Shown piece by piece: positions 1-64,000 of a stretch of 64,000 bases of DNA. The translations under genes and the position numbers were made by a program. Numbering within the stretch: position 1 is the first letter of the stretch; each line of letters starts with the position of its first letter. Below the pieces are notes generated by a model. It was not told the DNA's origin. It saw nothing but the letters and a program-made list of their open reading frames with translations, and did no database searches. The stretch covers positions 992,001-1,056,000 of the forward strand of contig NZ_CP041235.1 of NCBI RefSeq assembly GCF_014905115.1, read 5' to 3'. Source of the DNA: Sulfurimonas sediminis (GTDB lineage: Bacteria; Campylobacterota; Campylobacteria; Campylobacterales; Sulfurimonadaceae).

Positions 1-495
1 GAACGCTATGAACTCCATGATGACAATGCCGAAGATGCAGGGTATCGAAAGTTTGTTTCTCCCATTACCACAAATATTGAAAAAGACTTTTCAAAAGAGG
101 AGAGAGGGCTTGACTTTGGGGCCGGAACCTCGCAGATTATTACAAAGGTCATGCAGGAAAAAGGCTATACTATAAGTGCTTACGACCCTTATTTTCATCC
201 GCACAAAGAGCTTTTAGAAAAAAAATATGATTATATTGCTTCGTGTGAAGTCATAGAGCATTTCTATCAGCCGGCAAAAGAGTTTGCACTGTTGAAATCT
301 ATGCTCAAAAAAAATGCGAAATTATACCTTATGACTGATATGTATGATGAAAGTATAGAGTTTTCTTCGTGGTATTATAAAAATGACCCGACCCATGTCT
401 TTTTTTATACAAAAAAAACATTTGAGTGGATTCAAAAGAGATTTGAATTTTCAAACCTCTTCATTGAAAAAAGGCTGATAATCCTCTCTAACTAG
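1..495 (+). CDS. class I SAM-dependent methyltransferase, 5'-truncated by window edge
   Basis: The frame is open from base 1 to the TAG at 493-495, so the start lies outside the window. The visible 164 residues hold a SAM-binding motif I (LDFGAGTS, about residues 37-44) and a post-motif II segment (ASCEVIEHF, about 80-88), which together mark a Rossmann-fold class I methyltransferase of the Methyltransf_11/12 type. The tail (FYTKKTFEWI) also fits that family. The substrate cannot be read from the sequence. The stop codon overlaps the stop of the convergent RND gene by 4 bases, so there is no room for a terminator between them. Confidence 0.8.
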   Translation, partial: ERYELHDDNAEDAGYRKFVSPITTNIEKDFSKEERGLDFGAGTSQIITKVMQEKGYTISAYDPYFHPHKELLEKKYDYIASCEVIEHFYQPAKEFALLKSMLKKNAKLYLMTDMYDESIEFSSWYYKNDPTHVFFYTKKTFEWIQKRFEFSNLFIEKRLIILSN

Positions 496-2207
496 ACAGG
501 ATCTTCAACGGAGACGGCTTTTTTCTCATGGAAATGAAAATGACTTTCTAAGTCTGACATGTAAAGTAAAACAGGAACAACGATAAGTGAAGCCACGACA
601 GCCGCTACCGTACCAAATATAAGCGCAACACCGAGTCCGCCAAAGACGGCATCTTTTGCAAGCAGTGTAGAAGCGAGCATAATGGCGATGGCTGTTAAGA
701 AGATAGGTTTTGCACGTGTAGCACTTGCATACGCGATAGCCTCAGCCTTGTGCATTCCTTTTTCACTCATCAGTGATTTTGTAAAGTCAATGAGCAAAAG
801 AGAATTTCGTGAACTGATTCCTATAAGCGCGATAAAACCGATGAGTGATGTCGCCGTTAAAAAGAAGGTATCGGTTGTAAAAATATCCATAATCCAGTGA
901 CCGACAATCACACCGATGATGGAAAGAAAAGAACCTAAAAGAATAATACCGCTGAGCGTATAACTTTTATAATAGATAACCATCAGTAAAAATATAAGTA
1001 TAAGAGCCGCTATAAAAGCACCCCCCAAGTCTCTAAATGTATCCATCGTAACTTTCATCTCACCGTCCCAGATGAGTTTATAGACTTTTCCTGTTGCTTT
1101 GTCTGTAAGGCGCAAATCAAAAAGACCTGTTTTTTCGACTTTGTACTCATCAGTAAAAGTGTTGATAATTGTATTTCTTGCATCAAGCAGAGGATAAACC
1201 TGAGAAACCATATCTGTTTCAGCTAAAACATTGGTCATCTGGTGCAAATCCTTACTCATAATCATCGGGTTGGATTTTTTAGGAATTACTGTGACAAGTT
1301 CCGTGACAGGTACCATCATGCCTTTGTTGTTCATGAGTTTGAGTGAAGCCAGTTTTGCTTTTACAGAGTCCAAATCTTTTTTACTGAATCTTCTTGAAGA
1401 GTCCGACAGGCGTAAAAAGAGAGGAATCTGATCGCTGTATTTGTCTGAATTTTTTACAGATATATCCATCCCTTCAAAAGCAAGGTATAAAATGTTGTTG
1501 AGCTGCTTGACAGTGAGCCCTGATTTTGCGATTTTTGTTGTATGGACAATGATTTCAAAAGTGTCATATATGTCATCTTCCATAATGTCAATATCAACAA
1601 GCCCCTGTGTATTTTGAAAAACTTTTTCAACACGTTTTGCCAGTTTTCTTATGCCCTGTGCATTATCGCCGTATATTTCAGCAACAATAGCCGAAAGCGT
1701 CGGAGGACCGGCAGGCGGCTCTACAAAAGAGATATGTGTATTTGGATAAAGCTTTTCACAGGCACCTTGAATAACAGGACGCAGACGTTGTACCATCAAA
1801 TAAGAAGGCTCTTCTCTCTCATGTTTTTTTGTAATATTTACGACAATTTCTGCAACATTTTCAGAGTTTTTAAACTGACTGCCTTTAATAAGTCCGGCAA
1901 AATCCAGCGGTGCACCCATACCTAAAAACACCTCTGTATCACGTACTTCTTTTTCATTTGTTATATAACTGCTGACACATTGTGTCACCTGTTGTGTCTG
2001 TTGTATCGAACTGCCTGTTGGCAGTTTTACATAGATGGTAAAAGTGTCATTGTTTTTCCCAGGTAACATTTTTGCCTTGACGATTTCAGTCGGTGCTATC
2101 ATCAAAATCGAAAGAATAAATGCTGCTAATGTTCCAAAAAGTATCAGTTTTCTTTGCGCAGCACTTTGTATGCCTTGTAGTACAAGTTTTTCAAATTTCT
2201 TAAACAT
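492..2207 (-). CDS. RND efflux pump, C-terminal half (TM7-TM12)
   Basis: This 571-residue protein matches only the second half of an RND inner-membrane pump. It starts with a short amphipathic stretch and a first membrane helix (about residues 22-42), then a large periplasmic porter region (about 50-385) and a block of five helices at the C-terminus, with the TM10-like segment GISSRNSLLLIDF near residue 470. The ATG overlaps the TAA stop of the N-terminal half in a TAATG junction, with AAAGGAG about 8 bases upstream inside the preceding gene, so translation is probably coupled. The split falls in the linker between TM6 and TM7, and nothing obvious is missing. It is the last gene of the tolC-adaptor-RND operon. 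Whether the split is natural or a fixed frameshift cannot be settled here. Confidence 0.85.
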   Translation of the reverse strand: MFKKFEKLVLQGIQSAAQRKLILFGTLAAFILSILMIAPTEIVKAKMLPGKNNDTFTIYVKLPTGSSIQQTQQVTQCVSSYITNEKEVRDTEVFLGMGAPLDFAGLIKGSQFKNSENVAEIVVNITKKHEREEPSYLMVQRLRPVIQGACEKLYPNTHISFVEPPAGPPTLSAIVAEIYGDNAQGIRKLAKRVEKVFQNTQGLVDIDIMEDDIYDTFEIIVHTTKIAKSGLTVKQLNNILYLAFEGMDISVKNSDKYSDQIPLFLRLSDSSRRFSKKDLDSVKAKLASLKLMNNKGMMVPVTELVTVIPKKSNPMIMSKDLHQMTNVLAETDMVSQVYPLLDARNTIINTFTDEYKVEKTGLFDLRLTDKATGKVYKLIWDGEMKVTMDTFRDLGGAFIAALILIFLLMVIYYKSYTLSGIILLGSFLSIIGVIVGHWIMDIFTTDTFFLTATSLIGFIALIGISSRNSLLLIDFTKSLMSEKGMHKAEAIAYASATRAKPIFLTAIAIMLASTLLAKDAVFGGLGVALIFGTVAAVVASLIVVPVLLYMSDLESHFHFHEKKAVSVEDPV

Positions 2208-3796
2208 TAATGCGCTCCTTTGTCATGTTTTGGTCGTTTTAAAATTCTCACGGCAAGATACGGCGTGAAAATATAGGCAACAAAAAGCGAAGCGATGAGT
2301 GCTACAGGAACATTTTCAGGGATAGGTTTCATAAACTGTCCCATCATGCCTCCGACAAATGCCATAGGTACCATTGTCATAATGATGGCAAGTGTGGCAA
2401 TATTTGTCGGTGCACCGATTTCATCTGTTGCTTTTATCATAATCTCATCATTACTTTCATGGGCAGATTCTACAGAGTGGTAGTGTCTGTGAATGTTTTC
2501 GATAACAATAATAGCAGCATCAACTAAAAGTCCCAAAGAAAGCAAAAATGCAAAGAGCGTGATACGGTTAATCGTCTGCCCGCTTAAATAGGCAACAAAC
2601 AGAGTAATGGCCAAAATTGCAGGAACGGTAAAGGTTACGATGAGTGATTCTCTCCATCCAAGTACAAATATAAGCAAAATAGCGATAATAACGATAGATA
2701 AGACCAGGTGCATAACAAGTTCGTTTACAGCATCATTTGCGCGTTCTCCGTCATTTCTGGTAATGACATAACTGATGCCTTTTTTGTCCAGTTCACTTTT
2801 ATAGTTTTGCAACTCTTTTTTTACTTCATCTGCAATAATGACGGCATTTGTTCCTTGGAGTTTTGAGACTGTGAGTGTTACCTGATTCTCAAACGGCGTA
2901 AAATGACCGTTTTTTTCTCTCTTGCTGATGAGGGCAGATTTGAAATTTTGAATATCATACGAGTTTGTCACTTTTGCAACCTGTCTCAAATAAATAGGAG
3001 AACCCATATACTGTGCGACAATGATGTCCCCGACATCTTTTGCATCTTCTATGGCATTTTTTACGCCGACCATGACAATTTCATTCTCTTTTGTTTTGTT
3101 CTTAATTGCCGGTACATTATATGAAACTGCCTGTACGGCCTGTGTGATTTGTCCCATTGAGAGGTTATAGCCTGAGAGTTTGTTCAAATCCACTGCAATG
3201 TTAAACTGGTGCTTGTGACCGCCTTTGAGTGCGGTAACGGCAACATTATTCAAACCGTTTATATGGTGCTGGATTTGTTTGACTTTGTCATAGAGTTCTG
3301 TTTGCGACATATTTTTATCGTGGGAATAAAAGGCAACACTGACAATAGGAATATCAATGTCAATATCCAAAGGCTTAATGATTGGTTTCATCGCCCCTTT
3401 TGGAAACATATCGGCATTTTGCATGATTTTATCATAGATTTTGAGGTTTGAATCCTCTTTTCTTTCTCCGATATAAAAGGCTGCATTGACAATTCCGACA
3501 TTATCCATAGCCGTGCCGTAAATGTGTTCTACCCCTTTAATCTCCTTGAGTTTTCGTTCCAAAGGCTTGACTATGATTTTTTCTACCTCTTTGGCACTTG
3601 CACCAGGCAGAGCTACTATAACGGTAGATCCACTGACAACCATTTGTGGATTCTCTTCACGAGGCATAATCATTAAGGAAAGGTACCCGATAACAAGCAG
3701 GGAAATTCCCAAAACAGAAGTCAGAGGGTTTCTTAAAAATGTTTGTGCCAGTTTTCCTGCGACATCTTTAGGTCTATATGGCTTATGATGATTCAT
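2207..3796 (-). CDS. RND efflux pump, N-terminal half (TM1-TM6)
   Basis: These 529 residues correspond to the first half of an RND pump: TM1 at about 27-45, the porter domain (PN1/PC1 and docking hairpin) to about 350, then TM2-TM6. The TM4 segment LGLLVDAAIIVIENI (about 421-435) carries one acidic residue (D426) where drug-type HAE1 pumps have an Asp-Asp pair. That single-Asp pattern recalls heavy-metal (CusA-type) members, although the protein otherwise reads as a general efflux permease. It should assemble with the C-terminal half, the adaptor at 3809-4555 and the TolC at 4557-5921 into a tripartite exporter. The substrate is unknown. Confidence 0.85.
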   Translation of the reverse strand: MNHHKPYRPKDVAGKLAQTFLRNPLTSVLGISLLVIGYLSLMIMPREENPQMVVSGSTVIVALPGASAKEVEKIIVKPLERKLKEIKGVEHIYGTAMDNVGIVNAAFYIGERKEDSNLKIYDKIMQNADMFPKGAMKPIIKPLDIDIDIPIVSVAFYSHDKNMSQTELYDKVKQIQHHINGLNNVAVTALKGGHKHQFNIAVDLNKLSGYNLSMGQITQAVQAVSYNVPAIKNKTKENEIVMVGVKNAIEDAKDVGDIIVAQYMGSPIYLRQVAKVTNSYDIQNFKSALISKREKNGHFTPFENQVTLTVSKLQGTNAVIIADEVKKELQNYKSELDKKGISYVITRNDGERANDAVNELVMHLVLSIVIIAILLIFVLGWRESLIVTFTVPAILAITLFVAYLSGQTINRITLFAFLLSLGLLVDAAIIVIENIHRHYHSVESAHESNDEIMIKATDEIGAPTNIATLAIIMTMVPMAFVGGMMGQFMKPIPENVPVALIASLFVAYIFTPYLAVRILKRPKHDKGAH

Positions 3797-3808
3797 ATTT
3801 ATCCCCTT

Positions 3809-4555
3809 TTAGTCAATGGTTACAGTGGCATACATACCAGGGTAGACTGATTTGTTCAGTGTCTTGAATGATACTTTGATTTTAAATGTGTGCGTCATCG
3901 GGTTGGAGTTTGGAATGATTGCCGTAATTGTTCCGATTGTTTTGACACCGACAGAAGGAATCTCCACTTTTACTTTTTTCCCGTGATGAATGAGATTTAA
4001 ATTGCTCTCTGCTATTTCTGCCGAAATTTTCAAATCACTCAAATCTGAAAGCACAATTGCAGGCATACCAGGCATTGCCATCTCTCCGACTTTGATGTTT
4101 TTTGCAACAACAACACCGTCATTTGGAGCCTTTACATGTAAGTATTTGTACTGGTTCTCTACCTCTTGGAGTCTTGCTTTTGCAATGTTAATCATATCTT
4201 GCAGATTTTTTGCCGCAAGTTCCATGTTTTCTACTTCATATTTTGAAACCATGTCTTTTTTGAGCAGTCTTTTGTATCGTTCAAGATTCAGTTTGACATT
4301 TGTGTACTGGTTCTGATACATTTGCAGTGAAAGTTCCGCCTGACGTTTTGCCGAATCAATTTCGCGTGAATCTATACTGTAAAGTATCTGCCCTTTTTTT
4401 ACCTTTTCCCCTTCGCTTGTGTTTACATTTGTTACAAAACCCATAAAACGACTTGTGATCATTTTTTGATTGTCTGAAATCACACTTCCAGAAAGTGTTA
4501 AACTCTCTGCGAAAAGTGAAACGCCAAGTGCCAGTAATAGTAGTAGTTTTTTCAT
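3809..4555 (-). CDS. periplasmic adaptor (membrane fusion protein) of RND efflux system
   Basis: A 248-residue adaptor with an N-terminal signal peptide (MKKLLLLLALGVSLFAESL). It has a first half-lipoyl segment (EGEKVKKGQILYSID), a coiled-coil hairpin around residues 70-130, the second half-lipoyl segment (APNDGVVVAKNIKVGE) and a beta-barrel ending in YPGMYATVTID. It is short for the family because the C-terminal membrane-proximal domain is missing, as is common in Campylobacterota adaptors. It links the RND pump to TolC. The gene follows tolC by a single base and precedes the RND N-half by 12 bases. One TTACATGTAA palindrome lies within it at 4132-4141. Confidence 0.9.
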   Translation of the reverse strand: MKKLLLLLALGVSLFAESLTLSGSVISDNQKMITSRFMGFVTNVNTSEGEKVKKGQILYSIDSREIDSAKRQAELSLQMYQNQYTNVKLNLERYKRLLKKDMVSKYEVENMELAAKNLQDMINIAKARLQEVENQYKYLHVKAPNDGVVVAKNIKVGEMAMPGMPAIVLSDLSDLKISAEIAESNLNLIHHGKKVKVEIPSVGVKTIGTITAIIPNSNPMTHTFKIKVSFKTLNKSVYPGMYATVTID

Positions 4556-4556
4556 T

Positions 4557-5921
4557 TTAGTCTTCTCCGTTTGCTAATTTTTCAAGTGCAAGTATTTTTT
4601 CTGTTCTTTTGTTTTTTGCTATCTGCAACTGTAGTATTTTTTCTATCTGTGCAGACTGTTTGATGATGACATCACTCATGGAAACAAGTTTTTCTTTGTA
4701 TCTGCCTTCGTAGTTTTCATAAATGGCATTTGCCAACTCCAACTCTTTTTTCAAAGAAGCTATCTCAACATCAACCCCTTCTATCTCTGTTCTGATTTTT
4801 GCAATTTTTAAAAGAATCCCTTTTTTTGCAAGTTCAACCTGTGACTGCATTTTGAGCTTTTCTATTTTTGATTTCTCTATTTTTGCTGCATCTATCCCAC
4901 CATCAAAAAGATTCCAGCTAAGGCGTGCACCTATGGTATAGGCTTTATGTTCATCTGCATTCCCTAAAAAGGTATTATCTGCGGTAGCAACTTCCCCAAA
5001 AGCACCTAGTGTAGGGTAGTAGGCTGCTTGAGAAACTTTGAGCATATCTTTTGTTATTTTGAGTCCTGTTGCTGCTTTTTGTAAGTCAATATTATGTGCT
5101 AAAATTTCTGCATCACTAATCTTTGGCATACTTACTTCTGATGAAGGTGTCTGAATATGTTCAACTTTTTGATTAAGTAAAAAACTGATGTAGTGGTACA
5201 AGAGTTTTTTGTTGGACTGCATCTGTACCAAGAGTCTTTCAACATTGCCTTTTTTCGCTTGTACTTCAAGTAAATCTACTTTTTTTGCATAGCCAACTGC
5301 TATCATCTCTTCTGTGGTATTTTCTAAAATATGGATGTTGTCCAGAATTTTATTGAGATTTTTTATAGAAGAATCAAGCAAAGCCATATCATAAAAGCTT
5401 TTTTTGAGTTCATACTTTTTTTGTTTTTCTATCTTGTGTTTGTCCAAAGATTTTAATTCTTTGATTTTTTTCATAATGTCAGTGTAAGAACTGAGCATGA
5501 AACCTGTAAAAAGAGGCACTTCGTATCTGAGTTTGCTTTGAAACAGATTTCTGTAACCAGGATAGTTCAAATCTGTCGGTTGGACAGTTAAAACATTAGT
5601 TGTTCCCGGAGGAGGCGTTAAAAAATCGGCAAACCCAAAATCGCCAAAAGTCGCCTCACGGGAAGTCAGTTTAAATCCAAAGACGTTTCCGGCATCATTT
5701 GAACGTGCCGCATCCTGCGTGAATGTCAATGTTCCCCAGTTTTTCCCCGATACCGCATCAATGTCCTCTTTTGCAGAGCGTTCATCAAATGCAGCAGCTT
5801 TGATTTCCAGGTTTTTTGCTTTTAAAAGCTGCAGTGCCTGATCCAGCGTCAATGCCTCGGCTGCTGACGCAGATACATGTAACAGCAGAGAAAACGCAAA
5901 AATACTTATTAGTCTATTCAT
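4557..5921 (-). CDS. TolC-family outer membrane efflux protein
   Basis: A 454-residue protein with a cleavable signal peptide (SLLLHVSASAAEA) followed by the first OEP repeat (ALTLDQALQLLKAKNLEIKAA). Long alpha-helical segments and the second OEP half (residues about 270-440) complete the family pattern. A Pro-rich insertion (LTPPPGTT, about residues 100-108) lies where TolC proteins have the first beta-strand region. It is the first gene of the efflux operon, so the promoter should lie in 5922-6099, where an inverted repeat is seen. It should form the outer membrane duct for the split RND pump. Confidence 0.9.
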   Translation of the reverse strand: MNRLISIFAFSLLLHVSASAAEALTLDQALQLLKAKNLEIKAAAFDERSAKEDIDAVSGKNWGTLTFTQDAARSNDAGNVFGFKLTSREATFGDFGFADFLTPPPGTTNVLTVQPTDLNYPGYRNLFQSKLRYEVPLFTGFMLSSYTDIMKKIKELKSLDKHKIEKQKKYELKKSFYDMALLDSSIKNLNKILDNIHILENTTEEMIAVGYAKKVDLLEVQAKKGNVERLLVQMQSNKKLLYHYISFLLNQKVEHIQTPSSEVSMPKISDAEILAHNIDLQKAATGLKITKDMLKVSQAAYYPTLGAFGEVATADNTFLGNADEHKAYTIGARLSWNLFDGGIDAAKIEKSKIEKLKMQSQVELAKKGILLKIAKIRTEIEGVDVEIASLKKELELANAIYENYEGRYKEKLVSMSDVIIKQSAQIEKILQLQIAKNKRTEKILALEKLANGED

Positions 5922-5941
5922 TTTTCAACATCCTTTTTATA

Positions 5942-5971
5942 GTTATAATAATTTTAAGTTTAAATTATAAC
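5942..5971 (-). promoter_or_regulatory. inverted repeat in the efflux-operon promoter region (candidate operator)
   Basis: Arms GTTATAAT (5942-5949) and ATTATAAC (5964-5971) are perfect 8-bp inverted repeats around a 14-base A+T-rich spacer, 20 bases upstream of the tolC start. The position suits an operator or a promoter element. No regulator gene is adjacent, so the binding protein is unknown, and A+T-rich sequence makes short inverted repeats likely by chance. Confidence 0.3.
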
Positions 5972-6099
5972 ATATATTTCATTTTCATATATCACATTTA
6001 TATCACATTTATTGAAATATGGTCTGCTCTGCAGGAAGAGACTCTTTGAATATTTACAAAAATGATATACAATACTTATGAAAATCATAAGGATACTTA

Positions 6100-6813
6100 A
6101 TGTATAGATATATGTTTTTAATTAGTATACTGTTTTTTACTGCATGTGAACAAAAATCTCATTCAAATCTTAACGGTAAACAACTTTTAGAGCAAAAATG
6201 TAGCAAGTGTCATAATATTGACCTGCCTCCAAAAACTTTTCAGGATGAAAAAGCACCGCCGATGATGGCGGTTGCATTTCATATAAAAGATTTTATCAAA
6301 GCAAGCAGTGAGAGTGACAAGATTCCAAAATCTATAGAGTTTGTCAAAGACTATGTGATCAATCCCAGTGCTTCAAAATCTTTTTGTGACAAAAAAAGTC
6401 TTCAGGAATATGGTGTCATGCCATCCCAAAAGGGCAAAGTAACAGAGGATGAACTCCAGGCAATAGCGGAATATATGTTTTCGCACTTTACTCTGAAAAA
6501 TTTGACTGAAGCACAGGCGCTGCAAAACAGACTTGCAAAAATGCCAAAAGGCGAACGTTTGGCTTTGCAAAACGGATGTTTGAGCTGTCATAAAATAAAT
6601 CAAGAGTTAGTAGGACCATCATTCAAAAAAATTGCCAAACATTATGAAGGGAATATTTCAGCAATTGCAAAAAGTCTAAAAAGTGGAAGCAAAGGAAAAT
6701 GGCAAGGATACAGAGGGGCTGTTATGCCGGCTTTTGGAAAAAGAATTTCTCAGAAAAATATTGAGACTTTAAGTGCATGGATAGCAAAATCAAACAAGGA
6801 GATTAAAAGATGA
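6100..6813 (+). CDS. dihaem cytochrome c lipoprotein
   Basis: A 237-residue exported protein with a lipobox ending LFFTAC (lipid-modified Cys16), so it is probably anchored in a membrane facing the periplasm. Two class I cytochrome c domains follow. The first has CSKCH (34-38) with a candidate distal Met at 107 (VMPSQ); the second has CLSCH (160-164) with Met209 (VMPAFG). It should carry electrons in a periplasmic respiratory chain. The stop overlaps the start of the NifX-like gene (ATGA), so the two are probably translated together. The start is supported by AAGGA about 8 bases upstream. Confidence 0.9.
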   Translation: MYRYMFLISILFFTACEQKSHSNLNGKQLLEQKCSKCHNIDLPPKTFQDEKAPPMMAVAFHIKDFIKASSESDKIPKSIEFVKDYVINPSASKSFCDKKSLQEYGVMPSQKGKVTEDELQAIAEYMFSHFTLKNLTEAQALQNRLAKMPKGERLALQNGCLSCHKINQELVGPSFKKIAKHYEGNISAIAKSLKSGSKGKWQGYRGAVMPAFGKRISQKNIETLSAWIAKSNKEIKR

Positions 6814-7184
6814 AAATAGTTTTAGCAGTAGATGAAGATAAAAAGACAATAGTCAAAAGAACAGGGCAAAGTGCCTATTTCGCAATATATAATGATGATA
6901 AATTAGAGGGCTTTGTAGCAAACAAACACCATGATGGAGGGCATCATGCACATAGAGAACATGAGGAACATGACCATTCGAAAATGGGGCATGAAGCGCA
7001 TACAAACTCTCATAGAAAAGATGTCGAAGCCTTAAAAGACTGTGATATCATTTTAGTGCAGGCAGTTGGTGAAAATATGAAAGAAGCACTTGAATCTATA
7101 GGCTTAAAAGTAAAAAAGATACGCCAAAAACATGGTAAAACAGCTGATGAAGTTGTAAAAAACTTTTTAAGTGGTGCTATTTAA
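6810..7184 (+). CDS. NifX/NifB-type dinitrogenase cofactor-binding domain protein, His-rich
   Basis: A 124-residue single-domain protein. The N-terminus (MKIVLAVDEDKK) and C-terminal half (DCDIILVQAVGENMKEALES) match the NifX/NafY/NifB C-terminal fold, which binds metal clusters or metal ions in its characterised members. An insertion at residues 40-68 contains 11 histidines in 29 residues, which points to metal binding. No nif genes are nearby, so a nitrogenase role is not indicated. It overlaps the cytochrome gene by 4 bases and is followed closely by the metallo-beta-lactamase-fold gene, which suggests one operon with a metal or redox role. Confidence 0.8.
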   Translation: MKIVLAVDEDKKTIVKRTGQSAYFAIYNDDKLEGFVANKHHDGGHHAHREHEEHDHSKMGHEAHTNSHRKDVEALKDCDIILVQAVGENMKEALESIGLKVKKIRQKHGKTADEVVKNFLSGAI

Positions 7185-7188
7185 AAAA

Positions 7189-7842
7189 ATGCAAATATTA
7201 TTTGATAACTATAAAGTATGTGACACCTGCCGCTCATTGTGGGGTTTCAGTGCCTATTTTAAGGAGTATAAACTTCTGCTTGATACGGGAAGTAACGGTC
7301 GTGTTTTACTTCAAAATATGAAAGAGCTGGGTGTGGATGTGCAAGAGCTGGAGTATGTTTTTATCACGCACTCTCATTGGGATCACATAGGTGGGCTTGA
7401 CAGCATCATAGAAATTAACCCTAATGTGACACTGTTTGTTCCCTCATCTCTCTCCAAACATCTCATAAAAGATTTAAAGAGCTTAGTAAAAGATGTGGTT
7501 GTATGTGGAAAAAAACCACAAAAATTATTTGGAGATTTATACACTACGGGGCTTTTAGGTGAAGAGATGCCAGAACAATCGCTCATTCTTGATACTGATT
7601 TTGCAACAGTTGTCACAGGATGTGGACATTTTGGTATAGAGAACATTACAAAAGTTGCTCGTGAAGTTATAGGTAAAGATATACAATGCGTACAAGGTGG
7701 TTTTCATCTGCTTGGTAGTGATGATGCAAAAATTCTTGCAACCATACAAGCTTTAAAATCTATGGGTGTTAGATGTGCAAAACCAACACACTGCAGTGGA
7801 AATAGGGCGATAGAGTTATTTTTAGCTGAAAAATTTGTATAA
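7189..7842 (+). CDS. metallo-beta-lactamase-fold hydrolase (COG1237-like)
   Basis: A soluble protein of 217 residues when started at the ATG at 7189; a GTG at 7171 would add six residues but would overlap the preceding gene. It has the metal-binding motif HSHWDH (about residue 65 from this start), a second conserved segment TGCGHFGIENI and a late QGGFHLLG. The overall pattern resembles the MBL subfamily named for methanopterin or pterin-related synthases, for which general catalytic function in bacteria is poorly known. The gene is last in the cytochrome-NifX-MBL cluster and is followed by a hairpin at 7939-7979. Confidence 0.8.
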   Translation: MQILFDNYKVCDTCRSLWGFSAYFKEYKLLLDTGSNGRVLLQNMKELGVDVQELEYVFITHSHWDHIGGLDSIIEINPNVTLFVPSSLSKHLIKDLKSLVKDVVVCGKKPQKLFGDLYTTGLLGEEMPEQSLILDTDFATVVTGCGHFGIENITKVAREVIGKDIQCVQGGFHLLGSDDAKILATIQALKSMGVRCAKPTHCSGNRAIELFLAEKFV

Positions 7843-7938
7843 GTTGTTTGACATATTGAGTAATTAGTGGCGTTTTTGTAAATTAATTTATACAAAATAA
7901 AGAATTTCAGAGTGATGAACTATTTGCTTGAAAATGGT

Positions 7939-7979
7939 AATATTGCACAAGTCTCTTACTTAACACAGAGTGCAATATT
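7939..7979. terminator. hairpin between convergent genes
   Basis: AATATTGCAC (7939-7948) and GTGCAATATT (7970-7979) form a perfect 10-bp stem with a 21-base loop, between the convergent MBL and nnrS genes. There is no clear U-run on either side and the loop is long, so termination is only a guess from position. Confidence 0.4.
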
Positions 7980-7994
7980 GAACCATAAATCCTT

Positions 7995-9236
7995 TTAGCC
8001 TTTGATTCCATCGGCTCTTGGGCTGAGTAAAAACTTGAAAAACACTTTGATATAAAGCATAAACGGAACACTCCAAAGAACAGCAGACCATAAATAGAGT
8101 TGCATTGCATAGGCTTCATAAAAAGGTATCAAACCTCTCATAAAAGTAGCTGCAATGATAAAAAAGACTATCAAATGGGTGTAGGTATTTGATGTAAGGT
8201 GTCTTCCTGTATGAATCCACCCTATCGTTATCATAACCATCAGGTAAGAGAGTCCAAGTCCACCGGCTGTTATAAAGTGTCTAAAGCTTGAGACACCCAC
8301 ACCATCATTAAATAAAATACTCCAACCCATCATGGCGTAGCCCAAACCAAGTAGAATAAAAATACTAAAAAGATAAATAACATAAGGCTGATTTAAAATA
8401 AACTTTTCTTTGAGATTATAATCACTTGTAATAGCGAGTATCGCCGCACCTGTTGCAAGACCTATCCAGCCAAGTGCAGAGTTTGTCGGGTATAAATATT
8501 CAACAATACTAAAAAGCGCTACACTAAAAATAGCCAAATTTGTCAGTGGCGGGCGTGATACATAGATGTCATCTATTCCTTTGTCTTCCATCAATTCATT
8601 GACTGCTTCCATATTGACACGGCGCAGTGCTAAAAGTATCAGTATGACTATTGCTCCAAGTGCCACTTTTAAAATGCTTAAAGCATCACTCTCACTCCGC
8701 CCAAGCATTGAAGCGAAAAACCACACCTCTATGCCAAAAATGATGACTAAAATATATCCTAAAGAAGCATGTCTTTGGAGCTTGTCTAGTACAACATCTT
8801 TTGCAAACCAGATAAGCCAGGCAAGCATGGCAAGATTTAGTAATGCAGCAAGATAGACACCTGTGATATCTATAAACCAAAAGCTCACGCGTCCGGCTAT
8901 CCATAAAAGCATGATATATTTGAGCCGTTTGCCGACAAAAGGTACCATTCCGGGGAAGAGTTCCGGTAAACCGGTTGTTAAAAATGCCATGACTCCAGCA
9001 GTAAGTACCCCAAAAAGCATCTCATATACATGCCAAATAAGTACATTATCCATAAAAGGAATGTTTAAATACCCACTCCAAACAAGTCCCCATAGCACCA
9101 TAGATATAATAAAGTAAGGGGCCAAAAGTAAAAATATTGGACGGAAGCCATATGCCAAATAGGGTGGAATATTCTCTTCATTCGGGTAATATAGATAGTG
9201 ATTTGTTGCGTGTAGTTTCTCTTCTTGCGTTTGCAT
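7995..9236 (-). CDS. nnrS: NnrS family haem/copper membrane protein
   Basis: A 413-residue integral membrane protein with about 12 helices. It has the NnrS opening (LAYGFRPIFLLLAPYF) and the HVYEMLFGVLTAGVMAFLTTGLPELFP segment with conserved His and Met/Glu residues. NnrS in denitrifiers is a haem- and copper-containing membrane protein linked to nitric oxide stress. The ATG overlaps the stop of the upstream ABC ATPase in a TAATG junction, so it is co-translated with an ABC importer. That linkage suggests a nitrogen-oxide or denitrification-related role for the whole cluster. Confidence 0.9.
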   Translation of the reverse strand: MQTQEEKLHATNHYLYYPNEENIPPYLAYGFRPIFLLLAPYFIISMVLWGLVWSGYLNIPFMDNVLIWHVYEMLFGVLTAGVMAFLTTGLPELFPGMVPFVGKRLKYIMLLWIAGRVSFWFIDITGVYLAALLNLAMLAWLIWFAKDVVLDKLQRHASLGYILVIIFGIEVWFFASMLGRSESDALSILKVALGAIVILILLALRRVNMEAVNELMEDKGIDDIYVSRPPLTNLAIFSVALFSIVEYLYPTNSALGWIGLATGAAILAITSDYNLKEKFILNQPYVIYLFSIFILLGLGYAMMGWSILFNDGVGVSSFRHFITAGGLGLSYLMVMITIGWIHTGRHLTSNTYTHLIVFFIIAATFMRGLIPFYEAYAMQLYLWSAVLWSVPFMLYIKVFFKFLLSPRADGIKG

Positions 9237-9982
9237 TAACTGAGCTCCAGTGTATTTAATTCAAATGTTTCTATAATATCTTTATCTTGAAGTATCTTGG
9301 CACTCTCTTCGTAAACAAAAACATCATCTCTCTTTTCTTGCGGCACTTCAAAGCTAAATTTTTTGACTATATGCCCTGGGTCAGCTTTGAGCAGGAGTAT
9401 TTCATCGCTCAACCGAATTGCTTCCATCATATCGTGGGTGATAAAAAGTATGGAGATATTTTCCTCTTTGCTTATTTGAATAAGATGCGTTTGCAACTCT
9501 TTTTTCAAACCAATATCTAAAGCCGAAAAAGGTTCATCTAAAAATAGCAGTGATGGCTTGACAACCAAGGCTCTTGCAAAACTTACTCTCTGTTTCATCC
9601 CGCCACTTAAATCTTTTGGAAACTTCTCAAAATCATCCTCTTCAAGTCCAAATTTTAATGCTATTGCTTTGGCTTTTTGCAGGGCTGTTTTCTTTTTTTC
9701 ACCTTTTGCCAAAAGTCCAAGGGCAATGTTGTCTATTACATTCTTCCATGGAAGCAGTCTTCCTTCTTGAAATGCAAAAGAGGAACTTGTAAAGCTATTG
9801 ACAACGCTACCTTCTTGAACATCTAAAAGTCCGGAGCAAAGATGCAGCAGTGTTGTTTTTCCTCCGCCACTTGGACCTACGATAGAGAGAATTTTTCCTT
9901 TTTCAAGAGTAAAATTAATATCTCTTAAAATCTCAGTAAATCCAAAATGGTGTGTTAAATGTTTTACTTCTAACTTCTCCAT
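9236..9982 (-). CDS. ABC transporter ATP-binding protein, SsuB/TauB type
   Basis: A 248-residue ATPase with Walker A GPSGGGKTT (about residues 36-44), Q-loop FQEGRLLPW, signature LSGGMKQRVSFARAL, Walker B LLFLDEPFSAL and the switch His in ILFITHD. The QEGRLLPW segment and overall length are typical of importers for nitrate, sulfonate, taurine or similar small anions. It overlaps the upstream permease by 13 bases and the downstream nnrS by one base. It should energise the permease at 9970-10752 together with the binding protein at 10900-11886. Confidence 0.9.
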   Translation of the reverse strand: MEKLEVKHLTHHFGFTEILRDINFTLEKGKILSIVGPSGGGKTTLLHLCSGLLDVQEGSVVNSFTSSSFAFQEGRLLPWKNVIDNIALGLLAKGEKKKTALQKAKAIALKFGLEEDDFEKFPKDLSGGMKQRVSFARALVVKPSLLFLDEPFSALDIGLKKELQTHLIQISKEENISILFITHDMMEAIRLSDEILLLKADPGHIVKKFSFEVPQEKRDDVFVYEESAKILQDKDIIETFELNTLELS

Positions 9983-10752
9983 AATTCCACCTCTCTTTTA
10001 ATAGGTTCTAAAATAATATACTCGATAAACATCAGCGAACCTATCATTATGGTTACAAGTGCCAATGCCGTTGGTGTATCCAACTGACTTCTTGCCACTG
10101 CCAACGAAGCACCAAGCCCGTCACTTGTTGCAAGTAACTCTGCCATGATGACAATCTTCCATGCCATACCAAGTCCGCTAACCCAAGCAGGGAAGATATA
10201 AGAAAAAATATGAGGAAAATAGACATCTGTAAACTTCATGTGCCATGGAAGATGGAAACTCTCAGCCATCTCTTTTAAAGCACCATCAAGTGTACGAGTT
10301 CCTTGCAGGGCACCTACAAATATAATGGGAAAAGAAGCAACTATAATGGTAAAAATAACTGTTTCATCTCCCATTCCAAACCAAATCATTGCCAAAACTA
10401 TCCAGGCAATTGGCGGCATGCCTACAAGTATGGTTACAACCGGACGACTCATCATAGACGCCGTTGCAAAGAAACCGGCGATGAGACCCAAAGCAGAACC
10501 AAACAACAAAGAGAGTCCAAAGCCAACAGAAGCGCGGTAGAGGGTGATGTCAATCTGTTCCCACACCTCCTTGTCATGCAACATGGCATAAAGAGTCTTA
10601 AATGTTTCAAGCGGAGAAGGAAGCACTAAATTTCCATATACCTGATTTCCGACATCCCACAGGGCTGTAAAAAGCAGAATGGAAGCAACTGCACCCCATC
10701 CGCTCCATAGGTAAGCCGGAAAATCTTTTAAAATTTTGAGAAAGAATTTCAA
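9970..10752 (-). CDS. ABC transporter permease, SsuC/TauC type
   Basis: An inner-membrane permease of 260 residues with the EAA-like coupling motif around LDGALKEMAESFHLPWHMKF and the ending MIGSLMFIEYIILEPI typical of the BPD_transp_1 family. The frame is open upstream to 10833, but I choose the TTG at 10752-10750 because AAAGGAG lies 6 bases before it and the 27 residues upstream are an implausible A+T-rich stretch. It forms an importer with the ATPase that follows. The substrate-binding protein is encoded divergently at 10900. Confidence 0.87.
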   Translation of the reverse strand: MKFFLKILKDFPAYLWSGWGAVASILLFTALWDVGNQVYGNLVLPSPLETFKTLYAMLHDKEVWEQIDITLYRASVGFGLSLLFGSALGLIAGFFATASMMSRPVVTILVGMPPIAWIVLAMIWFGMGDETVIFTIIVASFPIIFVGALQGTRTLDGALKEMAESFHLPWHMKFTDVYFPHIFSYIFPAWVSGLGMAWKIVIMAELLATSDGLGASLAVARSQLDTPTALALVTIMIGSLMFIEYIILEPIKREVELWRS

Positions 10753-10899
10753 ACAATACTCCTTTAAATGATAATTAATATTAAAGTGTATAATAATTAA
10801 GCTTAAAATAACTATAATGAAAGTAATTATCAAATTCAGTTATGATTAAAGTTTTTTCTGATAAAATCTATAAATCAGTGTAAGTAAGGAGACTTTATT

Positions 10900-11886
10900 A
10901 TGATTAAAAAAATATTACTGACAATTTCTTTCGTACTTTTTCTACAGGCAAACGAGATAAAAAAAGTAGATACTTTGGTTTTAAGCGGTCCAATGGCATC
11001 TGTGAGTCACCCGCTTTTAAGAATGATTGAAACAGGTGCATTAAATGATGTAGCTGAAAATGTCAAATTTATTATGTGGAAATCACCTGATGAATTGCGT
11101 GCTCTCACACTTCGCGGCAGTGCTGACTTTATAGCAATCCCGACTAATGTGGCTGCCAATCTGTATAACAAAGGTGTAAATATCAAACTGCTTAATGTTT
11201 CCGTGTGGGGAATTTTGGGAATGATTACGCGTGATAAAACCAAAAAAACTCTTCGTGATTTTAAAGGATGCGAGATAGCTATGCCGTTTCGTGCCGATAT
11301 GCCTGACATTGTCTTTGAAGAGATTGTAAAAAGAGAGGGACTTGATCCGAAAAAAGACTTTACACTGCGCTATGTAAACTCACCGATAGATGCTATGCAG
11401 ATGCTTATAATGCGCAGAGTCGATCATGCGCTCTTGGCTGAACCTGCCATCTCTATGGCACTGAGAAAAACAAACTCTTTTCCATTGAAACTTATAGCGC
11501 CTGACCTTTACAGAAGTGCAGATTTGCAAAAAGAGTGGGGAAAAGTTTTTCATATTGAAGCCAAAATTCCACAGGCCGGCATGGCGGTTATTGGCAAAAA
11601 AGATCCATATCTCATAAAACGTTTCAATGAGGAGTATGCAAAAGCGCTTCAGTGGTACAAAACACATCCCAAAGAAGCCGGAGAGTTGGTTCATAAATAT
11701 ATTCCAATGCTGATGCCTGAAGCTGTAGCAGACAGTCTGGATTATGTTCAATTGAATGATGTTAATGCAAAAGATGCACAAAAAGATTTGGAATTTTTCT
11801 TTGAAATTCTAAAAAATAATAATCCTAAGACTATTGGTGGTAAATTACCACAGAATGGTTTTTATTTTAGTCCGAAGAGTGAGTAG
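10900..11886 (+). CDS. ABC transporter substrate-binding protein, SsuA/NMT1-like
   Basis: A 328-residue periplasmic protein with a signal peptide (LLTISFVLFLQANE) and a type II binding-protein fold. Characteristic segments include ELRALTLRGSADFIAIPTNVAANLYNKG, KGCEIAMPFRADMPDIVFEEIVKREGLDP and RVDHALLAEPAISMAL, as in NMT1/SsuA-type proteins. It is divergent from the permease-ATPase-nnrS operon, and the 147-base gap should hold both promoters. A clear Shine-Dalgarno (AAGGAG) lies 7 bases before the ATG. The ligand cannot be read; linkage to nnrS argues for a nitrogen-oxide-related or metal/cofactor ligand rather than sulfonates. Confidence 0.85.
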   Translation: MIKKILLTISFVLFLQANEIKKVDTLVLSGPMASVSHPLLRMIETGALNDVAENVKFIMWKSPDELRALTLRGSADFIAIPTNVAANLYNKGVNIKLLNVSVWGILGMITRDKTKKTLRDFKGCEIAMPFRADMPDIVFEEIVKREGLDPKKDFTLRYVNSPIDAMQMLIMRRVDHALLAEPAISMALRKTNSFPLKLIAPDLYRSADLQKEWGKVFHIEAKIPQAGMAVIGKKDPYLIKRFNEEYAKALQWYKTHPKEAGELVHKYIPMLMPEAVADSLDYVQLNDVNAKDAQKDLEFFFEILKNNNPKTIGGKLPQNGFYFSPKSE

Positions 11887-12151
11887 ATAAATCTAATTTT
11901 TTTGTTTTTGCAAACCCTGCACCTTTTTTTGTTTTTGCTTTAAGTTCAAGGGCTGTGATAATTTCTTTGTAGTCTATATGGTTCTGGTGCATGGTTGCAA
12001 AGCATTGCGCTACTACTGCTATTGCATTAGGAACTTCACCTTTTTTTTTGTATGCCTGTATATTTTTTTCACTGACTTTTATAAGCTTTGAAAATTTTGG
12101 AAGGCTAATCTCCGCATCTAAAAGTAGTTTTTTAAATTCTATAAATGTCAT
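11867..12151 (-). CDS. small protein with helix-turn-helix-like N-terminus
   Basis: A 94-residue protein. Residues about 13-40 (LPKFSKLIKVSEKNIQAYKKKGEVPNA) have the spacing of an XRE/Cro-type DNA-binding helix-turn-helix, and the C-terminus is Lys-rich. Its 3' end overlaps the convergent binding-protein gene by 20 bases, which is unusual but common in this compact genome. It is a candidate local regulator; no target can be named. It shares an upstream region with the divergent Lys-rich gene at 12272. Confidence 0.65.
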   Translation of the reverse strand: MTFIEFKKLLLDAEISLPKFSKLIKVSEKNIQAYKKKGEVPNAIAVVAQCFATMHQNHIDYKEIITALELKAKTKKGAGFAKTKKLDLSTHSSD

Positions 12152-12190
12152 GTAAAAGTATAGTCTTTTATAGCTTAACTCTATATTTTA

Positions 12191-12219
12191 TTGACATGTA
12201 GTCTGAAATCATATATAAT
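12191..12219 (+). promoter_or_regulatory. consensus sigma70 promoter
   Basis: TTGACA at 12191-12196 and TATAAT at 12214-12219 are separated by exactly 17 bases, a full match to the housekeeping consensus. In Campylobacterota a conserved -35 element is rare, so this should be a strong promoter. Transcription would start near 12226, giving a leader of about 45 bases before the Lys-rich gene at 12272. Confidence 0.85.
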
Positions 12220-12271
12220 AGCTATAATTTATTACTAATGGTAATGAAAAAACTGCATAAAGGGTCGAACA

Positions 12272-12508
12272 ATGGCAAAAGATACAAAAAAAGAGTTAGA
12301 GAAAAAGTTGGCAAAAACTGCTGCAAAAAAAGCTGAAAAGAAAAAGGCAAAGAAAAAAGCCGAAAAAAAGAAAGCTGAGAAAAAAGATACAAAGAAAAAA
12401 GCAAAAAAAGTCATGAAAAAAAAGGTTTTAAAAACCAAAGCAAAAAAAGCTGATAAAAAGAAAGCCAAATCCAAAGCAAAGAAAAAAGCTCAAAAAAAGA
12501 AAAAATAG
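12272..12508 (+). CDS. Lys/Ala-rich histone H1-like basic protein
   Basis: A 78-residue protein made almost only of Lys, Ala, Glu and Asp in repeats of the form KKAEKKKAKKKAEKK, with a net strongly positive charge. Such proteins resemble bacterial histone H1-like, nucleoid- or polyanion-binding proteins; a function in DNA or RNA binding is an inference from charge alone. A consensus sigma70 promoter, AAAGGG about 9 bases before the ATG, and a 13-bp hairpin just after the stop argue for a real, highly expressed gene. The reverse frames read as Phe/Leu-rich shadows of the A-rich sequence. Confidence 0.75.
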   Translation: MAKDTKKELEKKLAKTAAKKAEKKKAKKKAEKKKAEKKDTKKKAKKVMKKKVLKTKAKKADKKKAKSKAKKKAQKKKK

Positions 12509-12524
12509 TTTTTCTCTCTAACGA

Positions 12525-12556
12525 ATGTAATAGCACTCAAACAAGTGCTATTACAT
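12525..12556. terminator. 13-bp perfect hairpin, probable bidirectional terminator
   Basis: ATGTAATAGCACT (12525-12537) pairs perfectly with 12544-12556 around a 6-base loop, 16 bases after the Lys-rich gene and 18 bases from the end of the convergent gene at 12574. There is no good U-run, so intrinsic termination may be weak or the hairpin may protect the mRNA 3' end. Confidence 0.55.
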
Positions 12557-12573
12557 AAAAAGCCGGGAGAAAC

Positions 12574-12897
12574 TTAAGCATATACAGAAAAAGTTGAATT
12601 TGCTGTATTTGTTGTTTGCTTTTGTGTTGTTTCCTGATTTAAAATATCCATCAAGCTTTGTGTGTATTGTTGTGAGTCCATAGTAGAAGCATCTACCTGT
12701 TTCATCTGTGCTATCAGATTAGCTCTTTGTGTCTGATCCATAGAACTCATTTTTTCTTTGAGAGCAGTTCTGTCCTCTTGAGATAATGATTGCATAATAT
12801 CTTTCATGCCACCATTACCCTGACCACCACCTGTGCCGTCCATTTTTCTCATTTGCATCTGCATCTGTTGCATTGCGCCATTTGAGTTGACTTGCAT
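12574..12897 (-). CDS. hypothetical protein, Gln/Met-rich
   Basis: A 107-residue protein without a signal peptide or membrane helix. The N-terminus is rich in Gln, Met and Gly (MQQMQMQMRKMDGTGGGQGNGG), followed by a helical region (QSLSQEDRTALKEKMSSMD). I recognise no family. A tandem TTAACA-type box lies 80 bases upstream at 12977-12993, with a possible -10 (TAAAGT) 9 bases after it, so it may belong to the regulon described in the findings. Confidence 0.65.
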   Translation of the reverse strand: MQVNSNGAMQQMQMQMRKMDGTGGGQGNGGMKDIMQSLSQEDRTALKEKMSSMDQTQRANLIAQMKQVDASTMDSQQYTQSLMDILNQETTQKQTTNTANSTFSVYA

Positions 12898-12976
12898 AGT
12901 GTATCCTTTATTTTAGAGTTAGACAGTAAGCAAAAATCATTCCTTACTGTCCACAGTGATAACTTTATCATATGTT

Positions 12977-12993
12977 TGTTAGCGTAATGTTAA
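12977..12993 (-). promoter_or_regulatory. tandem TTAACA box (site 1)
   Basis: Read on the minus strand this is TTAACATTACGCTAACA, two TAACA half-sites 11 bases apart. Nine bases downstream lies TAAAGT, a weak -10, and the gene at 12897 begins 80 bases downstream. The spacing is the same as at the other copies of the box. Confidence 0.5.
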
Positions 12994-13001
12994 GGGGGAA
13001 A

Positions 13002-13442
13002 TTACTCCTCATCTTTATCTTTTTCACTGCCAAAAGTATTTTTAAGTCCTGCAATAAGTGCTTGTTTTTCTTCTTTTGTAAGTCTTGCCTCTGGATGTGC
13101 TATTAAGTAAGACGCCAAAGGCATCTCTCCCTCTTCAACCTCTTCGGCCGCTTCATCACCTTTGTTTTTTTTCTGTACACCCCACATAGAGACATTGAAA
13201 TGTTCACGCCCCTCTGCTACATGATAGTAGATACTCCAAGAAATTGGTGCTATATTGCTGTACCAAGGCCATTTTGTTTCATTGGAGTGGCAATCTGCAC
13301 AGGCTCTGTCAAAAAGTGCTTTTGTTTTTGGGCTGTCCCACTTGACTTGTGCAATGACAGGTGGGTTTGTATGGTCTCGACCGTATGGTATGAGTTGAAT
13401 TATAATAAATAATCCAACCGCTATAAGTAAAATCTTTTTCAT
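13002..13442 (-). CDS. haem-binding domain protein (Haem_bd family)
   Basis: A 146-residue protein with one N-terminal membrane anchor ([17 protein letters not shown]) and a periplasmic domain. It has a single haem c motif CADCH (48-52) followed by [17 protein letters not shown], and the late segment [26 protein letters not shown], which is the standard Haem_bd pattern; the Met in EMP is a likely distal ligand. The C-terminus is acidic. It lies at the end of a minus-strand series with a Spy-like protein, an FmdE-like protein and a cytochrome c, which suggests a periplasmic redox or metal function. Confidence 0.85.
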
Positions 13443-13453
13443 CTAAGAAACCT

Positions 13454-13903
13454 CTATTTGTGCAAAAGAGTTCTCAACTGCTCTTTTGATAAAATCTTTT
13501 TTGTATCGTAAATACATTGAAGATGTGTCATTGTTGCCTGTGCTTTATAAGAAGCTACTTTATCTACAAGACTTTTTAGCTCTTGTGGTGCAACTCCCTG
13601 TTGTGAGAGCTTGGCAATCTTTTGTTCTAGTGGCATAATCTTTTTCTTCAGACCCATTACACTGCTTAGCGTCTGTTTGCGCACCTGTAAAAGCTCTTTT
13701 TTTTGTTTTGGAGTTAATGCAAGCTCTTTTGAATCCCACATTTTTTTTACAAGCATTGTTAAATGCGGCAAATTAGGGTTTTGAATCAAAAAAGGTTTTG
13801 AACCCTTTTTCATAGGAGCAGCTTCAAGTTGAGAAGCGGGCGTAAAGCTGACAAGCAAGCCCAGAAGGGCTGCACTGAGGAGATATTTTGATTTTTTGAG
13901 CAT
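13454..13903 (-). CDS. Spy/CpxP-like periplasmic protein
   Basis: A 149-residue protein with a signal peptide (YLLSAALLGLLVSFTPASQLEA). The mature part is helical, with two LTPKQKKELLQVRKQT and LSKEQLRTLL segments that recall the LTxxQ repeats of the Spy/CpxP and zinc-resistance chaperone families. Members act as periplasmic chaperones or metal-stress proteins. Its ATG directly abuts the stop of the FmdE-like gene, so the two should be co-translated. The family call rests on these short motifs only. Confidence 0.65.
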   Translation of the reverse strand: MLKKSKYLLSAALLGLLVSFTPASQLEAAPMKKGSKPFLIQNPNLPHLTMLVKKMWDSKELALTPKQKKELLQVRKQTLSSVMGLKKKIMPLEQKIAKLSQQGVAPQELKSLVDKVASYKAQATMTHLQCIYDTKKILSKEQLRTLLHK

Positions 13904-14497
13904 TTAAGATCCTTTTTTAACACTAATGACTGCATCTTTGTTTTCAAAAACAGTTTTTACCATCTCTTGAAAACGATGAGGAAAACTTTTTATATCTTCC
14001 TCTTTTGCATCAGGCATTATAGCACTTTTGAGTATTGCCATAGGATTGACAACTTTTTGAGGCGTATAGCTTACATACACTTTTTCATTTGTGTCGAGTC
14101 TTGTAAAACAGACATCCGCGTCCATTGCTACACCATAAAAAAGTGTGCCTCTTCGATTGTATTTTCCTGTTGGAATGCCACCAAAACCATAGTCAGTGGT
14201 TGCACCTGTAATGTTTGAGAGTACGCATCCAACAGCACCGGTATTTTCAACAGTCGGTTCTTTTGCAAGTTCTACTTTTATGTAGCCTCTTTGTGGCAAC
14301 TCAGCGCCATAGAGTGCTTTTAATCCCTCTAATGCCATAAGATAAGCTCCCGCAACAGTTGCACAACTGTGTCCCGCACTCTTTACAATGTCAGCGTAGG
14401 AAAAATCAAGTATGCCATCATTGACACCTAAAAACTGGCTCAAGTCATCATATAAAACTATTTTTTCAATAGTATCAAAAAATTGAGGGTACTGCAT
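13904..14497 (-). CDS. FmdE-domain protein
   Basis: A 197-residue protein with the FmdE-like opening SAGHSCATVAGAYLMALEGLKALYG (about residues 40-65), where His and Cys probably bind metal, and a Gly-rich segment GCVLSNITGATTDYGFGG. FmdE domains are named for formylmethanofuran dehydrogenase subunit E but occur widely in bacteria without methanofuran, mostly with unknown roles. There is no signal peptide, so it should be cytoplasmic, although its operon partners are exported. The start overlaps the stop of the cytochrome gene (TAATG). Confidence 0.7.
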   Translation of the reverse strand: MQYPQFFDTIEKIVLYDDLSQFLGVNDGILDFSYADIVKSAGHSCATVAGAYLMALEGLKALYGAELPQRGYIKVELAKEPTVENTGAVGCVLSNITGATTDYGFGGIPTGKYNRRGTLFYGVAMDADVCFTRLDTNEKVYVSYTPQKVVNPMAILKSAIMPDAKEEDIKSFPHRFQEMVKTVFENKDAVISVKKGS

Positions 14498-14892
14498 TAC
14501 ATACCACCTCCCATTCCCATTCCCATGCCTTGTCCACGACCCATGCCGCCACCTTTACCCATTCCTCTAGCTTTAGAAGATTGTGACAAGATGTAATCAG
14601 CTACAGTGCTTAACTGCTCTTGTGTCAGATTTGCAAAGGCAGGCATAGCAGAGTCAGAAAATCTTGGGTATTTCCCTTGTGAGCCGTTTTTGATACTTGC
14701 CATAATCACCTCTTTTGCATTTGCACCTTCAAAGCGTTTGTTTCGCCTTCCGATTCCTGCAAATGCCGGAGCAGCTTTTTTACTTGCAACTGCATGACAC
14801 GCCAGGCAACCATTGTCTTGAATAATCTCTTGTGCACTCTGTGCAAAGAGACTCCCGGTGAGTAGTAGTGTAGATATAAGTAATTTTTTCAT
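14497..14892 (-). CDS. cytochrome c with Met/Gly-rich C-terminal tail
   Basis: A 131-residue exported protein. After the signal peptide (LLISTLLLTGSLFAQSA) comes a class I cytochrome c domain with CLACH (29-33) and distal Met83 (SAMPAF). The last 24 residues (about 108-131) are an unusual GMG-type repeat with eight Met residues, a composition known from copper-handling proteins; copper binding is inferred. It heads the cyt c-FmdE-Spy-Haem_bd gene series, with AAGGAG before the ATG and a tandem TTAACA box plus -10 upstream. Confidence 0.87.
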   Translation of the reverse strand: MKKLLISTLLLTGSLFAQSAQEIIQDNGCLACHAVASKKAAPAFAGIGRRNKRFEGANAKEVIMASIKNGSQGKYPRFSDSAMPAFANLTQEQLSTVADYILSQSSKARGMGKGGGMGRGQGMGMGMGGGM

Positions 14893-14909
14893 AATATGAA
14901 CTCCTTGTG

Positions 14910-14938
14910 TAAAATTCTACTGTTAGTATAGAATTTTA
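14910..14938. promoter_or_regulatory. 10-bp inverted repeat overlapping the cytochrome promoter
   Basis: TAAAATTCTA (14910-14919) and TAGAATTTTA (14929-14938) are perfect inverted repeats with a 9-base spacer. On the minus strand they cover the predicted -10 element TATACT (14930-14925) and the likely transcription start, so this may be a repressor operator. It could instead act as a terminator for the TauE gene upstream. Confidence 0.4.
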
Positions 14939-14939
14939 G

Positions 14940-14956
14940 TGTTAAGGGAATGTTAA
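14940..14956 (-). promoter_or_regulatory. tandem TTAACA box (site 2) with -10 for the cytochrome operon
   Basis: The minus strand reads TTAACATTCCCTTAACA, a direct repeat of TTAACA with an 11-base period. Exactly 9 bases downstream is TATACT (14930-14925), and the cytochrome ATG lies 48 bases from the box. The box overlaps the stop codon of the TauE gene. Confidence 0.6.
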
Positions 14957-15682
14957 GTGCCAAAGCATTTTAAAGGCAAGCAGATACAAAAGTGCTGCCA
15001 TAATTTTTTTAATGTGAGACTGCTCGAGTTTAAAGTGCATAAGATAGTTTCCAATGTAGCCACCGATGATGGCACACAATGCAATAACAGCCAAAAGCAC
15101 CCAGCCTAAAGGAACATATGAAGCATAGGTGAAAAAGGAGCCAAGGGCTGAAAAGGGCACGACAAAACTCACAGCGACGGCTACTTTTTTAGGCGCAAAT
15201 CCAAGCAGAGCCAAAAGTGGAATGAGGATATTACCTCCGCCTACACCTAAAAGTCCGGCAATAAAACCAACCACAGCACCGACAAGTAAAAGTGTGAGTT
15301 TTGACTGGGCAGAAAAAAGTGCTTTTTTCTTGCCAAACATCATCATCGTAGCAGAGTAAAAAAGTAAGAGCATAAAGGCAAATTTGACAATGTTTTCGTT
15401 GATAAAATTACTGGAGTACGCTCCAAGAGGTGCAAACAGGAGCATCGTCACAGCGATAGGTAAGACAAAGGCATACTCAACAGCTTTGTGTTTGATGTTC
15501 ATAATGCTTGATGTGACAGTGGTAGATGCTCCTGCAAAAAGTCCAACCGCTTTAGCCACAGTAAAATCAAGCCCTAAAAAATGTAAAACCGGAATGAGTG
15601 CTATACCCGAACCCGCTCCTCCCATAGAAAAAACAGTAGAAAGAATCAGGGTAATAGCCCCATAAAGAATATAGTCATGCAT
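14942..15682 (-). CDS. TauE/SafE family sulfite/organosulfonate exporter-like permease
   Basis: A 246-residue membrane protein with about seven to eight helices. It has the two family repeats, GAGSGIALIPVLHFLGLDFTVAKAVGLFAG near the N-terminus and GVGGGNILIPLLALLGFAPKKVAVAVS in the middle. TauE/SafE proteins move sulfite, sulfoacetate or related anions, or serve other substrates; in a sulfur oxidiser sulfite is plausible but not shown. The start overlaps the flavin reductase stop (TAATG), so the genes are coupled. Confidence 0.88.
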   Translation of the reverse strand: MHDYILYGAITLILSTVFSMGGAGSGIALIPVLHFLGLDFTVAKAVGLFAGASTTVTSSIMNIKHKAVEYAFVLPIAVTMLLFAPLGAYSSNFINENIVKFAFMLLLFYSATMMMFGKKKALFSAQSKLTLLLVGAVVGFIAGLLGVGGGNILIPLLALLGFAPKKVAVAVSFVVPFSALGSFFTYASYVPLGWVLLAVIALCAIIGGYIGNYLMHFKLEQSHIKKIMAALLYLLAFKMLWHLTFP

Positions 15683-16278
15683 TATGGTATTTTTGGAGGG
15701 TTGACTCTTTTGCCGAGCAGGGCGTAGCTTTTTCCGACACGGGCGAGTGGTTCATAATCAAGTGTGAGTTTTTCTTTGTCTGTGATGATTGTATCATCAA
15801 TATACTGGGACTTTATCTCTACGACAAGCGGGATAGTTTTTGATCCTTTGAGATCTATCTCCTGGTAGAGTTCACAAAAAAAGGCACTCGGTACGCCAGT
15901 CACGATTGGTGGGAAATCTTTGATGATGCTTTTTGTCTCAATGCCAAAAATTTCGGCTTCGCTTTGCCTTGCGTCAAGCTCTTTAGAGCTAAAATGCATT
16001 TGTTCTAAATGTGCCTCATCAACCATACAGACAGTACACTTTTTTGTCTCACGCAGATTCTTGAGTGTATCTTTTTGGCTGCCGTCACTTTTATGTCCAA
16101 TGCTTACTATCATTGTAGGAGGTTCAGAGCTGAGCCCCATGAAATAGCTAAAAGGAGCAATGTTAAGAGTGCCTTTTGCATCTTGCGTGCAAATCCAGGC
16201 AATGGGTCTGGGGATGATGGTCTGCGCCATAAGCTGGTAACGCTGCGTAAGTGCCTTGTCTGCATAATCCACCACCAT
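15682..16278 (-). CDS. flavin reductase-like (FMN-binding split barrel) protein
   Basis: A 198-residue cytoplasmic protein. The segment MAQTIIPRPIAWICTQDAKGTLNIAPFSYFMGLSSEPP is the classic N-terminal pattern of the flavin reductase-like split-barrel domain, which binds FMN. The middle segment KDTLKNLRETKKCTVCMV and the C-terminal ending YALLGKRVNPPKIP complete the family. The physiological partner is unknown. It lies between the NifU-like gene (one base upstream) and TauE (overlap), so it belongs to that operon. Confidence 0.87.
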   Translation of the reverse strand: MVVDYADKALTQRYQLMAQTIIPRPIAWICTQDAKGTLNIAPFSYFMGLSSEPPTMIVSIGHKSDGSQKDTLKNLRETKKCTVCMVDEAHLEQMHFSSKELDARQSEAEIFGIETKSIIKDFPPIVTGVPSAFFCELYQEIDLKGSKTIPLVVEIKSQYIDDTIITDKEKLTLDYEPLARVGKSYALLGKRVNPPKIP

Positions 16279-16279
16279 C

Positions 16280-16633
16280 TTAGAGTCCTACCATATGTTT
16301 TACATTATCCAAAAAGCCGTGTTTTTCAACTGTTGGCTCTTCTTTCTTTGGACCGGTGTAGGCATCTTTTGGCATTTCGTTTTCAGGGGTTCCGTCGACA
16401 TTGACAACCTGCAGTTCGGGATGAATCAGTTCACGCAACTTTTTTTGTACGACCATTTTTGTTGTCATCAGACTCATAGAACAGCCTCCGCAGGCACCTG
16501 TCAGTTTGATGTAGACAACACCGTCTTTTACACCGAGAAGTTCTATACCTCCACCGTGTGAGTTCACATATTCACTGACTTTTGGCAGGTAGTTTTGTAC
16601 TGCATTATAAATATCTTCATCTAAAAACTGCAT
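16280..16633 (-). CDS. NifU-like (C-terminal domain) Fe-S scaffold protein
   Basis: A 117-residue protein whose first 80 residues are a NifU C-terminal (Nfu) domain with the cluster-binding motif CGGCSMS (Cys48, Cys51). Such proteins carry Fe-S clusters to target proteins. The last 35 residues (EMPKDAYTGPKKEEPTVEKHG) are an added, charged tail. It is the first gene of the minus-strand operon NifU-flavin reductase-TauE. Confidence 0.9.
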   Translation of the reverse strand: MQFLDEDIYNAVQNYLPKVSEYVNSHGGGIELLGVKDGVVYIKLTGACGGCSMSLMTTKMVVQKKLRELIHPELQVVNVDGTPENEMPKDAYTGPKKEEPTVEKHGFLDNVKHMVGL

Positions 16634-16658
16634 AATAAAACCTTTTTGAGTATTTTTA

Positions 16659-16680
16659 TAATTATAGTTACTTATAATTA
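16659..16680. promoter_or_regulatory. A+T-rich inverted repeat upstream of the NifU-like gene
   Basis: TAATTATA (16659-16666) and TATAATTA (16673-16680) are perfect inverted arms around six bases, 26 bases upstream of the ATG at 16633. The shape recalls A+T-rich Fur-type operators, and an iron-dependent control of an Fe-S scaffold would make sense, but the base composition makes this weak evidence. Confidence 0.3.
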
Positions 16681-16733
16681 AGATTATCTTAGTTTATATG
16701 ATTATATTTCTGTAAATAATCTCAAATTCAGCA

Positions 16734-16824
16734 AAGACGCACAGCCCGCACTGAAGTACGGGTTCCAAAACAGTTATATCATTACCACCGGAACCCGTAC
16801 TTCAGTGCGGGCTGTGCGTCTTTA
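16734..16824. repeat. palindromic element, type A (34-bp perfect inverted repeat)
   Basis: Two perfectly complementary 34-bp arms (16734-16767 and 16791-16824) flank a 23-base loop in the 303-base gap between the divergent NifU-like and DUF255 genes. Each arm contains the core GGAACCCGTACTTCAGTGC followed by GGGCTGTGCGTC. Each core is itself an imperfect hairpin (CCCG..ACT / AGT..CGGG). A single arm with 2-3 changes recurs at 55242-55275. The rest of the gap holds A+T-rich promoter sequence and no gene. Confidence 0.85.
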
Positions 16825-16936
16825 AAAACTCAGTTTACAGAAAAAAATTTAGTTTTCTCACAAGTCACGCTTTAGCATCTGAAAATCCGGATTTCTAAAA
16901 AAGTATTTTATTTCTAACATTATTGTACAATAATAT

Positions 16937-18554
16937 ATGAAAATTTTATTTCTTTTATTTTTGAGTGTTGCTTCACTATTGTGTGCAAAAAATGATTTGC
17001 AGTATGAAACATCACCGTATCTCAAACAGCATGAAAACAACCCTGTGCATTGGTATGCCTGGAATAAAAAAACTCTCTTACTGGCACAAAAGGAAAATAA
17101 GCCTCTGTTCTTGTCCATAGGCTACTCAACCTGTCACTGGTGCCATGTGATGGCGAGAGAATCTTTTGAAAATGAAAAAATTGCACAACTTTTGAACAAA
17201 TATTTTATCTCTGTAAAAGTGGACAGAGAAGAGATGCCGCAGATTGATGCACTCTATCAAAACATCTTTTATCATGTGCATAAACGAACAGGCGGTTGGC
17301 CTTTGAGTGTTTTTATGACTCCGCAAAGAGAGGTTTTTTACATTACAGGGTATATTCCTGTGCAAAAAGAGTTTTATTCCGAAGGGTTTTCTGATTTGCT
17401 GCAAAAACTCTCCCAACTTTATACAGATAAAAAAGCACTTCAAACAAAAATAGATACAATTGACAAAGCAGTATCAACAGCAGTCAAAGACTCAGATACA
17501 GAAGATACAAATGTTTCACTCACCACGCTCAAAAATTCTCTCAAAAAATCTTTTGATACTGTCTATGCGGGATTTGGCACAGGCAGAAAATTTCCCGAGG
17601 CTTCGAGACTCTCTTTGATGATGGATTTGGCGGCTGTAACCCAGGATAATACACTGCAAAAATACTCTTATGCAATGCTTGATGCAATGGCGCTTCGTGG
17701 TTTGTATGATCATATCGGTGGTGGTTTTTTCAGATACAGTGTGAATGCAAACTGGGAAATTCCGCATTTTGAGAAGATGCTGTATAATCAGGCACAGCTG
17801 CTTCCTTTGTATGTACGAGCCTATGAAAAAAGCCATAAGAAGCTCTACAAAAACGTGGTGCAAGAGACAATAGCAATGGTAAAAAGACGTTTTTTGCATC
17901 ATAATCTTTACTGGAGTGCGAGCAGTGCAGAGAGTAGGGGCAAAGAGGGAGCATTTTTTACCTTTACGCCACAAGAGATACGCAAAGCACTCAAAAACAA
18001 TCCTGAGACAAAAGAGATAGAAGATACCTTGGGATTCAGCATAGAGGGTAATTTTAACAACAAAGTAGTCTTAAACTTTGAAACGAAAGAGCGACCTCAC
18101 GGTTTTGAATATTTCAAAAAAGCACTCTTACATGTAAGACAAAAGAAAAAATACCCTTTTATAGATACAAAAATAAACACGGCATGGAACGCTATGATGA
18201 TAGAAGCACTCTACAAGGCTTCACGCATCACTGAAAGCCTCTTTTAGATATGAAAAACTCTTTCAAAGCAGTATGGACAAACTCAAAGAAGAGCTTATAC
18301 GAGAACAGTCAAATGCACCGGCTCTGGCACAGGCGTATTTAATGCAGAAACTGGGAATTGTCGTCGTGAAAAGTTCAAAAGACAATTTGCTCAAAAATGC
18401 TAAAATACTGCAAACAACAGATTATCCGTATGTGTTGAGCGAAGTGAAGCCAGATAAAGATTTTTTGGCATGTACTTTAAGAAGATGTTTTGTAAAAGAT
18501 AAAAATATAGAAAACATCATACAAACAATAAATAAAGATTTTATAAGGAGATAA
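16937..18554 (+). pseudogene. thioredoxin-domain DUF255 (YyaL-like) protein, frameshifted and internally deleted
   Basis: The first part (16937-18247, 436 residues) has a signal peptide, the DUF255 opening ETSPYLKQHENNPVHWYAW, a thioredoxin-like motif STCHWCH (64-70) and the start of the six-hairpin glycosidase-like domain (GGGFFRYSVNANWEIPHFEKMLYNQAQL). It ends after ALYKASRI with a frame change near 18235. The other frame continues as ASFRYEKLFQSSMDKLKEE into a recognisable family C-terminus ending at 18554. Intact relatives are about 620-680 residues, so about 100-150 residues between KASR and the tail are missing in addition to the frameshift. The gene is probably dead or gives a truncated product. 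Confidence 0.8.
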
Positions 18555-19853
18555 ATGAGAAGTATAGGACTTTTGGGCGCGATTTCAATCGGCATCGGCG
18601 GAATGGTAGGCGGCGGTATATTTGCGGTTTTGGGAGAAGCGGTCTCTTTGGCACACGGGGCAACGGCTGTTGCTTTTGCCATAGCCGGCATTGTGGCAAT
18701 ACTGACGGCATATTCCTATGCCAAACTCTCCGTAGCTTATCAAAGTGAGGGCGGAACGGTTACTTTTATAGACAAAGCCTTTGGCGATAATATCCTCTCC
18801 GGGAGTGTCAATTTGATGCTGTGGCTGAGTTATCTTGTGACCATTTCACTTTACGCAACGGCTTTTGCCTCGTATGGGGAGACTTTTTTTACATACAAAT
18901 CCGAATGGTTGCATCACGGGCTTATTGTGGTTTCTATTATTATTCCTGCTGTTATCAATCTGGTAAGTGCCTCTTTTGTCGGCAAGAGCGAGACGGTTAT
19001 AGTAGTTATTAAGGTTTCTCTCCTTGTTTTGGTTATAGTTGCCGGTGCTTCTTATGTTGACCCTCAAAGAATGTCACCAGTACATTGGGGCTCACCGCTC
19101 TCGATTGTGACAGCAGGCATGATTATTTTTGTAGCTTATGAAGGTTTTGAGCTTATAGCCAATTCGGCAGAAGATATAAAAGAGCCAAACAAAAATCTGC
19201 CGCGTGCTTTTTATGCTTCTGTGGTTACAGTAATAGCTTTGTATGTATTGATTGCCGTAATTACGGTGGGAAATGTTCCCGAAGATGTGTTGATGCAGGC
19301 AAAAGACTATGCTTTGGCAGAAGCGGCAAAACCTTCTTTGGGACAGATGGGTTTTACGCTTGTAGCTTTTGCGGCACTTTTGTCCACTTTTTCTGCCATC
19401 AATGCTACAATTTACGGTAATGCACGGCTGGGATACATCATAGCCAAAGACGGAAAACTTCCCCGTTCTTTGATGGATGAAGGCAAAAAATCGGGTGTTC
19501 CTTTTAAAGGGGTTTTATATACGACTCTTTTTAGTCTGATTTTGGCAAACAGTATTGATTTGACAGAGATTGCCATTATAGGCAGTGCGGGATTTTTGTT
19601 GATATTTTTGCTGGTCAATATCAGTGCGTATAAACTCTACAAGGAGATAGGGGCAAATCGTTTTGTCTTGATAACATCTTCGATACTGAGCTTTTTAGCG
19701 CTTTGTACCCTGTTGTTTCATACCTATACATCGAATCCGAGGGCTGTTGTTATTTTTATGAGCTTTATTATTATTTCCGGGCTTTTTGAATTGATATACG
19801 GACGCTATGTCAGAGGACAGTTTTTTAACAGGAACTATAAAACCAACTCTTAG
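18555..19853 (+). CDS. APC-family amino acid permease
   Basis: A 432-residue membrane protein with about 12 helices. The TM1 motif AISIGIGGMVGGGIFAVLGE (about 10-29) and the central FVAYEGFELIANSAEDIKEPNKNLPRA segment are standard for the amino acid-polyamine-organocation superfamily. The substrate, probably an amino acid, is not readable. The ATG follows the last codons of the DUF255 remnant with no gap and has AAGGAG 4-5 bases before it, so the gene was once part of the same transcript. Confidence 0.9.
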   Translation: MRSIGLLGAISIGIGGMVGGGIFAVLGEAVSLAHGATAVAFAIAGIVAILTAYSYAKLSVAYQSEGGTVTFIDKAFGDNILSGSVNLMLWLSYLVTISLYATAFASYGETFFTYKSEWLHHGLIVVSIIIPAVINLVSASFVGKSETVIVVIKVSLLVLVIVAGASYVDPQRMSPVHWGSPLSIVTAGMIIFVAYEGFELIANSAEDIKEPNKNLPRAFYASVVTVIALYVLIAVITVGNVPEDVLMQAKDYALAEAAKPSLGQMGFTLVAFAALLSTFSAINATIYGNARLGYIIAKDGKLPRSLMDEGKKSGVPFKGVLYTTLFSLILANSIDLTEIAIIGSAGFLLIFLLVNISAYKLYKEIGANRFVLITSSILSFLALCTLLFHTYTSNPRAVVIFMSFIIISGLFELIYGRYVRGQFFNRNYKTNS

Positions 19854-19890
19854 AGGTGCCCTTCAATGCCATTAAGTTAAGCATTTATTT

Positions 19891-19961
19891 GGAACCGGTA
19901 CTTCAGTGCCGGCTGTTGCAATTGTCTTGCCACTCTCAGCCGGCACTAAAGTACCGGTTCC
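19891..19961. repeat. palindromic element, type B copy 1 (71 bp)
   Basis: Arms at 19891-19915 and 19937-19961 are 25-bp inverted repeats with one mismatch around a 21-base loop. The core is GGAACCGGTACTTCAGTGCC. Over all 71 bases it equals the reverse complement of copy 2 (25890-25960) with two mismatches. The flanks (AATGCCATTAAGTTAAG on the left, CTTAACATT on the right) are also partly shared, so the full unit is probably near 130 bp. Confidence 0.85.
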
Positions 19962-19984
19962 GAAAAAGCATGAATTTGTTTAAC

Positions 19985-20001
19985 TTAACATTGTGCTAAC
20001 A
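19985..20001 (+). promoter_or_regulatory. tandem TTAACA box (site 3) with -10 for the tolC operon
   Basis: TTAACATTGTGCTAACA has two TAACA half-sites 11 bases apart. Nine bases downstream is a perfect TATAAT (20011-20016), so the box occupies the -35 region. The ATG of the TolC gene lies only 6 bases after the -10 element, which implies a leaderless or nearly leaderless transcript. Confidence 0.6.
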
Positions 20002-20022
20002 TGAAAAGGCTATAATCGCTGT

Positions 20023-21276
20023 ATGAAAAAGTTAGCATATATAAATTTATTTTTTTTAGTACTCTCTTTACAGGGAAACACACTTACTTTACAAAAAAGT
20101 ATAGACAAAACACTGCAAAATCATCCTGATGTAAAAGCATTTGTACTGAAAGTAAAGCAGTCGCACACAGGGTATAAGTCTGTGCGTGCAGAGTACTTAC
20201 CACAGGTAAATCTCTCTGCAGAATATAATCCGACACAAACTTATGTTTTTCCTGTCAATGGACAGTTTAATACCATCAATGATGCTGGTTGGAATCTGGG
20301 TGTCAATGTCAAACAAAAAATTTGGGATTTTTCCAAAACAAGTTTGCAAATAGATGCAAGCAGACTTGATGAAGATATCTCAAAACTTTCATTACAGGAT
20401 CTTCAGGCGTTGCTTGTTGCAAAGGTAAAGTCTTTGTATGAACTGATGGTTGTTCAAAAAGAAGCAATTAGAGTACGCGAAGCAGATTTACATGTAAAAG
20501 AGGAGTATTATGCTCAGGCAAAAGCTCTTTTTGACCAGGGGCTCAAGACCCAGGCCGATACAAGCCGTTTTCTCTCCGCTGTCTATATAGCGAAAGACAA
20601 TCTGTCCATTGCAAAATCTCTCTATGAAAAGGCAAAAAATTCTTTGTCTCTTTATATGGGAGAGAAGATTGCGCAGAGTGTGGATCTGGAAGCTGATGTT
20701 TTACAAAAAGAGTTGCAGAGTGCTCAAAATATGACACAAAAGGTACTCAGCAGCAATACCGAGTTAAAAATTTATGACGAAACCATACAGAAAAATGCCT
20801 TGCTGCATAAGTCTGCAAGAGCCTCTCATTATGGTTCTTTTGATGCGATTGCTTCTTACAACCGTGTTGGTTCTTTAAATCTTTATGATGCGCATCTTGT
20901 AGGCGTTGTGCTGAACATTCCTTTATATGCCGGTGGAAAGCTAACAGCACAGACACAAAATGCTGAAATTGGGCTACAAATAGCCAAAGAACAAAAAGCT
21001 TCAAAAATACTCGCGCTCAAAGAAGAGATAAGCAGTCTTCTCTTGGATATACACAGATATGATGAGACCATAGCTGCAAAAAAAGCACAGCTGGATTCGG
21101 CAAAAAAGACAAAAAGAGTGCTTGACGGAAGATACAAAGAGGGACTCTCTACATACATAGAAGTTTTAGATGCAAGTTCTCTGGTACTGGAAGCCGAGCT
21201 CGGACTGCTTGAGGCATATTACTCGAAAACGCTGAGTATAGACAGAATTAATTATTTACAAGGAAAAATAAAATGA
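20023..21276 (+). CDS. TolC-family outer membrane protein
   Basis: A 417-residue protein with a short signal peptide (LFFLVLSLQGNTL) and two OEP repeats; the first opens LTLQKSIDKTLQNHPDVKAF and the second carries LVGVVLNIPLYAGGKL. It forms the outer membrane exit duct for the ABC exporter encoded by the next three genes. The stop overlaps the adaptor start by 4 bases. There is no clear Shine-Dalgarno and the -10 element sits just upstream, so the mRNA may be leaderless. One TTACATGTAA occurs at 20488. Confidence 0.9.
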   Translation: MKKLAYINLFFLVLSLQGNTLTLQKSIDKTLQNHPDVKAFVLKVKQSHTGYKSVRAEYLPQVNLSAEYNPTQTYVFPVNGQFNTINDAGWNLGVNVKQKIWDFSKTSLQIDASRLDEDISKLSLQDLQALLVAKVKSLYELMVVQKEAIRVREADLHVKEEYYAQAKALFDQGLKTQADTSRFLSAVYIAKDNLSIAKSLYEKAKNSLSLYMGEKIAQSVDLEADVLQKELQSAQNMTQKVLSSNTELKIYDETIQKNALLHKSARASHYGSFDAIASYNRVGSLNLYDAHLVGVVLNIPLYAGGKLTAQTQNAEIGLQIAKEQKASKILALKEEISSLLLDIHRYDETIAAKKAQLDSAKKTKRVLDGRYKEGLSTYIEVLDASSLVLEAELGLLEAYYSKTLSIDRINYLQGKIK

Positions 21277-22415
21277 GTACAAAAGTGAAATATATAATTT
21301 TTATTGTTGTAGGTATAGTAGCGGCAACTCTGTTTTACAACAAAGTTTTTATTCCAAAACATACATTTAAAACAGTGCATCCGACTAAAGGTGATTTAAA
21401 CAAGGAGATTTTCGGTATAGGGGAAGTGGGGGCAAAAAACATTTATGCCATCACAGCACAAACAGGCGGAAAAATAGTGCAGATTAATACAGATGAGGGA
21501 AAATGGGTAAAAAAGGGAGATTTGCTTGTAGTGATTGACAGTGTTGATTTACCAAAATTAATTGAAGAAGCAAATATTTCGATATATAAAGCAAAATCTG
21601 AATTTAAAGCAGCACAAGAAGAGTTAAATGCTCTTGAAGTACAAAAAGTATTGGCAGAAAAAACATATAAACGCTATAAAAAATTACAGGCAAAATCTTT
21701 TGTTTCTCAGGCAGAATATGACAAAGCAAAAGCAGATTTTGATGGACTAAAAGTAAATATAAAAGCAACACAGACCCGTATCAATTCTTCAAAAATAGAA
21801 GTGGTTCGTTTACAAAAAGCCTTGGAAGCCTTACATGTAAAACTCTCACGCTATAAAATTTATTCACCGATTGATGGTTATGTGATTGCAAAAGAGGCTG
21901 AGGTGGCACAAAGTGTTCTGCCAACACAGCCTATACTCAAAATAGTTGAGCCACAAACAGTATGGATTCAAGCTTATGTAGATGAAAAAATAAGCGGAGA
22001 TGTCAAAGTAGGGCAGCGTGCAGTTATTACCCTGCGTTCGCAAAGCAATAAGAAGTTAGAGGGATATGTCAGTCGCATTGTCGCACAGAGTGATGCTGTG
22101 ACACAAGAGAGAGAGGTTGATGTCAGTTTTTATGCTGTGCCGACCCCCTTTTATATCAATGAACAGGCAGAGGTACTCATTACAACACAAACATTGAAAA
22201 ATGTTGTCAAAATACCTGCTTATTTGATTGTCTATAAAGATAAAAAGGCCGGTGTATGGATAGAAAAAGAGGGACATGCCCACTTCTTACATGTAAATAT
22301 AACCGATATAACGGACAAAGAAGCAGCTGTGAAAAATTTGGACACGACTCTCAGACTTTTGGTGCCGGATAAAACTAAAAAATCTCTCAGTGAAGGCATG
22401 AGAATTTACAAATGA
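21273..22415 (+). CDS. HlyD/MacA-like periplasmic adaptor
   Basis: A 380-residue protein with an N-terminal membrane anchor (IIFIVVGIVAATLFYNKVF), first lipoyl half (GGKIVQINTDEGKWVKKGDLLVVID), a long coiled coil (about 80-190), second lipoyl half (IYSPIDGYVIAKEAEVAQSV) and a beta-barrel. It should join the FtsX-type permease and ATPase to TolC, as in MacA or DevB systems. It overlaps genes on both sides by 4 bases, so the operon is tightly coupled. Two TTACATGTAA palindromes (21831, 22287) encode LHV tripeptides. Confidence 0.9.
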   Translation: MSTKVKYIIFIVVGIVAATLFYNKVFIPKHTFKTVHPTKGDLNKEIFGIGEVGAKNIYAITAQTGGKIVQINTDEGKWVKKGDLLVVIDSVDLPKLIEEANISIYKAKSEFKAAQEELNALEVQKVLAEKTYKRYKKLQAKSFVSQAEYDKAKADFDGLKVNIKATQTRINSSKIEVVRLQKALEALHVKLSRYKIYSPIDGYVIAKEAEVAQSVLPTQPILKIVEPQTVWIQAYVDEKISGDVKVGQRAVITLRSQSNKKLEGYVSRIVAQSDAVTQEREVDVSFYAVPTPFYINEQAEVLITTQTLKNVVKIPAYLIVYKDKKAGVWIEKEGHAHFLHVNITDITDKEAAVKNLDTTLRLLVPDKTKKSLSEGMRIYK

Positions 22416-23557
22416 TAAATTTAGCACAAAAAGAGATAGCCCATACTTTTGGAAAGTTTATCGTAACAGCCATAGGAGTAGGTATGCTTCTGGGTATAGT
22501 GTTTGTTATGATGGGTGTTTATCGGGGAATGATTATCGATGCCCAGGTATTACTGGATGATGTGGGTGTAGATTTGTGGGTTGTACAGGAAAATACACTT
22601 GGTCCCTTTGCAGAAGCCTCACGGGTACATGAAGATTTGAAAGATACCCTGAAAGTGATTGAAGGTGTCGATAAATCCGAAGGCATTACATTTCAAAACC
22701 TGCAATTGCCGTCAAAAAACGGAGCTGTCCGTGTCTTTGCAGTGGGATTTGATCCTTTTGGGGATATCAATCCCATTAATCCAAAACGCTTAATCAGCGG
22801 ACGGGGGCTTCATAGAAATCATTATGAAATGGTCGTCACTGACAAAACAGGATTTACACTGGGTGATACAATCCACTTGGGGCGTGATTTTTATCATGTG
22901 GTCGGTGTAACACATGGAACCGTCTCCTCAGGCGGAGATCCTTTGGTGTATATCAGTCTCAAAGATGCACAGGAGTTACAGTTTTTATACTCCAATGCCC
23001 GTATACGCAATGACAGAGAAAGAGGCATATCGGGAGTGAACTCTCATATGGTCAATGCTGTGATAGCTACAAAAAAAGATGGCTACGATATTGATGTTAT
23101 TGCAGATAATATAAGAGAGTGGAAACACAAGGCGGTTTTTACGGCTGAAGAAGAGAAGACTATTCTGACAAAAAATCTTATTAAAATGGCATCCAAACAG
23201 ATTGGTATGTTTACGGTCATTTTGGTAATTGTCTCGACTATCATTATTGCGTTGATTATTTATACAATGACACTGGAGAAGATGAAAGAAATTGCCATTA
23301 TGAAGCTTATCGGTATTCCAAACAGTATGATAATCAAGATGATAGTTCAAGAGACGCTTATTATGGGAGTGTTGGCATTCATCTCAGGAAATATCTTTGC
23401 ACATCTTATTTATACGAAGTTTCCAAAACGGGTTGTATTGGAAACACCGGATGCTTTAGGACTTTTTATTGTTGTGGTTATTGCATCCATACTGGCTTCT
23501 TTGATAGGGGTTAAAAAAGTAATCTCAGCAGACCCTGCAGAGGCAATAGGCGGTTGA
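22412..23557 (+). CDS. FtsX-type ABC transporter permease (MacB/DevC-like)
   Basis: A 381-residue permease with one N-terminal helix (FIVTAIGVGMLLGIVFVMMGV), a large periplasmic MacB_PCD-like domain (about 45-260), and three C-terminal helices typical of FtsX (ILVIVSTIIIALIIYTMTLEKMKEIAIMKLIG). The sequence EKMKEIAIMKLIG is the conserved cytoplasmic coupling segment of this family. With separate ATPase (23559) and adaptor (21273) genes, this resembles DevBCA or LolCDE-type mechanotransmission exporters rather than import. The substrate is unknown. Confidence 0.88.
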   Translation: MINLAQKEIAHTFGKFIVTAIGVGMLLGIVFVMMGVYRGMIIDAQVLLDDVGVDLWVVQENTLGPFAEASRVHEDLKDTLKVIEGVDKSEGITFQNLQLPSKNGAVRVFAVGFDPFGDINPINPKRLISGRGLHRNHYEMVVTDKTGFTLGDTIHLGRDFYHVVGVTHGTVSSGGDPLVYISLKDAQELQFLYSNARIRNDRERGISGVNSHMVNAVIATKKDGYDIDVIADNIREWKHKAVFTAEEEKTILTKNLIKMASKQIGMFTVILVIVSTIIIALIIYTMTLEKMKEIAIMKLIGIPNSMIIKMIVQETLIMGVLAFISGNIFAHLIYTKFPKRVVLETPDALGLFIVVVIASILASLIGVKKVISADPAEAIGG

Positions 23558-23558
23558 T

Positions 23559-24272
23559 ATGAGTAAACAGGCAATTAAAGTAGAAAATCTGGTCAAAAAT
23601 TTCGGCAAGGGTGATTCTCTTGTTGAGGTCTTAAACGGGGCATCTTTTCGTGTAGACAAAGGCGAGCTTGTAGCGCTTGTTGCCCCCAGCGGTGCAGGAA
23701 AAACAACACTGCTTATGATGATAGGCTGTGTGGAAGAGCCGACAAGTGGAAAAATATGGCTTGGTGATGAAAAAGTCTATGATAACAAATGGCTGACAAA
23801 AGAGACAAGAAAAATAAGACGGGAAAAAATTGGCTTTATTTTTCAGGCACACTATCTGATTCCTTTTTTGAATATTTTGGAAAATATCACTTTGGTGCCA
23901 CAGGCAAACGGTGTCTCGGACGAGGAGAGCAAAAAAATAGCGATGGAGCTTTTGGAGTATTTTGACATTGCTGACAAGGCGTACTCCATGCCTTCACAAC
24001 TCTCAGGCGGACAAAACCAAAGAGCTGCCATAGCACGGGCTTTGGCAAACAAGCCTCAAATCATACTTGCAGATGAGCCAACAGCTGCACTCGATTCCAA
24101 GCGTTCCGTTGATGTTGTAAAGATGCTCAAAAAGATAGCCATAGAGCAGAATGTGGCGGTAATCATGGTGACACATGATGAAGCAATGTTGCCACTTTGC
24201 GACAGAATCTTAAAGATAGAAGACAAAAAGGTTGTTTCTTCCAAAATATCTGGAGAAAATATGATACTTTGA
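23559..24272 (+). CDS. ABC transporter ATP-binding protein (LolD/MacB/DevA type)
   Basis: A 237-residue ATPase with Walker A APSGAGKTT (about 41-49), Q-loop FIFQAHYLIPFLNILEN, signature LSGGQNQRAAIARAL, Walker B IILADEPTAALD and switch His in MVTHDE. The LTKETRKIRREKIGFIFQ segment is typical of the FtsX-partner ATPases. It begins one base after the permease stop and completes the TolC-adaptor-permease-ATPase operon. Confidence 0.92.
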   Translation: MSKQAIKVENLVKNFGKGDSLVEVLNGASFRVDKGELVALVAPSGAGKTTLLMMIGCVEEPTSGKIWLGDEKVYDNKWLTKETRKIRREKIGFIFQAHYLIPFLNILENITLVPQANGVSDEESKKIAMELLEYFDIADKAYSMPSQLSGGQNQRAAIARALANKPQIILADEPTAALDSKRSVDVVKMLKKIAIEQNVAVIMVTHDEAMLPLCDRILKIEDKKVVSSKISGENMIL

Positions 24273-24297
24273 CTTTTATGTGAGATTAGATATACTT

Positions 24298-25857
24298 ATG
24301 CAAACGAAACGGATAAGTATGGATCACAAAAAACTCATTATTGCTGTATTTATTATTGTTTTACTAAATATGCTGTTTTTTTTAGAATTTAACAGAATGC
24401 AGATGAAAAATATTTTTAGAAATGCAGATGAGATGGCATTGAGTATTGAAAATAAAATGCGTCTGAGTATAAATGCGGTAGAGTATTTACATGTAGCCGC
24501 AGAGCAGATTTTTAAAAATAAAGAGAATCTCAAGCCAAATGAGGCTTTACATGTAAAGTATGTCAATGAAAACGGCACCTATGCACTCGATGAAAACAAA
24601 GATGTAAATTTATTGGGTTTTGGCAAAAATGCACTTTCGGACAAAAGATTGCTCCAGGAGATGGAAGCGGCACTGCAACTCACTCCGTTTTTTCAACTGG
24701 TTGCTGAACAAAATAAAAATTTTGCCTGGATTTATTACTATTCGAAAAATCATTTTACGGTTCTTTACCCTTATGTTTCCTCTGCAGATTTTCAGTTTAG
24801 CCCTGTGGTTGAGAAAAAACCCTTTTATCATGATGCAACTCCCCAGGCCAATCCTCAAAAAAAACTCTTTTTGACACCTTTGTATATGGATGCCATAGGC
24901 AAAGGGCTTATGGTGACTGTCGGCAAGCCTTTGTATTACAAAAAGCATTTTTTGGGGACACTTGATGTGGATATAACACTGAACAATTTTGACAATCTGC
25001 TTGCACGCCTGGATTATTTTAATAATGAAAGTGTGATCTATAATAACAAAAACCAGATAGTGGCAAGCCATAATCTGATACAGGATTTCAACCGAAGCAA
25101 AATATACAAGATAGATGATTTTCTGGATGTCTCCGTACGAAATATGAATGAAACTTCAGAATCTCTTCAATTCAAAGACTCTCAATATATTTTTGTCAAA
25201 AGACTCCCGTATGTACATTTGCACTTTGTTTACAGAGTGCAGGCACACACTCTTTGGTTTAAATCTTTTTTATATACCTTTCCTATTTTTCTTTTGATGC
25301 TTTTGAGCCTTTATCTGATTTTTCTATACCAAAAAGCAAAATACATAAATTACAAACTGAAACTGCAGGCAATACAGGATTATATGACAGGGGCATATAA
25401 CAGAAGATATTTTTTTGAAGTTGCCAGGGCAATTTTTTCTAAAGCGCTGCGAAAACATACCAAGTTGGCTGTAGTGATGATGGATATTGATGATTTTAAG
25501 AGTGTCAATGATACTTATGGTCACGATGCAGGTGACCTGGCAATCATAGAAGTGAAAAAGATTTTAGAAAAAAATCTGCGAAGATATGATCTGTTTGCAC
25601 GGTTTGGAGGGGAAGAATTTTGTGTTGTTCTTGATGATATTTCCAAAGAGGATGTAAAAAAACTTTTTGAAAAAATAAGAAAAGATTTTGAAAACAACAT
25701 CATCATATATAACAATATGAAAATCAGATATACAGTTTCTTTTGGCATAGCATACGAGATGGCGGATTCTCTGGAAAAATTGATAAAAACGGCAGATGAA
25801 GCATTGTACGAATCCAAGAAAAACGGAAAGAACCGGGTTACACTCTACGAAGTCTAA
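24298..25857 (+). CDS. diguanylate cyclase with periplasmic Cache-like sensor
   Basis: About 519 residues from the ATG at 24298 (a GTG at 24280 and an ATG at 24319 are alternatives; none has a strong Shine-Dalgarno). One membrane helix near the N-terminus, a periplasmic region of about 260 residues with double-Cache character, and a second helix (LYTFPIFLLMLLSLYLIFLY) precede a GGDEF domain. The active site is GGEEF (437-441), with the substrate segment DIDDFKSVNDTYGHDAGD and an inhibitory I-site RRYD (428-431) five residues before it, so c-di-GMP synthesis with product inhibition is expected. It follows the ABC exporter and precedes palindromic element B2. Confidence 0.9.
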   Translation: MQTKRISMDHKKLIIAVFIIVLLNMLFFLEFNRMQMKNIFRNADEMALSIENKMRLSINAVEYLHVAAEQIFKNKENLKPNEALHVKYVNENGTYALDENKDVNLLGFGKNALSDKRLLQEMEAALQLTPFFQLVAEQNKNFAWIYYYSKNHFTVLYPYVSSADFQFSPVVEKKPFYHDATPQANPQKKLFLTPLYMDAIGKGLMVTVGKPLYYKKHFLGTLDVDITLNNFDNLLARLDYFNNESVIYNNKNQIVASHNLIQDFNRSKIYKIDDFLDVSVRNMNETSESLQFKDSQYIFVKRLPYVHLHFVYRVQAHTLWFKSFLYTFPIFLLMLLSLYLIFLYQKAKYINYKLKLQAIQDYMTGAYNRRYFFEVARAIFSKALRKHTKLAVVMMDIDDFKSVNDTYGHDAGDLAIIEVKKILEKNLRRYDLFARFGGEEFCVVLDDISKEDVKKLFEKIRKDFENNIIIYNNMKIRYTVSFGIAYEMADSLEKLIKTADEALYESKKNGKNRVTLYEV

Positions 25858-25889
25858 TATATTAATGGCAATAAGTTAAGTATTTAGTT

Positions 25890-25960
25890 GGAACCGGTAC
25901 TTTAGTGCCGGCTGAGAGTGGCAAGACTATTACAACAGCCGGCACTGAAGTACCGGTTCC
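25890..25960. repeat. palindromic element, type B copy 2 (71 bp)
   Basis: Arms at 25890-25914 and 25936-25960 flank a 21-base loop. Both the loop and the single arm mismatch are the mirror image of copy 1 at 19891-19961, so the two elements are inverted relative to each other and bracket 5.9 kb carrying the tolC-adaptor-ABC-GGDEF genes. Confidence 0.85.
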
Positions 25961-26031
25961 GAGAAAGCATTAATTTTCTTAATTTAATGGCATTAGAGGT
26001 GCCCTTAAGACAAGATTAACAATAATGCTAC

Positions 26032-26058
26032 TATAATAATTGAACGACAGTCGGTCAA
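26032..26058 (+). promoter_or_regulatory. TetR gene promoter with overlapping palindromic operator
   Basis: TATAAT lies at 26032-26037. Immediately after it, TTGAACGACAGTCGGTCAA (26040-26058) is a 9-bp inverted repeat with one mismatch around a central A, covering the expected transcription start. This size and shape fit an operator for the TetR-family protein encoded 19 bases downstream, so autorepression of the regulator and the whole efflux operon is likely. Confidence 0.7.
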
Positions 26059-26076
26059 AAATACTTTTGGAGGGTT

Positions 26077-26670
26077 ATGTTGGCAATTATAGTTGACAAA
26101 GAACAGAAAAAAAAAGATATTGCTCTTGGAACAAAAGCGTTAATTCTTAAAGACGGAATTAACAATATAACAATTTCTCAGATTGCAAAAGCTGCCAACA
26201 TAGGCAAAGGCACGGTGTATGAATATTTCAAGAACAAAGATGAGATAGTCTTTGAACTGGTTGGAATTTTGATGCAGGAGCATAACGAGAGAAAAGAGAA
26301 ACAACTCTCACTGCATGTAAGCACACGAGAAAAAGTAAAAAGCTTTTTTGGCTTTTTTTATGCCGATGCAGATAGAGAACTGCGTGAAATATACAAGCAG
26401 TTTACTGCGATTGCTCTGAGCAGTACAAATGAAGAGATGGTTACTTTTCAAACAGAGTGTTATACTTTGTATGAAAAATGGATGGAAAATATCATAGAAG
26501 AGGGTATAGAAAAAAACGAGTTAAAGAGTGAAGCAAAAGAGTTGGTTATGGGTATTTTTGCTTTTGCTCAGGGTACTTTTATTATGAGTGTTACCACAAG
26601 TGCCATAGAAGATTTAAAACAAAAAATAGATACGCAAATAGATATTTTATTTGATTTAATGGAGAAATGA
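26077..26670 (+). CDS. TetR/AcrR family transcriptional regulator
   Basis: A 197-residue regulator. The N-terminal helix-turn-helix (DGINNITISQIAKAANIGKGTVYEYFKNKDEIVFEL, about residues 26-62) is the TetR pattern, and the C-terminal ligand-binding domain is helical. GGAGGG precedes the ATG by 5 bases. The gene is first in a set of eight genes for efflux, and the palindrome at 26040-26058 is its likely operator. The inducer is unknown; a pump substrate is the usual case. Confidence 0.92.
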   Translation: MLAIIVDKEQKKKDIALGTKALILKDGINNITISQIAKAANIGKGTVYEYFKNKDEIVFELVGILMQEHNERKEKQLSLHVSTREKVKSFFGFFYADADRELREIYKQFTAIALSSTNEEMVTFQTECYTLYEKWMENIIEEGIEKNELKSEAKELVMGIFAFAQGTFIMSVTTSAIEDLKQKIDTQIDILFDLMEK

Positions 26671-26672
26671 TT

Positions 26673-27911
26673 ATGAAAAAACTACTTTTACTCACTGTTG
26701 TCCCCGCTCTTTTATTTGGAGATGACCTGAAATCACTTTTAGAATTTGCAAAAGAGAATAACAATCTTGTCAATGCCTCCAAAATAGCAGTACATGCAAA
26801 AGCAAAAGAGGTACAAAGTGCCACAAGCAATTATTTCCCTACGGTAGATGTGAGTGCTTTTTATAAAAGAGATGACAAACCGAGTCCTTTTTTCCCGGGA
26901 ACAACATACGGAGCAAGGGCGAAAATCGGGTTTGACATCTATGACGGCGGGAAAAAATCATATACAAAAAAACAAAAAGAGAATGAAAAAAAATCTGCTT
27001 CTTTTAGTTATAAAGATACAAAAAAATCTATTCTTCTTGGGATAACAGAGGATTATTATAATCTCAAAAGTCTGCAGGCCTCTTTGGGTGCGACGATAGA
27101 AGCTTCCAAAGCAGTCAAAGCACAGCTTGAAAGAGTGCGACATTTTTATGAAGCTGATCTTGCTACAAGTGATGATGTGGACAGACTCCAATCTGCATAT
27201 GACAGCACTTTGTATGCAATAGAATCTACAAAATTTCAAATAACAGCGCTGCATAAAGCACTTGAACTCAAAGTCGGAAAAAAAATAAACACTTTAAAAA
27301 ATTCACAGTTTGACAAAAGAGCAGCACAAAATGAAGAGCTTCTCGACAGTATCGAGTCGCTCAGGTACAAAAAAGCAGCATTGCAAAATTTAGGCGAAAC
27401 GGTTGAGAGCTATTATTATCCTACTATCCGTATAGAAGATACCTATTCGTTTTATGGGTATCAGGATAAGCCGACTTTTGGGGGAATTCCCATTGCCTAC
27501 CTTGACAAACAAAATGAGCTGATGGCTACAGTCGGCTTGAGACTGTTCGATTTTGGGACACTCAAAGAGCAAAAAGAGGCTCTGAAACTGCAGGCTGATG
27601 CACTGAATCAGCAGATTATTTACAAATCAAAAGAACAACAGATGCAGCAAGAGTTGGCACAAGAGCGAATTCATACAGCCAAACTCAATATTAAAAGTTC
27701 GAAAAGTGCACTCAAAGCGGCAAAAAGTGCTTTAAAAACTATCACAGAAAAGTACAATGCAGGCATAGTGGACAATGTCGTCTATCTTGATGCGCTTTCG
27801 GCAAAAACAGAGGCAAAAGCAAGGTATGAAAAAGCACGCAATGATCTTGAAATAGCCTATGGCATTTATTACTATTATAACAATAAAAATTTAGAGGAGT
27901 TTGTTAAATGA
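26673..27911 (+). CDS. TolC-family outer membrane protein
   Basis: A 412-residue protein from the ATG at 26673, chosen over 26667 because GGAG lies 8 bases before it. It has a signal peptide (LLLLTVVPALLFGDDL) and two OEP repeats; segments VDVSAFYKRDD and LMATVGLRLFDFGTLKEQK mark beta-strand and helix transitions. It is the only outer membrane duct of the large operon and may therefore serve both the RND pump and the ABC exporter that follow. It overlaps the RND adaptor gene by 4 bases. Confidence 0.88.
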   Translation: MKKLLLLTVVPALLFGDDLKSLLEFAKENNNLVNASKIAVHAKAKEVQSATSNYFPTVDVSAFYKRDDKPSPFFPGTTYGARAKIGFDIYDGGKKSYTKKQKENEKKSASFSYKDTKKSILLGITEDYYNLKSLQASLGATIEASKAVKAQLERVRHFYEADLATSDDVDRLQSAYDSTLYAIESTKFQITALHKALELKVGKKINTLKNSQFDKRAAQNEELLDSIESLRYKKAALQNLGETVESYYYPTIRIEDTYSFYGYQDKPTFGGIPIAYLDKQNELMATVGLRLFDFGTLKEQKEALKLQADALNQQIIYKSKEQQMQQELAQERIHTAKLNIKSSKSALKAAKSALKTITEKYNAGIVDNVVYLDALSAKTEAKARYEKARNDLEIAYGIYYYYNNKNLEEFVK

Positions 27912-28615
27912 AAAAAATATTTATAGCTTTAATCACCCTGGTGAGTCTCTCTTATGCGCAAAAAGTTTATGCAACATTTGATGTGGCAGCACAAAAGAGT
28001 GCCAATCTGGCTTTTACTGCGAGCGGAATTGTAAAAAAAGTCAATGTCGATATCGGTTCGGTAGTGAGCCAAAACCAAATACTGGCAAAACTTGGAAACA
28101 AAGATATAAAAGCAATGCTTGAAAAAACACAAATAGTTTTTAAGTTTGCTTCAAGAGAACTCAAAAGACAGGAAAAAATCAAAAAGCTTATAGATGCAAG
28201 CAAATATGACAAAATCCTCAGCAATTATGAAAATGCAAAAGCATCGGTTGCCTATCAGCAGGCTTTGTATGAAAAGACAATTTTAAAAGCACCCTTTGCA
28301 GGTGTTATTTATGACAAAAGCATAGAAGTCGGCGATGCAGTCAGCGGTCTGATGCTTAAAACTGTTTTTAAAATACAAAGTATTCATGCAAGAAAGCTGA
28401 TATTGGAATTTGATCAAAAATATCACGGTATTGTAAAAGTCGGACAAACCTTTGAGTATAAGATAGACGGAGACAGCAAGACCTACACAGGTGTTATCTC
28501 CAAAGTCTATCCGTATGCAAATTTTGACAACAGAAAGATAAAAGCGGAAGTAGAGGCAAAAGATTTTACAGTCGGGCTTTTTGGTGACGGTATGATACTG
28601 GTTGACGGAAAATAA
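27908..28615 (+). CDS. periplasmic adaptor of RND efflux system
   Basis: A 235-residue adaptor with a signal peptide (IFIALITLVSLSYAQKV). Lipoyl halves are seen at AFTASGIVKKVNVDIGSVVSQNQILAKLG and LKAPFAGVIYDKSIEVGDAVSG, with a short coiled coil between them, and a beta-barrel towards the end. It is short, without the membrane-proximal domain. It begins at the tolC stop (overlap 4) and is followed by the RND pump after 2 bases. Confidence 0.9.
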   Translation: MKKIFIALITLVSLSYAQKVYATFDVAAQKSANLAFTASGIVKKVNVDIGSVVSQNQILAKLGNKDIKAMLEKTQIVFKFASRELKRQEKIKKLIDASKYDKILSNYENAKASVAYQQALYEKTILKAPFAGVIYDKSIEVGDAVSGLMLKTVFKIQSIHARKLILEFDQKYHGIVKVGQTFEYKIDGDSKTYTGVISKVYPYANFDNRKIKAEVEAKDFTVGLFGDGMILVDGK

Positions 28616-28617
28616 CG

Positions 28618-31600
28618 ATGTACAAATTAGCGATTAACAGACCAATTGCCACACTGATGTATGTCATAACATTGGTGATTTTTGGCTATATGAGTTTTAA
28701 AAGCATGCCCTCGGCACTCTATCCGAATGTTGATTTTCCTATAGTGACAGTCAAAACAATCTATCCGGGTGTTGAAGCCGATACGATAGAATCACAGGTC
28801 ACAGAAAAAATAGAAGAGGCCATTTCACGCATAGGCGGAGTGGACAGCATCACATCCACAAGCAGTGACGGCGCATCTGTTGTTATGGTGAAATTCTTCT
28901 TAGAACGCAATATTGATGAAGCGACTAATGATGTGCGTGACAAAGTCTCAGCTGTTATCTTGCCAAAAGATGCACAAACGCCACTTGTGAGTAAACTCGA
29001 TATCGGCGGGGCTCCTGTTATCAATGTTTTTTTAACAGCAAAAAAAGACACCTTGCAAAACCTGATGGTATTTGCCGATGAGAAAGTAAAACCGGCTATT
29101 CAAAAGATCAACGGTGTCGGTGCTATAAATATCATCGGTTACAAAGACAGAGAGATAAAAATCTTTCCCGATATTTACAAGCTTAATAAATTTGGCATTA
29201 CCATCAAAGAGTTAAATGATATTGTAGCAGAAGAAAATGTCAAAATCGGCGGTGGAAAACTGATCACAAAAACCAAAGAGATTATCTTAAAAACAAAAGC
29301 GGATGCCCTGAGCGTGAAGCAACTCCAAGACATTATAGTAAAAGATGATTTAAGACTCAAAGATTTGGCAACAGTTGTTGATTCTTTGAGTGATGCAAAA
29401 AGCTACTCATCATACAATGGTATACCGGGTGTTATGCTTGAAGTGCAAAAAATTTCAGGAACAAATACGATAGATATAGTAAAACGCGTCAAAGAAGCCG
29501 TGCCGCAGCTAAAAAAAATGGCTGGCGAAAAATATGGGGTAGAACTGCTCCAGGATACTACGCCTTTTATCATTCACTCACTTGAAGATGTAAAATTTGA
29601 CCTTATTTACGGTGCCATTTTGGCAGTTATTATCATCTTCGGTTTTTTGAGAAACTTTACTATTACTCTGGTTTCGGCACTCTCTATTCCTATCTCTATT
29701 CTTGGTACGATTGCTTTAATGAATCTGATGGGGTATAACCTGAATAAAATGACACTCATCGGTTTGACGCTTGCTATCGGAATTATCATAGATGATGCCA
29801 TCGTTGTGTTGGAGAATATCTACAAAAAGATGGAAGCAGGTATGGGCAAGTTTGAAGCCGCACTGTATGGAGTCAAAGAGATGGCATTCGCTATTCTTGC
29901 AATTTCGGCAATGTTGCTTGCTGTTTTTCTTCCGGTTGCACATATGAGCGGAATTGTCGGAAAATTCTTTGAAAGTTTTGCAATGACGGTAGGGTTTGCC
30001 GTTATTATTTCCTATACGGTTGCGATGAGTTTTATGCCGAGTTTGAGCGCAAGAGTATTGCATAAAGGAGAGAGCAGGTTTTATAATATTACAGAACCGA
30101 TTTTTCAACGCTTAGACAAAATATATGCTGCAACACTGAGTTTTGTGCTCCGTTTTAAATTTTTGACACTTCTTTTTGTTCTTGGGGTGTTTGTTGCCTC
30201 GCTTTCTCTTTTTCCAAAAATCGGTATGGATTTTCTGCCAAAAGAAGATAAAGCAGAGTTTGAAGTAAAACTCAGAGCCGATGCGGGCATCAGTTTGGAT
30301 GAAATGATACGAGAGTCCAAAGTGATTGAAAATTTAATCAGAGCTGACAAAAATGTTGTTTTTACAACCTTGAGTGTGGGCTATAACAGTGTGCATGAGA
30401 AAAACAAGGCACTTATTTATGTCAAACTTACGCCTAAGGGCAGCAGAAAAAAGAATCAAGAAGAGATTATTCAGGAGTTCCGTAAAAAGCTCAAACCTTT
30501 TTCCAAAGAGATGTTTATTACAGCAGCGGCAATTCCAAACATCAAAGGTGCCGGGGTAAGTGTACCGTATCAAATTGTACTGACATCGGATTCTTTTGCC
30601 AAGCTTGATGTGGCGAGAAAAAATCTGATGGAGTATCTGGCGAAGAAAAAAGGCTTTGTTGATATTGACTCTAATCTTGATGAGGGCAAACCACAGATTG
30701 ACATCAATATAGTCCGTGAAAATGCCAACAGAATGGGAATCAGTGCAGCACAGATAGCAAAGGCTGTCTCCATCGCCTTTTCAAGTGACTTGGAAATTTC
30801 CTATTTTGAACAAAACGGAAAACAGTACAAAATTACCCTGCGACTGCCTGACAAAGATCGTGTAAGCATAGATGATCTCAAAAAAATCCAACTCAGAGCT
30901 AAAAACGGTGAGTTGGTTTTTCTTGACGGTCTTGTCACATTTCACAATGCAAGGTCTTTGGCTTCGATATATCACTACAACCGACAAAGACAGGTGACAA
31001 TTTATTCTGATTTGTTTGGGCTTGATCTGGGCGGGGCTGTCAAGTATACCCGTGCAAAAATAGATGAGTTGCTGCCTGAGGGAGTGCAGTATAAATTTAC
31101 AGGCTTTGCCGAAGAGATGGAAAAAACTGCCAAGGCTTTTGGCGTAGCTCTTGGTTTGTCTGTCATTTTAATGTTTATCATCCTGGCGATTTTGTATGAG
31201 TCGCTTATTCAGCCTGTTATCATTATGATGGCATTGCCACTGAGTATTATCGGGGTTATGCTGGCTTTGTATCTGACACATTTGCATTTCAGTCTCTTTG
31301 TGATGATTGGATTTATGCTGCTTATGGGTATGGTCGGTAAAAATGCCGTACTGCTTGTTGACTTTGCCAATGAAGCAGTAGCGCGGGGAAAAGATGCCAA
31401 TGCCGCACTGCTTGAAGCGGGAGAAAAAAGACTGCGCCCGATTTTGATGACAACAATTGCGATGATATTTGCGATGCTTCCATTGGCGCTGAGCAACTCT
31501 TTGGGAAGTGAAACAAAAGCACCGATGGCAATAGCCATCATAGGCGGCCTTTTAAGTTCGATGGTGCTAACATTGCTTGTTGTGCCTGTAATTTATAAAA

Positions 31601-31668
31601 TGATAAACCCGATTGATCAATGGCTCAGAAAATGGTATGAGAAAAAAATACAGAGTGATACTGAATAA
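28618..31668 (+). CDS. RND efflux pump, HAE1 (AcrB-like) family
   Basis: A 1016-residue inner-membrane pump with 12 helices and two large periplasmic loops. The N-terminus AINRPIATLMYVITLVIFGYMSFKSMPSALYPNVDFPIVTV is typical, and the TM4 proton-relay pair is present as D392-D393 in IGIIIDDAIVVLENI. The TM10 region GFMLLMGMVGKNAVLLVDFANEA supplies the partner Lys/Asn-type position. It should export hydrophobic compounds by proton antiport with the adaptor at 27908 and TolC at 26673. Confidence 0.95.
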   Translation: MYKLAINRPIATLMYVITLVIFGYMSFKSMPSALYPNVDFPIVTVKTIYPGVEADTIESQVTEKIEEAISRIGGVDSITSTSSDGASVVMVKFFLERNIDEATNDVRDKVSAVILPKDAQTPLVSKLDIGGAPVINVFLTAKKDTLQNLMVFADEKVKPAIQKINGVGAINIIGYKDREIKIFPDIYKLNKFGITIKELNDIVAEENVKIGGGKLITKTKEIILKTKADALSVKQLQDIIVKDDLRLKDLATVVDSLSDAKSYSSYNGIPGVMLEVQKISGTNTIDIVKRVKEAVPQLKKMAGEKYGVELLQDTTPFIIHSLEDVKFDLIYGAILAVIIIFGFLRNFTITLVSALSIPISILGTIALMNLMGYNLNKMTLIGLTLAIGIIIDDAIVVLENIYKKMEAGMGKFEAALYGVKEMAFAILAISAMLLAVFLPVAHMSGIVGKFFESFAMTVGFAVIISYTVAMSFMPSLSARVLHKGESRFYNITEPIFQRLDKIYAATLSFVLRFKFLTLLFVLGVFVASLSLFPKIGMDFLPKEDKAEFEVKLRADAGISLDEMIRESKVIENLIRADKNVVFTTLSVGYNSVHEKNKALIYVKLTPKGSRKKNQEEIIQEFRKKLKPFSKEMFITAAAIPNIKGAGVSVPYQIVLTSDSFAKLDVARKNLMEYLAKKKGFVDIDSNLDEGKPQIDINIVRENANRMGISAAQIAKAVSIAFSSDLEISYFEQNGKQYKITLRLPDKDRVSIDDLKKIQLRAKNGELVFLDGLVTFHNARSLASIYHYNRQRQVTIYSDLFGLDLGGAVKYTRAKIDELLPEGVQYKFTGFAEEMEKTAKAFGVALGLSVILMFIILAILYESLIQPVIIMMALPLSIIGVMLALYLTHLHFSLFVMIGFMLLMGMVGKNAVLLVDFANEAVARGKDANAALLEAGEKRLRPILMTTIAMIFAMLPLALSNSLGSETKAPMAIAIIGGLLSSMVLTLLVVPVIYKMINPIDQWLRKWYEKKIQSDTE

Positions 31669-31678
31669 GGAGTAGATT

Positions 31679-32836
31679 ATGCAGGTTCTAAAAAAATATT
31701 GGTTGGCTGTTGTTATAGCTGTTTTGTTGGTGAGTGCCGGTGCTATGATTTACAAAAAACTGCATCCAAAAACACTTCCTGCAAATTTGGTTGAAGGGAC
31801 AGGTCGTATGGACGGTGATCTGGTAAACCTCAATGCAAAATATGCAGGAAGACTGGATAAAATATTTGTTGATGACGGTGTGCCTGTGCATAAAGGAATG
31901 GTTGTGGGTGTCTTAAAAAGCAAAGAATTTGCAGCACAAAAAGCTGGGCTTGATGCACAGATTCAGGCAAAAAAACAGCAACTTGCAGCACAAAAAATCG
32001 AAGAAAAAATTGCACAGACAACCATTCCGCTTTTAGAAAAAAAAGCAAAAGCACAGCTTGTCTCAGCCCAAGCCTCGCAACAGGCATTTGAAAAAAATAT
32101 TCTGATACAAAAAGATGTCGTTGCCCAGGCAAAAAGAGATTTCAAACGCTCTCAACGATTGTATAAAAACAAAAGTATTGACAAACACAAACTGGAACTT
32201 GCACAACTCAAAAGAGATACAGAAAATAAAAAGCTCTCTGCACTGCAGCAACAGCTAAAAAAAGTAAAATCAGGAGTAACTTTGGCTCGTATTGCACTTT
32301 TGGATGCGCAGGCATCACAGAAAAAACTTTTTGCCATTGCCGCAAATATTCAGGCCCTGCAAGATGGCATAGAAGCTGCAAAAGCATCCAAAGCACAAAT
32401 AGAAGCGATGATACAGGAGATGACACTTGTCTCACCTGTTGATGGAATTACGGTAGAAAAGATTGCCAACGAGGGCGAGGTGATAGCTCCCGGTATGCCG
32501 GTAGCCACACTTTTGGATCCCCACTCCTTGTATCTGAAAATATTTGTTGACACACTGCAAAACGGAAAAATAAAACTGGGTGACAAAGCGGTAATATTTC
32601 TTGATGCCTATCCAAATCATCCGATACAGGCAAAAGTAGTGCGAATTGCCCAAAAAGCGGAATTTACGCCCAAAGAGGTCAGTGTGCGTTCAGACAGAAT
32701 TCAAAGAGTGTTTGCCGTGCATCTCAAACCACTGGCAATTGACCCCTTGTTAAAACTCGGTATACCGGCTGTGGGAGTTGTGTCACTTGATGGCAAAGGC
32801 CTGCCAACTTCACTCAATGATATTCCGGTACTCTAA
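31679..32836 (+). CDS. HlyD-family adaptor (YbhG-like) for the ABC-2 exporter
   Basis: A 385-residue protein with an N-terminal anchor (YWLAVVIAVLLVSAGAMIYK), first lipoyl half (YAGRLDKIFVDDGVPVHKGMVVG), a very long Gln/Lys/Ala-rich coiled coil (about 85-255), second lipoyl half (LVSPVDGITVEKIANEGEVIAPG) and a beta-barrel. AAGGAG lies 8 bases before the ATG. It follows the RND pump by 10 bases and precedes the double ATPase by 6, the order seen in ybhGFSR-type exporters. Confidence 0.9.
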   Translation: MQVLKKYWLAVVIAVLLVSAGAMIYKKLHPKTLPANLVEGTGRMDGDLVNLNAKYAGRLDKIFVDDGVPVHKGMVVGVLKSKEFAAQKAGLDAQIQAKKQQLAAQKIEEKIAQTTIPLLEKKAKAQLVSAQASQQAFEKNILIQKDVVAQAKRDFKRSQRLYKNKSIDKHKLELAQLKRDTENKKLSALQQQLKKVKSGVTLARIALLDAQASQKKLFAIAANIQALQDGIEAAKASKAQIEAMIQEMTLVSPVDGITVEKIANEGEVIAPGMPVATLLDPHSLYLKIFVDTLQNGKIKLGDKAVIFLDAYPNHPIQAKVVRIAQKAEFTPKEVSVRSDRIQRVFAVHLKPLAIDPLLKLGIPAVGVVSLDGKGLPTSLNDIPVL

Positions 32837-32842
32837 AACAAG

Positions 32843-34465
32843 ATGTCTCTTCTTGAAGTAAAAAACATCCGGGTCTCTTACAAAAAAAGAGTCGGCATAC
32901 ACAATGCCTCATTAGAAGCAAACAGTGGAGAGATTATCGGTTTTATAGGAGCAGACGGTGCAGGAAAAAGTTCTCTTATACATGCTGTAGCCGGTGTTAT
33001 CCGTTTTGAGGGTGAGATTGTTTATGATGGTATCGCGTACCACTCACCCAAAGAGGCAGAAAAAGTAAAACCTTTTATCGGACTGATGCCACAGGGAATA
33101 GGGCTTGTCCTTTATGATACTTTGAGTGTAGGGGAGCATTTGGAGTTTTTTGCCGATATTCGCAATGTTACAAAAGATGAAAAATTTCTTGCATATAGAG
33201 AAAAACTGCTTCATATGGCAGGACTGAGCGATTTTGTCGAGAGAGAAGCCGGCAAACTCAGTGGCGGGATGATGCAAAAACTCTCACTTATCTGCACACT
33301 TCTGCATCGTCCGAAACTTCTTATTTTGGATGAACCGACAACCGGAGTGGATCCTTTGAGCCGTTTGGAACTGTGGGAGATTCTCGACAGTATACGCAAA
33401 GAAGAAGGAACAGTCATTCTAGTAAGCACTGCTTATATGCAAGAAGCCTCCAAAATGGACAAAATTTTTCTTTTTGACGAAGGAGAAATCATTGCCCGCG
33501 GCACAAATGAAGAGCTTATTGACTCCATTCGTCCCTATGTTTATGAAGAGGTTACATGTAAAGAAGCGTGCCTGAGTTTTAACAAGCGTACCTATTCGCT
33601 GCAGCCTTTACATGTAAAGCAGGCAGAACCTACTTTGGAGGGACTCTTTTTTGTGAATGCTCTGCAAAAGAAAAAGCTCCTGCCTAAGGTTGTCATAACA
33701 AAACGAGACAAAGAAATCGCAATACCGCCTGTTGTAATGCACGCATATGGTATCACAAAAAGATTTGGCAGTTTTACGGCAAATGACCATGTGGACATAG
33801 AACTCAAACGGGGTGAAATTTTGGGTCTGCTGGGTGCAAACGGCGCAGGAAAAACGACATTTATTAAAATGCTTTTGGGTCTGTACCCGATAGACGAGGG
33901 GACACTTACCCTGCTTGAAAAAGTCATCCGCAGCGGAGATGACCGTCAAACACTTAAGTCCAAAATCGGCTATGTAAGTCAGCATTTTGCACTCTACAAT
34001 GACATGACTGTACGGGAAAACCTGATTTATTTTGCCAATATGCATCAGATTCCTCTCAAAACTGCCTTAAAAAGAATTGAGCAGTATGCCAATGAACTCG
34101 GCTTTAAAGAGTATATGGATGAATTGCCAACTGCGCTTCCTCTGGGCGTAAATCAGCGTTTTTCCATAGCTGCGGCACTTTTACACGAACCGCTTGTGCT
34201 GTTTTTGGATGAGCCTACAAGCGGTGTGGATACCATTGCAAGAGCGCAGTTTTGGGAAATTTTGAAAAAGCTCAAAGAGCAGTGGCATATATCTATTTTG
34301 ATAACCACACACTATATGAGTGAAGCGGAGTACTGTGACCGAGTGGTACTGCTCAAACAGGGAAAAAAGATTGCAGACGATACCATAGAAAATTTTTATA
34401 AATCACATCCCGATGCAAAGAGTTTTGAAGATATTTTCTTGACATATTATAAGGATAGAAAATGA
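32843..34465 (+). CDS. ABC transporter with two fused ATPase domains (YbhF-like)
   Basis: A 540-residue protein with two nucleotide-binding domains. Domain 1 has Walker A GADGAGKSS (about 34-42), signature LSGGMMQKLSLICTLL and Walker B LLILDEPTTGVD. Domain 2 has Walker A GANGAGKTT (about 331-339), Walker B VLFLDEPTSGVD and switch His ITTHYMSEAE, but its signature is altered to LPLGVNQRFSIAAALL. Domain 1 also lacks the usual switch His (LVSTAYMQEAS). The degenerate positions are split between the domains, which implies one functional composite ATP site. It energises the two ABC-2 permeases that follow. Two TTACATGTAA palindromes lie at 33552 and 33608. Confidence 0.92.
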   Translation: MSLLEVKNIRVSYKKRVGIHNASLEANSGEIIGFIGADGAGKSSLIHAVAGVIRFEGEIVYDGIAYHSPKEAEKVKPFIGLMPQGIGLVLYDTLSVGEHLEFFADIRNVTKDEKFLAYREKLLHMAGLSDFVEREAGKLSGGMMQKLSLICTLLHRPKLLILDEPTTGVDPLSRLELWEILDSIRKEEGTVILVSTAYMQEASKMDKIFLFDEGEIIARGTNEELIDSIRPYVYEEVTCKEACLSFNKRTYSLQPLHVKQAEPTLEGLFFVNALQKKKLLPKVVITKRDKEIAIPPVVMHAYGITKRFGSFTANDHVDIELKRGEILGLLGANGAGKTTFIKMLLGLYPIDEGTLTLLEKVIRSGDDRQTLKSKIGYVSQHFALYNDMTVRENLIYFANMHQIPLKTALKRIEQYANELGFKEYMDELPTALPLGVNQRFSIAAALLHEPLVLFLDEPTSGVDTIARAQFWEILKKLKEQWHISILITTHYMSEAEYCDRVVLLKQGKKIADDTIENFYKSHPDAKSFEDIFLTYYKDRK

Positions 34466-35348
34466 AACTAATAACCATCAAAGCCTATATATTGAAAGAA
34501 TTTATGGAGCTTTACAGGACGCGTCTGATTGTAATGGTATATTTGTTGCCGAGTATGATTGTATTGCTCTTTGGGTATGGAATTCGTATGGATGTTACAC
34601 ATGCAAGAATTTTGATTCTAGACAATGATCAGAGCAAATTTTCACAAGTGCTTACTTCCAAGTTTGAACATAGCAAATACTTTAATGCAAAGGTGTTACA
34701 TGTAAGTGAAAAAGAGGCACTTCGCTCTATAAAACAGGCTAAAACCGATGCAGTTTTAATCATTCCAAGTTCATTTGAAAAACGACTTTTACATGCTCAA
34801 AAAAGTGAAATCGGTATTTTTGTAGATGCTTCTTTTCCGACAAGGGCTACGACTATTGAGGGATATATCAAGGGGACTGTGCTTGATGGGGTAAGTGAGG
34901 TGGCACAAAGAAGCGGTTTGTCTGCAAAAGGGCTTATTGTGTTAAATCAGCGTACGCTTTTCAATCAGGCAATGCGGGATGAAGATGCCATAGTTCCAGG
35001 ACTCATAGGGCTTGTGCTTTTGGTGGCTCCTGCAATTTTGGCAGCACTTCTTATAGTAAAAGAGAAAGAGAGAGGGACCATTTTTAATTTTTATGCTTCG
35101 CCTTTGAGTAAGGGAGAGTTCTTGCTTGCAAAGCTTTTTCCTGCTTTTTTACTGCATTCTGTGAATATTTTTATACTCTTTTTGCTTGCAGTTTATCTGT
35201 TTGATGTTCCTTTTCGGGGAAGTTTTATGCTCTACTGGCTCAGCAGTGAACTTTATATTCTTATCAGCCTCTCTATCGGTATGCTTATTTCTAAGTACCT
35301 AATCAAAAATAAAACCAAAAAAAGAACAGAAATTGCTTATGCCTAAAT

Positions 35349-35651
35349 ATGAGACATAGTAGCTATATAAAATTAGACGAAAAAGAAGAGTTAGAGCTTT
35401 ATAAATTCATAGAGGAATCCAATAAAGCCAGAGAGAAGAAAAGAGCGATGGGAGTACTTCTAAATTCACAAAAGATAAGTGTTTTAGAAATATCAAAAAA
35501 GTTGAGTTCATGTACGGATGCAGTTTATAATTGGTTAATTCGGTATAAGAGAGGAGGAGTAGCCAGCCTTAAGGATATACCACAACAAGGGCGACCGAAA
35601 ATACTAAAAGTTGAAGATGAAGATAAGATAAAAGAAGTTTTTAAAAAATAA
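35349..35651 (+). CDS. IS630 transposase, N-terminal helix-turn-helix part
   Basis: A 100-residue frame with the winged helix-turn-helix segment VLEISKKLSSCTDAVYNWLIRYKRGGVASLKDIPQQGRP, typical of the DNA-binding half of IS630 transposases. It ends in TTT AAA AAA TAA at 35640-35651. The catalytic half continues in the +1 frame, directly over this A-rich run. This could be programmed frameshifting or transcriptional slippage, or an inactivating single-base change. Confidence 0.85.
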   Translation: MRHSSYIKLDEKEELELYKFIEESNKAREKKRAMGVLLNSQKISVLEISKKLSSCTDAVYNWLIRYKRGGVASLKDIPQQGRPKILKVEDEDKIKEVFKK

Positions 35652-35679
35652 ACTCAGTATAAGTGCTGCAATCACAAAA

Positions 35680-36390
35680 TTGGGAAAAAAGATTACTAAG
35701 GTTTTTTCTAAATCAACGCTCAGAAGATACCTTAAAGAGATGGGGTTCAGCTATAAGCGATTACGATTTGTTCCTGCAAAGAAACCAGATAATACGCTTT
35801 ATGAAGAGAAAAAGAGGCACTTGCAAAAGTATGATTTACTCGCACAACAAGGCAAAATCAATCATTATTACTTTGATGAAAGTGGTTTTTCTGTTAACTC
35901 AAATATCCCTTATTCCTGGTCACCTGTAAATGCAACAATGGTGATTAAATCTTTCCACGCAAAAAGGTTTAATGTTCTTGGTTTTATCTCCAAACAAGAA
36001 GATCTAAAAGCATACATCAAGGAGTCCTCTGTAACAAGTGATACTGTTATTGAAGTCTTTGATGACTTCTCTCTTCAACTTACGAAGCCTACTGTGGTAA
36101 CATTGGATAATGCATCCTTTCACAAAAGTAAAAAATTCAGAGAGAATATCCCAAAATGGGCAAATAGAGGTCTTACTTTAATCTATCTACCTCCTTACTC
36201 TCCAGAACTCAATATTATTGAAATTCTTTGGAAATTTATCAAATATCACTGGATGGAAATGTCTGCTTATCAAAGCTATACTGCAATGAAAGAATATGTT
36301 GAGCGAATGCTTAATGAATATGGAGATAAGAGAGTCATAGATTTTACACTGTATGAGAAGAAATTTTACCCTTTGGTTATGGTTGATTAA
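35680..36390 (+). CDS. IS630 transposase, catalytic DDE part
   Basis: A 236-residue frame, open upstream to at least 35641 (a TTG at 35680 is the first possible start). The catalytic triad is visible: D66 in YYFDESGF, D143 in TLDNASFHKS and E181 in PPYSPELNIIEILWKFIK, with 37 residues between the last two. It would be fused to the helix-turn-helix part by a +1 shift. The stop lies one base before the right inverted repeat. Confidence 0.88.
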   Translation: MGKKITKVFSKSTLRRYLKEMGFSYKRLRFVPAKKPDNTLYEEKKRHLQKYDLLAQQGKINHYYFDESGFSVNSNIPYSWSPVNATMVIKSFHAKRFNVLGFISKQEDLKAYIKESSVTSDTVIEVFDDFSLQLTKPTVVTLDNASFHKSKKFRENIPKWANRGLTLIYLPPYSPELNIIEILWKFIKYHWMEMSAYQSYTAMKEYVERMLNEYGDKRVIDFTLYEKKFYPLVMVD

Positions 36391-36706
36391 TTGGTTTTAT
36401 TTTTGGATAGGTACTTATCATTACAAGCAGACAAATTGTTGCCGTTGTTTTGACCATTATTATCACCATAATTCCGGGGTTTTTATACTCTGGTATGCTT
36501 ATGCCGATATCTTCCATGAGTGGCGAGTCGTATATTGAAGCGCATATGTTTCCGGTGATGTATTATACGCATATTCTTTATGATACATTTTTGATAGGAC
36601 AGGGTTTGGCGTCTGAAAAAATTATCATGTATCTGTTGATACTTGTCGGGTTTGTTGTGGGGCTTTTTACTATCGGTACCTTATTGCTGAAAAAGGAGAT
36701 GAAATA

Positions 36707-37786
36707 ATGCGGATATTTGCTATGATTGTCTCCAAAGAACTGCTGAGTTTTTTACGCTCTATAGGATTAGTCGCTGTTGTACTTTATTCGTTTACGGCAG
36801 ATGTATATATAGCCGGTTCCGGCATACAGATAAAACCGCGCAATGTTGTTGTCGGGTATGTTGACAAAACAGGCGGAGGAGTAAGCCAAAAGATACTTGC
36901 ACGCTTGCATCAACCGGAGTTTAAACCACCGATTGCCTTCCTTTCGCAAAAAGCACTCTCTAATGCTATTTTTAACAAAGAGGTTATGGTCGGAATACTC
37001 TTTGACTCTGATTTTGAAAAAAACTACAAGAGCGGAAAAAAAGCACAGATCAATCTTTTGCTCGATGCTACTGCCGCATCGCAAAGTCTCACGACATTTA
37101 TGTATCTGCAAAATATTGTATTTGACTTCCAATCTGTAAACTTTCCGATTGAATTAAAGTCACACAAACTTTTTAATCAAAATGCGGACAATCACAGTTT
37201 TATGGCATTGACAGAACTGCTTTCAATTATAACCCTGCTGATAGTCATTTTGACGGCGATTGTTTTTGTCAAAGAAAAAGAGGACGGCACCTGGGATATT
37301 ATGCTGCTTACTCCGGTCAATCCCAAGATTATAATACTGGCAAAAAGTTTTTCGCAGGTGCTCATTGTCATGGCAGGCGTTGTACTCTCTTTGGGATTTG
37401 TGCTTTTTGACCAGTTTGATGTACCGCTCAACGGATCATTTTGGGCATTTATGCTCCTGACATTCTTGTACTCTGTTTCGAGTGCGGGTATAGGACTTTT
37501 TGTAGCGGCAGTCTCTAAAGATGTGATACAGGTGGCTCAGCTTTCTATCATTATTATGATGCCGTTGATTTTTCTCAGTGGTGCCTGGACCCCCGTCTAT
37601 GCTATGCATCCGGTATTTCAAACTCTCTCTTTGTTTTCACCGCTTCGCTATTACATAGAAGCAACGGAGAGTATCTTTTTCAGAGGAACGGCGTTTATAG
37701 ATTTGTGGCCATATTTTAGCGGAGTTCTTCTTCTGGGGACTCTGTTGTATTGGTACGGTTTTAGAAAAATCGGAAAATTGTTTTAA
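36707..37786 (+). CDS. ABC-2 permease (YbhR-like)
   Basis: A 359-residue membrane protein with one N-terminal helix, a periplasmic domain (about 45-170), and five C-terminal helices. Segments VKEKEDGTWDIMLLTPVNPKIIILAKSF and FLSGAWTPVYAMHPVFQTLSLFSPLRYYIEA are standard for ABC-2 exporters. It should pair with the interrupted permease, so the exporter may now be inactive or form a homodimer. It closes the operon. Confidence 0.9.
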   Translation: MRIFAMIVSKELLSFLRSIGLVAVVLYSFTADVYIAGSGIQIKPRNVVVGYVDKTGGGVSQKILARLHQPEFKPPIAFLSQKALSNAIFNKEVMVGILFDSDFEKNYKSGKKAQINLLLDATAASQSLTTFMYLQNIVFDFQSVNFPIELKSHKLFNQNADNHSFMALTELLSIITLLIVILTAIVFVKEKEDGTWDIMLLTPVNPKIIILAKSFSQVLIVMAGVVLSLGFVLFDQFDVPLNGSFWAFMLLTFLYSVSSAGIGLFVAAVSKDVIQVAQLSIIIMMPLIFLSGAWTPVYAMHPVFQTLSLFSPLRYYIEATESIFFRGTAFIDLWPYFSGVLLLGTLLYWYGFRKIGKLF

Positions 37787-37813
37787 ATCAAAGCTCTGTT
37801 TTTATTTTTTTAC

Positions 37814-37819
37814 TATAAT
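37814..37819 (+). promoter_or_regulatory. -10 element of the bacteriohemerythrin gene
   Basis: A perfect TATAAT in an A+T-rich run, 22 bases before the ATG, with GAGGGA as ribosome binding site about 7 bases before the start. No clear -35 is seen, as is usual for Campylobacterota promoters. Confidence 0.55.
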
Positions 37820-37841
37820 AAAGAAAAAAGAGGGATTTTTT

Positions 37842-38267
37842 ATGGCATTGGTATATATTGAGCAAGTTGAAGATATGGATGTGGAGGAGATGCAAAAAAC
37901 TCATGAAAATGAGATTAAAATTTTAAATGCAATCGATAATCTTGCGATCTCTTACGATCGGGGGGAAGCGACACTCGAAGAACTTGAAGCAAAAATCGAG
38001 GAGTATGTGAAGCATGTTCATGAACACTTTGCAAACGAAGAACGTTTGATGCAGGAGTATAATTTTCCTTCTTATGATATGCACAAAACTGCACATGATA
38101 TGTTTTTGGAAGAGCTGAATATGGCTCTTAAAAATTGGAAAAACTATAAAAAGGTTTCAAAAATTACTGATTTTATCCGCAGAGCACCCGAATGGATAGT
38201 CTTACATGTAAACACAGTGGACTACCCGACTGCAAATTATCTTGCAAAAAAGATGAAAGGTTTGTAA
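37842..38267 (+). CDS. bacteriohemerythrin
   Basis: A 141-residue soluble protein with all diiron ligands of the hemerythrin family: H21, H58 or H62 with E66 in HVHEHFANEE, H81 and H85 in HKTAHD, and H122 with D127 in LHVNTVD. It binds O2 reversibly and in bacteria serves oxygen storage, delivery or sensing in microaerobic life. It is monocistronic with its own -10 element. One TTACATGTAA palindrome (38202) codes for the LHV that contains ligand H122. Confidence 0.93.
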   Translation: MALVYIEQVEDMDVEEMQKTHENEIKILNAIDNLAISYDRGEATLEELEAKIEEYVKHVHEHFANEERLMQEYNFPSYDMHKTAHDMFLEELNMALKNWKNYKKVSKITDFIRRAPEWIVLHVNTVDYPTANYLAKKMKGL

Positions 38268-38270
38268 AAC

Positions 38271-38591
38271 CTATTCATCATCTTCGTCGTCTTCAAAATC
38301 ACTCAGATCAAATTCGATTTTTACAGGTTCTTCTACAACTTCTTTGATATCGGTGATGTTTTGGGGCGAAATATTAAGCGCCATTGCTACAAATGTTGCC
38401 AATGCGTTATCTTTTACAATTTCCTGGCATGCTTCAGAAGTATTGTAAATCGTAAGGATTTGATTTTTTGTAAGTACGTCACCCGGGTTTATCCCCAATT
38501 CTGCCGCAATATTGTGCAAGTCCGGACGATTGAGCAAAACACCCTCAACCTTCATACAAAAGCCTGTTCTTAATTTCTTATTTGGATACAT
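38271..38591 (-). CDS. hypothetical protein, acidic C-terminus
   Basis: A 106-residue cytoplasmic protein. The middle has a helical pattern (RPDLHNIAAELGINPGDVLTKNQILTIYN) that could be a helix-turn-helix-like or helical-hairpin fold, and the last 15 residues are nearly all Asp and Glu. I do not recognise the family. It ends 3 bases from the convergent bacteriohemerythrin and shares its upstream region (38592-38710) with the divergent gene at 38711. Confidence 0.65.
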   Translation of the reverse strand: MYPNKKLRTGFCMKVEGVLLNRPDLHNIAAELGINPGDVLTKNQILTIYNTSEACQEIVKDNALATFVAMALNISPQNITDIKEVVEEPVKIEFDLSDFEDDEDDE

Positions 38592-38710
38592 TGTTACTCC
38601 TATTCTTAAAATGTTTCTTTTGGTCGATTATAGCCAAAAAATTCAAGAAAAATATTTTGTTTGAATGGTATAATTTGACTTTAAAATAAAAAAGAGAAAA
38701 AGAGAAAACA

Positions 38711-39172
38711 ATGCACACATACCAAATTGCAGAGTCAGTATTAGATGGCTATAAAAATGAAAAACTGACAGATGAAAGAGTTGATTTTTTAACAGCACAG
38801 GCTCATGAACAGCTTGCTGAAATAGCCAAAAATAAAGCACTTTTTGAAGATTTTTCAGGTCGGGTGAATGCACCAAAAAAGGTAGATAAAATTATTCTCT
38901 GGATACTTTTTATGTCAAATGAAAGCATATGTGACGACTATATAAGTGCGTGCAACAAAAATTACAGAGAGATAATTCCTATAAGTGATTTAGCCGACTT
39001 GTTACTCTATGTCATACATTTGAAGAAAGTGCAAAACATGGAACTCGACGGTTTTGACCACTTGGTAGAATGCGAAGAAGCAGGCATAGAAGAAGTAGAC
39101 CAGTATGCCTTTACAAATGCGCTGCTCTACATTCAAAAACTCAAAGAAAAAGAAGTGGAGATGCAATTCTAA
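38711..39172 (+). CDS. hypothetical protein
   Basis: A 153-residue soluble, acidic, mainly helical protein without recognisable motif. A TATAAT about 40 bases upstream (38670-38675) could serve as its -10. Its stop overlaps the convergent selO stop by 4 bases. Confidence 0.65.
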
Positions 39173-40857
39173 GACGAACAACTCACATGCGAAACTCCTG
39201 CAATATCAAACAGTTCAGCAGGTTTTTGGCTGTAGTATTTTGCTTCTGTTGCAGATGACTGCTCATCATAGGGATGTGTCATCACTTCCTGCAGCTCTTT
39301 TATAAGGGTGTAATCTCCTTTTTGGGCTGCTTTGTATGCTGGCACCAAAAACCACTCTCGCAGAGTGTACTTGGGATTGACCTGTTTCATCTCCTGTGAG
39401 AGCTTTTTGCGGGCCTCCTGCGTAGTGACATTGATGTTTGCTTTCCATTTTTCCAGCCACTCGCTCCAGCTTCTCATCAGTGCTTCATTATATACGGAAT
39501 CACCGTAAAAGCTTTTTGCAAGCGTGGAAATATCTTCAGGAATATTTGAAAGTTCACGAAAAAAGATGGTGTAGTCAACCGAAGTCTTTATCATAAGTTT
39601 TATAAGTTCGTTGAACAATGCGGCATTAAAGACTGACAAGCCAAGTTTAGAAGCCCACATCTGTATCATTTTAGCCTGCATAACTTTGGAAAAATCATTC
39701 ATGATTACATGTAACTGCTGCATCTGCTGCTCATGTGATTTGAGCAAAGGCTCTAAGGATTTACAAAACATCCCAAAATTTTGCTCGGCAGCCTGGGGTT
39801 GGTTGAGAAATGAAAAATGGACTCCGCCTCCTGTCCAAGGCTGGTATTTCGGATCGAACATGTCTATAAACCCAAACGGACCGTAATCAAGTGTAAAACC
39901 ACCTGCGGCACAGTTGTCACCATTGAAATTTCCCTGACAGTATCCGACACGAATCCAGTTTGCTACAAGTGAAGTAAGTCGGGAGCGAAATTCACGGGCA
40001 AGCAGCACTGTTTTTTCTTCTAAAGGTAAATCTTTATCTATGACATCACTGTATTCTCTTTCAATCAGGTGCAAGATAAGTATCTCAAGTTCCTCCATCG
40101 CCTTTGGATGCTCATTTTTACGTGCCCGTCGAGCAAAAAGTTCAAGTTGCCCTACACGAAGAAAAGAGGGGGCAACACGCGTTGTAATGGCAACATTTTC
40201 TTCTATCATCACCTCTGGATCCCTTGAATACGAACCGTTTCTAAACCAAGGCCGTCTGACTGTTTCTGTCTTTGAAGTGTATAAACTCAAAGAACGGGAT
40301 GTGGGAACACCAAGGGCATACATGTGTTCTTGTGCCAAAAATTCTCTAATACTTGAACGCAGTACCGCACGACCGTCAGCTCCACGGCAGTAAGGAGTTC
40401 TCCCTCCGCCTTTGAGCTGCATTTCCCATCGTTTACCCTTTAACACTGCCTCAAGAATAGAGATAGCCCGTCCGTCACCATACCCGTTTCCTGTTTTAAA
40501 AGGACACTGCTCATAATACTCTGTACCGTAGATGGAGAGTGCATACCCTGTTGCCCAGCCGGTGCGACGCAAAGGCTCTTTGAGATGGGAAGTGTCACCC
40601 GAAAACATGCGCATAAAGTCCTCAGATGCAGCCAAGTCATCACTCAGTCCAAGCTCCTTAAAAAAGATTTTGCTGTGCGCAATGTAAACAGGATTTTCTA
40701 TCGGAGTAGGTTTTACCGGAACATAATGCCCGCTGAATACCTGTCTTGGCACGTGATCTACACCGTCTGCTGTAGCATTGGGATCAGGGTTAAGTGTGTC
40801 CATTAGAGAATACTCAGCAAACTGTGCCAGATCATCGAGTGTCTGTATATCTTGCAT
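39169..40857 (-). CDS. selO: SelO/YdiU-family protein adenylyltransferase
   Basis: A 562-residue pseudokinase-fold enzyme. Clear family blocks are [36 protein letters not shown] (nucleotide-binding Gly-rich region and conserved Arg) and [29 protein letters not shown] (catalytic loop with Asn-Asp and DYG metal-binding motif). SelO transfers AMP to protein Ser/Thr/Tyr residues and is linked to redox stress. The C-terminus VSCSS has Cys at the third position from the end, the place held by selenocysteine in animal SelO. A TTACATGTAA lies at 39705. Confidence 0.93.
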
Positions 40858-40920
40858 ATATTGTCCTTCAATTAAAATATAATATTTTATATCCCAAATA
40901 GCTTTGTAAGAGATAAATTA

Positions 40921-41369
40921 TTGAAATTACACTGGATTGATAATTTTGGTAGGACGACTTTGGCAAAGTGTTATTTTATATAAATTTAATCCATTATTTG
41001 CTCTCTTGCCTACTGAAAGTATAAGTTAGAGATCATCAGGAAGAGTATTATAAAGCGCTAGAAAACTCTAGTGCAATAGGTGAGAGTACCCCTTTTATAG
41101 AGTTTATGCTAGACATGATTTTACAAACAATCATAAAGTTCGGTAATGAGGTCGGTAATAAAGTGGGTAATAGGGTCGGTAATCTTACAGAGAATCAAAT
41201 CATTATCATAGAACTCATGCAAGTAAATCCAAGAATAAGTGCCAAAAAACTATCGGATGAAGTTGGAATATCTGTACGAAAGATAGAAGAAAACATATCT
41301 AAACTTAAAAAATTAAATCTTATAGCAAGAGTTGGTGGAACTCGCGGACATTGGGAAATAAAGAAATAA
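40921..41369 (+). pseudogene. Fic-family protein remnant
   Basis: Three frames together spell the C-terminal half of a Fic protein. At 40921-40953 LKLHWIDNFGR is a corrupted HPFxDGNGR motif. The next frame reads GRLWQSVILYKFNPLFALLPTESI (about 40950-41023). A one-base shift then gives VRDHQEEYYKALENSSAIGESTPFIEFMLDMIL and a winged helix ending at 41369 (KLSDEVGISVRKIEENISKLKKLNLIARVGGTRGHWEI). The Fic active-site His and phosphate loop are destroyed and the N-terminus is absent, so it is dead. Only the part from 41106 could still be translated. Confidence 0.8.
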
Positions 41370-41580
41370 AATGTCAAATTTAGTACATGTAGAGTATGAA
41401 CAAACAAGAAAGAGTAAATCAACTAATGAATTATGATGTGTCAAGTCTAAGAAGAGATTGAAGAATTTATAAAAGAGATTTGTGAACTGCAGGAGGATGA
41501 TATGCGTTTTAAAAAGTTGAAAAAATAGGTATGATAGAAGACAAAAGTATTTAAAAGTCCAATAAACAGGGAGTTATAAG
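41370..41580 (+). other. non-coding stretch with decayed short frames
   Basis: This interval contains two short overlapping frames, MNKQERVNQLMNYDVSSLRRD (41396-41461) and EEIEEFIKEICELQEDDMRF just after it in another frame. They look like one small protein broken by a frameshift, but I do not recognise it. No RNA gene or repeat is visible. Confidence 0.35.
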
Positions 41581-41610
41581 GTGCGAATTAGAGTCTATTA
41601 CGAAGATACA
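41581..41610 (+). pseudogene. ybgC: 5' fragment of ybgC acyl-CoA thioesterase gene
   Basis: A GTG start with GGGAG 8-9 bases upstream begins VRIRVYYEDT, the standard N-terminus of YbgC hotdog thioesterases (there followed by D-x-G-G-V-V-Y-H). After this the frame runs into LFF and a stop at 41620-41622. The matching C-terminal portion is found about 910 bases downstream at 42521-42826. Confidence 0.75.
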
Positions 41611-41721
41611 CTATTTTTCTAAATTTCTGAAATTATGCCCATATTAGAGTGGCATTATAAAACGCTCTCCCTAAACACCATAAAAATATATAAAAACTAA
41701 CTGTTCTTATCTCTTGTATGT

Positions 41722-41749
41722 TATAATATTTCAAATATATAGGTGAGGT
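41722..41749 (+). promoter_or_regulatory. -10 element and ribosome binding site of the MNT/HEPN pair
   Basis: TATAAT at 41722-41727 lies 28 bases before the ATG at 41756, and AGGTGAGG at 41741-41748 is a good ribosome binding site. Confidence 0.5.
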
Positions 41750-41755
41750 TTTATA

Positions 41756-42058
41756 ATGATTAATAAAAACATTATTATTCAAGAATTAAAAAATATAAAG
41801 CCTTTGTATGAAAAAGAAGGTATTATTTTAGTTGGATTGTTTGGAAGTTATGCCCAAGATAAACAACATCAATTTAGTGATATCGATATAGCCTACAAAA
41901 TGGATTATAAAAAATTTTCTCAAAAATATAAAGACGGCTTTTCAAAATTGCTTCGTATTGATGCTATAAAAAATGAACTCACAGATAGATTTAAAACAAG
42001 AGTTGATTTAGTGCCAGATGAAAATAAAAAACTTTTTGACAGGTTGCTTTATGTCTAA
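41756..42058 (+). CDS. minimal nucleotidyltransferase antitoxin (MntA type)
   Basis: A 100-residue protein with the exact MNT signature GSx10DxD: Gly30-Ser31, then Asp42 and Asp44 in FSDIDIAY. In characterised MntA/HepT pairs the nucleotidyltransferase neutralises the HEPN toxin by adding AMP to a toxin tyrosine. The next gene overlaps its last codons by 8 bases, the usual coupling. It lies inside the islet that breaks ybgC. Confidence 0.88.
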   Translation: MINKNIIIQELKNIKPLYEKEGIILVGLFGSYAQDKQHQFSDIDIAYKMDYKKFSQKYKDGFSKLLRIDAIKNELTDRFKTRVDLVPDENKKLFDRLLYV

Positions 42059-42419
42059 GGCATCATACAGACTCCAAACAATTTTTCAAGCTATAGAAGA
42101 TATAGAATATATCACTACAACAGATGAATTAAAGGTTACCAAGGCAATAGAAAATAGACTGATAAAACCTGCAATTCGTATGAATATTGTAAGAATTGCC
42201 GAGCAGTTTAACAAACTTAAAGATGATAATGCTTTTAAAATTTTAGAACAGTTTGATCCCGATGATTTAAGAGGGATAAATGCAGTACGAAACTATATAG
42301 CACACGATTATGACAGTACAGATGATCATATCATAGAGGATGTTATTAGATACAATATACCTGTACTTAAAAAAATAGTTTTAGAACTGTTAATCAAAGA
42401 AAAAGAGAATGAATTGTGA
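42051..42419 (+). CDS. HEPN-domain RNase toxin (HepT type, DUF86)
   Basis: A 122-residue protein started at the ATG at 42051, inside the end of the antitoxin gene. It has the complete HEPN signature RX4HXY as R80-NYIA-H85-D-Y87, so it should be an active RNase whose Tyr87 can be AMPylated by its partner. Upstream in-frame codons from 42018 are inside mntA and are not expected to be translated. Confidence 0.88.
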   Translation: MSKASYRLQTIFQAIEDIEYITTTDELKVTKAIENRLIKPAIRMNIVRIAEQFNKLKDDNAFKILEQFDPDDLRGINAVRNYIAHDYDSTDDHIIEDVIRYNIPVLKKIVLELLIKEKENEL

Positions 42420-42432
42420 GAACAGCCCGTAC

Positions 42433-42516
42433 AAGTGATACAAGTCAAATATTTTAAAAATATTATTTGGCTTGATTTTGTTGTTAATGGCAAAAGATAT
42501 AGAAGAAGTATAAAAG
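42433..42516 (+). pseudogene. possible tyrosine-recombinase N-terminal remnant
   Basis: The frame reads VIQVKYFKNIIWLDFVVNGKRYRRSIKA. The W-L-D-F-x4-GKRYRRS pattern is that of the N-terminal arm-binding beta-sheet of many tyrosine integrases. It is cut off where ybgC sequence resumes at 42521. It is short, so the assignment is weak, but an integrase relic at the islet border would explain how the toxin-antitoxin pair arrived. Confidence 0.3.
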
Positions 42517-42520
42517 CAGT

Positions 42521-42826
42521 ATTTGTGAAAGAGCGCGGAGTGAGGCTTTTTTTTCCAAAGGTATGACCCCAGTTTTGAAAAATGGGCATTTTGTGGCCCG
42601 TAAAGTTACCGCAGATTTTTATAAAAGTGCTAAACTCGGTGATATGCTTGATATATATACAAAACTTGTTACAATGAAAGCAGCTTCCTTTACACTGAGT
42701 CAGGAAATTTACAAAGAAAATGAAAAAATATTTGAATTGGAAATTCTTTTGGTATATATTGATTTTGAGGGAAAAGTACAGAAATTAGATAATGATAGCA
42801 AAAAACTCATTCTCTCTTTATTTTAG
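42521..42826 (+). pseudogene. ybgC: 3' fragment of ybgC acyl-CoA thioesterase gene
   Basis: The frame reads ICERARSEAFFSKGMTPVLKNGHFVARK and continues VTADFYKSAKLGDMLDIYTKL to a normal C-terminus (SKKLILSLF). CERARSE and HFVARKVTADF are conserved YbgC segments. Only about 15 residues with the catalytic Asp (DxGGVVYH block) are missing between this and the 5' fragment, replaced by the 910-base islet. An internal ATG at 42563 could still give an 87-residue piece without the active site. Confidence 0.85.
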
Positions 42827-42834
42827 GAAATTAT

Positions 42835-43989
42835 ATGAAAACTATAGATAAAAATGTAGTATATATAGGCTGGGTCAGTTTTTTTACCGATATGTCCTCA
42901 AACATGGTTACTACTCTTTTGCCCGTTTTTGTTGTATATGTTTTGAATGAAGGGGTTGATAAGCTTGGCATTATTATCGCTATTGCAACATTTATATCCT
43001 ATGCTTTTCGAATTCTTTTTGGATACTTAAGTGATAAATATCAGATTGTAAAACCATTCCTTATAGCAGGGTACCTTTTATCGACTGTTTCCAAACCATT
43101 GTTGGGTTTTTCACACAGTTTTATAAGTGTCGCACTATTGCAGGGTGTTGAGAGAATGGGTAAAGCCATACGAAGTGCTTCAAAAGACTCGCTTATCAGC
43201 AGTTATGTTTTAAACAACGAACACGGAAGAACCTTTGGTTTTCATAAAATGTTGGATATTGCCGGTGAACTGTGTGGCGCATTTTTGATTTTTGTTATTT
43301 TCTTGTTTATTGCTCAGGATGAGAACTCTATTAGATTTATTTTTAAACTGACAGTCATTCCCGGGTTGATTGCAGTTGCCATAGTCATCTTTCTTGTAAA
43401 AGATGCGCCAAAAAAGATGAAAAAAGATAAGAAGGTTATCAACAGGGAAGATTACAGGCTTTTTCCGGTTTTATTTATCTATTTTGGATTTTTATTTTTT
43501 ATTATGAGTGATCAGTTTTTTATATTAAAAGCAAGAGATGAGGGCTTTTCTTTGTCAATTATTCCTCTTCTTGTAATGATGCTGACAGCTGTGCAGACTT
43601 TTATGAGCTATTATGGCGGTGTTTTGAGTGACAAGATAGGTGTTATTCGAGTTATGCTGCTTTCATTTGTATTTGGTATTTTTTCTATATCTCTGCTCAA
43701 TATAAATCTTTGGCTCGCATTTGCTTTTTTGGGTCTTTTTACTGTTTTTAGTTTAAATGCCATTCGTGCTTATATCTCTGAATATGCAAAATCAAAAGGC
43801 TTTGTTTTTGGTGTATTTTATGGCGGTGTTGCTGTATTTAGTGCTTTGGGAGCAATTGTTATAGGATATATTTGGAAAAACTACGGTTTTGAAAATGCTG
43901 TACTGATAAGCGAGGCAGGAATGGGAGTAATGTTTTTGACACTACTCGTTTGGAATATATTTGAAAAATCTCGATATTCCAGGGCGTAA
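42835..43989 (+). CDS. MFS transporter
   Basis: A 384-residue membrane protein with 12 predicted helices. The loop 2-3 motif GYLSDKYQIVKPFLIAGY and the opening WVSFFTDMSSNMVTTLLPVFVVYVL place it in the major facilitator superfamily, near the group with R-D-S-L-I-type motifs (SASKDSLISSYVL). The substrate is unknown. AGGA precedes the ATG, 8 bases after the ybgC remnant. Its 3' end overlaps the convergent gene by 48 bases. Confidence 0.9.
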   Translation: MKTIDKNVVYIGWVSFFTDMSSNMVTTLLPVFVVYVLNEGVDKLGIIIAIATFISYAFRILFGYLSDKYQIVKPFLIAGYLLSTVSKPLLGFSHSFISVALLQGVERMGKAIRSASKDSLISSYVLNNEHGRTFGFHKMLDIAGELCGAFLIFVIFLFIAQDENSIRFIFKLTVIPGLIAVAIVIFLVKDAPKKMKKDKKVINREDYRLFPVLFIYFGFLFFIMSDQFFILKARDEGFSLSIIPLLVMMLTAVQTFMSYYGGVLSDKIGVIRVMLLSFVFGIFSISLLNINLWLAFAFLGLFTVFSLNAIRAYISEYAKSKGFVFGVFYGGVAVFSALGAIVIGYIWKNYGFENAVLISEAGMGVMFLTLLVWNIFEKSRYSRA

Positions 43990-45213
43990 AAGTTCTATAT
44001 CATACATCATCTGATTGTTCAGAAGGTTGATATTGTATTCTCTTTCTTCACCGGTGATTTGTGCATAAAAGTAATCTATGCCGACAGTTGTGGTGTAGTT
44101 AATCCAGTCATACACAATGTCATTTCCCAACAGCGAATTTGTCTCAATTAAAATATTATTATCTTTGGTTATGGAATTGGCTACAATCATGTTTTTTCTG
44201 TCATTGTACTGCGTCATGGAGAGCAGCAAGGGGTCATAATTGATTTGTGTTGAAAGAATATTTGTAGCATTGACATCATAAAGTGTCAGTTGTGACAATA
44301 TCATTCCTGTTTTAATGATTGGCGTATTGACAAAAAATGAAGCATTGACAATGTCTTCGTTTTCTTTTAAATATCTTTCAAGGTTGGTTGTTCTTCTTGA
44401 AAGAAAATAGGTAAATACTTTTTTTTCTTCTGAAAGATTGATATCTTCGCTGTAAACACTGGCTTCATCATTATAAAACATAGTATCGTTTATGTCTGTG
44501 GAAGGGTGTAAAAACTCGTCTTCTTGGTAGAATGCCAACTTTCTGCCTGTCTGTGACTTGTCAGAAAAAATAACCAGAGGTGAAACTGCTTCATGAAGCA
44601 GCATTTTACTTTGCTGTTTGTAGTCAATCCCTCCAAAAATAAGAGAAGAAGAGACAGTATGAGCATCTTTTTTATTTATAGTCGGAAAATATATATTTAT
44701 ATTTGGATCAATCTCAATAATGTTGTTCACTCCCTGCGCCGTAAGCGGTGCTATGACATACTCAAATCCATCTGATTCTATTTGAGCCAGTGCTTCTTGC
44801 AAATCTGATATGTTTTCTGTAGGAATCTTGTAGCTTTTGAGCATAAAAGAGTTACTTTTTGTCATCAGATAGGCAAAGGCTGCATTTGTAGTGGTGGATG
44901 CGTATTTTCCTATTTTCTTATAAGGCAGGAGCAGGGCTATTTTTAATTTCATGCCGGCGTTGGATGCGCCAAGATTGAGTACGGCAATGTTAATAATACG
45001 TGCCTCATCCAACTCTTTGTCTGTCAGTTTCTTATTTGCATGAGAGAGAAAAGAGAATATCTGTCCGTTTTGTAAAAGCTCTTTCATACATTTGTCGTTA
45101 CATGTATAAGGGTCAAGGTCCTGAATATATATCTTTGGAATAGGAATATTGGATATCATAAAACTTTGTGCAAAAATGATACAGGGTACAAGCAGAAATA
45201 GTAGTTTTTTCAT
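43942..45213 (-). CDS. periplasmic protein with ligand-binding (PBP1-like) fold, unknown function
   Basis: A 423-residue exported protein with signal peptide LLFLLVPCIIFAQS; I choose the ATG at 45213 because AAAGAG lies 6 bases before it and it overlaps the upstream stop by ATGA. The segment KIALLLPYKKIGKYASTTTNAAFAYL, followed by EALAQIESDGFEYVIAPLTAQGVNNI, has the alternating beta-alpha pattern of type 1 periplasmic binding proteins, as in LpoA-like proteins. I cannot name the ligand or role. Its end overlaps the MFS gene by 48 bases. Confidence 0.7.
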   Translation of the reverse strand: MKKLLFLLVPCIIFAQSFMISNIPIPKIYIQDLDPYTCNDKCMKELLQNGQIFSFLSHANKKLTDKELDEARIINIAVLNLGASNAGMKLKIALLLPYKKIGKYASTTTNAAFAYLMTKSNSFMLKSYKIPTENISDLQEALAQIESDGFEYVIAPLTAQGVNNIIEIDPNINIYFPTINKKDAHTVSSSLIFGGIDYKQQSKMLLHEAVSPLVIFSDKSQTGRKLAFYQEDEFLHPSTDINDTMFYNDEASVYSEDINLSEEKKVFTYFLSRRTTNLERYLKENEDIVNASFFVNTPIIKTGMILSQLTLYDVNATNILSTQINYDPLLLSMTQYNDRKNMIVANSITKDNNILIETNSLLGNDIVYDWINYTTTVGIDYFYAQITGEEREYNINLLNNQMMYDIELLRPGISRFFKYIPNE

Positions 45214-45875
45214 AGGCAACTCTTTATAGTTTTTAAATCATTTAATGTGATTTTTTTCAATTGAGGATTTCTCAAAAGATATTGGGGATGATAAATAGGG
45301 ATGAGCTTATACTCTTTGTAGTCTATAACATGCCCTCTTACATTTTCAAAATTCACATCACCTGTCAGATGTGTATAGGCGTCTTCTCCAAGGGTTACAA
45401 TGACCTTTGGCTTTATAAAATCCAACTGGGAAAACAGATAGTTTTTACAGGAGTTGTACTCTGAAGAAGAAGGTTTGTTTGATTGGAGCGGTTTGCATTT
45501 GACAGCATGCGTGATAAAAACATCTTCTATGCTGAGATGTACAACTTTTTCTATCATATTTTTTAAAGTTTCTCCGGATCGTCCTGTATAGTATGCGTTT
45601 GCACGGTCCTGTGCCTGTGAAACACTGAAGTCGATTAGAAACAATCTTGCATTTTGGTTTCCGTACCCGCTCATACTTTGCGTTCTTGATTTGCTCAAAT
45701 CACACAGGTGGCATGAAGATATATTTTGAGACAGAGCCGCTAATGTTGTTGGCGTTTCATAGTTTGTTTTATCGTTTATATTAAAGTGCTCTATGTATTC
45801 AAAACCGATAGCTTTTAAGCGGTAGAGGTTTTGAAGCAAAACAAGATTTTGATAGGATTTCAATACTGCCACCAT
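45210..45875 (-). CDS. family 4 uracil-DNA glycosylase
   Basis: A 221-residue DNA repair enzyme that removes uracil. Four Cys for a 4Fe-4S cluster are present: C55 and C58 (CHLC), plus the pair in VKCKPLQ and EYNSCKNYL. The motif near the C-terminus, IPIYHPQYLLRNP, is the family HPSxLLRNP variant. The first motif, usually GExPGxxED, is altered to IDFSVSQAQD, so activity or substrate range may differ. It overlaps the downstream periplasmic-protein gene by 4 bases. Confidence 0.85.
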   Translation of the reverse strand: MVAVLKSYQNLVLLQNLYRLKAIGFEYIEHFNINDKTNYETPTTLAALSQNISSCHLCDLSKSRTQSMSGYGNQNARLFLIDFSVSQAQDRANAYYTGRSGETLKNMIEKVVHLSIEDVFITHAVKCKPLQSNKPSSSEYNSCKNYLFSQLDFIKPKVIVTLGEDAYTHLTGDVNFENVRGHVIDYKEYKLIPIYHPQYLLRNPQLKKITLNDLKTIKSCL

Positions 45876-45982
45876 TTCTGAAAATATGATAAGAGTATAG
45901 TCAAACTGCGGTTAAATTCTACTTTATGGATTAAAAATATGTTATTATACATATGAAACATAGGTATAAAGGCAAAGACAGT

Positions 45983-47545
45983 ATGAACAGTGATACTTTT
46001 GAAGTTGAAAATTTTACATTAAGCGCATCTGCTGAAGTTCCAGGTGTGATACATGAAATTGGGCTTTTGGCGAAACATAAAGTATTGATTCATATCCTCT
46101 CATATATACACAATACTGTATTGGTTCAAACTCTGGTACGAGAAATCAACAAGACAGTACCGGATGCAAAAATAGTACTTTTAAAGCATGATGACAAGCA
46201 AAAAACTTCTGTCGTAGTTTTTACGATAGATACGGATGATGCAGAGCACATAAGTGATGAAGTTCTCAAAGCACTCTATAAAGACCATTCAAATAAAAAT
46301 TTGAGTATACAAGAGTACAGGACAGAACTTTTTAAACGTTATTTTACAGACCACCTGACCAATCTTCCAAATTTGTATCAACTTCGCAAAGACCTGGAAA
46401 ACTGTGAGCAGTGTGGTTTGATTCTCTTGAAAATTGATAATTTTCAGACAATCAATAATTTTTACGGATTTGTAGTTGGCGATTATGTTTTGGAATATGT
46501 CGGAAAATACTTAAAAAAAGTCCTTTCGCCAAATCAGGTCTATCGTCTTTCAGGCGCAGAATTTGCCATTTCACTGGATGAAAATCTTGGTTTTTATCAT
46601 TTAAAGAGTTATCTGTCCGACCTTTATGAGAAAATAAAAAATATAAAAGTAAGTTATCAGGAAACACAGATATTTGTTGATTTTACTTTGGCATCGTCAT
46701 CAGACAGAATAAACAATAACATTTTTTCCAAAGTTTCCATGGCTTTGATGTATGCAAAGAAAAAGGGTGTTCACTTTTGGATTTATGAAGACAAAATGCA
46801 TTTTGAAGACGAGTATCGGCGTAATTTACAACTCTCTTCAATTGTTCGCGAAGCAGTGCAAAATGATAAAATCATTCCATATTTTCAGGCGATTCGTGAT
46901 AACAAAACGAAAGAAGTTACAAAATACGAGTGTCTGGCAAGGCTGATAGATATGAACGGAAAGATTCTTTCTCCTTTGCTGTTTATTCCTATTGCTAAAA
47001 ATATCAAAATTTATAATGAAGTGACAAAAACAATAGTCAACAAATCCTTTGCTGTTTTTGAAAAGAATGAATTTGAATTCAGTATCAATCTTTCTATAGA
47101 AGATATCATGAGCAGCGAAATATTTAACTTTATTCTCAATAAACTGAAAAACTCTCACGCAGCTTCAAGGGTAACATTTGAGCTTTTGGAATCAGAAGCT
47201 GTGCAGGATTTTAAGAGAGTAGACAGATTCGTCAGTGAAGTTGTCAGGTATGGCGCAAAAATAGCAATAGATGATTTTGGAAGTGGCTACTCCAATTTTT
47301 CATATATTACAAAAATTGATGCAGATTATATAAAAATTGACGGCTCACTTATAGAAAATATTGATGTGGATGAGGCTTCAAAAGTTGTTGTCGATACAAT
47401 TGTTCAGTTTGCAAAAAAACTGGGAATAAAAACAATAGCAGAATATGTGCATTCAAGTGTTGTTATGGACAGAGTGTGTGAACTGGGCATAGACTATTCA
47501 CAGGGATTTTATATAGATGAACCATCTGTAAAATTAAATTTATAA
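45983..47545 (+). CDS. GGDEF/EAL protein, probably a c-di-GMP phosphodiesterase
   Basis: A cytoplasmic protein of 520 residues from the ATG at 45983. An ATG at 45953 is possible, but the best -10 (TATTAT near 45943) lies too close to it. The GGDEF domain is degenerate (SGAEF, 190-194), so cyclase activity is unlikely. The EAL domain keeps the catalytic residues: E316 in ECLAR, INLSIEDI, FELLESEA, DDFGSGYS (430-437), KIDGSLI, AEYV and QGF. Hydrolysis of c-di-GMP is therefore expected. The HD-GYP gene follows after 15 bases. Confidence 0.88.
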   Translation: MNSDTFEVENFTLSASAEVPGVIHEIGLLAKHKVLIHILSYIHNTVLVQTLVREINKTVPDAKIVLLKHDDKQKTSVVVFTIDTDDAEHISDEVLKALYKDHSNKNLSIQEYRTELFKRYFTDHLTNLPNLYQLRKDLENCEQCGLILLKIDNFQTINNFYGFVVGDYVLEYVGKYLKKVLSPNQVYRLSGAEFAISLDENLGFYHLKSYLSDLYEKIKNIKVSYQETQIFVDFTLASSSDRINNNIFSKVSMALMYAKKKGVHFWIYEDKMHFEDEYRRNLQLSSIVREAVQNDKIIPYFQAIRDNKTKEVTKYECLARLIDMNGKILSPLLFIPIAKNIKIYNEVTKTIVNKSFAVFEKNEFEFSINLSIEDIMSSEIFNFILNKLKNSHAASRVTFELLESEAVQDFKRVDRFVSEVVRYGAKIAIDDFGSGYSNFSYITKIDADYIKIDGSLIENIDVDEASKVVVDTIVQFAKKLGIKTIAEYVHSSVVMDRVCELGIDYSQGFYIDEPSVKLNL

Positions 47546-47560
47546 TAACAGGCAGTATAT

Positions 47561-48496
47561 TTGAAGTCAACTAAATATATTTCAATAGACAAAGATATCA
47601 TAAAAGAAAATGCAGTGTTTGAGTTTAATCTTTTTATTCCTTCAGAGAAAGAAAAAAAGATGCACTATTTTAAACATGCAGGTACTTTGGTGAGTGCAGA
47701 GGATGTAAAAAAGCTTAAAGATATCCAGGCTGTTTATATCAATGAAAAAGAGAGGGCATATTATCTTAGATATTACAACCAAAGAGTTGCACATGCTCAA
47801 AAAAAATACATAAACTTTGAAGAAAAAGCAGCTAAAATATATCATAAAGCTACTGTTATCCTTCATGCTTTGTTTTCAAATCCGGAAGATCCAAAGACTT
47901 ATAAAACATCCAAACATGTGATATATGAGCTTGTGGAAACTGTTGCAGATAAGAATTTTTCTATTGACTCTATTATAAATATAGCTGAACATCAGTATAC
48001 AATAATGACACACTCCATTAATGTCTGCATTTATGCATTAAATCTTGGGGCTTACTTGAAATTCTCCAAAGAAATGCTTGAAGCATTGGGAGAAGCAGCA
48101 CTTTTGCACGATATAGGAAAAAGTAAAATCAATTCTGAAATTGTTGAAAAAAAAGGACGCTTGAGTGAAATGGAATTTACTGAAATGAAAAAGTACCCGA
48201 TGTTTGGCTATGCCATCGGATTAAAATTAGGAATAACAAACAAAGATATTCTCATGGGTATCAAGTATCATCAGGAAAGAATGGACGGTTCAGGATACCC
48301 TGCAGGACTCAATGGAGAACATATTCCCTATATAGCAAGGATTATTGCTGTATGTGATGTTTTTGACGCATTAACGAGTAGAAGATCTTATAAAGAAGCA
48401 ATGGGAGTTTTTGAAGCATTGTTGTTGATGAAAACAAAAATGAGTAAACAGTTGGATGTGAAGATTTTAAATAAAATGATAGAAATGCTCAGATAG
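47561..48496 (+). CDS. HD-GYP domain c-di-GMP phosphodiesterase-like protein
   Basis: A 311-residue protein from a TTG start. The N-terminal 120 residues are of unknown fold (DUF3391-like position). The HD-GYP domain has HDIGK (183-187), YHQERMDGSGYPAG (GYP at 245-247) and DVFDALTSRRSYKEA. All metal-binding and GYP residues appear intact. With the preceding EAL protein it makes a c-di-GMP-degrading pair in one transcript. Confidence 0.9.
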   Translation: MKSTKYISIDKDIIKENAVFEFNLFIPSEKEKKMHYFKHAGTLVSAEDVKKLKDIQAVYINEKERAYYLRYYNQRVAHAQKKYINFEEKAAKIYHKATVILHALFSNPEDPKTYKTSKHVIYELVETVADKNFSIDSIINIAEHQYTIMTHSINVCIYALNLGAYLKFSKEMLEALGEAALLHDIGKSKINSEIVEKKGRLSEMEFTEMKKYPMFGYAIGLKLGITNKDILMGIKYHQERMDGSGYPAGLNGEHIPYIARIIAVCDVFDALTSRRSYKEAMGVFEALLLMKTKMSKQLDVKILNKMIEMLR

Positions 48497-48515
48497 AATT
48501 AAATAATTCTATCTG
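48490..48515. terminator. 11-bp perfect hairpin between convergent genes
   Basis: CAGATAGAATT (48490-48500) pairs perfectly with 48505-48515 around a 4-base loop. It contains the stop codon of the HD-GYP gene and lies 14 bases from the end of the convergent superoxide reductase gene. A U-run is lacking. Confidence 0.55.
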
Positions 48516-48528
48516 AAGAAGAAAGTGA

Positions 48529-48915
48529 CTACTCAGCTACTTCTACAACAACAGGAGTTGATTCCCAGATACCGTGTTTAGTACAGTAGCCGTGTGCAAC
48601 AAGGTTAAGTTTTTTTCCAGTTGGACGAATAGTGAAAGTTACTTCAGCATGAGATTTTTCATTTCCTAATGTTCCAGGAACAAAAGTTGCCATTGCTAAC
48701 TTTGTGTCACCGTTGAAAAGAGTGATACTTTCAATATAATGATCAAAATCATCAGGGTGTGTATATTCATTCCCCATTTTTACATTTACTTTTAAAGTTT
48801 CGCCTTTTTTCGCTTCACCTAAAACGGTAATGAATGGTGAGTGACGGTCAATTAAATCTTTTTTTGCTTCTCTTTCTACTGTGTCAATGTCAACGTATTT
48901 GTTAATCTTTGGCAT
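48529..48915 (-). CDS. superoxide reductase (neelaredoxin/desulfoferrodoxin type)
   Basis: A 128-residue protein with all five iron ligands of the SOR centre: H25 (RHSPF), H53 (YTHPD), H59 (FDHYI), C111 and H114 (GYCTKHGIWES). There is no N-terminal desulforedoxin domain, so it is the one-iron type. It reduces superoxide to peroxide with electrons often supplied by rubredoxin; a rubredoxin gene lies at 56647. It is monocistronic with its own upstream region (48916-49030). Confidence 0.9.
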   Translation of the reverse strand: MPKINKYVDIDTVEREAKKDLIDRHSPFITVLGEAKKGETLKVNVKMGNEYTHPDDFDHYIESITLFNGDTKLAMATFVPGTLGNEKSHAEVTFTIRPTGKKLNLVAHGYCTKHGIWESTPVVVEVAE

Positions 48916-49031
48916 ATTAAATTCCTTGTGTTAATTTATTTAACGTTATTGTATCTATAAAATCTTTAGCATTATCATAAATCAGAGTATATTTATCTTG
49001 TCTAAGTTTTATTTAATAAATTTTAAATGAT

Positions 49032-49064
49032 TTAACGAGTTTTTAACCAATAAAGAGATAAAAT
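49032..49064 (+). promoter_or_regulatory. tandem TTAAC box (site 5) and -10 of glyS
   Basis: TTAAC at 49032-49036 and 49043-49047 repeat with an 11-base period. TAAAAT at 49059-49064 follows 10 bases after the box, and the glyS ATG lies 30 bases further on. This is a looser copy of the box at 19985. Confidence 0.4.
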
Positions 49065-49094
49065 CGCGGTAATTAATACATAAAGAGTCTAAAT

Positions 49095-51113
49095 ATGTTA
49101 AAACCACTACTAATTGAAATCGGTGTTGAAGAGCTTCCGGCAGTTCCTCTGTTAAAAGAGATGAAGAATATTGAAAAAAAATATGCCGATATTTTAGAAA
49201 AATATGCTCTCTTGAGTGAATTTGAATTTTATTATACGCCTCGTCGTTTGGTAATGTGGCACAGAGAATTTCCAATACAGCAGGCTGACAGTGTAGAAGA
49301 GTTTTTTGGTGCACCTTTGGCTGTTGCCTACAAAGATGGCGTCCCTACCAAAGCGGCTGAGGGGTTTGCCCGTAAATGCGGAGTTTCACTAAACGAACTC
49401 AGTACGGCAGAAAAAGGCTCTAAAGAGGTACTTTATTATAAAAAAGATGTTGCAGGAAAACCTTCGGCAGAACTTTTGCCAGAGATTATACATACGTGGC
49501 TCAAGTCACTTGATTTTGGCAAATCTATGCGATGGGGCAGTCTGCATGAGAGTTTTATCCGTCCTGTTCGATGGGTAAATGTGCAACTGGATGATACGCT
49601 TGTTCCTATGCACATGTATGGCATAGATGCCGCAAAAACTACACGTGTACACCGTATAGCAAATTTTAATCCTGTAGAAATTACAGGGATAAAAGAGTAC
49701 TTTGAAACACTGAAAAACGGTGGTGTGACACTTTTTCAACAGACAAGAGAAGAAAAAATACTTGCAGACATTAAAACGATCGAAGATGAGAACAGTGTCA
49801 ATGTTGAGATAGATGAAGATCTTTTTGCGGAAGTGGTTGCTATTACGGAAAATCCGACAGCGTTGTTAGGCTCGTTTGATGAAGCATTTTTACGATTGCC
49901 TCCTGAGGTTATTATCACTTCCATGAAAGAGCATCAGCGTTATTTTCCTGTGTTCAAAGAGGGCAGACTTATCAACAGGTTTGTAGTTGTTTCCAATGCA
50001 CTGACAGATGATTTTTCTGAAGTAATAGCCGGAAATGAGCGTGTGCTTCGTCCTCGTTTGGCAGATGCGCTTTTCTTTTATGAAAATGACCTGAAAAACG
50101 GTTTGAGTACAAAAGGGTTGGAAAAAGTTGCCTTTTTTAAAGGCTTGGGCAGTGTTGCCGACAAAATAAAGCGTGAAGAAAAAATTGCCACTGCTTTATA
50201 TGATATGTATCAGCCTGATGTAAAAAAAGAGGATTTGAAAAGAGCTGTAGAACTTGCAAAAGCCGACCTGATGAGTGAAATGGTGTATGAGTTTACGGAA
50301 TTGCAAGGATTGATGGGTTACTACTATGCAAAAGAAGCAGGCGAAAACGAGGCTGTTGCTTTGGCTATAAAAGAGCAGTATCTGCCTGAGGGTGAAGAGA
50401 GCGAGCTCCCTTCTACACCTCTGAGTGCCATAGTGGCGATGAGCATCAAGCTTGATACTCTGCTTGGACTTTTTTCTGTCAATGAAATTCCGACAGGTTC
50501 ACGTGACCCTTTTGCTCTGCGTCGTGCAGTCAACGGCATTATCCGCATCGTCAATGAATACGGCTTTGAATTTGACATTGTCAAGACTTTAAAAGAGTTG
50601 TCCGTAAATTATGATGCAATTGATTTGGAAAAACTTGAAAACTTCATCATAGAGCGTATCAGAAGATACTACAAAGTCAATCCTTCTATTGTTGAAGCGG
50701 TTTTAGCCTCCGGTGAGAGAGAACTTTTAGCACTCGGTCATAAAATAGAAGCGCTGAATACGCTTGTAAACTCAGAAGGCTTTGATGAAGTCTCTTCTAC
50801 TTTCAAACGTGTGGCAAATATTACAAAAGATATTGACCTTCATTCTGCGTTACATGTAGATGAGACTCTTTTGGAAGAAGCCGCAGAAAAAACATTGTAT
50901 CAAAGATACAAAGAGGTTACATCAAAAACCTATGAAAGCTATGAAGAAGAGTTGGATGCCCTGCTGGGACTCAAACCTGAACTGGATACATTTTTTGACA
51001 ATGTCATGGTCAATGCAGAAGATGAAAAGCTGAAAAACAACCGTAAAGCACTCATCGCTTCCATATACAAAAGTATTCTTACTATTGCCGATATTAAAGA
51101 AGTAAGTATATAA
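49095..51113 (+). CDS. glyS: glycine-tRNA ligase beta subunit
   Basis: A 672-residue protein that opens LLIEIGVEELPAVPLLKEMKN and contains the family blocks ARKCGVSLNEL, LPKSMRWG-like LDFGKSMRWGSLHESFIRPVRW, LRPRLADALFFYENDLKNGL and PTGSRDPFALRRAVNGIIRI. It is the tRNA-binding partner of the alpha subunit (glyQ, not in the window) in the bacterial alpha2beta2 enzyme. Length and both ends are normal. Like many window genes it carries a near-match to the recurrent palindrome (TTACATGTAG at 50851). Confidence 0.97.
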   Translation: MLKPLLIEIGVEELPAVPLLKEMKNIEKKYADILEKYALLSEFEFYYTPRRLVMWHREFPIQQADSVEEFFGAPLAVAYKDGVPTKAAEGFARKCGVSLNELSTAEKGSKEVLYYKKDVAGKPSAELLPEIIHTWLKSLDFGKSMRWGSLHESFIRPVRWVNVQLDDTLVPMHMYGIDAAKTTRVHRIANFNPVEITGIKEYFETLKNGGVTLFQQTREEKILADIKTIEDENSVNVEIDEDLFAEVVAITENPTALLGSFDEAFLRLPPEVIITSMKEHQRYFPVFKEGRLINRFVVVSNALTDDFSEVIAGNERVLRPRLADALFFYENDLKNGLSTKGLEKVAFFKGLGSVADKIKREEKIATALYDMYQPDVKKEDLKRAVELAKADLMSEMVYEFTELQGLMGYYYAKEAGENEAVALAIKEQYLPEGEESELPSTPLSAIVAMSIKLDTLLGLFSVNEIPTGSRDPFALRRAVNGIIRIVNEYGFEFDIVKTLKELSVNYDAIDLEKLENFIIERIRRYYKVNPSIVEAVLASGERELLALGHKIEALNTLVNSEGFDEVSSTFKRVANITKDIDLHSALHVDETLLEEAAEKTLYQRYKEVTSKTYESYEEELDALLGLKPELDTFFDNVMVNAEDEKLKNNRKALIASIYKSILTIADIKEVSI

Positions 51114-51206
51114 TTTATTATACTAAAAACTTTTTGTAGTCGAACTTGGTGTGAAAAGTAAAACAATTGTATGATAAAATAGAGAACCAAGAACAAGGAA
51201 GTTAAA

Positions 51207-51425
51207 ATGTCAATATTAAATCTTAAGACTATGACAACATCGCAAAAGTTTATGGCGATGGAAGAACTCTGGGAAGATATGAGCAAGAATACAAACGATG
51301 AATCTTTGACACCACAATGGCACAAAGCTGTATTACATGAAAGAGAAAAGCAAATTGCAAGTGGCGAAGCAATATTTGAGAACTTTGATGATGCTAAACA
51401 AGATTTATTGAAAAAATTCTCATAA
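51207..51425 (+). CDS. addiction module antitoxin (TIGR02574-like)
   Basis: A 72-residue protein with the family pattern SQKFMAMEELWEDMSKN near the N-terminus and LTPQWHKAVLHEREKQIASGE in the middle. Such proteins are antitoxins paired with ParE/RelE toxins. The toxin gene starts directly after its stop codon. AAGGAAG precedes the ATG. Confidence 0.85.
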   Translation: MSILNLKTMTTSQKFMAMEELWEDMSKNTNDESLTPQWHKAVLHEREKQIASGEAIFENFDDAKQDLLKKFS

Positions 51426-51716
51426 ATGAATATACAAATATTAACTCCCGCAAAGATTGATATTTCTAGTGGTGCTGACTTTTATGAGTGCCAATCACAG
51501 GGATTGGGACATTACTTTTTAAATACCATTTTCTCAGATATTGAATCATTACGAATATATTGTGGAGTTCATATTAAAATTGAAAATTACTACCGTCTTT
51601 TATCTAAGCGATTTCCATATGCAATTTATTATAAATATAATAACGAAACAGTTTATATTTATGCAGTTTTGGATACAAGAAGTAATCCTGTCTATGTTAA
51701 TGAAAGACTTTCTTAA
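51426..51716 (+). CDS. ParE/RelE-family toxin
   Basis: A 96-residue protein. The C-terminal half RLLSKRFPYAIYYKYNNETVYIYAVLDTRSNP is the standard ParE-fold beta-sheet with conserved Arg and Pro residues. It would be a gyrase poison or mRNA interferase. It is coupled to the antitoxin without a gap. Confidence 0.85.
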   Translation: MNIQILTPAKIDISSGADFYECQSQGLGHYFLNTIFSDIESLRIYCGVHIKIENYYRLLSKRFPYAIYYKYNNETVYIYAVLDTRSNPVYVNERLS

Positions 51717-51824
51717 ATGCTTTACAAAGAGAATACTTTGATAAAAAAAGGAGAAATTCCAGAGAAAGTTTTTCAAGAGGCTGTAAAATATAAGCTTTTA
51801 GATGGATTTATATGTATGATATAG
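51717..51824 (+). CDS. possible short open frame of 35 codons
   Basis: An ATG directly after the toxin stop begins MLYKENTLIKKGEIPEKVF and ends inside the next gene. It may be the tail of a gene lost when the toxin-antitoxin pair arrived, or not translated at all. No family was recognised. Confidence 0.25.
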   Translation: MLYKENTLIKKGEIPEKVFQEAVKYKLLDGFICMI

Positions 51825-52930
51825 CTATTATAGGAGCCGGTATAAACGGCTGTTCTGTGGCGTATGAATTTATAAAAGAGGGCAAACGTGTTCTTCTTTT
51901 GGATAAAGAAGGCATAGCAAGCGGCGGAAGCGGTGCGGCGGGTGCTTTTATATCTCCCAAGTTTTCCAAAGCGGGGGAGCTTAAAGAGCTGCTTCAAGAA
52001 GCCTTTGTCTACTCTTATGATTTTTACGATAAAAATTTCCCTTTAACCTTCACAAAAGCACAGCTTGTTCACATTGCAAAAGATGAAGCAGATGATGCAA
52101 GCTTACATGTATACAAACAAAATGCACCGCTGCCATTGCACAACATTCCACTTGATTTGTACTCACAATTGAGTGCAGAGGCAAAAAGAAGAGAGAGTGT
52201 TTCCATAGATGCCGGTGTCGTCAATGCCCAAAAAGTATGCAGTGATATGTCCTGCGGTGCAAAGTTTGTCCAAGAAAAAGCAGAGACACTGGTATTTGAT
52301 GATGATTATTGGGTAATCAATGAAAGTTACAGCGCCAAAAATGTTGTGTTGGCAACAGGAGCATACGATATGCTCATCAAAGAGCCATATATCAAACTCC
52401 GTGGTGTTTGGGGACACCGCATAGATGTCACAACAACAACGCAAAACTGCTGTTCTGTGCATCAATATGTCTCTGTTTCGCCCTCAAAGAATGGAAAAAT
52501 AGCCATAGGTGCCACACATAATGTGCATTATCATCCCGAAAAAAACAAAGAAGCGTATGATGTGGAGCAGGGCAGAGCAGAACTGTTGCAAAAAGCTTCA
52601 CAAACTATGCAGTTGGAAAATGTGAAAGTTGTAAAAGATTATACGGGATTGCGTTCGGGTTCTTTTGATTATCTGCCAATGGTCGGTTCTTTGGTGCTTT
52701 CAAGTGAAACACTGCTTACATGTAAAGGCTCTTTGCATACGAAAAAGCCTGATTTTTCAAAGTATGTTTATTATCCGAATCTCTTTATGATAAACGGAAG
52801 CGGAGGTTACGGTTTTGTTTTGGCACCGTATCTGGCAAAAATACTGAGTGAACATATACTGCACGGGAAAAAAATCAATGAGCGAATAAGCCCGGCACGG
52901 TTTTTTGCGCGTTGGGCTAAAAAAAGATAG
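51812..52930 (+). CDS. FAD-dependent oxidoreductase (DAO family, MnmC C-domain-like)
   Basis: A 372-residue protein that begins with a dinucleotide-binding motif GAGINGCSVAYEF (8-20) and an acidic second-strand end (LLDKEG). It has a long family block GIASGGSGAAGAFISPKFSKAGELKEL, a DAO-type middle, and GSGGYGFVLAPYLAKIL near the end. The pattern resembles the oxidase domain of MnmC, which acts in tRNA wobble uridine modification, but no methyltransferase domain is attached. A standalone amine oxidase is the alternative. Confidence 0.8.
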   Translation: MYDIAIIGAGINGCSVAYEFIKEGKRVLLLDKEGIASGGSGAAGAFISPKFSKAGELKELLQEAFVYSYDFYDKNFPLTFTKAQLVHIAKDEADDASLHVYKQNAPLPLHNIPLDLYSQLSAEAKRRESVSIDAGVVNAQKVCSDMSCGAKFVQEKAETLVFDDDYWVINESYSAKNVVLATGAYDMLIKEPYIKLRGVWGHRIDVTTTTQNCCSVHQYVSVSPSKNGKIAIGATHNVHYHPEKNKEAYDVEQGRAELLQKASQTMQLENVKVVKDYTGLRSGSFDYLPMVGSLVLSSETLLTCKGSLHTKKPDFSKYVYYPNLFMINGSGGYGFVLAPYLAKILSEHILHGKKINERISPARFFARWAKKR

Positions 52931-52939
52931 TTTGTAGAG

Positions 52940-53674
52940 TTATATTTTTACGCGTTGAGGCGGCATTGTTTTAAAAATTGCTTTGACTGCATTGGCACGG
53001 ACTTCTCTTGCTTTTCCTCCGGCAAAAGGTGAAAGGTAGTAGGCTCTCTCAATACATTCATCAGGGTCATAATTGTTGTCATACATAAATACTACATTCT
53101 TATCGAGCTTGTTTACATGTAAAGAGAGCGCTCTGGCATACGCGATGATGGCTTTGTGGTGTCTGTCGTATTTGTTTCCTATGCCAAAAAAGACAAATTT
53201 TCCGCTTAATCTGATATTTGGTATATCTATATAATTTAACTGCTTGTCATATCGTGTGAGCTGTGTAGAGGTAATTTTGTCCAGGTCAGCATCAAACTCT
53301 TCCAAAATAGGAGTCGGTTCGATGTTTTCTCTGTTGTAATTAAACAGATACCTGATTTGGATAAGCTTGCCTTTGTAGTGTTCTTTAAAGCCTGCATTTA
53401 AAACATAGTCTTTTGGACTTTCATTCAAAGCGACAAACTCATCATACTTGTCAAATCCTTCTTCTTGCAAAAAACGGCTCATTTTATAGCCGACAGGGCT
53501 GACTTCAGGGTTATACAAAAAAACAGTTCCTGCGACAGTTTTGCGTTTTTTCTTAAGCATGTTTTCCAAATCATCAACGGTGATTTTTTCCTCTTCGTTC
53601 TCATTGATATACATATACTGTTCGACTAAATAGTCCATATCAAAGTTTGTTGAAAATTTTCCAAATACTTGCAT
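52940..53674 (-). CDS. hypothetical protein
   Basis: A 244-residue soluble protein with no recognised motif. It has an acidic N-terminal third and a region PSVGYKMSRFLQ-like (residues about 55-75), then basic stretches towards the C-terminus (GGKAREVRANAVKAIFKTMPPQR). AGAGGA lies 7 bases before the ATG. It carries one TTACATGTAA at 53113, giving LHVNKLD. Confidence 0.65.
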   Translation of the reverse strand: MQVFGKFSTNFDMDYLVEQYMYINENEEEKITVDDLENMLKKKRKTVAGTVFLYNPEVSPVGYKMSRFLQEEGFDKYDEFVALNESPKDYVLNAGFKEHYKGKLIQIRYLFNYNRENIEPTPILEEFDADLDKITSTQLTRYDKQLNYIDIPNIRLSGKFVFFGIGNKYDRHHKAIIAYARALSLHVNKLDKNVVFMYDNNYDPDECIERAYYLSPFAGGKAREVRANAVKAIFKTMPPQRVKI

Positions 53675-53722
53675 TTATTATCCTCTGGCACTTATTAGGC
53701 GAATTATACTATAATTCTTTTC

Positions 53723-54490
53723 ATGATTTATATAGCTTTTTTAATTTTCACTTTTTTAATATTGCTGTTTGCTTTTTATCAATGGCAATATTTTATGATT
53801 TTTCGTCCCACATATATAAAAGAGAGACGTTTGTGCCAACACTGCTCTTTTTTAAGTGCGAAAATGGAGGATGGTATAGAACTTGAGGGGGCTGTGTATG
53901 AGCCGAAAAACCCCAAAAGTACCCTGCTCATGTTTGTAGGACGAAGTCATGACGGTGTGGCTCTTCTCAACAGACTGTCCCAGGTTTATCCAAAATCACG
54001 GATAGTAGTCTTTAACTATCGTGGTTACGGCAAAAGCGAAGGTGTGGCAAACGAGAAAAATATTTTGCAAGACGGTCTGAAAATCGCAGAGTTGATGCAG
54101 AAAAACTATGGTGATTTTTATCTTTTGGGTTACTCTTTAGGCTCAAGTGTTGCTGCGTATGTTGCTTCAAAACATAAAGTTTCAGCACTCTTTTTGATAG
54201 GGGCTTTTGACTCCATAGGACAGCTTTTACGCCAAAAATATTCTAGAATTTCTTATATGGCAAAGCTTTTGCGGTATAAGTTCAAAACAATGCATTACAT
54301 AGAAAATGTAGAGGCTGATACCTATCTGTTTGTCAGTCGGGATGATGAGCTAATTCCGCTCCAAAATGCAAGAAATTTAAAAAAATATATCAAAAACCTG
54401 GTCCATTATGAAGAGTTTAGCGGACTTTCGCATACGGAACTGTTTTGGGATCCGCGTGTTACAAATAAAATCAATGAAGTTATCACATGA
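53723..54490 (+). CDS. alpha/beta hydrolase, membrane-anchored (BEM46-like)
   Basis: A 255-residue protein with an N-terminal helix (IAFLIFTFLILLFAFYQW) and an alpha/beta hydrolase domain. The catalytic triad is visible: S138 in LGYSLGSS, an Asp at 207-208 in SRDDELIPL and H237 in GLSHTELFW. NYRGYGKSEG is the conserved loop. The substrate is unknown. A TATAAT at 53710-53715 ends 7 bases before the ATG and no Shine-Dalgarno is seen, so the transcript may be leaderless. Confidence 0.87.
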   Translation: MIYIAFLIFTFLILLFAFYQWQYFMIFRPTYIKERRLCQHCSFLSAKMEDGIELEGAVYEPKNPKSTLLMFVGRSHDGVALLNRLSQVYPKSRIVVFNYRGYGKSEGVANEKNILQDGLKIAELMQKNYGDFYLLGYSLGSSVAAYVASKHKVSALFLIGAFDSIGQLLRQKYSRISYMAKLLRYKFKTMHYIENVEADTYLFVSRDDELIPLQNARNLKKYIKNLVHYEEFSGLSHTELFWDPRVTNKINEVIT

Positions 54491-55242
54491 GTGCAGGTTT
54501 GTATCTGAAAAAATTTCTAACATTTTTTGTGGAACCGCTTGGCTTGATTGTTACACTGCTGGCAGTCGGGCTTTATATGTTACATGTAAAGAAGATGCGT
54601 TTTGCAAAAATATTGTTTTCTTTGGGCTTGTTTTTACTGTTACTTTTTTCCTATCCGCCTTTTGCAAACTTTTTGGTACAGAATCTGGAAAACCGGTACC
54701 AAAAATTTGATTATAAACAGCAGATAAAATACATACATGTACTCGGCAACGGACATAATACGGATCCGTCTCAGCCACTCTCTTCACAAATTAGCAGTGC
54801 CGGCACAAAAAGAGTTTTAGAAGGGGTACTCATACATAAAAAGATGCTGGACTCAAAATTGATTTTTACAGGATATGAGGGAGATACCAACACGACAAAT
54901 GCAGTGATGAATGCAAAACTGGCACATGCTTTGGGTGTGGCATATAAAGATATGATTATAAACGGCAAACCTGCCGATACAAAAGAAGAAGCACTTTTTA
55001 CCAAAACACTCGTCGCAGATAAGCCTTTTGTACTGGTAACCTCTGCCACGCATATGCCACGGGCTATGATGCTTTTTCGCTCACTTGGTATGCACCCCAT
55101 AGCAGCACCGACAAATTATTATAAAAGTGAGTTCAGAGGGTATCTGCAGGTTCCCAAACCTGTTTATTTTTATATATCAAGTGTAGCAGTTCATGAGTAT
55201 ATAGGCATACTCTGGGCAAAAATTAAATCTTTTGGCTTGTAG
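54487..55242 (+). CDS. YdcF/ElyC-family DUF218 envelope protein
   Basis: A 251-residue protein with two N-terminal helices (LGLIVTLLAVGLYML and ILFSLGLFLLLLFSYPPFA) and a DUF218 domain: IKYIHVLGNGH, TKRVLEGVLIHK, DTKEEALFTKTLV and VTSATHMPRAMMLFRSLGM. ElyC in Escherichia coli affects undecaprenyl-phosphate and peptidoglycan metabolism; transfer of that role is inference. It overlaps the hydrolase gene by 4 bases. The last base adjoins a solitary type A repeat unit. Confidence 0.88.
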   Translation: MSAGLYLKKFLTFFVEPLGLIVTLLAVGLYMLHVKKMRFAKILFSLGLFLLLLFSYPPFANFLVQNLENRYQKFDYKQQIKYIHVLGNGHNTDPSQPLSSQISSAGTKRVLEGVLIHKKMLDSKLIFTGYEGDTNTTNAVMNAKLAHALGVAYKDMIINGKPADTKEEALFTKTLVADKPFVLVTSATHMPRAMMLFRSLGMHPIAAPTNYYKSEFRGYLQVPKPVYFYISSVAVHEYIGILWAKIKSFGL

Positions 55243-55275
55243 GAACCCGTACTTCAGTGCGGGCTTTGTGTCTTT
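55242..55275. repeat. solitary type A repeat unit
   Basis: This 34-base unit matches one arm of the element at 16734-16824 with two or three changes; it contains GGAACCCGTACTTCAGTGC and ends GTGTCTTT. It lies between convergent genes and can fold into the small CCCG..CGGG hairpin on its own, so it may also serve as a terminator-like structure. Confidence 0.75.
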
Positions 55276-55290
55276 CAAAGTATAAAGAAT

Positions 55291-56109
55291 TTATAAAAGT
55301 TTTTTCATCAACTCAATATGATAACTTTCCTGATAATTGATAAAATCAAAAAATTTGGACAGCTCTTCATCTTTTATGGCATCACTTAACTCTTTGCACA
55401 TTACTTTTGCAGCCTCTTCTTCGGCAATGCCGTCTTTGACAAACTGTTCTAAATCTTTAACTATATAGGTCATGGTATGCAGTTCTCTCGGAAGTGCTAA
55501 AATGCCCAACTTTGCCATCATGTTGCCAAATGATTTGAGATGAAAGTGTGACTCGTCAACCAAATCTTGAAAAACATTAAAATGCAGTACATTTCTGGTT
55601 CTGGCCTGCATATAGGCATAGACTAAAATAAGCTCATACTCTTTGTATGACTCTTCAAACAAAAAGAGTGTCAATGCGTCAATCTGCTCCTGCGAAAGGT
55701 TTTTGTCTCCCCATTTTCGCTGCATATTAAACGCGGTAACCTCTTGATTGTTTTTCTCATCTTTTAAAATTTGAGAGATATACTCCAAGAGATAGGCATC
55801 ATCAGTTTTTATGCGTCTGCCTAGAATATTTTGAGGATAAAATTGCTGTGTCTCTTCGATTTGTTCTTTGAGAGATTCAATGATTTCAAAGATACTGTTG
55901 CGTTTGTACAGAAGCATATCTCTGTCGTAATTGTAATCTTCTCCTTTTTCCAAAGCCTCTTCGCCAAGCCACTTCATATGTCGAAAGGCAATTTGTGAAA
56001 AATCATACAAACGGGACTTGATTGTTTCATCATTTATGGCAAATGAGGCAAAAAGTACAGCGAGCCAGAGTTCATGTTTTTTTTGGTATCTTTTATTCAT
56101 TTTCTTCAT
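55291..56109 (-). CDS. ferritin-like (putative diiron) protein
   Basis: A 272-residue, almost all-helical soluble protein. Pairs of Glu and His fall in helical positions expected of a four-helix diiron site: EEALEKGE after FRHMKWLG, EESYKEYELILVYAY, DESHFHLKSFGNMMAKLG and NYQESYHIELMKKL. No named family is certain, so rubrerythrin/ferritin-like fold is an inference from the ExxH spacing. It overlaps the IscU-like gene by 17 bases. Confidence 0.6.
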   Translation of the reverse strand: MKKMNKRYQKKHELWLAVLFASFAINDETIKSRLYDFSQIAFRHMKWLGEEALEKGEDYNYDRDMLLYKRNSIFEIIESLKEQIEETQQFYPQNILGRRIKTDDAYLLEYISQILKDEKNNQEVTAFNMQRKWGDKNLSQEQIDALTLFLFEESYKEYELILVYAYMQARTRNVLHFNVFQDLVDESHFHLKSFGNMMAKLGILALPRELHTMTYIVKDLEQFVKDGIAEEEAAKVMCKELSDAIKDEELSKFFDFINYQESYHIELMKKLL

Positions 56110-56566
56110 CCTTGCGCACAGGTGTCGTTTCGCAGCTCTCTTTCATTTTAAACAGATGCAACTCTTCATCTGCGCCGTTTTTTTTGTTTTCATAGTTTTG
56201 GAGTGATGCCAAAAACGCGCTAAAAACAATCTCTGCACAGACAAGTTGTTGCGCTGAAAGTTTTCCCAGTTTTTTGTGTATTTTTTCGACAGCAGTATTT
56301 GCGTAGTCCAAATCATTGTTTTGAATCATCTGTGTAAACATGGAACCGATGACAACCGTGTCCTGGCAGCCGTTTGTAGCAAATTTTACATCTTTTATAA
56401 TGTCATCCTCAAGTTTTGTATAAAATATGACATACTCTTTTGTTTTTTCATCCAGAGCAACACCCACTCCGTTTGCATCATCGAGTTTTCCGTAATTTTT
56501 CGGATTCATCAGATGTTCCAGGACTTCAGGGTTCAAGCCTTCTGGCATTTTTACATTTTCAAACAT
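56093..56566 (-). CDS. NifU N-terminal/IscU-like scaffold, variant with a missing Cys
   Basis: A 157-residue protein with the scaffold opening LEHLMNPKNYGKLDDANGVG and ATNGCQDTVVIGSM (second Cys), and a third Cys in QQLVCAEIVFSAFLASL. The first cluster-binding Cys of IscU (in the A-C-G-D motif) is replaced in the stretch VALDEKTKEYVIF. The C-terminal tail is charged. With only two of three Cys it may hold a cluster differently or have another role, such as a carrier. It is grouped with the ferritin-like gene and near rubredoxin. Confidence 0.8.
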   Translation of the reverse strand: MFENVKMPEGLNPEVLEHLMNPKNYGKLDDANGVGVALDEKTKEYVIFYTKLEDDIIKDVKFATNGCQDTVVIGSMFTQMIQNNDLDYANTAVEKIHKKLGKLSAQQLVCAEIVFSAFLASLQNYENKKNGADEELHLFKMKESCETTPVRKDEENE

Positions 56567-56646
56567 GTTTCTTCTCTTTTAAAATAGTTATAACTTTTAT
56601 AAGTATAACATGAAAAGCATCAATTTATTCTTGAAATAATTTGGGG

Positions 56647-56814
56647 TTATTCATCTTCTAAGGGTTCAAAAACCTCTTTGGGTTCGCCGCAATCAGGACA
56701 GACCCAGTCATCTGGCAAATCTTCAAACGCTGTTCCGGCAGGAATTCCGTTTTCCTCATCACCGACTTCAGGGTCATAAATATAATCACATACTGTACAT
56801 ATATATTTTTTCAT
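56647..56814 (-). CDS. rubredoxin
   Basis: A 55-residue protein read from 56814 to the TAA at 56649-56647. It opens [19 protein letters not shown] and has all four iron ligands: C6, C9, C39 and C42 (WVCPDCG). The length is typical for rubredoxin. AAGGA precedes the ATG. It is a small electron carrier that could supply the superoxide reductase at 48529 or a diiron protein such as the neighbour at 55291. Confidence 0.95.
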
Positions 56815-56881
56815 GATATATCCTTGTATAAAAATCAGTTATATCATAACATAAAAAACATCAATACGAAATGATGATACC

Positions 56882-56913
56882 TTAACAATGAGCTAATGTA
56901 AAAGTGTTAGAAT
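56882..56913 (+). promoter_or_regulatory. tandem TTAACA box (site 4) and -10 of the last tolC operon
   Basis: TTAACAATGAGCTAATG (56882-56898) matches the box at 19985-20001 at most positions. TAGAAT (56908-56913) follows after exactly 9 bases, and the TolC gene begins 31 bases later with GGATAAAG as a ribosome binding site. Confidence 0.5.
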
Positions 56914-56944
56914 TAGCCATCTTTTTTATAAGGCTTGGATAAAG

Positions 56945-58273
56945 ATGGTACAAAAACTGGTTTTAGGTTTTCTTTTGACATTTTCGCTTCATGCAATGAG
57001 TCTCAAAGAAACAATTGATGAAGCACTGCAGCATAACAATTCCCTGAAAAAGACCTTTTTAGACAAAGAGGTTTCACAAAAAAACAGGCGCATAAAACGG
57101 GCACAAAATCTTGGTCGATTTGATGCCGTGCTGAATTATGATCATTATAACAATGCACGCACACTGGTGCCGTTAACACCAATGCAGATAGTCTCTTCTC
57201 CGACAGGGCCCTATGAGATGCCCACAACGAATGATTTGGTCTCTACGGGTCTTTCTTACAATGTGACGCTTTTTGACGGATTTGCCAAACAAAACAGTTG
57301 TAAAATATCTGATTTGGCATATAAAAACACTCTTTTTAAAATAAAACTTGCAAAAGCAGAACTCATTTACAATGTAGAAAATATTTATCTCTCTCTTTTA
57401 TCACTGCAAGAACAGCTCAAAGCGCAAAAAAAGTATATAGAGGCAAAAAAAAGACTGTATGAATATATACAAAAGGCCTATCATCTTGGCGGAAAATCAA
57501 AACTTGACATGCTGGAGGCAAAAAATGCCTATGTAGAAGCAGTGGCGAACAAAAACAAGATAATCTCCAATATAGGAATTTTAAAAGCTTCTCTTTCTCA
57601 AATGATTGCTTCGGACAAATTTGACAAAGCAGAAGAGGTCAGTGTCAATTTTGATGGGGCGCAAGAAGGCGAACCGGACCTTAAGAGTTTAAGCCGATTA
57701 AAAATTGCTGCACTAAAAAGCAATATAGCACAAAAAAGAGTCCGTACCGCAGAGGCACTGTACTATCCAAAGGTGGATTTTAGTGCATATTACGGCTACA
57801 GTATGGGACCCAATGCAACGACAAATACTTTTGCACAGACGGGTGTGACATACTTAAATAAAAATGACTTTAACAGTGAAAATGTATGGCAGATAGGTTT
57901 GCATTTGAAATGGAACCTTTATGATTTTGGAGCAAAAAGTGCGAGTGTTGCCAAAGAAAAGATTGCTTTGATGCAGTCAAAAATAGACAAAAGCATAACA
58001 CGGTTGGAGTTGGAAAAAAACTTAAAAATTGCAAATTCCAAAATAGAAATTGCACAGGCGGACTATACAGCTCTGCAGAGCCAGTATGAACTTTTGCAGG
58101 AGATAGAAAAAGCCCAACAGATTAAATATGAAAACAATGCACTTTCCCTTGTGGATTTGTTGGATACACAGGCAAAAAAAGAGTTGGTCTATGCCCAAAT
58201 GACAGAAGCCAAATATGGGTATCAAAAGGCGAAATACTATAAAGAATATCTTTTAGAAAAGGAAGTGAAGTAG
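56945..58273 (+). CDS. TolC-family outer membrane protein
   Basis: A 442-residue protein with signal peptide (LVLGFLLTFSLHAM) and the OEP pattern: SLKETIDEALQHNNSLKKT at the start, LSYNVTLFDGFAKQNS in the first barrel region and WQIGLHLKWNLYDFGAKS in the second. It is first in the tolC-adaptor-RND operon that ends at 62429, immediately before the adaptor gene. Confidence 0.92.
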   Translation: MVQKLVLGFLLTFSLHAMSLKETIDEALQHNNSLKKTFLDKEVSQKNRRIKRAQNLGRFDAVLNYDHYNNARTLVPLTPMQIVSSPTGPYEMPTTNDLVSTGLSYNVTLFDGFAKQNSCKISDLAYKNTLFKIKLAKAELIYNVENIYLSLLSLQEQLKAQKKYIEAKKRLYEYIQKAYHLGGKSKLDMLEAKNAYVEAVANKNKIISNIGILKASLSQMIASDKFDKAEEVSVNFDGAQEGEPDLKSLSRLKIAALKSNIAQKRVRTAEALYYPKVDFSAYYGYSMGPNATTNTFAQTGVTYLNKNDFNSENVWQIGLHLKWNLYDFGAKSASVAKEKIALMQSKIDKSITRLELEKNLKIANSKIEIAQADYTALQSQYELLQEIEKAQQIKYENNALSLVDLLDTQAKKELVYAQMTEAKYGYQKAKYYKEYLLEKEVK

Positions 58274-59347
58274 ATGAAAAAAATTGTATTGATTATTGTG
58301 GGTGTGCTTGTAGCAGCAGGCGCAGGACTTTTTTTAAAAAAACAAAAAGAGCATGTGGCTGCTTTGCCTGCAGCAAAAGAGTATAGTAAAAGTGTGGAGA
58401 CTACTGTAGCAAAGGAAAAAAGTGTTTCTCGTAAGAGAGAGTTTTTAGCAGAAGTATTTTCTTTGAAGCAGGCAGGTATTGCTTCAAAATTTACAGCAAA
58501 TATCAAAAAAATATATGTGCATGAAAATGACAAAGTAAAAAAAGGGGAACTTTTGGTGACGCTTGATGATAAAGATATTTTAGCAAATCTTACATCACTC
58601 AAAGCACAGAAAAAAGCATTATTGCTTGATTTGAAAAATGCTCGGGATATTTTGCAAAGAAATAAAAAGCTTTATGCAATTGAAGCTGTTTCCAAAGAGA
58701 TACTTGATGCTTCGAATGCAAAATATCAGACAACACGCTCAGCTGTCAAATCTGCAGAGGCAAAAATAACACAAACAAAGGTACAGTTGAATTATCTGAA
58801 TCTTGTAGCCCCTTTTGACGGTGTTATCGGCTCCAAACTACTGGATGAAGGTTCCATCGCTCCGGCAGGCAAACCTGTTGTTACTCTCAATACACAGAAG
58901 CAAAAGCTGACCTTTTCTTTTTCCCAAAATCAGGTACCAATAGCAGAAGGGCAAAAGGTATATCTGCAAAAAAGGTTGATAGGGCGAGTCAGCAAGATTT
59001 ATGATGATGCAAAAAATGCGCTGCTTGTTGCCGAAGTCACACTGCAAAAACGCATAGATTTTGCAAACAAATCTTTTGTCCATATCAAGGTTGAAATTGC
59101 AAATGCAAAAGGGTGCAGTGTTCCTTTGAACGCACTTTTGCATACACAAGAAGGTGTTTATGTTATGCAGTACCAAGAAGGAAAATTTTCAAAACTTGCT
59201 GTTGACCTGCTTTTGGAAGACAATAGCGCAGCTGTTGTGTCTCCGTGTCCAAAGTACAGGGTGGCTCTGGGTTCTGAAGCAAAACTTTCCATGCTTCCAG
59301 CATATGGAAAGATAATAATTGACAAGGCACAGACGAATGAAAAATAG
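58274..59347 (+). CDS. periplasmic adaptor of RND efflux system
   Basis: A 357-residue protein with an N-terminal anchor (IVLIIVGVLVAAGAGLFLKK). It has lipoyl halves ANIKKIYVHENDKVKKGELLVTLDD and NLVAPFDGVIGSKLLDEGSIAPAG, a coiled coil between (about 105-165) and a beta-barrel plus membrane-proximal region. It starts at the base after the TolC stop and overlaps the RND gene by 11 bases. Confidence 0.92.
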   Translation: MKKIVLIIVGVLVAAGAGLFLKKQKEHVAALPAAKEYSKSVETTVAKEKSVSRKREFLAEVFSLKQAGIASKFTANIKKIYVHENDKVKKGELLVTLDDKDILANLTSLKAQKKALLLDLKNARDILQRNKKLYAIEAVSKEILDASNAKYQTTRSAVKSAEAKITQTKVQLNYLNLVAPFDGVIGSKLLDEGSIAPAGKPVVTLNTQKQKLTFSFSQNQVPIAEGQKVYLQKRLIGRVSKIYDDAKNALLVAEVTLQKRIDFANKSFVHIKVEIANAKGCSVPLNALLHTQEGVYVMQYQEGKFSKLAVDLLLEDNSAAVVSPCPKYRVALGSEAKLSMLPAYGKIIIDKAQTNEK

Positions 59348-62300
59348 TTTTTCTATAGTAGATTTTTTACTTTCAAGACCCTATTTTATTATTTCATTTT
59401 TGGCACTGTTTTTATTTTTAGGACTTGTCGGATACAACAAAATAGACAGAAAACTTTTTCCGGATTCCAATTATCCTACTGTAGCTGTGGTCATTGTAGA
59501 ACCGGGAGAATCAGCGAAAGGTTTGGCTGCAAATGTTTCCATTCCCGTAGAAGAGGAGTTGTATACACTGGACAAAATAAGAAGAGTCTACTCAACAACC
59601 ATTGATGAAGTGAGTGTGATTTCTGCCGAGTTTGAGTATACAAAAAATATTGACAGTGCTACAAGTGATGTCTCCAATGCGCTTGATAAAATCAGGGCCA
59701 AACTGCCTGCAGCCATTTTAAATCCCCAGATTATAAAGATAACAGAAGCAACTGCCCCAATCGTAACATATGCAGTCAGTGCAAAAGAGGGAAATGTCTC
59801 TTTGGAAGATATCAGGCAAATTGTACAAACACAGATAAAGCACAAGCTGATTAAAGTACAGGGTGTTGCCAATGTAGATGTATTTGGCGGCTATGAAAAA
59901 GAGATAGAAGTTATCGTCGATAAAGAAAAACTTGAGCGTTACAATCTTGACATAGCTTTGGTTGTTGCCAAATTGCGGGCAAATGACAATGATTTTGCTA
60001 TTGGATTTATTACAGGAAAAGACAAAAGGTATCTTTTGCGGGCTCAGGGAAAGCGCGACACTGTAGCCAAGCTGAAAAAAGTCAGTATTACAAAAGAGAT
60101 ACAGCTGCAAGATATCGCAAATGTTTACTTCGGACATTATGACAACAGTGCCGAATACTATGGAAATTCAAAAAATGCTATCGCTATTGCTGTACAAAGA
60201 ACCGGTAATGCTGATGTAATAAGAACAATAGCACGTGTAGAAAAAGAGATACAAAAACTGCAAAACAAATATAAAAACCTCTCTTTTGTAATTACCGATA
60301 CGCAAAAAGACACTATAGTGCAAAGTACAAACAACATGTTTGAATCTCTACGCGATGCCATTATTATGTCGACACTTGTTGTTTTTTTCTTTTTGGCATC
60401 TTTTCGTCAGGTTTTGGTTGTTTTGGTCACCATTCCACTTGTTTATGCAACAACTATAGCCCTTATGTGGATTATCGGTATAGAATTTAATGTTGTGACG
60501 CTTACTGCCATTATATTGGCACTGGGACTTCTTCTGGATGATGCTGTAGTCGTGATGGAAAATATTGAAAGGCATTACAGAGAACTCCATGATGAGATAC
60601 ATAAAGCTGTCTATAACGGAACCAAAGAGATTATGTTTGCAGATTTGAGTGGAACAATTACAACGATGATAGCCCTCTCTCCTATGCTTTTTGTAGGAGG
60701 GTATCCTCAGACAATTTTCCAACCGCTTGTAGCAACACTGCTTTTGGCACTGGCAGCTTCGTATGCTATTTCTATAACCGCGGTTCCTTTACTCTCGTTG
60801 AAAATTCTTACTATTAAAAATCCTTTTGTTTTAAAAAGTGAAGCATTTTTTGAAAAAATTACAGGAGGCTTCAGCAGTGCTATAGCTGATTTTTTTGTGA
60901 GTGCCGTCTCTTTGGGAGCGAAGAAAAAGAGTGTTGCCCTGGCATATACAGTGGTACTTCTTTTCTTGTTTTTTACAAGTGTGAAAGGTGTTATGCCGAC
61001 AGTCGGACAGGAACTGATGCCGCCTATGGATACAGGAGGGGTGAGGATAAGCATCACAGTGGATCCGAATCTGCCGATAGAAGCGAGTAAAAAAGTAGTA
61101 GAAGAGGCAAACAAAATCATAACAAAGCAGGGAGATCTTTTGTATCTCTCAAGTGCCATTGGAAGTGAAGCAGGTGTTATGAGCATAGGAAGCGGCAGCT
61201 CTATAGACCACATCCGCATATCGGCAACCTATGTAGACAGATACAAAAGAAAAGAGAGTATCTGGCAGATAGAACGCAAACTGCGTGAAGCATTGAATAA
61301 AATAAAAAATGTAAACAGTGTGGATGTTGTTGATTATGGTGCAACAGCGATTGCGAGTCTTCGTGCAAATATTGATGTAACACTCTCTAGTGATGATTTG
61401 ACAAAACTGCAAAAGGCAGGTGACATTGTTGCGGATGCAATGCAGCACACAGGCGGGGTTGTCAGTGTTTCAAGAACCTGGCTTGCGAACAAAAGAGTGT
61501 ATGAATTCAGTGTAGACGAAAAAAAAGCCGCCTATTACGGCTTAAACAACGAAGAGATAGCCAAACAGCTTCAACTCTTTGTACGCGGGGCAAAAGCTGC
61601 CTCGTTCTATCTGCAAAACAGTGCGGATTTCGGCATAAGAGTATGGGTAGACAAGAAAAAGAGAGAAAGTATTGAAGAGATTAAAGACTATCTTGTTACG
61701 ACAAAAAAAGGGAAAATACCTTTGCGTGATATGGTAAAAATTACAATGGTGCAGGAGCCGTCTCTGATTACAAGAGAAGGCTTGCAATATACTCTGAATG
61801 TATATGGTTTTCGGGAAAAGGCGGCAATTTCTCATATAATGGCAAACTTTGATAAAGCTTTTGATGGTAAAGTATTGCCAGATGGTGTAACAATGGAGCA
61901 GACGGGAGATATAAAACAGTTTAAAAACTCTGCAGGAAGAATGGTAGGGGCCATCGGTTTTGCAGTTATATTGATACTTTTTACACTTATCGCCATGTTC
62001 AACTCTGTAAAAATTTCAATGATGATAGTCTTTTCGATACCGCTTACCATTATAGGGGCTTCGTGGATGATGCTTTTTATGCACTACCATACCTCTATGC
62101 CGGCAATGATGGGATTTATCCTCCTGAGTGGTATCATCGTCAACAATGCAATTTTACTAATTCATTTCGCACTCGAAAAGATGAAAGAGGGATACAGTAC
62201 TTTTGAAGCAATGGTGGAGAGTATCAAGATACGAACACGGCCTGTTCTTATGACAGCGTTTGCAACTTCTGCCGGTATGCTTCCTGTTGCACTTGGATCT

Positions 62301-62429
62301 GCCATCGGGTTAGAGCGTTTGGCACCGCTTGGAACGGTAGCGATTGGCGGTTTGATTGTAGGTACCTTTTTGACCCTGCTGTTTATACCACTTGTCTTTA
62401 TCTGGAGCGTGAAACCGAAGGAAGTCTAG
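59337..62429 (+). CDS. RND efflux pump, HAE1-like family
   Basis: A 1030-residue pump from the ATG at 59337; the frame is open upstream to a TTG at 59319 inside the adaptor gene, which is unlikely to be used. The 12-helix, two-loop layout is complete. TM4 has the proton-relay pair D401-D402 in LGLLLDDAVVVMENI, and the TM10 region reads FILLSGIIVNNAILLIHFALEKM. It works with the adaptor at 58274 and TolC at 56945. Its stop overlaps the convergent truA stop by 4 bases. Confidence 0.93.
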   Translation: MKNSFSIVDFLLSRPYFIISFLALFLFLGLVGYNKIDRKLFPDSNYPTVAVVIVEPGESAKGLAANVSIPVEEELYTLDKIRRVYSTTIDEVSVISAEFEYTKNIDSATSDVSNALDKIRAKLPAAILNPQIIKITEATAPIVTYAVSAKEGNVSLEDIRQIVQTQIKHKLIKVQGVANVDVFGGYEKEIEVIVDKEKLERYNLDIALVVAKLRANDNDFAIGFITGKDKRYLLRAQGKRDTVAKLKKVSITKEIQLQDIANVYFGHYDNSAEYYGNSKNAIAIAVQRTGNADVIRTIARVEKEIQKLQNKYKNLSFVITDTQKDTIVQSTNNMFESLRDAIIMSTLVVFFFLASFRQVLVVLVTIPLVYATTIALMWIIGIEFNVVTLTAIILALGLLLDDAVVVMENIERHYRELHDEIHKAVYNGTKEIMFADLSGTITTMIALSPMLFVGGYPQTIFQPLVATLLLALAASYAISITAVPLLSLKILTIKNPFVLKSEAFFEKITGGFSSAIADFFVSAVSLGAKKKSVALAYTVVLLFLFFTSVKGVMPTVGQELMPPMDTGGVRISITVDPNLPIEASKKVVEEANKIITKQGDLLYLSSAIGSEAGVMSIGSGSSIDHIRISATYVDRYKRKESIWQIERKLREALNKIKNVNSVDVVDYGATAIASLRANIDVTLSSDDLTKLQKAGDIVADAMQHTGGVVSVSRTWLANKRVYEFSVDEKKAAYYGLNNEEIAKQLQLFVRGAKAASFYLQNSADFGIRVWVDKKKRESIEEIKDYLVTTKKGKIPLRDMVKITMVQEPSLITREGLQYTLNVYGFREKAAISHIMANFDKAFDGKVLPDGVTMEQTGDIKQFKNSAGRMVGAIGFAVILILFTLIAMFNSVKISMMIVFSIPLTIIGASWMMLFMHYHTSMPAMMGFILLSGIIVNNAILLIHFALEKMKEGYSTFEAMVESIKIRTRPVLMTAFATSAGMLPVALGSAIGLERLAPLGTVAIGGLIVGTFLTLLFIPLVFIWSVKPKEV

Positions 62430-63136
62430 TATTTGATTTTTGAGAGATAAAGCCCGTTTGGAGGTGCCGGCTTGATTTTGTACTTTTTGGTGCCGTTGAG
62501 CTGTGCCTGTATTGCATCTTTGGTGAGTGTTAAAAGTGCACCGACCATCAGTCTGATTTGGCTGCGCAAAAATCCGTTCGCCTCAAAGTATAAAACAATG
62601 TAGTCTTTGTGTTGATAGGCAAAAGCTCTGTATATAATTCTTGTGGTAGATTTTACGTCACTGCCTGTTTTCATAAACTGTCTGAAATCATGCTCTCCGA
62701 CAAAAAGACCGATATTTTGCTGTATCTGTTGCAGGTTTACATCTTCTAAAAAAGTAACAAAATCACTTTCAAAAGGATTTTTCTGTTTTGTTGTGATGAT
62801 GTAGCGATAGCTTCTTTTTTTTGCACTGTATCGCGCATGAAAATCATCCTTTACATGTATGATTTTCTTTACATGTAAAGCATCACACAGCATTTTATTG
62901 AGAACTTTTTTGAGTTTTTCCATATCGTCCCAGTAGGGCGGTAAATCTATATGACAAACCTGCATAGTAGCATGGACACCTTTGTCCGTTCGCCCGCTTG
63001 CCACGACTTTTTGCTCAATTCCCAGTTTTTTCAAAACATTTTCAAGTTCACCGAGGACTGTTTTTGAAGTCTCTTTTTGTGTTTGTGAACCAAAAAAATG
63101 AGTGCCGTTATAGGCTAGATGCAGTGCTACTCTCAT
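62426..63136 (-). CDS. truA: tRNA pseudouridine(38-40) synthase
   Basis: A 236-residue enzyme with the catalytic Asp51 in ASGRTDKGVHA. FHARYSAKKRSYRY and FEANGFLRSQIRLMVGALL are further TruA blocks. It converts U38-U40 in the tRNA anticodon stem to pseudouridine. It begins 3 bases after the LptF/LptG-type gene ends, so the two form an operon. Two copies of ACATGTA lie at 62851 and 62869 (the second a full TTACATGTAA). Confidence 0.96.
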   Translation of the reverse strand: MRVALHLAYNGTHFFGSQTQKETSKTVLGELENVLKKLGIEQKVVASGRTDKGVHATMQVCHIDLPPYWDDMEKLKKVLNKMLCDALHVKKIIHVKDDFHARYSAKKRSYRYIITTKQKNPFESDFVTFLEDVNLQQIQQNIGLFVGEHDFRQFMKTGSDVKSTTRIIYRAFAYQHKDYIVLYFEANGFLRSQIRLMVGALLTLTKDAIQAQLNGTKKYKIKPAPPNGLYLSKIKY

Positions 63137-63139
63137 ATA

Positions 63140-64000
63140 TTAAAACTTATTGACGATTGTTTTTCTATAGATGGCATATGTTGTTATCAGCCATGAAAGT
63201 GCAACAACAGGAATCGTATAGTATTGGAACATTTTTTCCAAACCTATGGTCATGCCATAAAATAAAACTATGCTTACAAAAAGATATAAATAGACTTTGG
63301 ACTTTTGGTGTCTGACCTGAACTATACCGATGCTTGCGATTAAAAAAAGTGTTATCATCGGAAAGAGACTCAGCAGGGTATCTTTAATGAAGACGTGTTT
63401 TTTTCTTCCGGCATTCTCTTTTGAGAGCCAGTACTGCAAGGGTTGTTCATAGGTGGTCAAGTCTGCTTTGAGCGTATCATTGATAAGCATCTCTTGGAAA
63501 TTTATCTGAGAAAATTTTTCTTTTGAGTAGCTGTACCCTTCACCATCCATTAACTGAAGACGTAAAATTCCCGAATCGTTAATAACTTTGGCTTTTTTTG
63601 CAGCGATGAGTATCTCCTCTTCCTGTTTTTTGTTAAACAAAAAAACTTTTGAAAAAGTGCCGTCATCATTTTTTGCTCCAATGTACAAAAGCCAGTCACC
63701 AAAACTGTTTCCAAATTCACTTGCTGCAAGATTGAATTTTGCTTCACTCTTTTTGTAAGAGAGAAAGTTTTTTGACAAAGTAGTCGTATGGGGCGCAACA
63801 ACCAGAAAGTTAAATGCCAGCAATACACTTAAAATAAAAGCAGGTTTGAAAAAGGTTCTAATGATAAAGCCCGGTGCAATTCCAAGTGAAAAAATAACAA
63901 TTATTTCATTGTCGTTTGAGAGTTTAAACAAAGAAAGTGTTGCTGCTACAAAAAATGTAATAGGCAGCGTATAAAAAAGGATTTCAGGAAGTACGAAAAG
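63140..64000 (-). CDS. LptF/LptG (YjgP/YjgQ) family permease, 5'-truncated by window edge
   Basis: The frame runs off the window end; the 23 codons before 63931 read LFVLPEILFYTLPITFFVAATLS, so no start is inside. The visible 286 residues include a helix-rich start, SLFKLSNDNEIIVIFSLGI, a periplasmic beta-jellyroll-like domain (about 75-195) and three C-terminal helices. LptF and LptG are the permeases of the lipopolysaccharide exporter LptB2FG. Which of the two this is cannot be decided from the part seen. Confidence 0.88.
   Translation of the reverse strand, partial: LFVLPEILFYTLPITFFVAATLSLFKLSNDNEIIVIFSLGIAPGFIIRTFFKPAFILSVLLAFNFLVVAPHTTTLSKNFLSYKKSEAKFNLAASEFGNSFGDWLLYIGAKNDDGTFSKVFLFNKKQEEEILIAAKKAKVINDSGILRLQLMDGEGYSYSKEKFSQINFQEMLINDTLKADLTTYEQPLQYWLSKENAGRKKHVFIKDTLLSLFPMITLFLIASIGIVQVRHQKSKVYLYLFVSIVLFYGMTIGLEKMFQYYTIPVVALSWLITTYAIYRKTIVNKF

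Follow-up and report, generated by a model that had tools for sequence, protein, structure and literature searches.

The 64 000-nucleotide stretch of the Sulfurimonas sediminis genome analysed here (the window) carries on its + strand a row of genes encoding a TetR regulator, a TolC-like outer membrane efflux protein (OEP), an RND adaptor, an RND pump, an HlyD adaptor, a dual ATPase and two ABC-2 permeases (Table 1). ORF positions and profile matches agree with the order, strand and families that a first-pass annotation had proposed. Its statement that the genes mostly overlap or lie 10 bases or less apart is correct for the six junctions from TetR to permease 1 (−4, −4, +2, +10, +6 and −4 bases, in order) but fails between the permease ORFs, which lie 1.36 kb apart because an IS630-family element sits inside permease 1. 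Both permeases that it listed are represented and permease 2 is intact, but permease 1 is split by this insertion, which had been missed.

Table 1. Features of the efflux gene row in window coordinates.
Feature	Position	Strand	Basis
TATAAT, −10-like hexamer	26034..26039	+	directly 5' of operator; sequence
TetR operator palindrome TTGAACGACAGTCGGTCAA, predicted	26040..26058		sequence; recurs ahead of TetR in relatives
TetR-family regulator, 197 aa	26077..26670	+	PF00440, 44 bits
TolC-like outer membrane efflux protein, 414 aa	26667..27911	+	PF02321, 110 bits
Short RND periplasmic adaptor, 235 aa	27908..28615	+	PF16576; TIGR01730 below cut-off; structure model; motif
RND pump, HAE1 type, 1016 aa	28618..31668	+	PF00873, 937 bits
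HlyD/YbhG-type adaptor, 385 aa	31679..32836	+	PF16576, PF13437; structure model
ATPase with two nucleotide-binding domains, YbhF/RbbA type, 540 aa	32843..34465	+	PF00005, 190 bits, 2 stretches
ABC-2 permease 1, 5' part, codons 1–277	34462..35293	+	PF12698
IS630-family element, 1122 bp	35294..36415	+	profile matches, inverted ends, empty-site comparison
ABC-2 permease 1, 3' remnant	36416..36708	+	sequence; relatives
ABC-2 permease 2, 359 aa, intact	36707..37786	+	PF12698, PF01061

The RND pump displays a full-length ACR_tran domain (PF00873 positions 1–1020), as in HAE1 pumps, and its nearest solved chains are MdtB, MexB, AcrB and CmeB. The proton relay of AcrB-type pumps consists of paired Asp residues in TM4 and a Lys in TM10, for which the candidate residues here are DD at 392–393 and GKN at 907–909. 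Structure models of both adaptors contain docking-type hairpins of very different lengths, with helices 65–94 and 97–122 in the RND adaptor (tip RQEKIKKLIDAS at 87–98) and 82–163 and 169–247 in the HlyD adaptor (tip RSQRLYKNKSID at 157–168), the latter being of YbhG type by its domains, its long hairpin and its place beside the ATPase. At the positions of the RLS docking motif (R, L and S at 0, +4 and +11), the RND adaptor reads R-I-S and the HlyD adaptor R-L-D, ending in D rather than S. The same spacing is given for R119, L123 and S130 of MexA in PMC4446572, which also reports deviations from RLS within the HlyD family. Only seven of 92 distinct HlyD proteins showed a strict RLS, which, like the D at the tip, counts against the explanation that we favour below, and the HlyD tip motif was dropped as proof of TolC docking since it is too variable. 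The ATPase comprises two nucleotide-binding domains with Walker A motifs at 36 and 331; it scored 501 bits against the RbbA model NF033858, below the curated cut-off of 1050, and carries no fused permease, so that it is not an RbbA in the strict sense.

Allowing up to two mismatches, the operator palindrome occurs nowhere else in the genome (a reversed-pattern control gave two matches per strand). It was found ahead of TetR in all 32 loci with a TetR found, with ABC genes present or absent, and in none of these loci was any of 200 shuffles as good. TATAAT or a close form precedes it in many relatives; a promoter scan at 9/12 matches listed none at the operator, which counts against the explanation that we favour below. 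A conserved palindrome at the promoter, as in TetR-autoregulated operons, suggests that TetR represses its own promoter at 26034–26058. The proposal of one predicted operator ahead of TetR was thus borne out, and a second operator ahead of HlyD was ruled out, no other site with 0–1 mismatch being found in the 16 loci scanned. The scans listed no + strand promoter-like site from 31262 to 35148 and no + strand terminator-like site from 30201 to 39500; the whole gene row would be co-transcribed.

The insertion in permease 1 follows codon 277. The element resembles IS630-family insertion sequences in its DDE_3 transposase, its 25-bp inverted ends (23 matching) and the duplicated TA, and differs from them in having its transposase in two frames (35349–35651 and 35680–36390). 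As a result, the last 17 residues of the permease 1 ORF (34462–35346) are read from the element, the remaining ~97 residues of the protein lie 3' of it, and the original junction with permease 2 was a 1-base overlap. Permease 1 is intact in relatives (373–374 aa), and two complete ABC-2 permeases, as in YbhGFSR-type exporters, are encoded in G256, G125, G016 and others but not in the window genome. The sister genome G256, whose ATPase is 97% identical, has an intact operon and an empty site, the comparison revealing a clean TA duplication. Since two further copies of the element in the genome are identical and dN/dS against G256 is 0.05–0.10 for all genes of both the RND and the ABC arms, the break is, on sequence grounds, recent; the low dN/dS in every gene rules out an old, decayed ABC arm.

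Because the element splits permease 1, the ABC arm is probably non-functional in this genome. The exporter might still work if permease 2 formed a homodimer or the fragments of permease 1 assembled, the insertion then being harmless; permease 2 and the ATPase are indeed intact, and the 3' remnant stays open for 85 residues, in which three hydrophobic peaks occur. We regard this as highly improbable, given that the truncated product keeps only four of seven hydrophobic peaks, that the two ATPase domains are fused into an asymmetric pair, and that most relatives with enough sequence retain both permeases whole. The earlier view of two energised systems is thus correct in that both gene sets are present, but the interrupted ABC arm probably exports nothing here.

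The absence of the combined gene order from relatives, set beforehand as the outcome that would count against the first-pass reading, was not observed, since relatives do carry it: the order occurs in G125, G016, G256, G205, G140, G042 and G119 and in Sulfurimonas and Sulfurovum contigs L108, L114, L115 and L118 (L108 and L118 begin inside the operon). In a sample of 248 genomes, a close RND relative co-occurred with an ABC relative in 11; the two lay within 6 kb of each other in nine of these and ~12 kb apart in the other two, an adjacency that is more than chance. Among 71 scorable distinct ABC loci, 17 were RND-linked, in three families, and linkage changed at least six times on the ATPase tree; these loci are related and their counts therefore not independent. 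For this count we required 3 kb or more of sequence ahead of HlyD and an RND match of at least 350 bits (the RND gene of L111 is cut by the contig end), leaving out 21 of 92 loci without enough flank; 24 duplicates and sequences under 480 aa were dropped from the ATPase set, 60 of the 70 HlyD matches outside the window at E < 1e-57 were included, and loci L163–L165 were excluded as weak. RND and ABC genes are correlated in their pairwise distances (RND–HlyD r 0.70, Mantel p 0.0003, n 12). Most close RND relatives lack ABC genes (9/26 are ABC-linked), which again counts against our favoured explanation. Since the operator recurs with or without ABC genes, TetR–TolC–adaptor–RND is, as judged from these gene neighbourhoods, a stable core onto which ABC, MFS, SMR or MacAB cassettes are added; locus L124 combines four pump superfamilies (RND, SMR, MFS and ABC) in one predicted operon, and in L178 an HlyD fragment lies between adaptor and RND. 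In L052 and L053 the 385-aa gene that separates HlyD from the ATPase was considered as a second TolC but rejected, its product being an MFS_1 protein.

A mobile ABC cassette might also have landed by chance behind a strong regulated operon and been carried along without functional connection. The patchy distribution of the ATPase (14/135 genomes of the genus) and the repeated changes in linkage would fit such an origin, yet we consider it very unlikely: all ABC genes are under purifying selection, and the joining happened repeatedly and in two different gene orders, the ABC genes sitting between adaptor and RND in L160 as opposed to the main form, and L173 having a distant ABC set.

Whether both pumps use the one TolC was assessed in the 64 of 92 loci with 5 kb upstream. 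Nearly every combined RND and ABC locus has a single OEP, in keeping with the shared use of TolC that the first-pass annotation had supposed; L056 and L173 carry a second, which by position we take as belonging to other operons. Among ABC cassettes without another pump, an OEP gene touches HlyD in 16 of 25, whereas it does so in none of 14 RND-linked loci (Fisher p 8.6e-5), which supports, without proving, a shared TolC. Against that supposition, the duct need not be shared because the genome encodes eight OEP ORFs, and eight of the 25 partnerless cassettes have no OEP within 9 kb. The ABC exporter could thus answer the same inducer and use another of the genome's TolC proteins. By analogy, YbhGFSR of E. 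coli probably uses an unlinked TolC; its operon, ybiH(cecR)-ybhGFSR, resembles the window genes in having a TetR, an HlyD-type adaptor, a two-domain ATPase and two ABC-2 permeases in the same order, but differs, as far as the account in PMC7190983 extends, in lacking both a tolC gene and an RND pump. Exactly this form (TetR–HlyD–ATPase–permeases, without TolC) occurs at L049 in G044, which likewise counts against the explanation that we favour. Co-regulation with separate ducts nevertheless seems rather unlikely to us, in view of the absence of an HlyD-adjacent OEP beside RND and TolC, and it is likely that one TolC serves both pumps.

We therefore consider it fairly probable that the locus is an inducible two-pump efflux operon with one TolC, whose ABC arm has recently been disabled here by IS630 while the RND pump is left working. 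An inducer would bind TetR and release a single transcript that encodes TolC, the RND pump together with the short adaptor, and a YbhGFSR-type ABC exporter together with the long-hairpin one, the ABC genes being a cassette captured behind the core. Powered by protons, the RND pump would collect substrate in the periplasm and the outer leaflet; the ABC pair, driven by ATP, would do so in the cytoplasm and the inner leaflet, and each adaptor would dock its own transporter onto the same duct. Both pumps would presumably act on a common substrate. Only tentatively would we extend this to multi-energy efflux hubs across the Campylobacterota, in which a core RND pump and interchangeable cassettes (ABC, MFS, SMR, MacAB, in some cases with a patatin lipase; as many as four pump superfamilies per operon) might depend on one TetR operator and one TolC, the ABC genes shedding their own TolC on joining and the pumps relaying the same compound, which the inner ones would deliver to the periplasm and RND would clear from there.

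MexAB-OprM and CmeABC operons likewise group a regulator, an adaptor, an HAE1 RND pump (MexB and CmeB being, with MdtB, related to that of the window) and an OEP; the window operon differs in its leading OEP, 235-aa adaptor and ABC exporter behind. VarACDEF of Vibrio cholerae, as presented in PMC5595328, also unites an outer membrane protein, an adaptor and an ABC pump within one regulon, but has no RND pump, a LysR-type regulator and ABC proteins with large periplasmic domains. TolC of E. coli is a duct common to the proton- and ATP-driven pumps AcrAB, MacAB and EmrAB (PMC8277102, PMC7190983), although its gene lies, in the description of PMC8277102, away from the pump operons. Judged by titles and abstracts, we found no description of an operon joining an RND pump to a YbhFSR-type ABC exporter. 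When tolC and the pump genes are dispersed over a genome, it is difficult to find out if proton- and ATP-driven pumps with a common duct cooperate or compete; loci of the present kind unite the pumps with a single operator and a single duct gene, in numerous natural combinations. The insertion moreover offers a natural comparison between the window strain, in which the ABC arm is broken, and G256, in which the operon is whole, so that a direct test of the second pump's contribution is possible.

As to substrate, E. coli YbhGFSR exports drugs such as tetracyclines. Several features hint at a lipid or fatty-acid substrate: the best solved matches of the ATPase are phospholipid-transporting ABCA proteins, TetR scored 57.5 bits against a FadR model (below the cut-off of 200), and a patatin gene is present in the L052, L053, L180, L196 and TetRb loci.

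All eight genes of the first-pass annotation lie on the plus strand and fall into the families it had named (Pfam, NCBIfam): TetR, a TolC-like outer membrane efflux protein (OEP), a short adaptor and an RND pump (the core), followed by the ABC set of HlyD-type adaptor, two-domain ATPase and two ABC-2 permeases. Junctions as far as permease 1 measure -4, -4, +2, +10, +6 and -4 bases. The operator palindrome proposed there, TTGAACGACAGTCGGTCAA, is present directly after a TATAAT hexamer and occurs only once in the 2.32-Mb genome with up to two mismatches allowed. Permease 1, taken earlier as a whole gene, is interrupted, its ORF stopping at 35346 within an element coding an IS630-family transposase in two frames (Pfam, NCBIfam). 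Three identical full-length copies of this element occur in the genome, every one flanked by TA. In the sister genome G256 (locus L166), whose ATPase is 97% identical, permease 1 is whole and the DNA alignment runs continuously across the insertion point with a 2-base overlap, TA. The truncated protein keeps four hydrophobic peaks vs seven in the whole one. Two other places in the genome match the ends of the element only, in opposite orientation, and are possibly IS-derived MITEs. A REP-like hairpin (25-nt arms, 21-nt loop), with several dozen genome copies (77 hits, partly overlapping, both strands), sits within a roughly 136-bp block 5′ of the TetR promoter; L166 has 14 bp there.

Features of the window and its genome (C1), and pumps found with the RND pump in related loci
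Feature	Position or locus	Details
Eight-gene row	26077-37786 (+)	
Operator palindrome	26040-26058	
REP-like hairpin	25890-25960	
IS630-family element	35294-36415	1,122 bp; 25-bp inverted ends, 23 matching; TA at both flanks
IS630-end matches	C1:598975-599253; C1:2025877-2026146	
Split RND transporter	492-3796 (-)	529 + 571 aa
Efflux loci with OEP genes	20089-24272; 57002-62402	
MFS + patatin	L180	behind/beside RND
MacAB, then ABC set	L201	at RND
SMR	L109, L050	behind/beside RND
SMR + MFS + ABC set	L124	at RND
DUF2164 + MFS + ABC set	L052, L053, L114	at RND

Nei-Gojobori dN/dS between the window and G256 was low in the RND arm (TetR 0.091, TolC 0.105, RND adaptor 0.088, RND 0.047) and in the ABC arm (HlyD 0.081, ATPase 0.079, permease 1 with its flanks joined 0.076, permease 2 0.048); selection therefore acted on the ABC arm, as on the RND arm, until recent time. 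From family knowledge, TetR would repress the operon and induction would release one transcript; two adaptors would dock on one TolC, and the two pumps would export in relay or in parallel. In the window strain the RND pump should still work and the ABC arm should not.

Relatives of HlyD were looked for across 248 genomes of the order; by our own count 103 matched at E ≤ 1e-15, and a cut-off of E < 1e-57 left 71 places, spread over 70 genomes. Sixty of the 70 places outside the window were mapped; with the window, 9 of 61 were RND-linked (window, G125, G016, G044 contig 20, G205, G140, G129, G042 and G119). A scan of named genomes (58 loci, all mapped except L163-L165) added Sulfurimonas L108 and L109 and Sulfurovum L111, L114, L115 and L118; L124 and L160, from unplaced Campylobacterales or Epsilonproteobacteria, were also linked. 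Among 92 distinct ATPases, 17 were RND-linked, 54 unlinked and 21 not judgeable, and their tree needs at least six linkage changes. Within the genus the ATPase occurs in 14 of 135 genomes, six with the link (window, G125, G016, G256, G311, G334). Across 12 combined loci, gene distances were correlated (RND-HlyD r 0.70, p 0.0003; RND-ATPase r 0.72, p 0.0001), as expected if both arms travelled jointly; shared species history would give the same sign.

Close RND relatives in the same 248 genomes showed that the core often stands without ABC genes (L179-L200) or with other pumps (Table; MacA and MacB for the neighbours in L054 are our own provisional names). All 15 loci of a first list, and all 17 TetR-bearing loci of a second that held two further loci without TetR, have at TetR a site within 0-4 mismatches of the operator consensus, to which eight of the loci tested had themselves contributed; each region was shuffled 200 times and no shuffle matched equally well. 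The operator is part of the core operon, and also lies 5′ of TetR in L049, a locus without RND. In L124 (about 4028-18000), RND, SMR, MFS and ABC pumps share one operon with one TetR and one TolC. The ABC genes of L160 stand between RND adaptor and RND; an HlyD fragment at the same place in L178 (G076, same genus) is apparently a decayed version of this nested order. Elsewhere the ABC set either adjoins an EmrAB-TolC that is divergent and accompanied by TetR and patatin, or follows EmrA-EmrB-TolC. In L066, L064, L067 and similar loci, a patatin-like lipase separates TetR from HlyD-MFS-ATPase-permeases, and EmrAB-TolC runs divergently; the RND loci L180, L196 and L187 have patatins as well, and their recurrence hints at a stress or substrate related to membrane lipids.

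Sharing of one duct was assessed in the 64 ABC loci whose upstream flank spans 5 kb or more. RND-linked loci held one OEP in 12 cases and two in two, never abutting HlyD (0/14), and those with EmrAB exactly one (25/25). Of 25 loci with neither, the OEP abutted HlyD in 16, lay elsewhere in one and was absent in eight (16/25 vs 0/14, Fisher p 8.6e-5, related loci treated as independent). Modelled hairpins have about 82 residues per helix in HlyD and 30 in the RND adaptor (mean pLDDT 74.7 and 80.3, shallow alignments); these lengths fit transporters without (ABC) and with (RND) a tall periplasmic part, from which we infer that both may reach the same duct. Against this stand eight OEP ORFs in the genome, the eight ABC loci without OEP, and an adaptor tip that departs from the strict RLS motif.

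E. coli ybiH-ybhGFSR is the counterpart of the ABC half and its regulator (PMC7190983), and service of several pump types by one OEP is well known (PMC8277102). No description of a combined RND and ABC operon was found in the mostly open-access literature searched; the operon is therefore a variation on known systems.

With two additional efflux loci (OEP matches at genome positions 1012089 and 1049002, RND match at 1051355), the window is an efflux-rich stretch. It also carries an RND transporter as two half-length ORFs with a 1-base overlap, with adaptor and OEP ahead. Its N-half matched 37 places in 29 of 41 relatives searched; by our own count the frame is about half length at 35 of these and full length only in G012 and G015 (1110 and 1171 aa), which makes this a conserved split RND pump rather than a frameshift.
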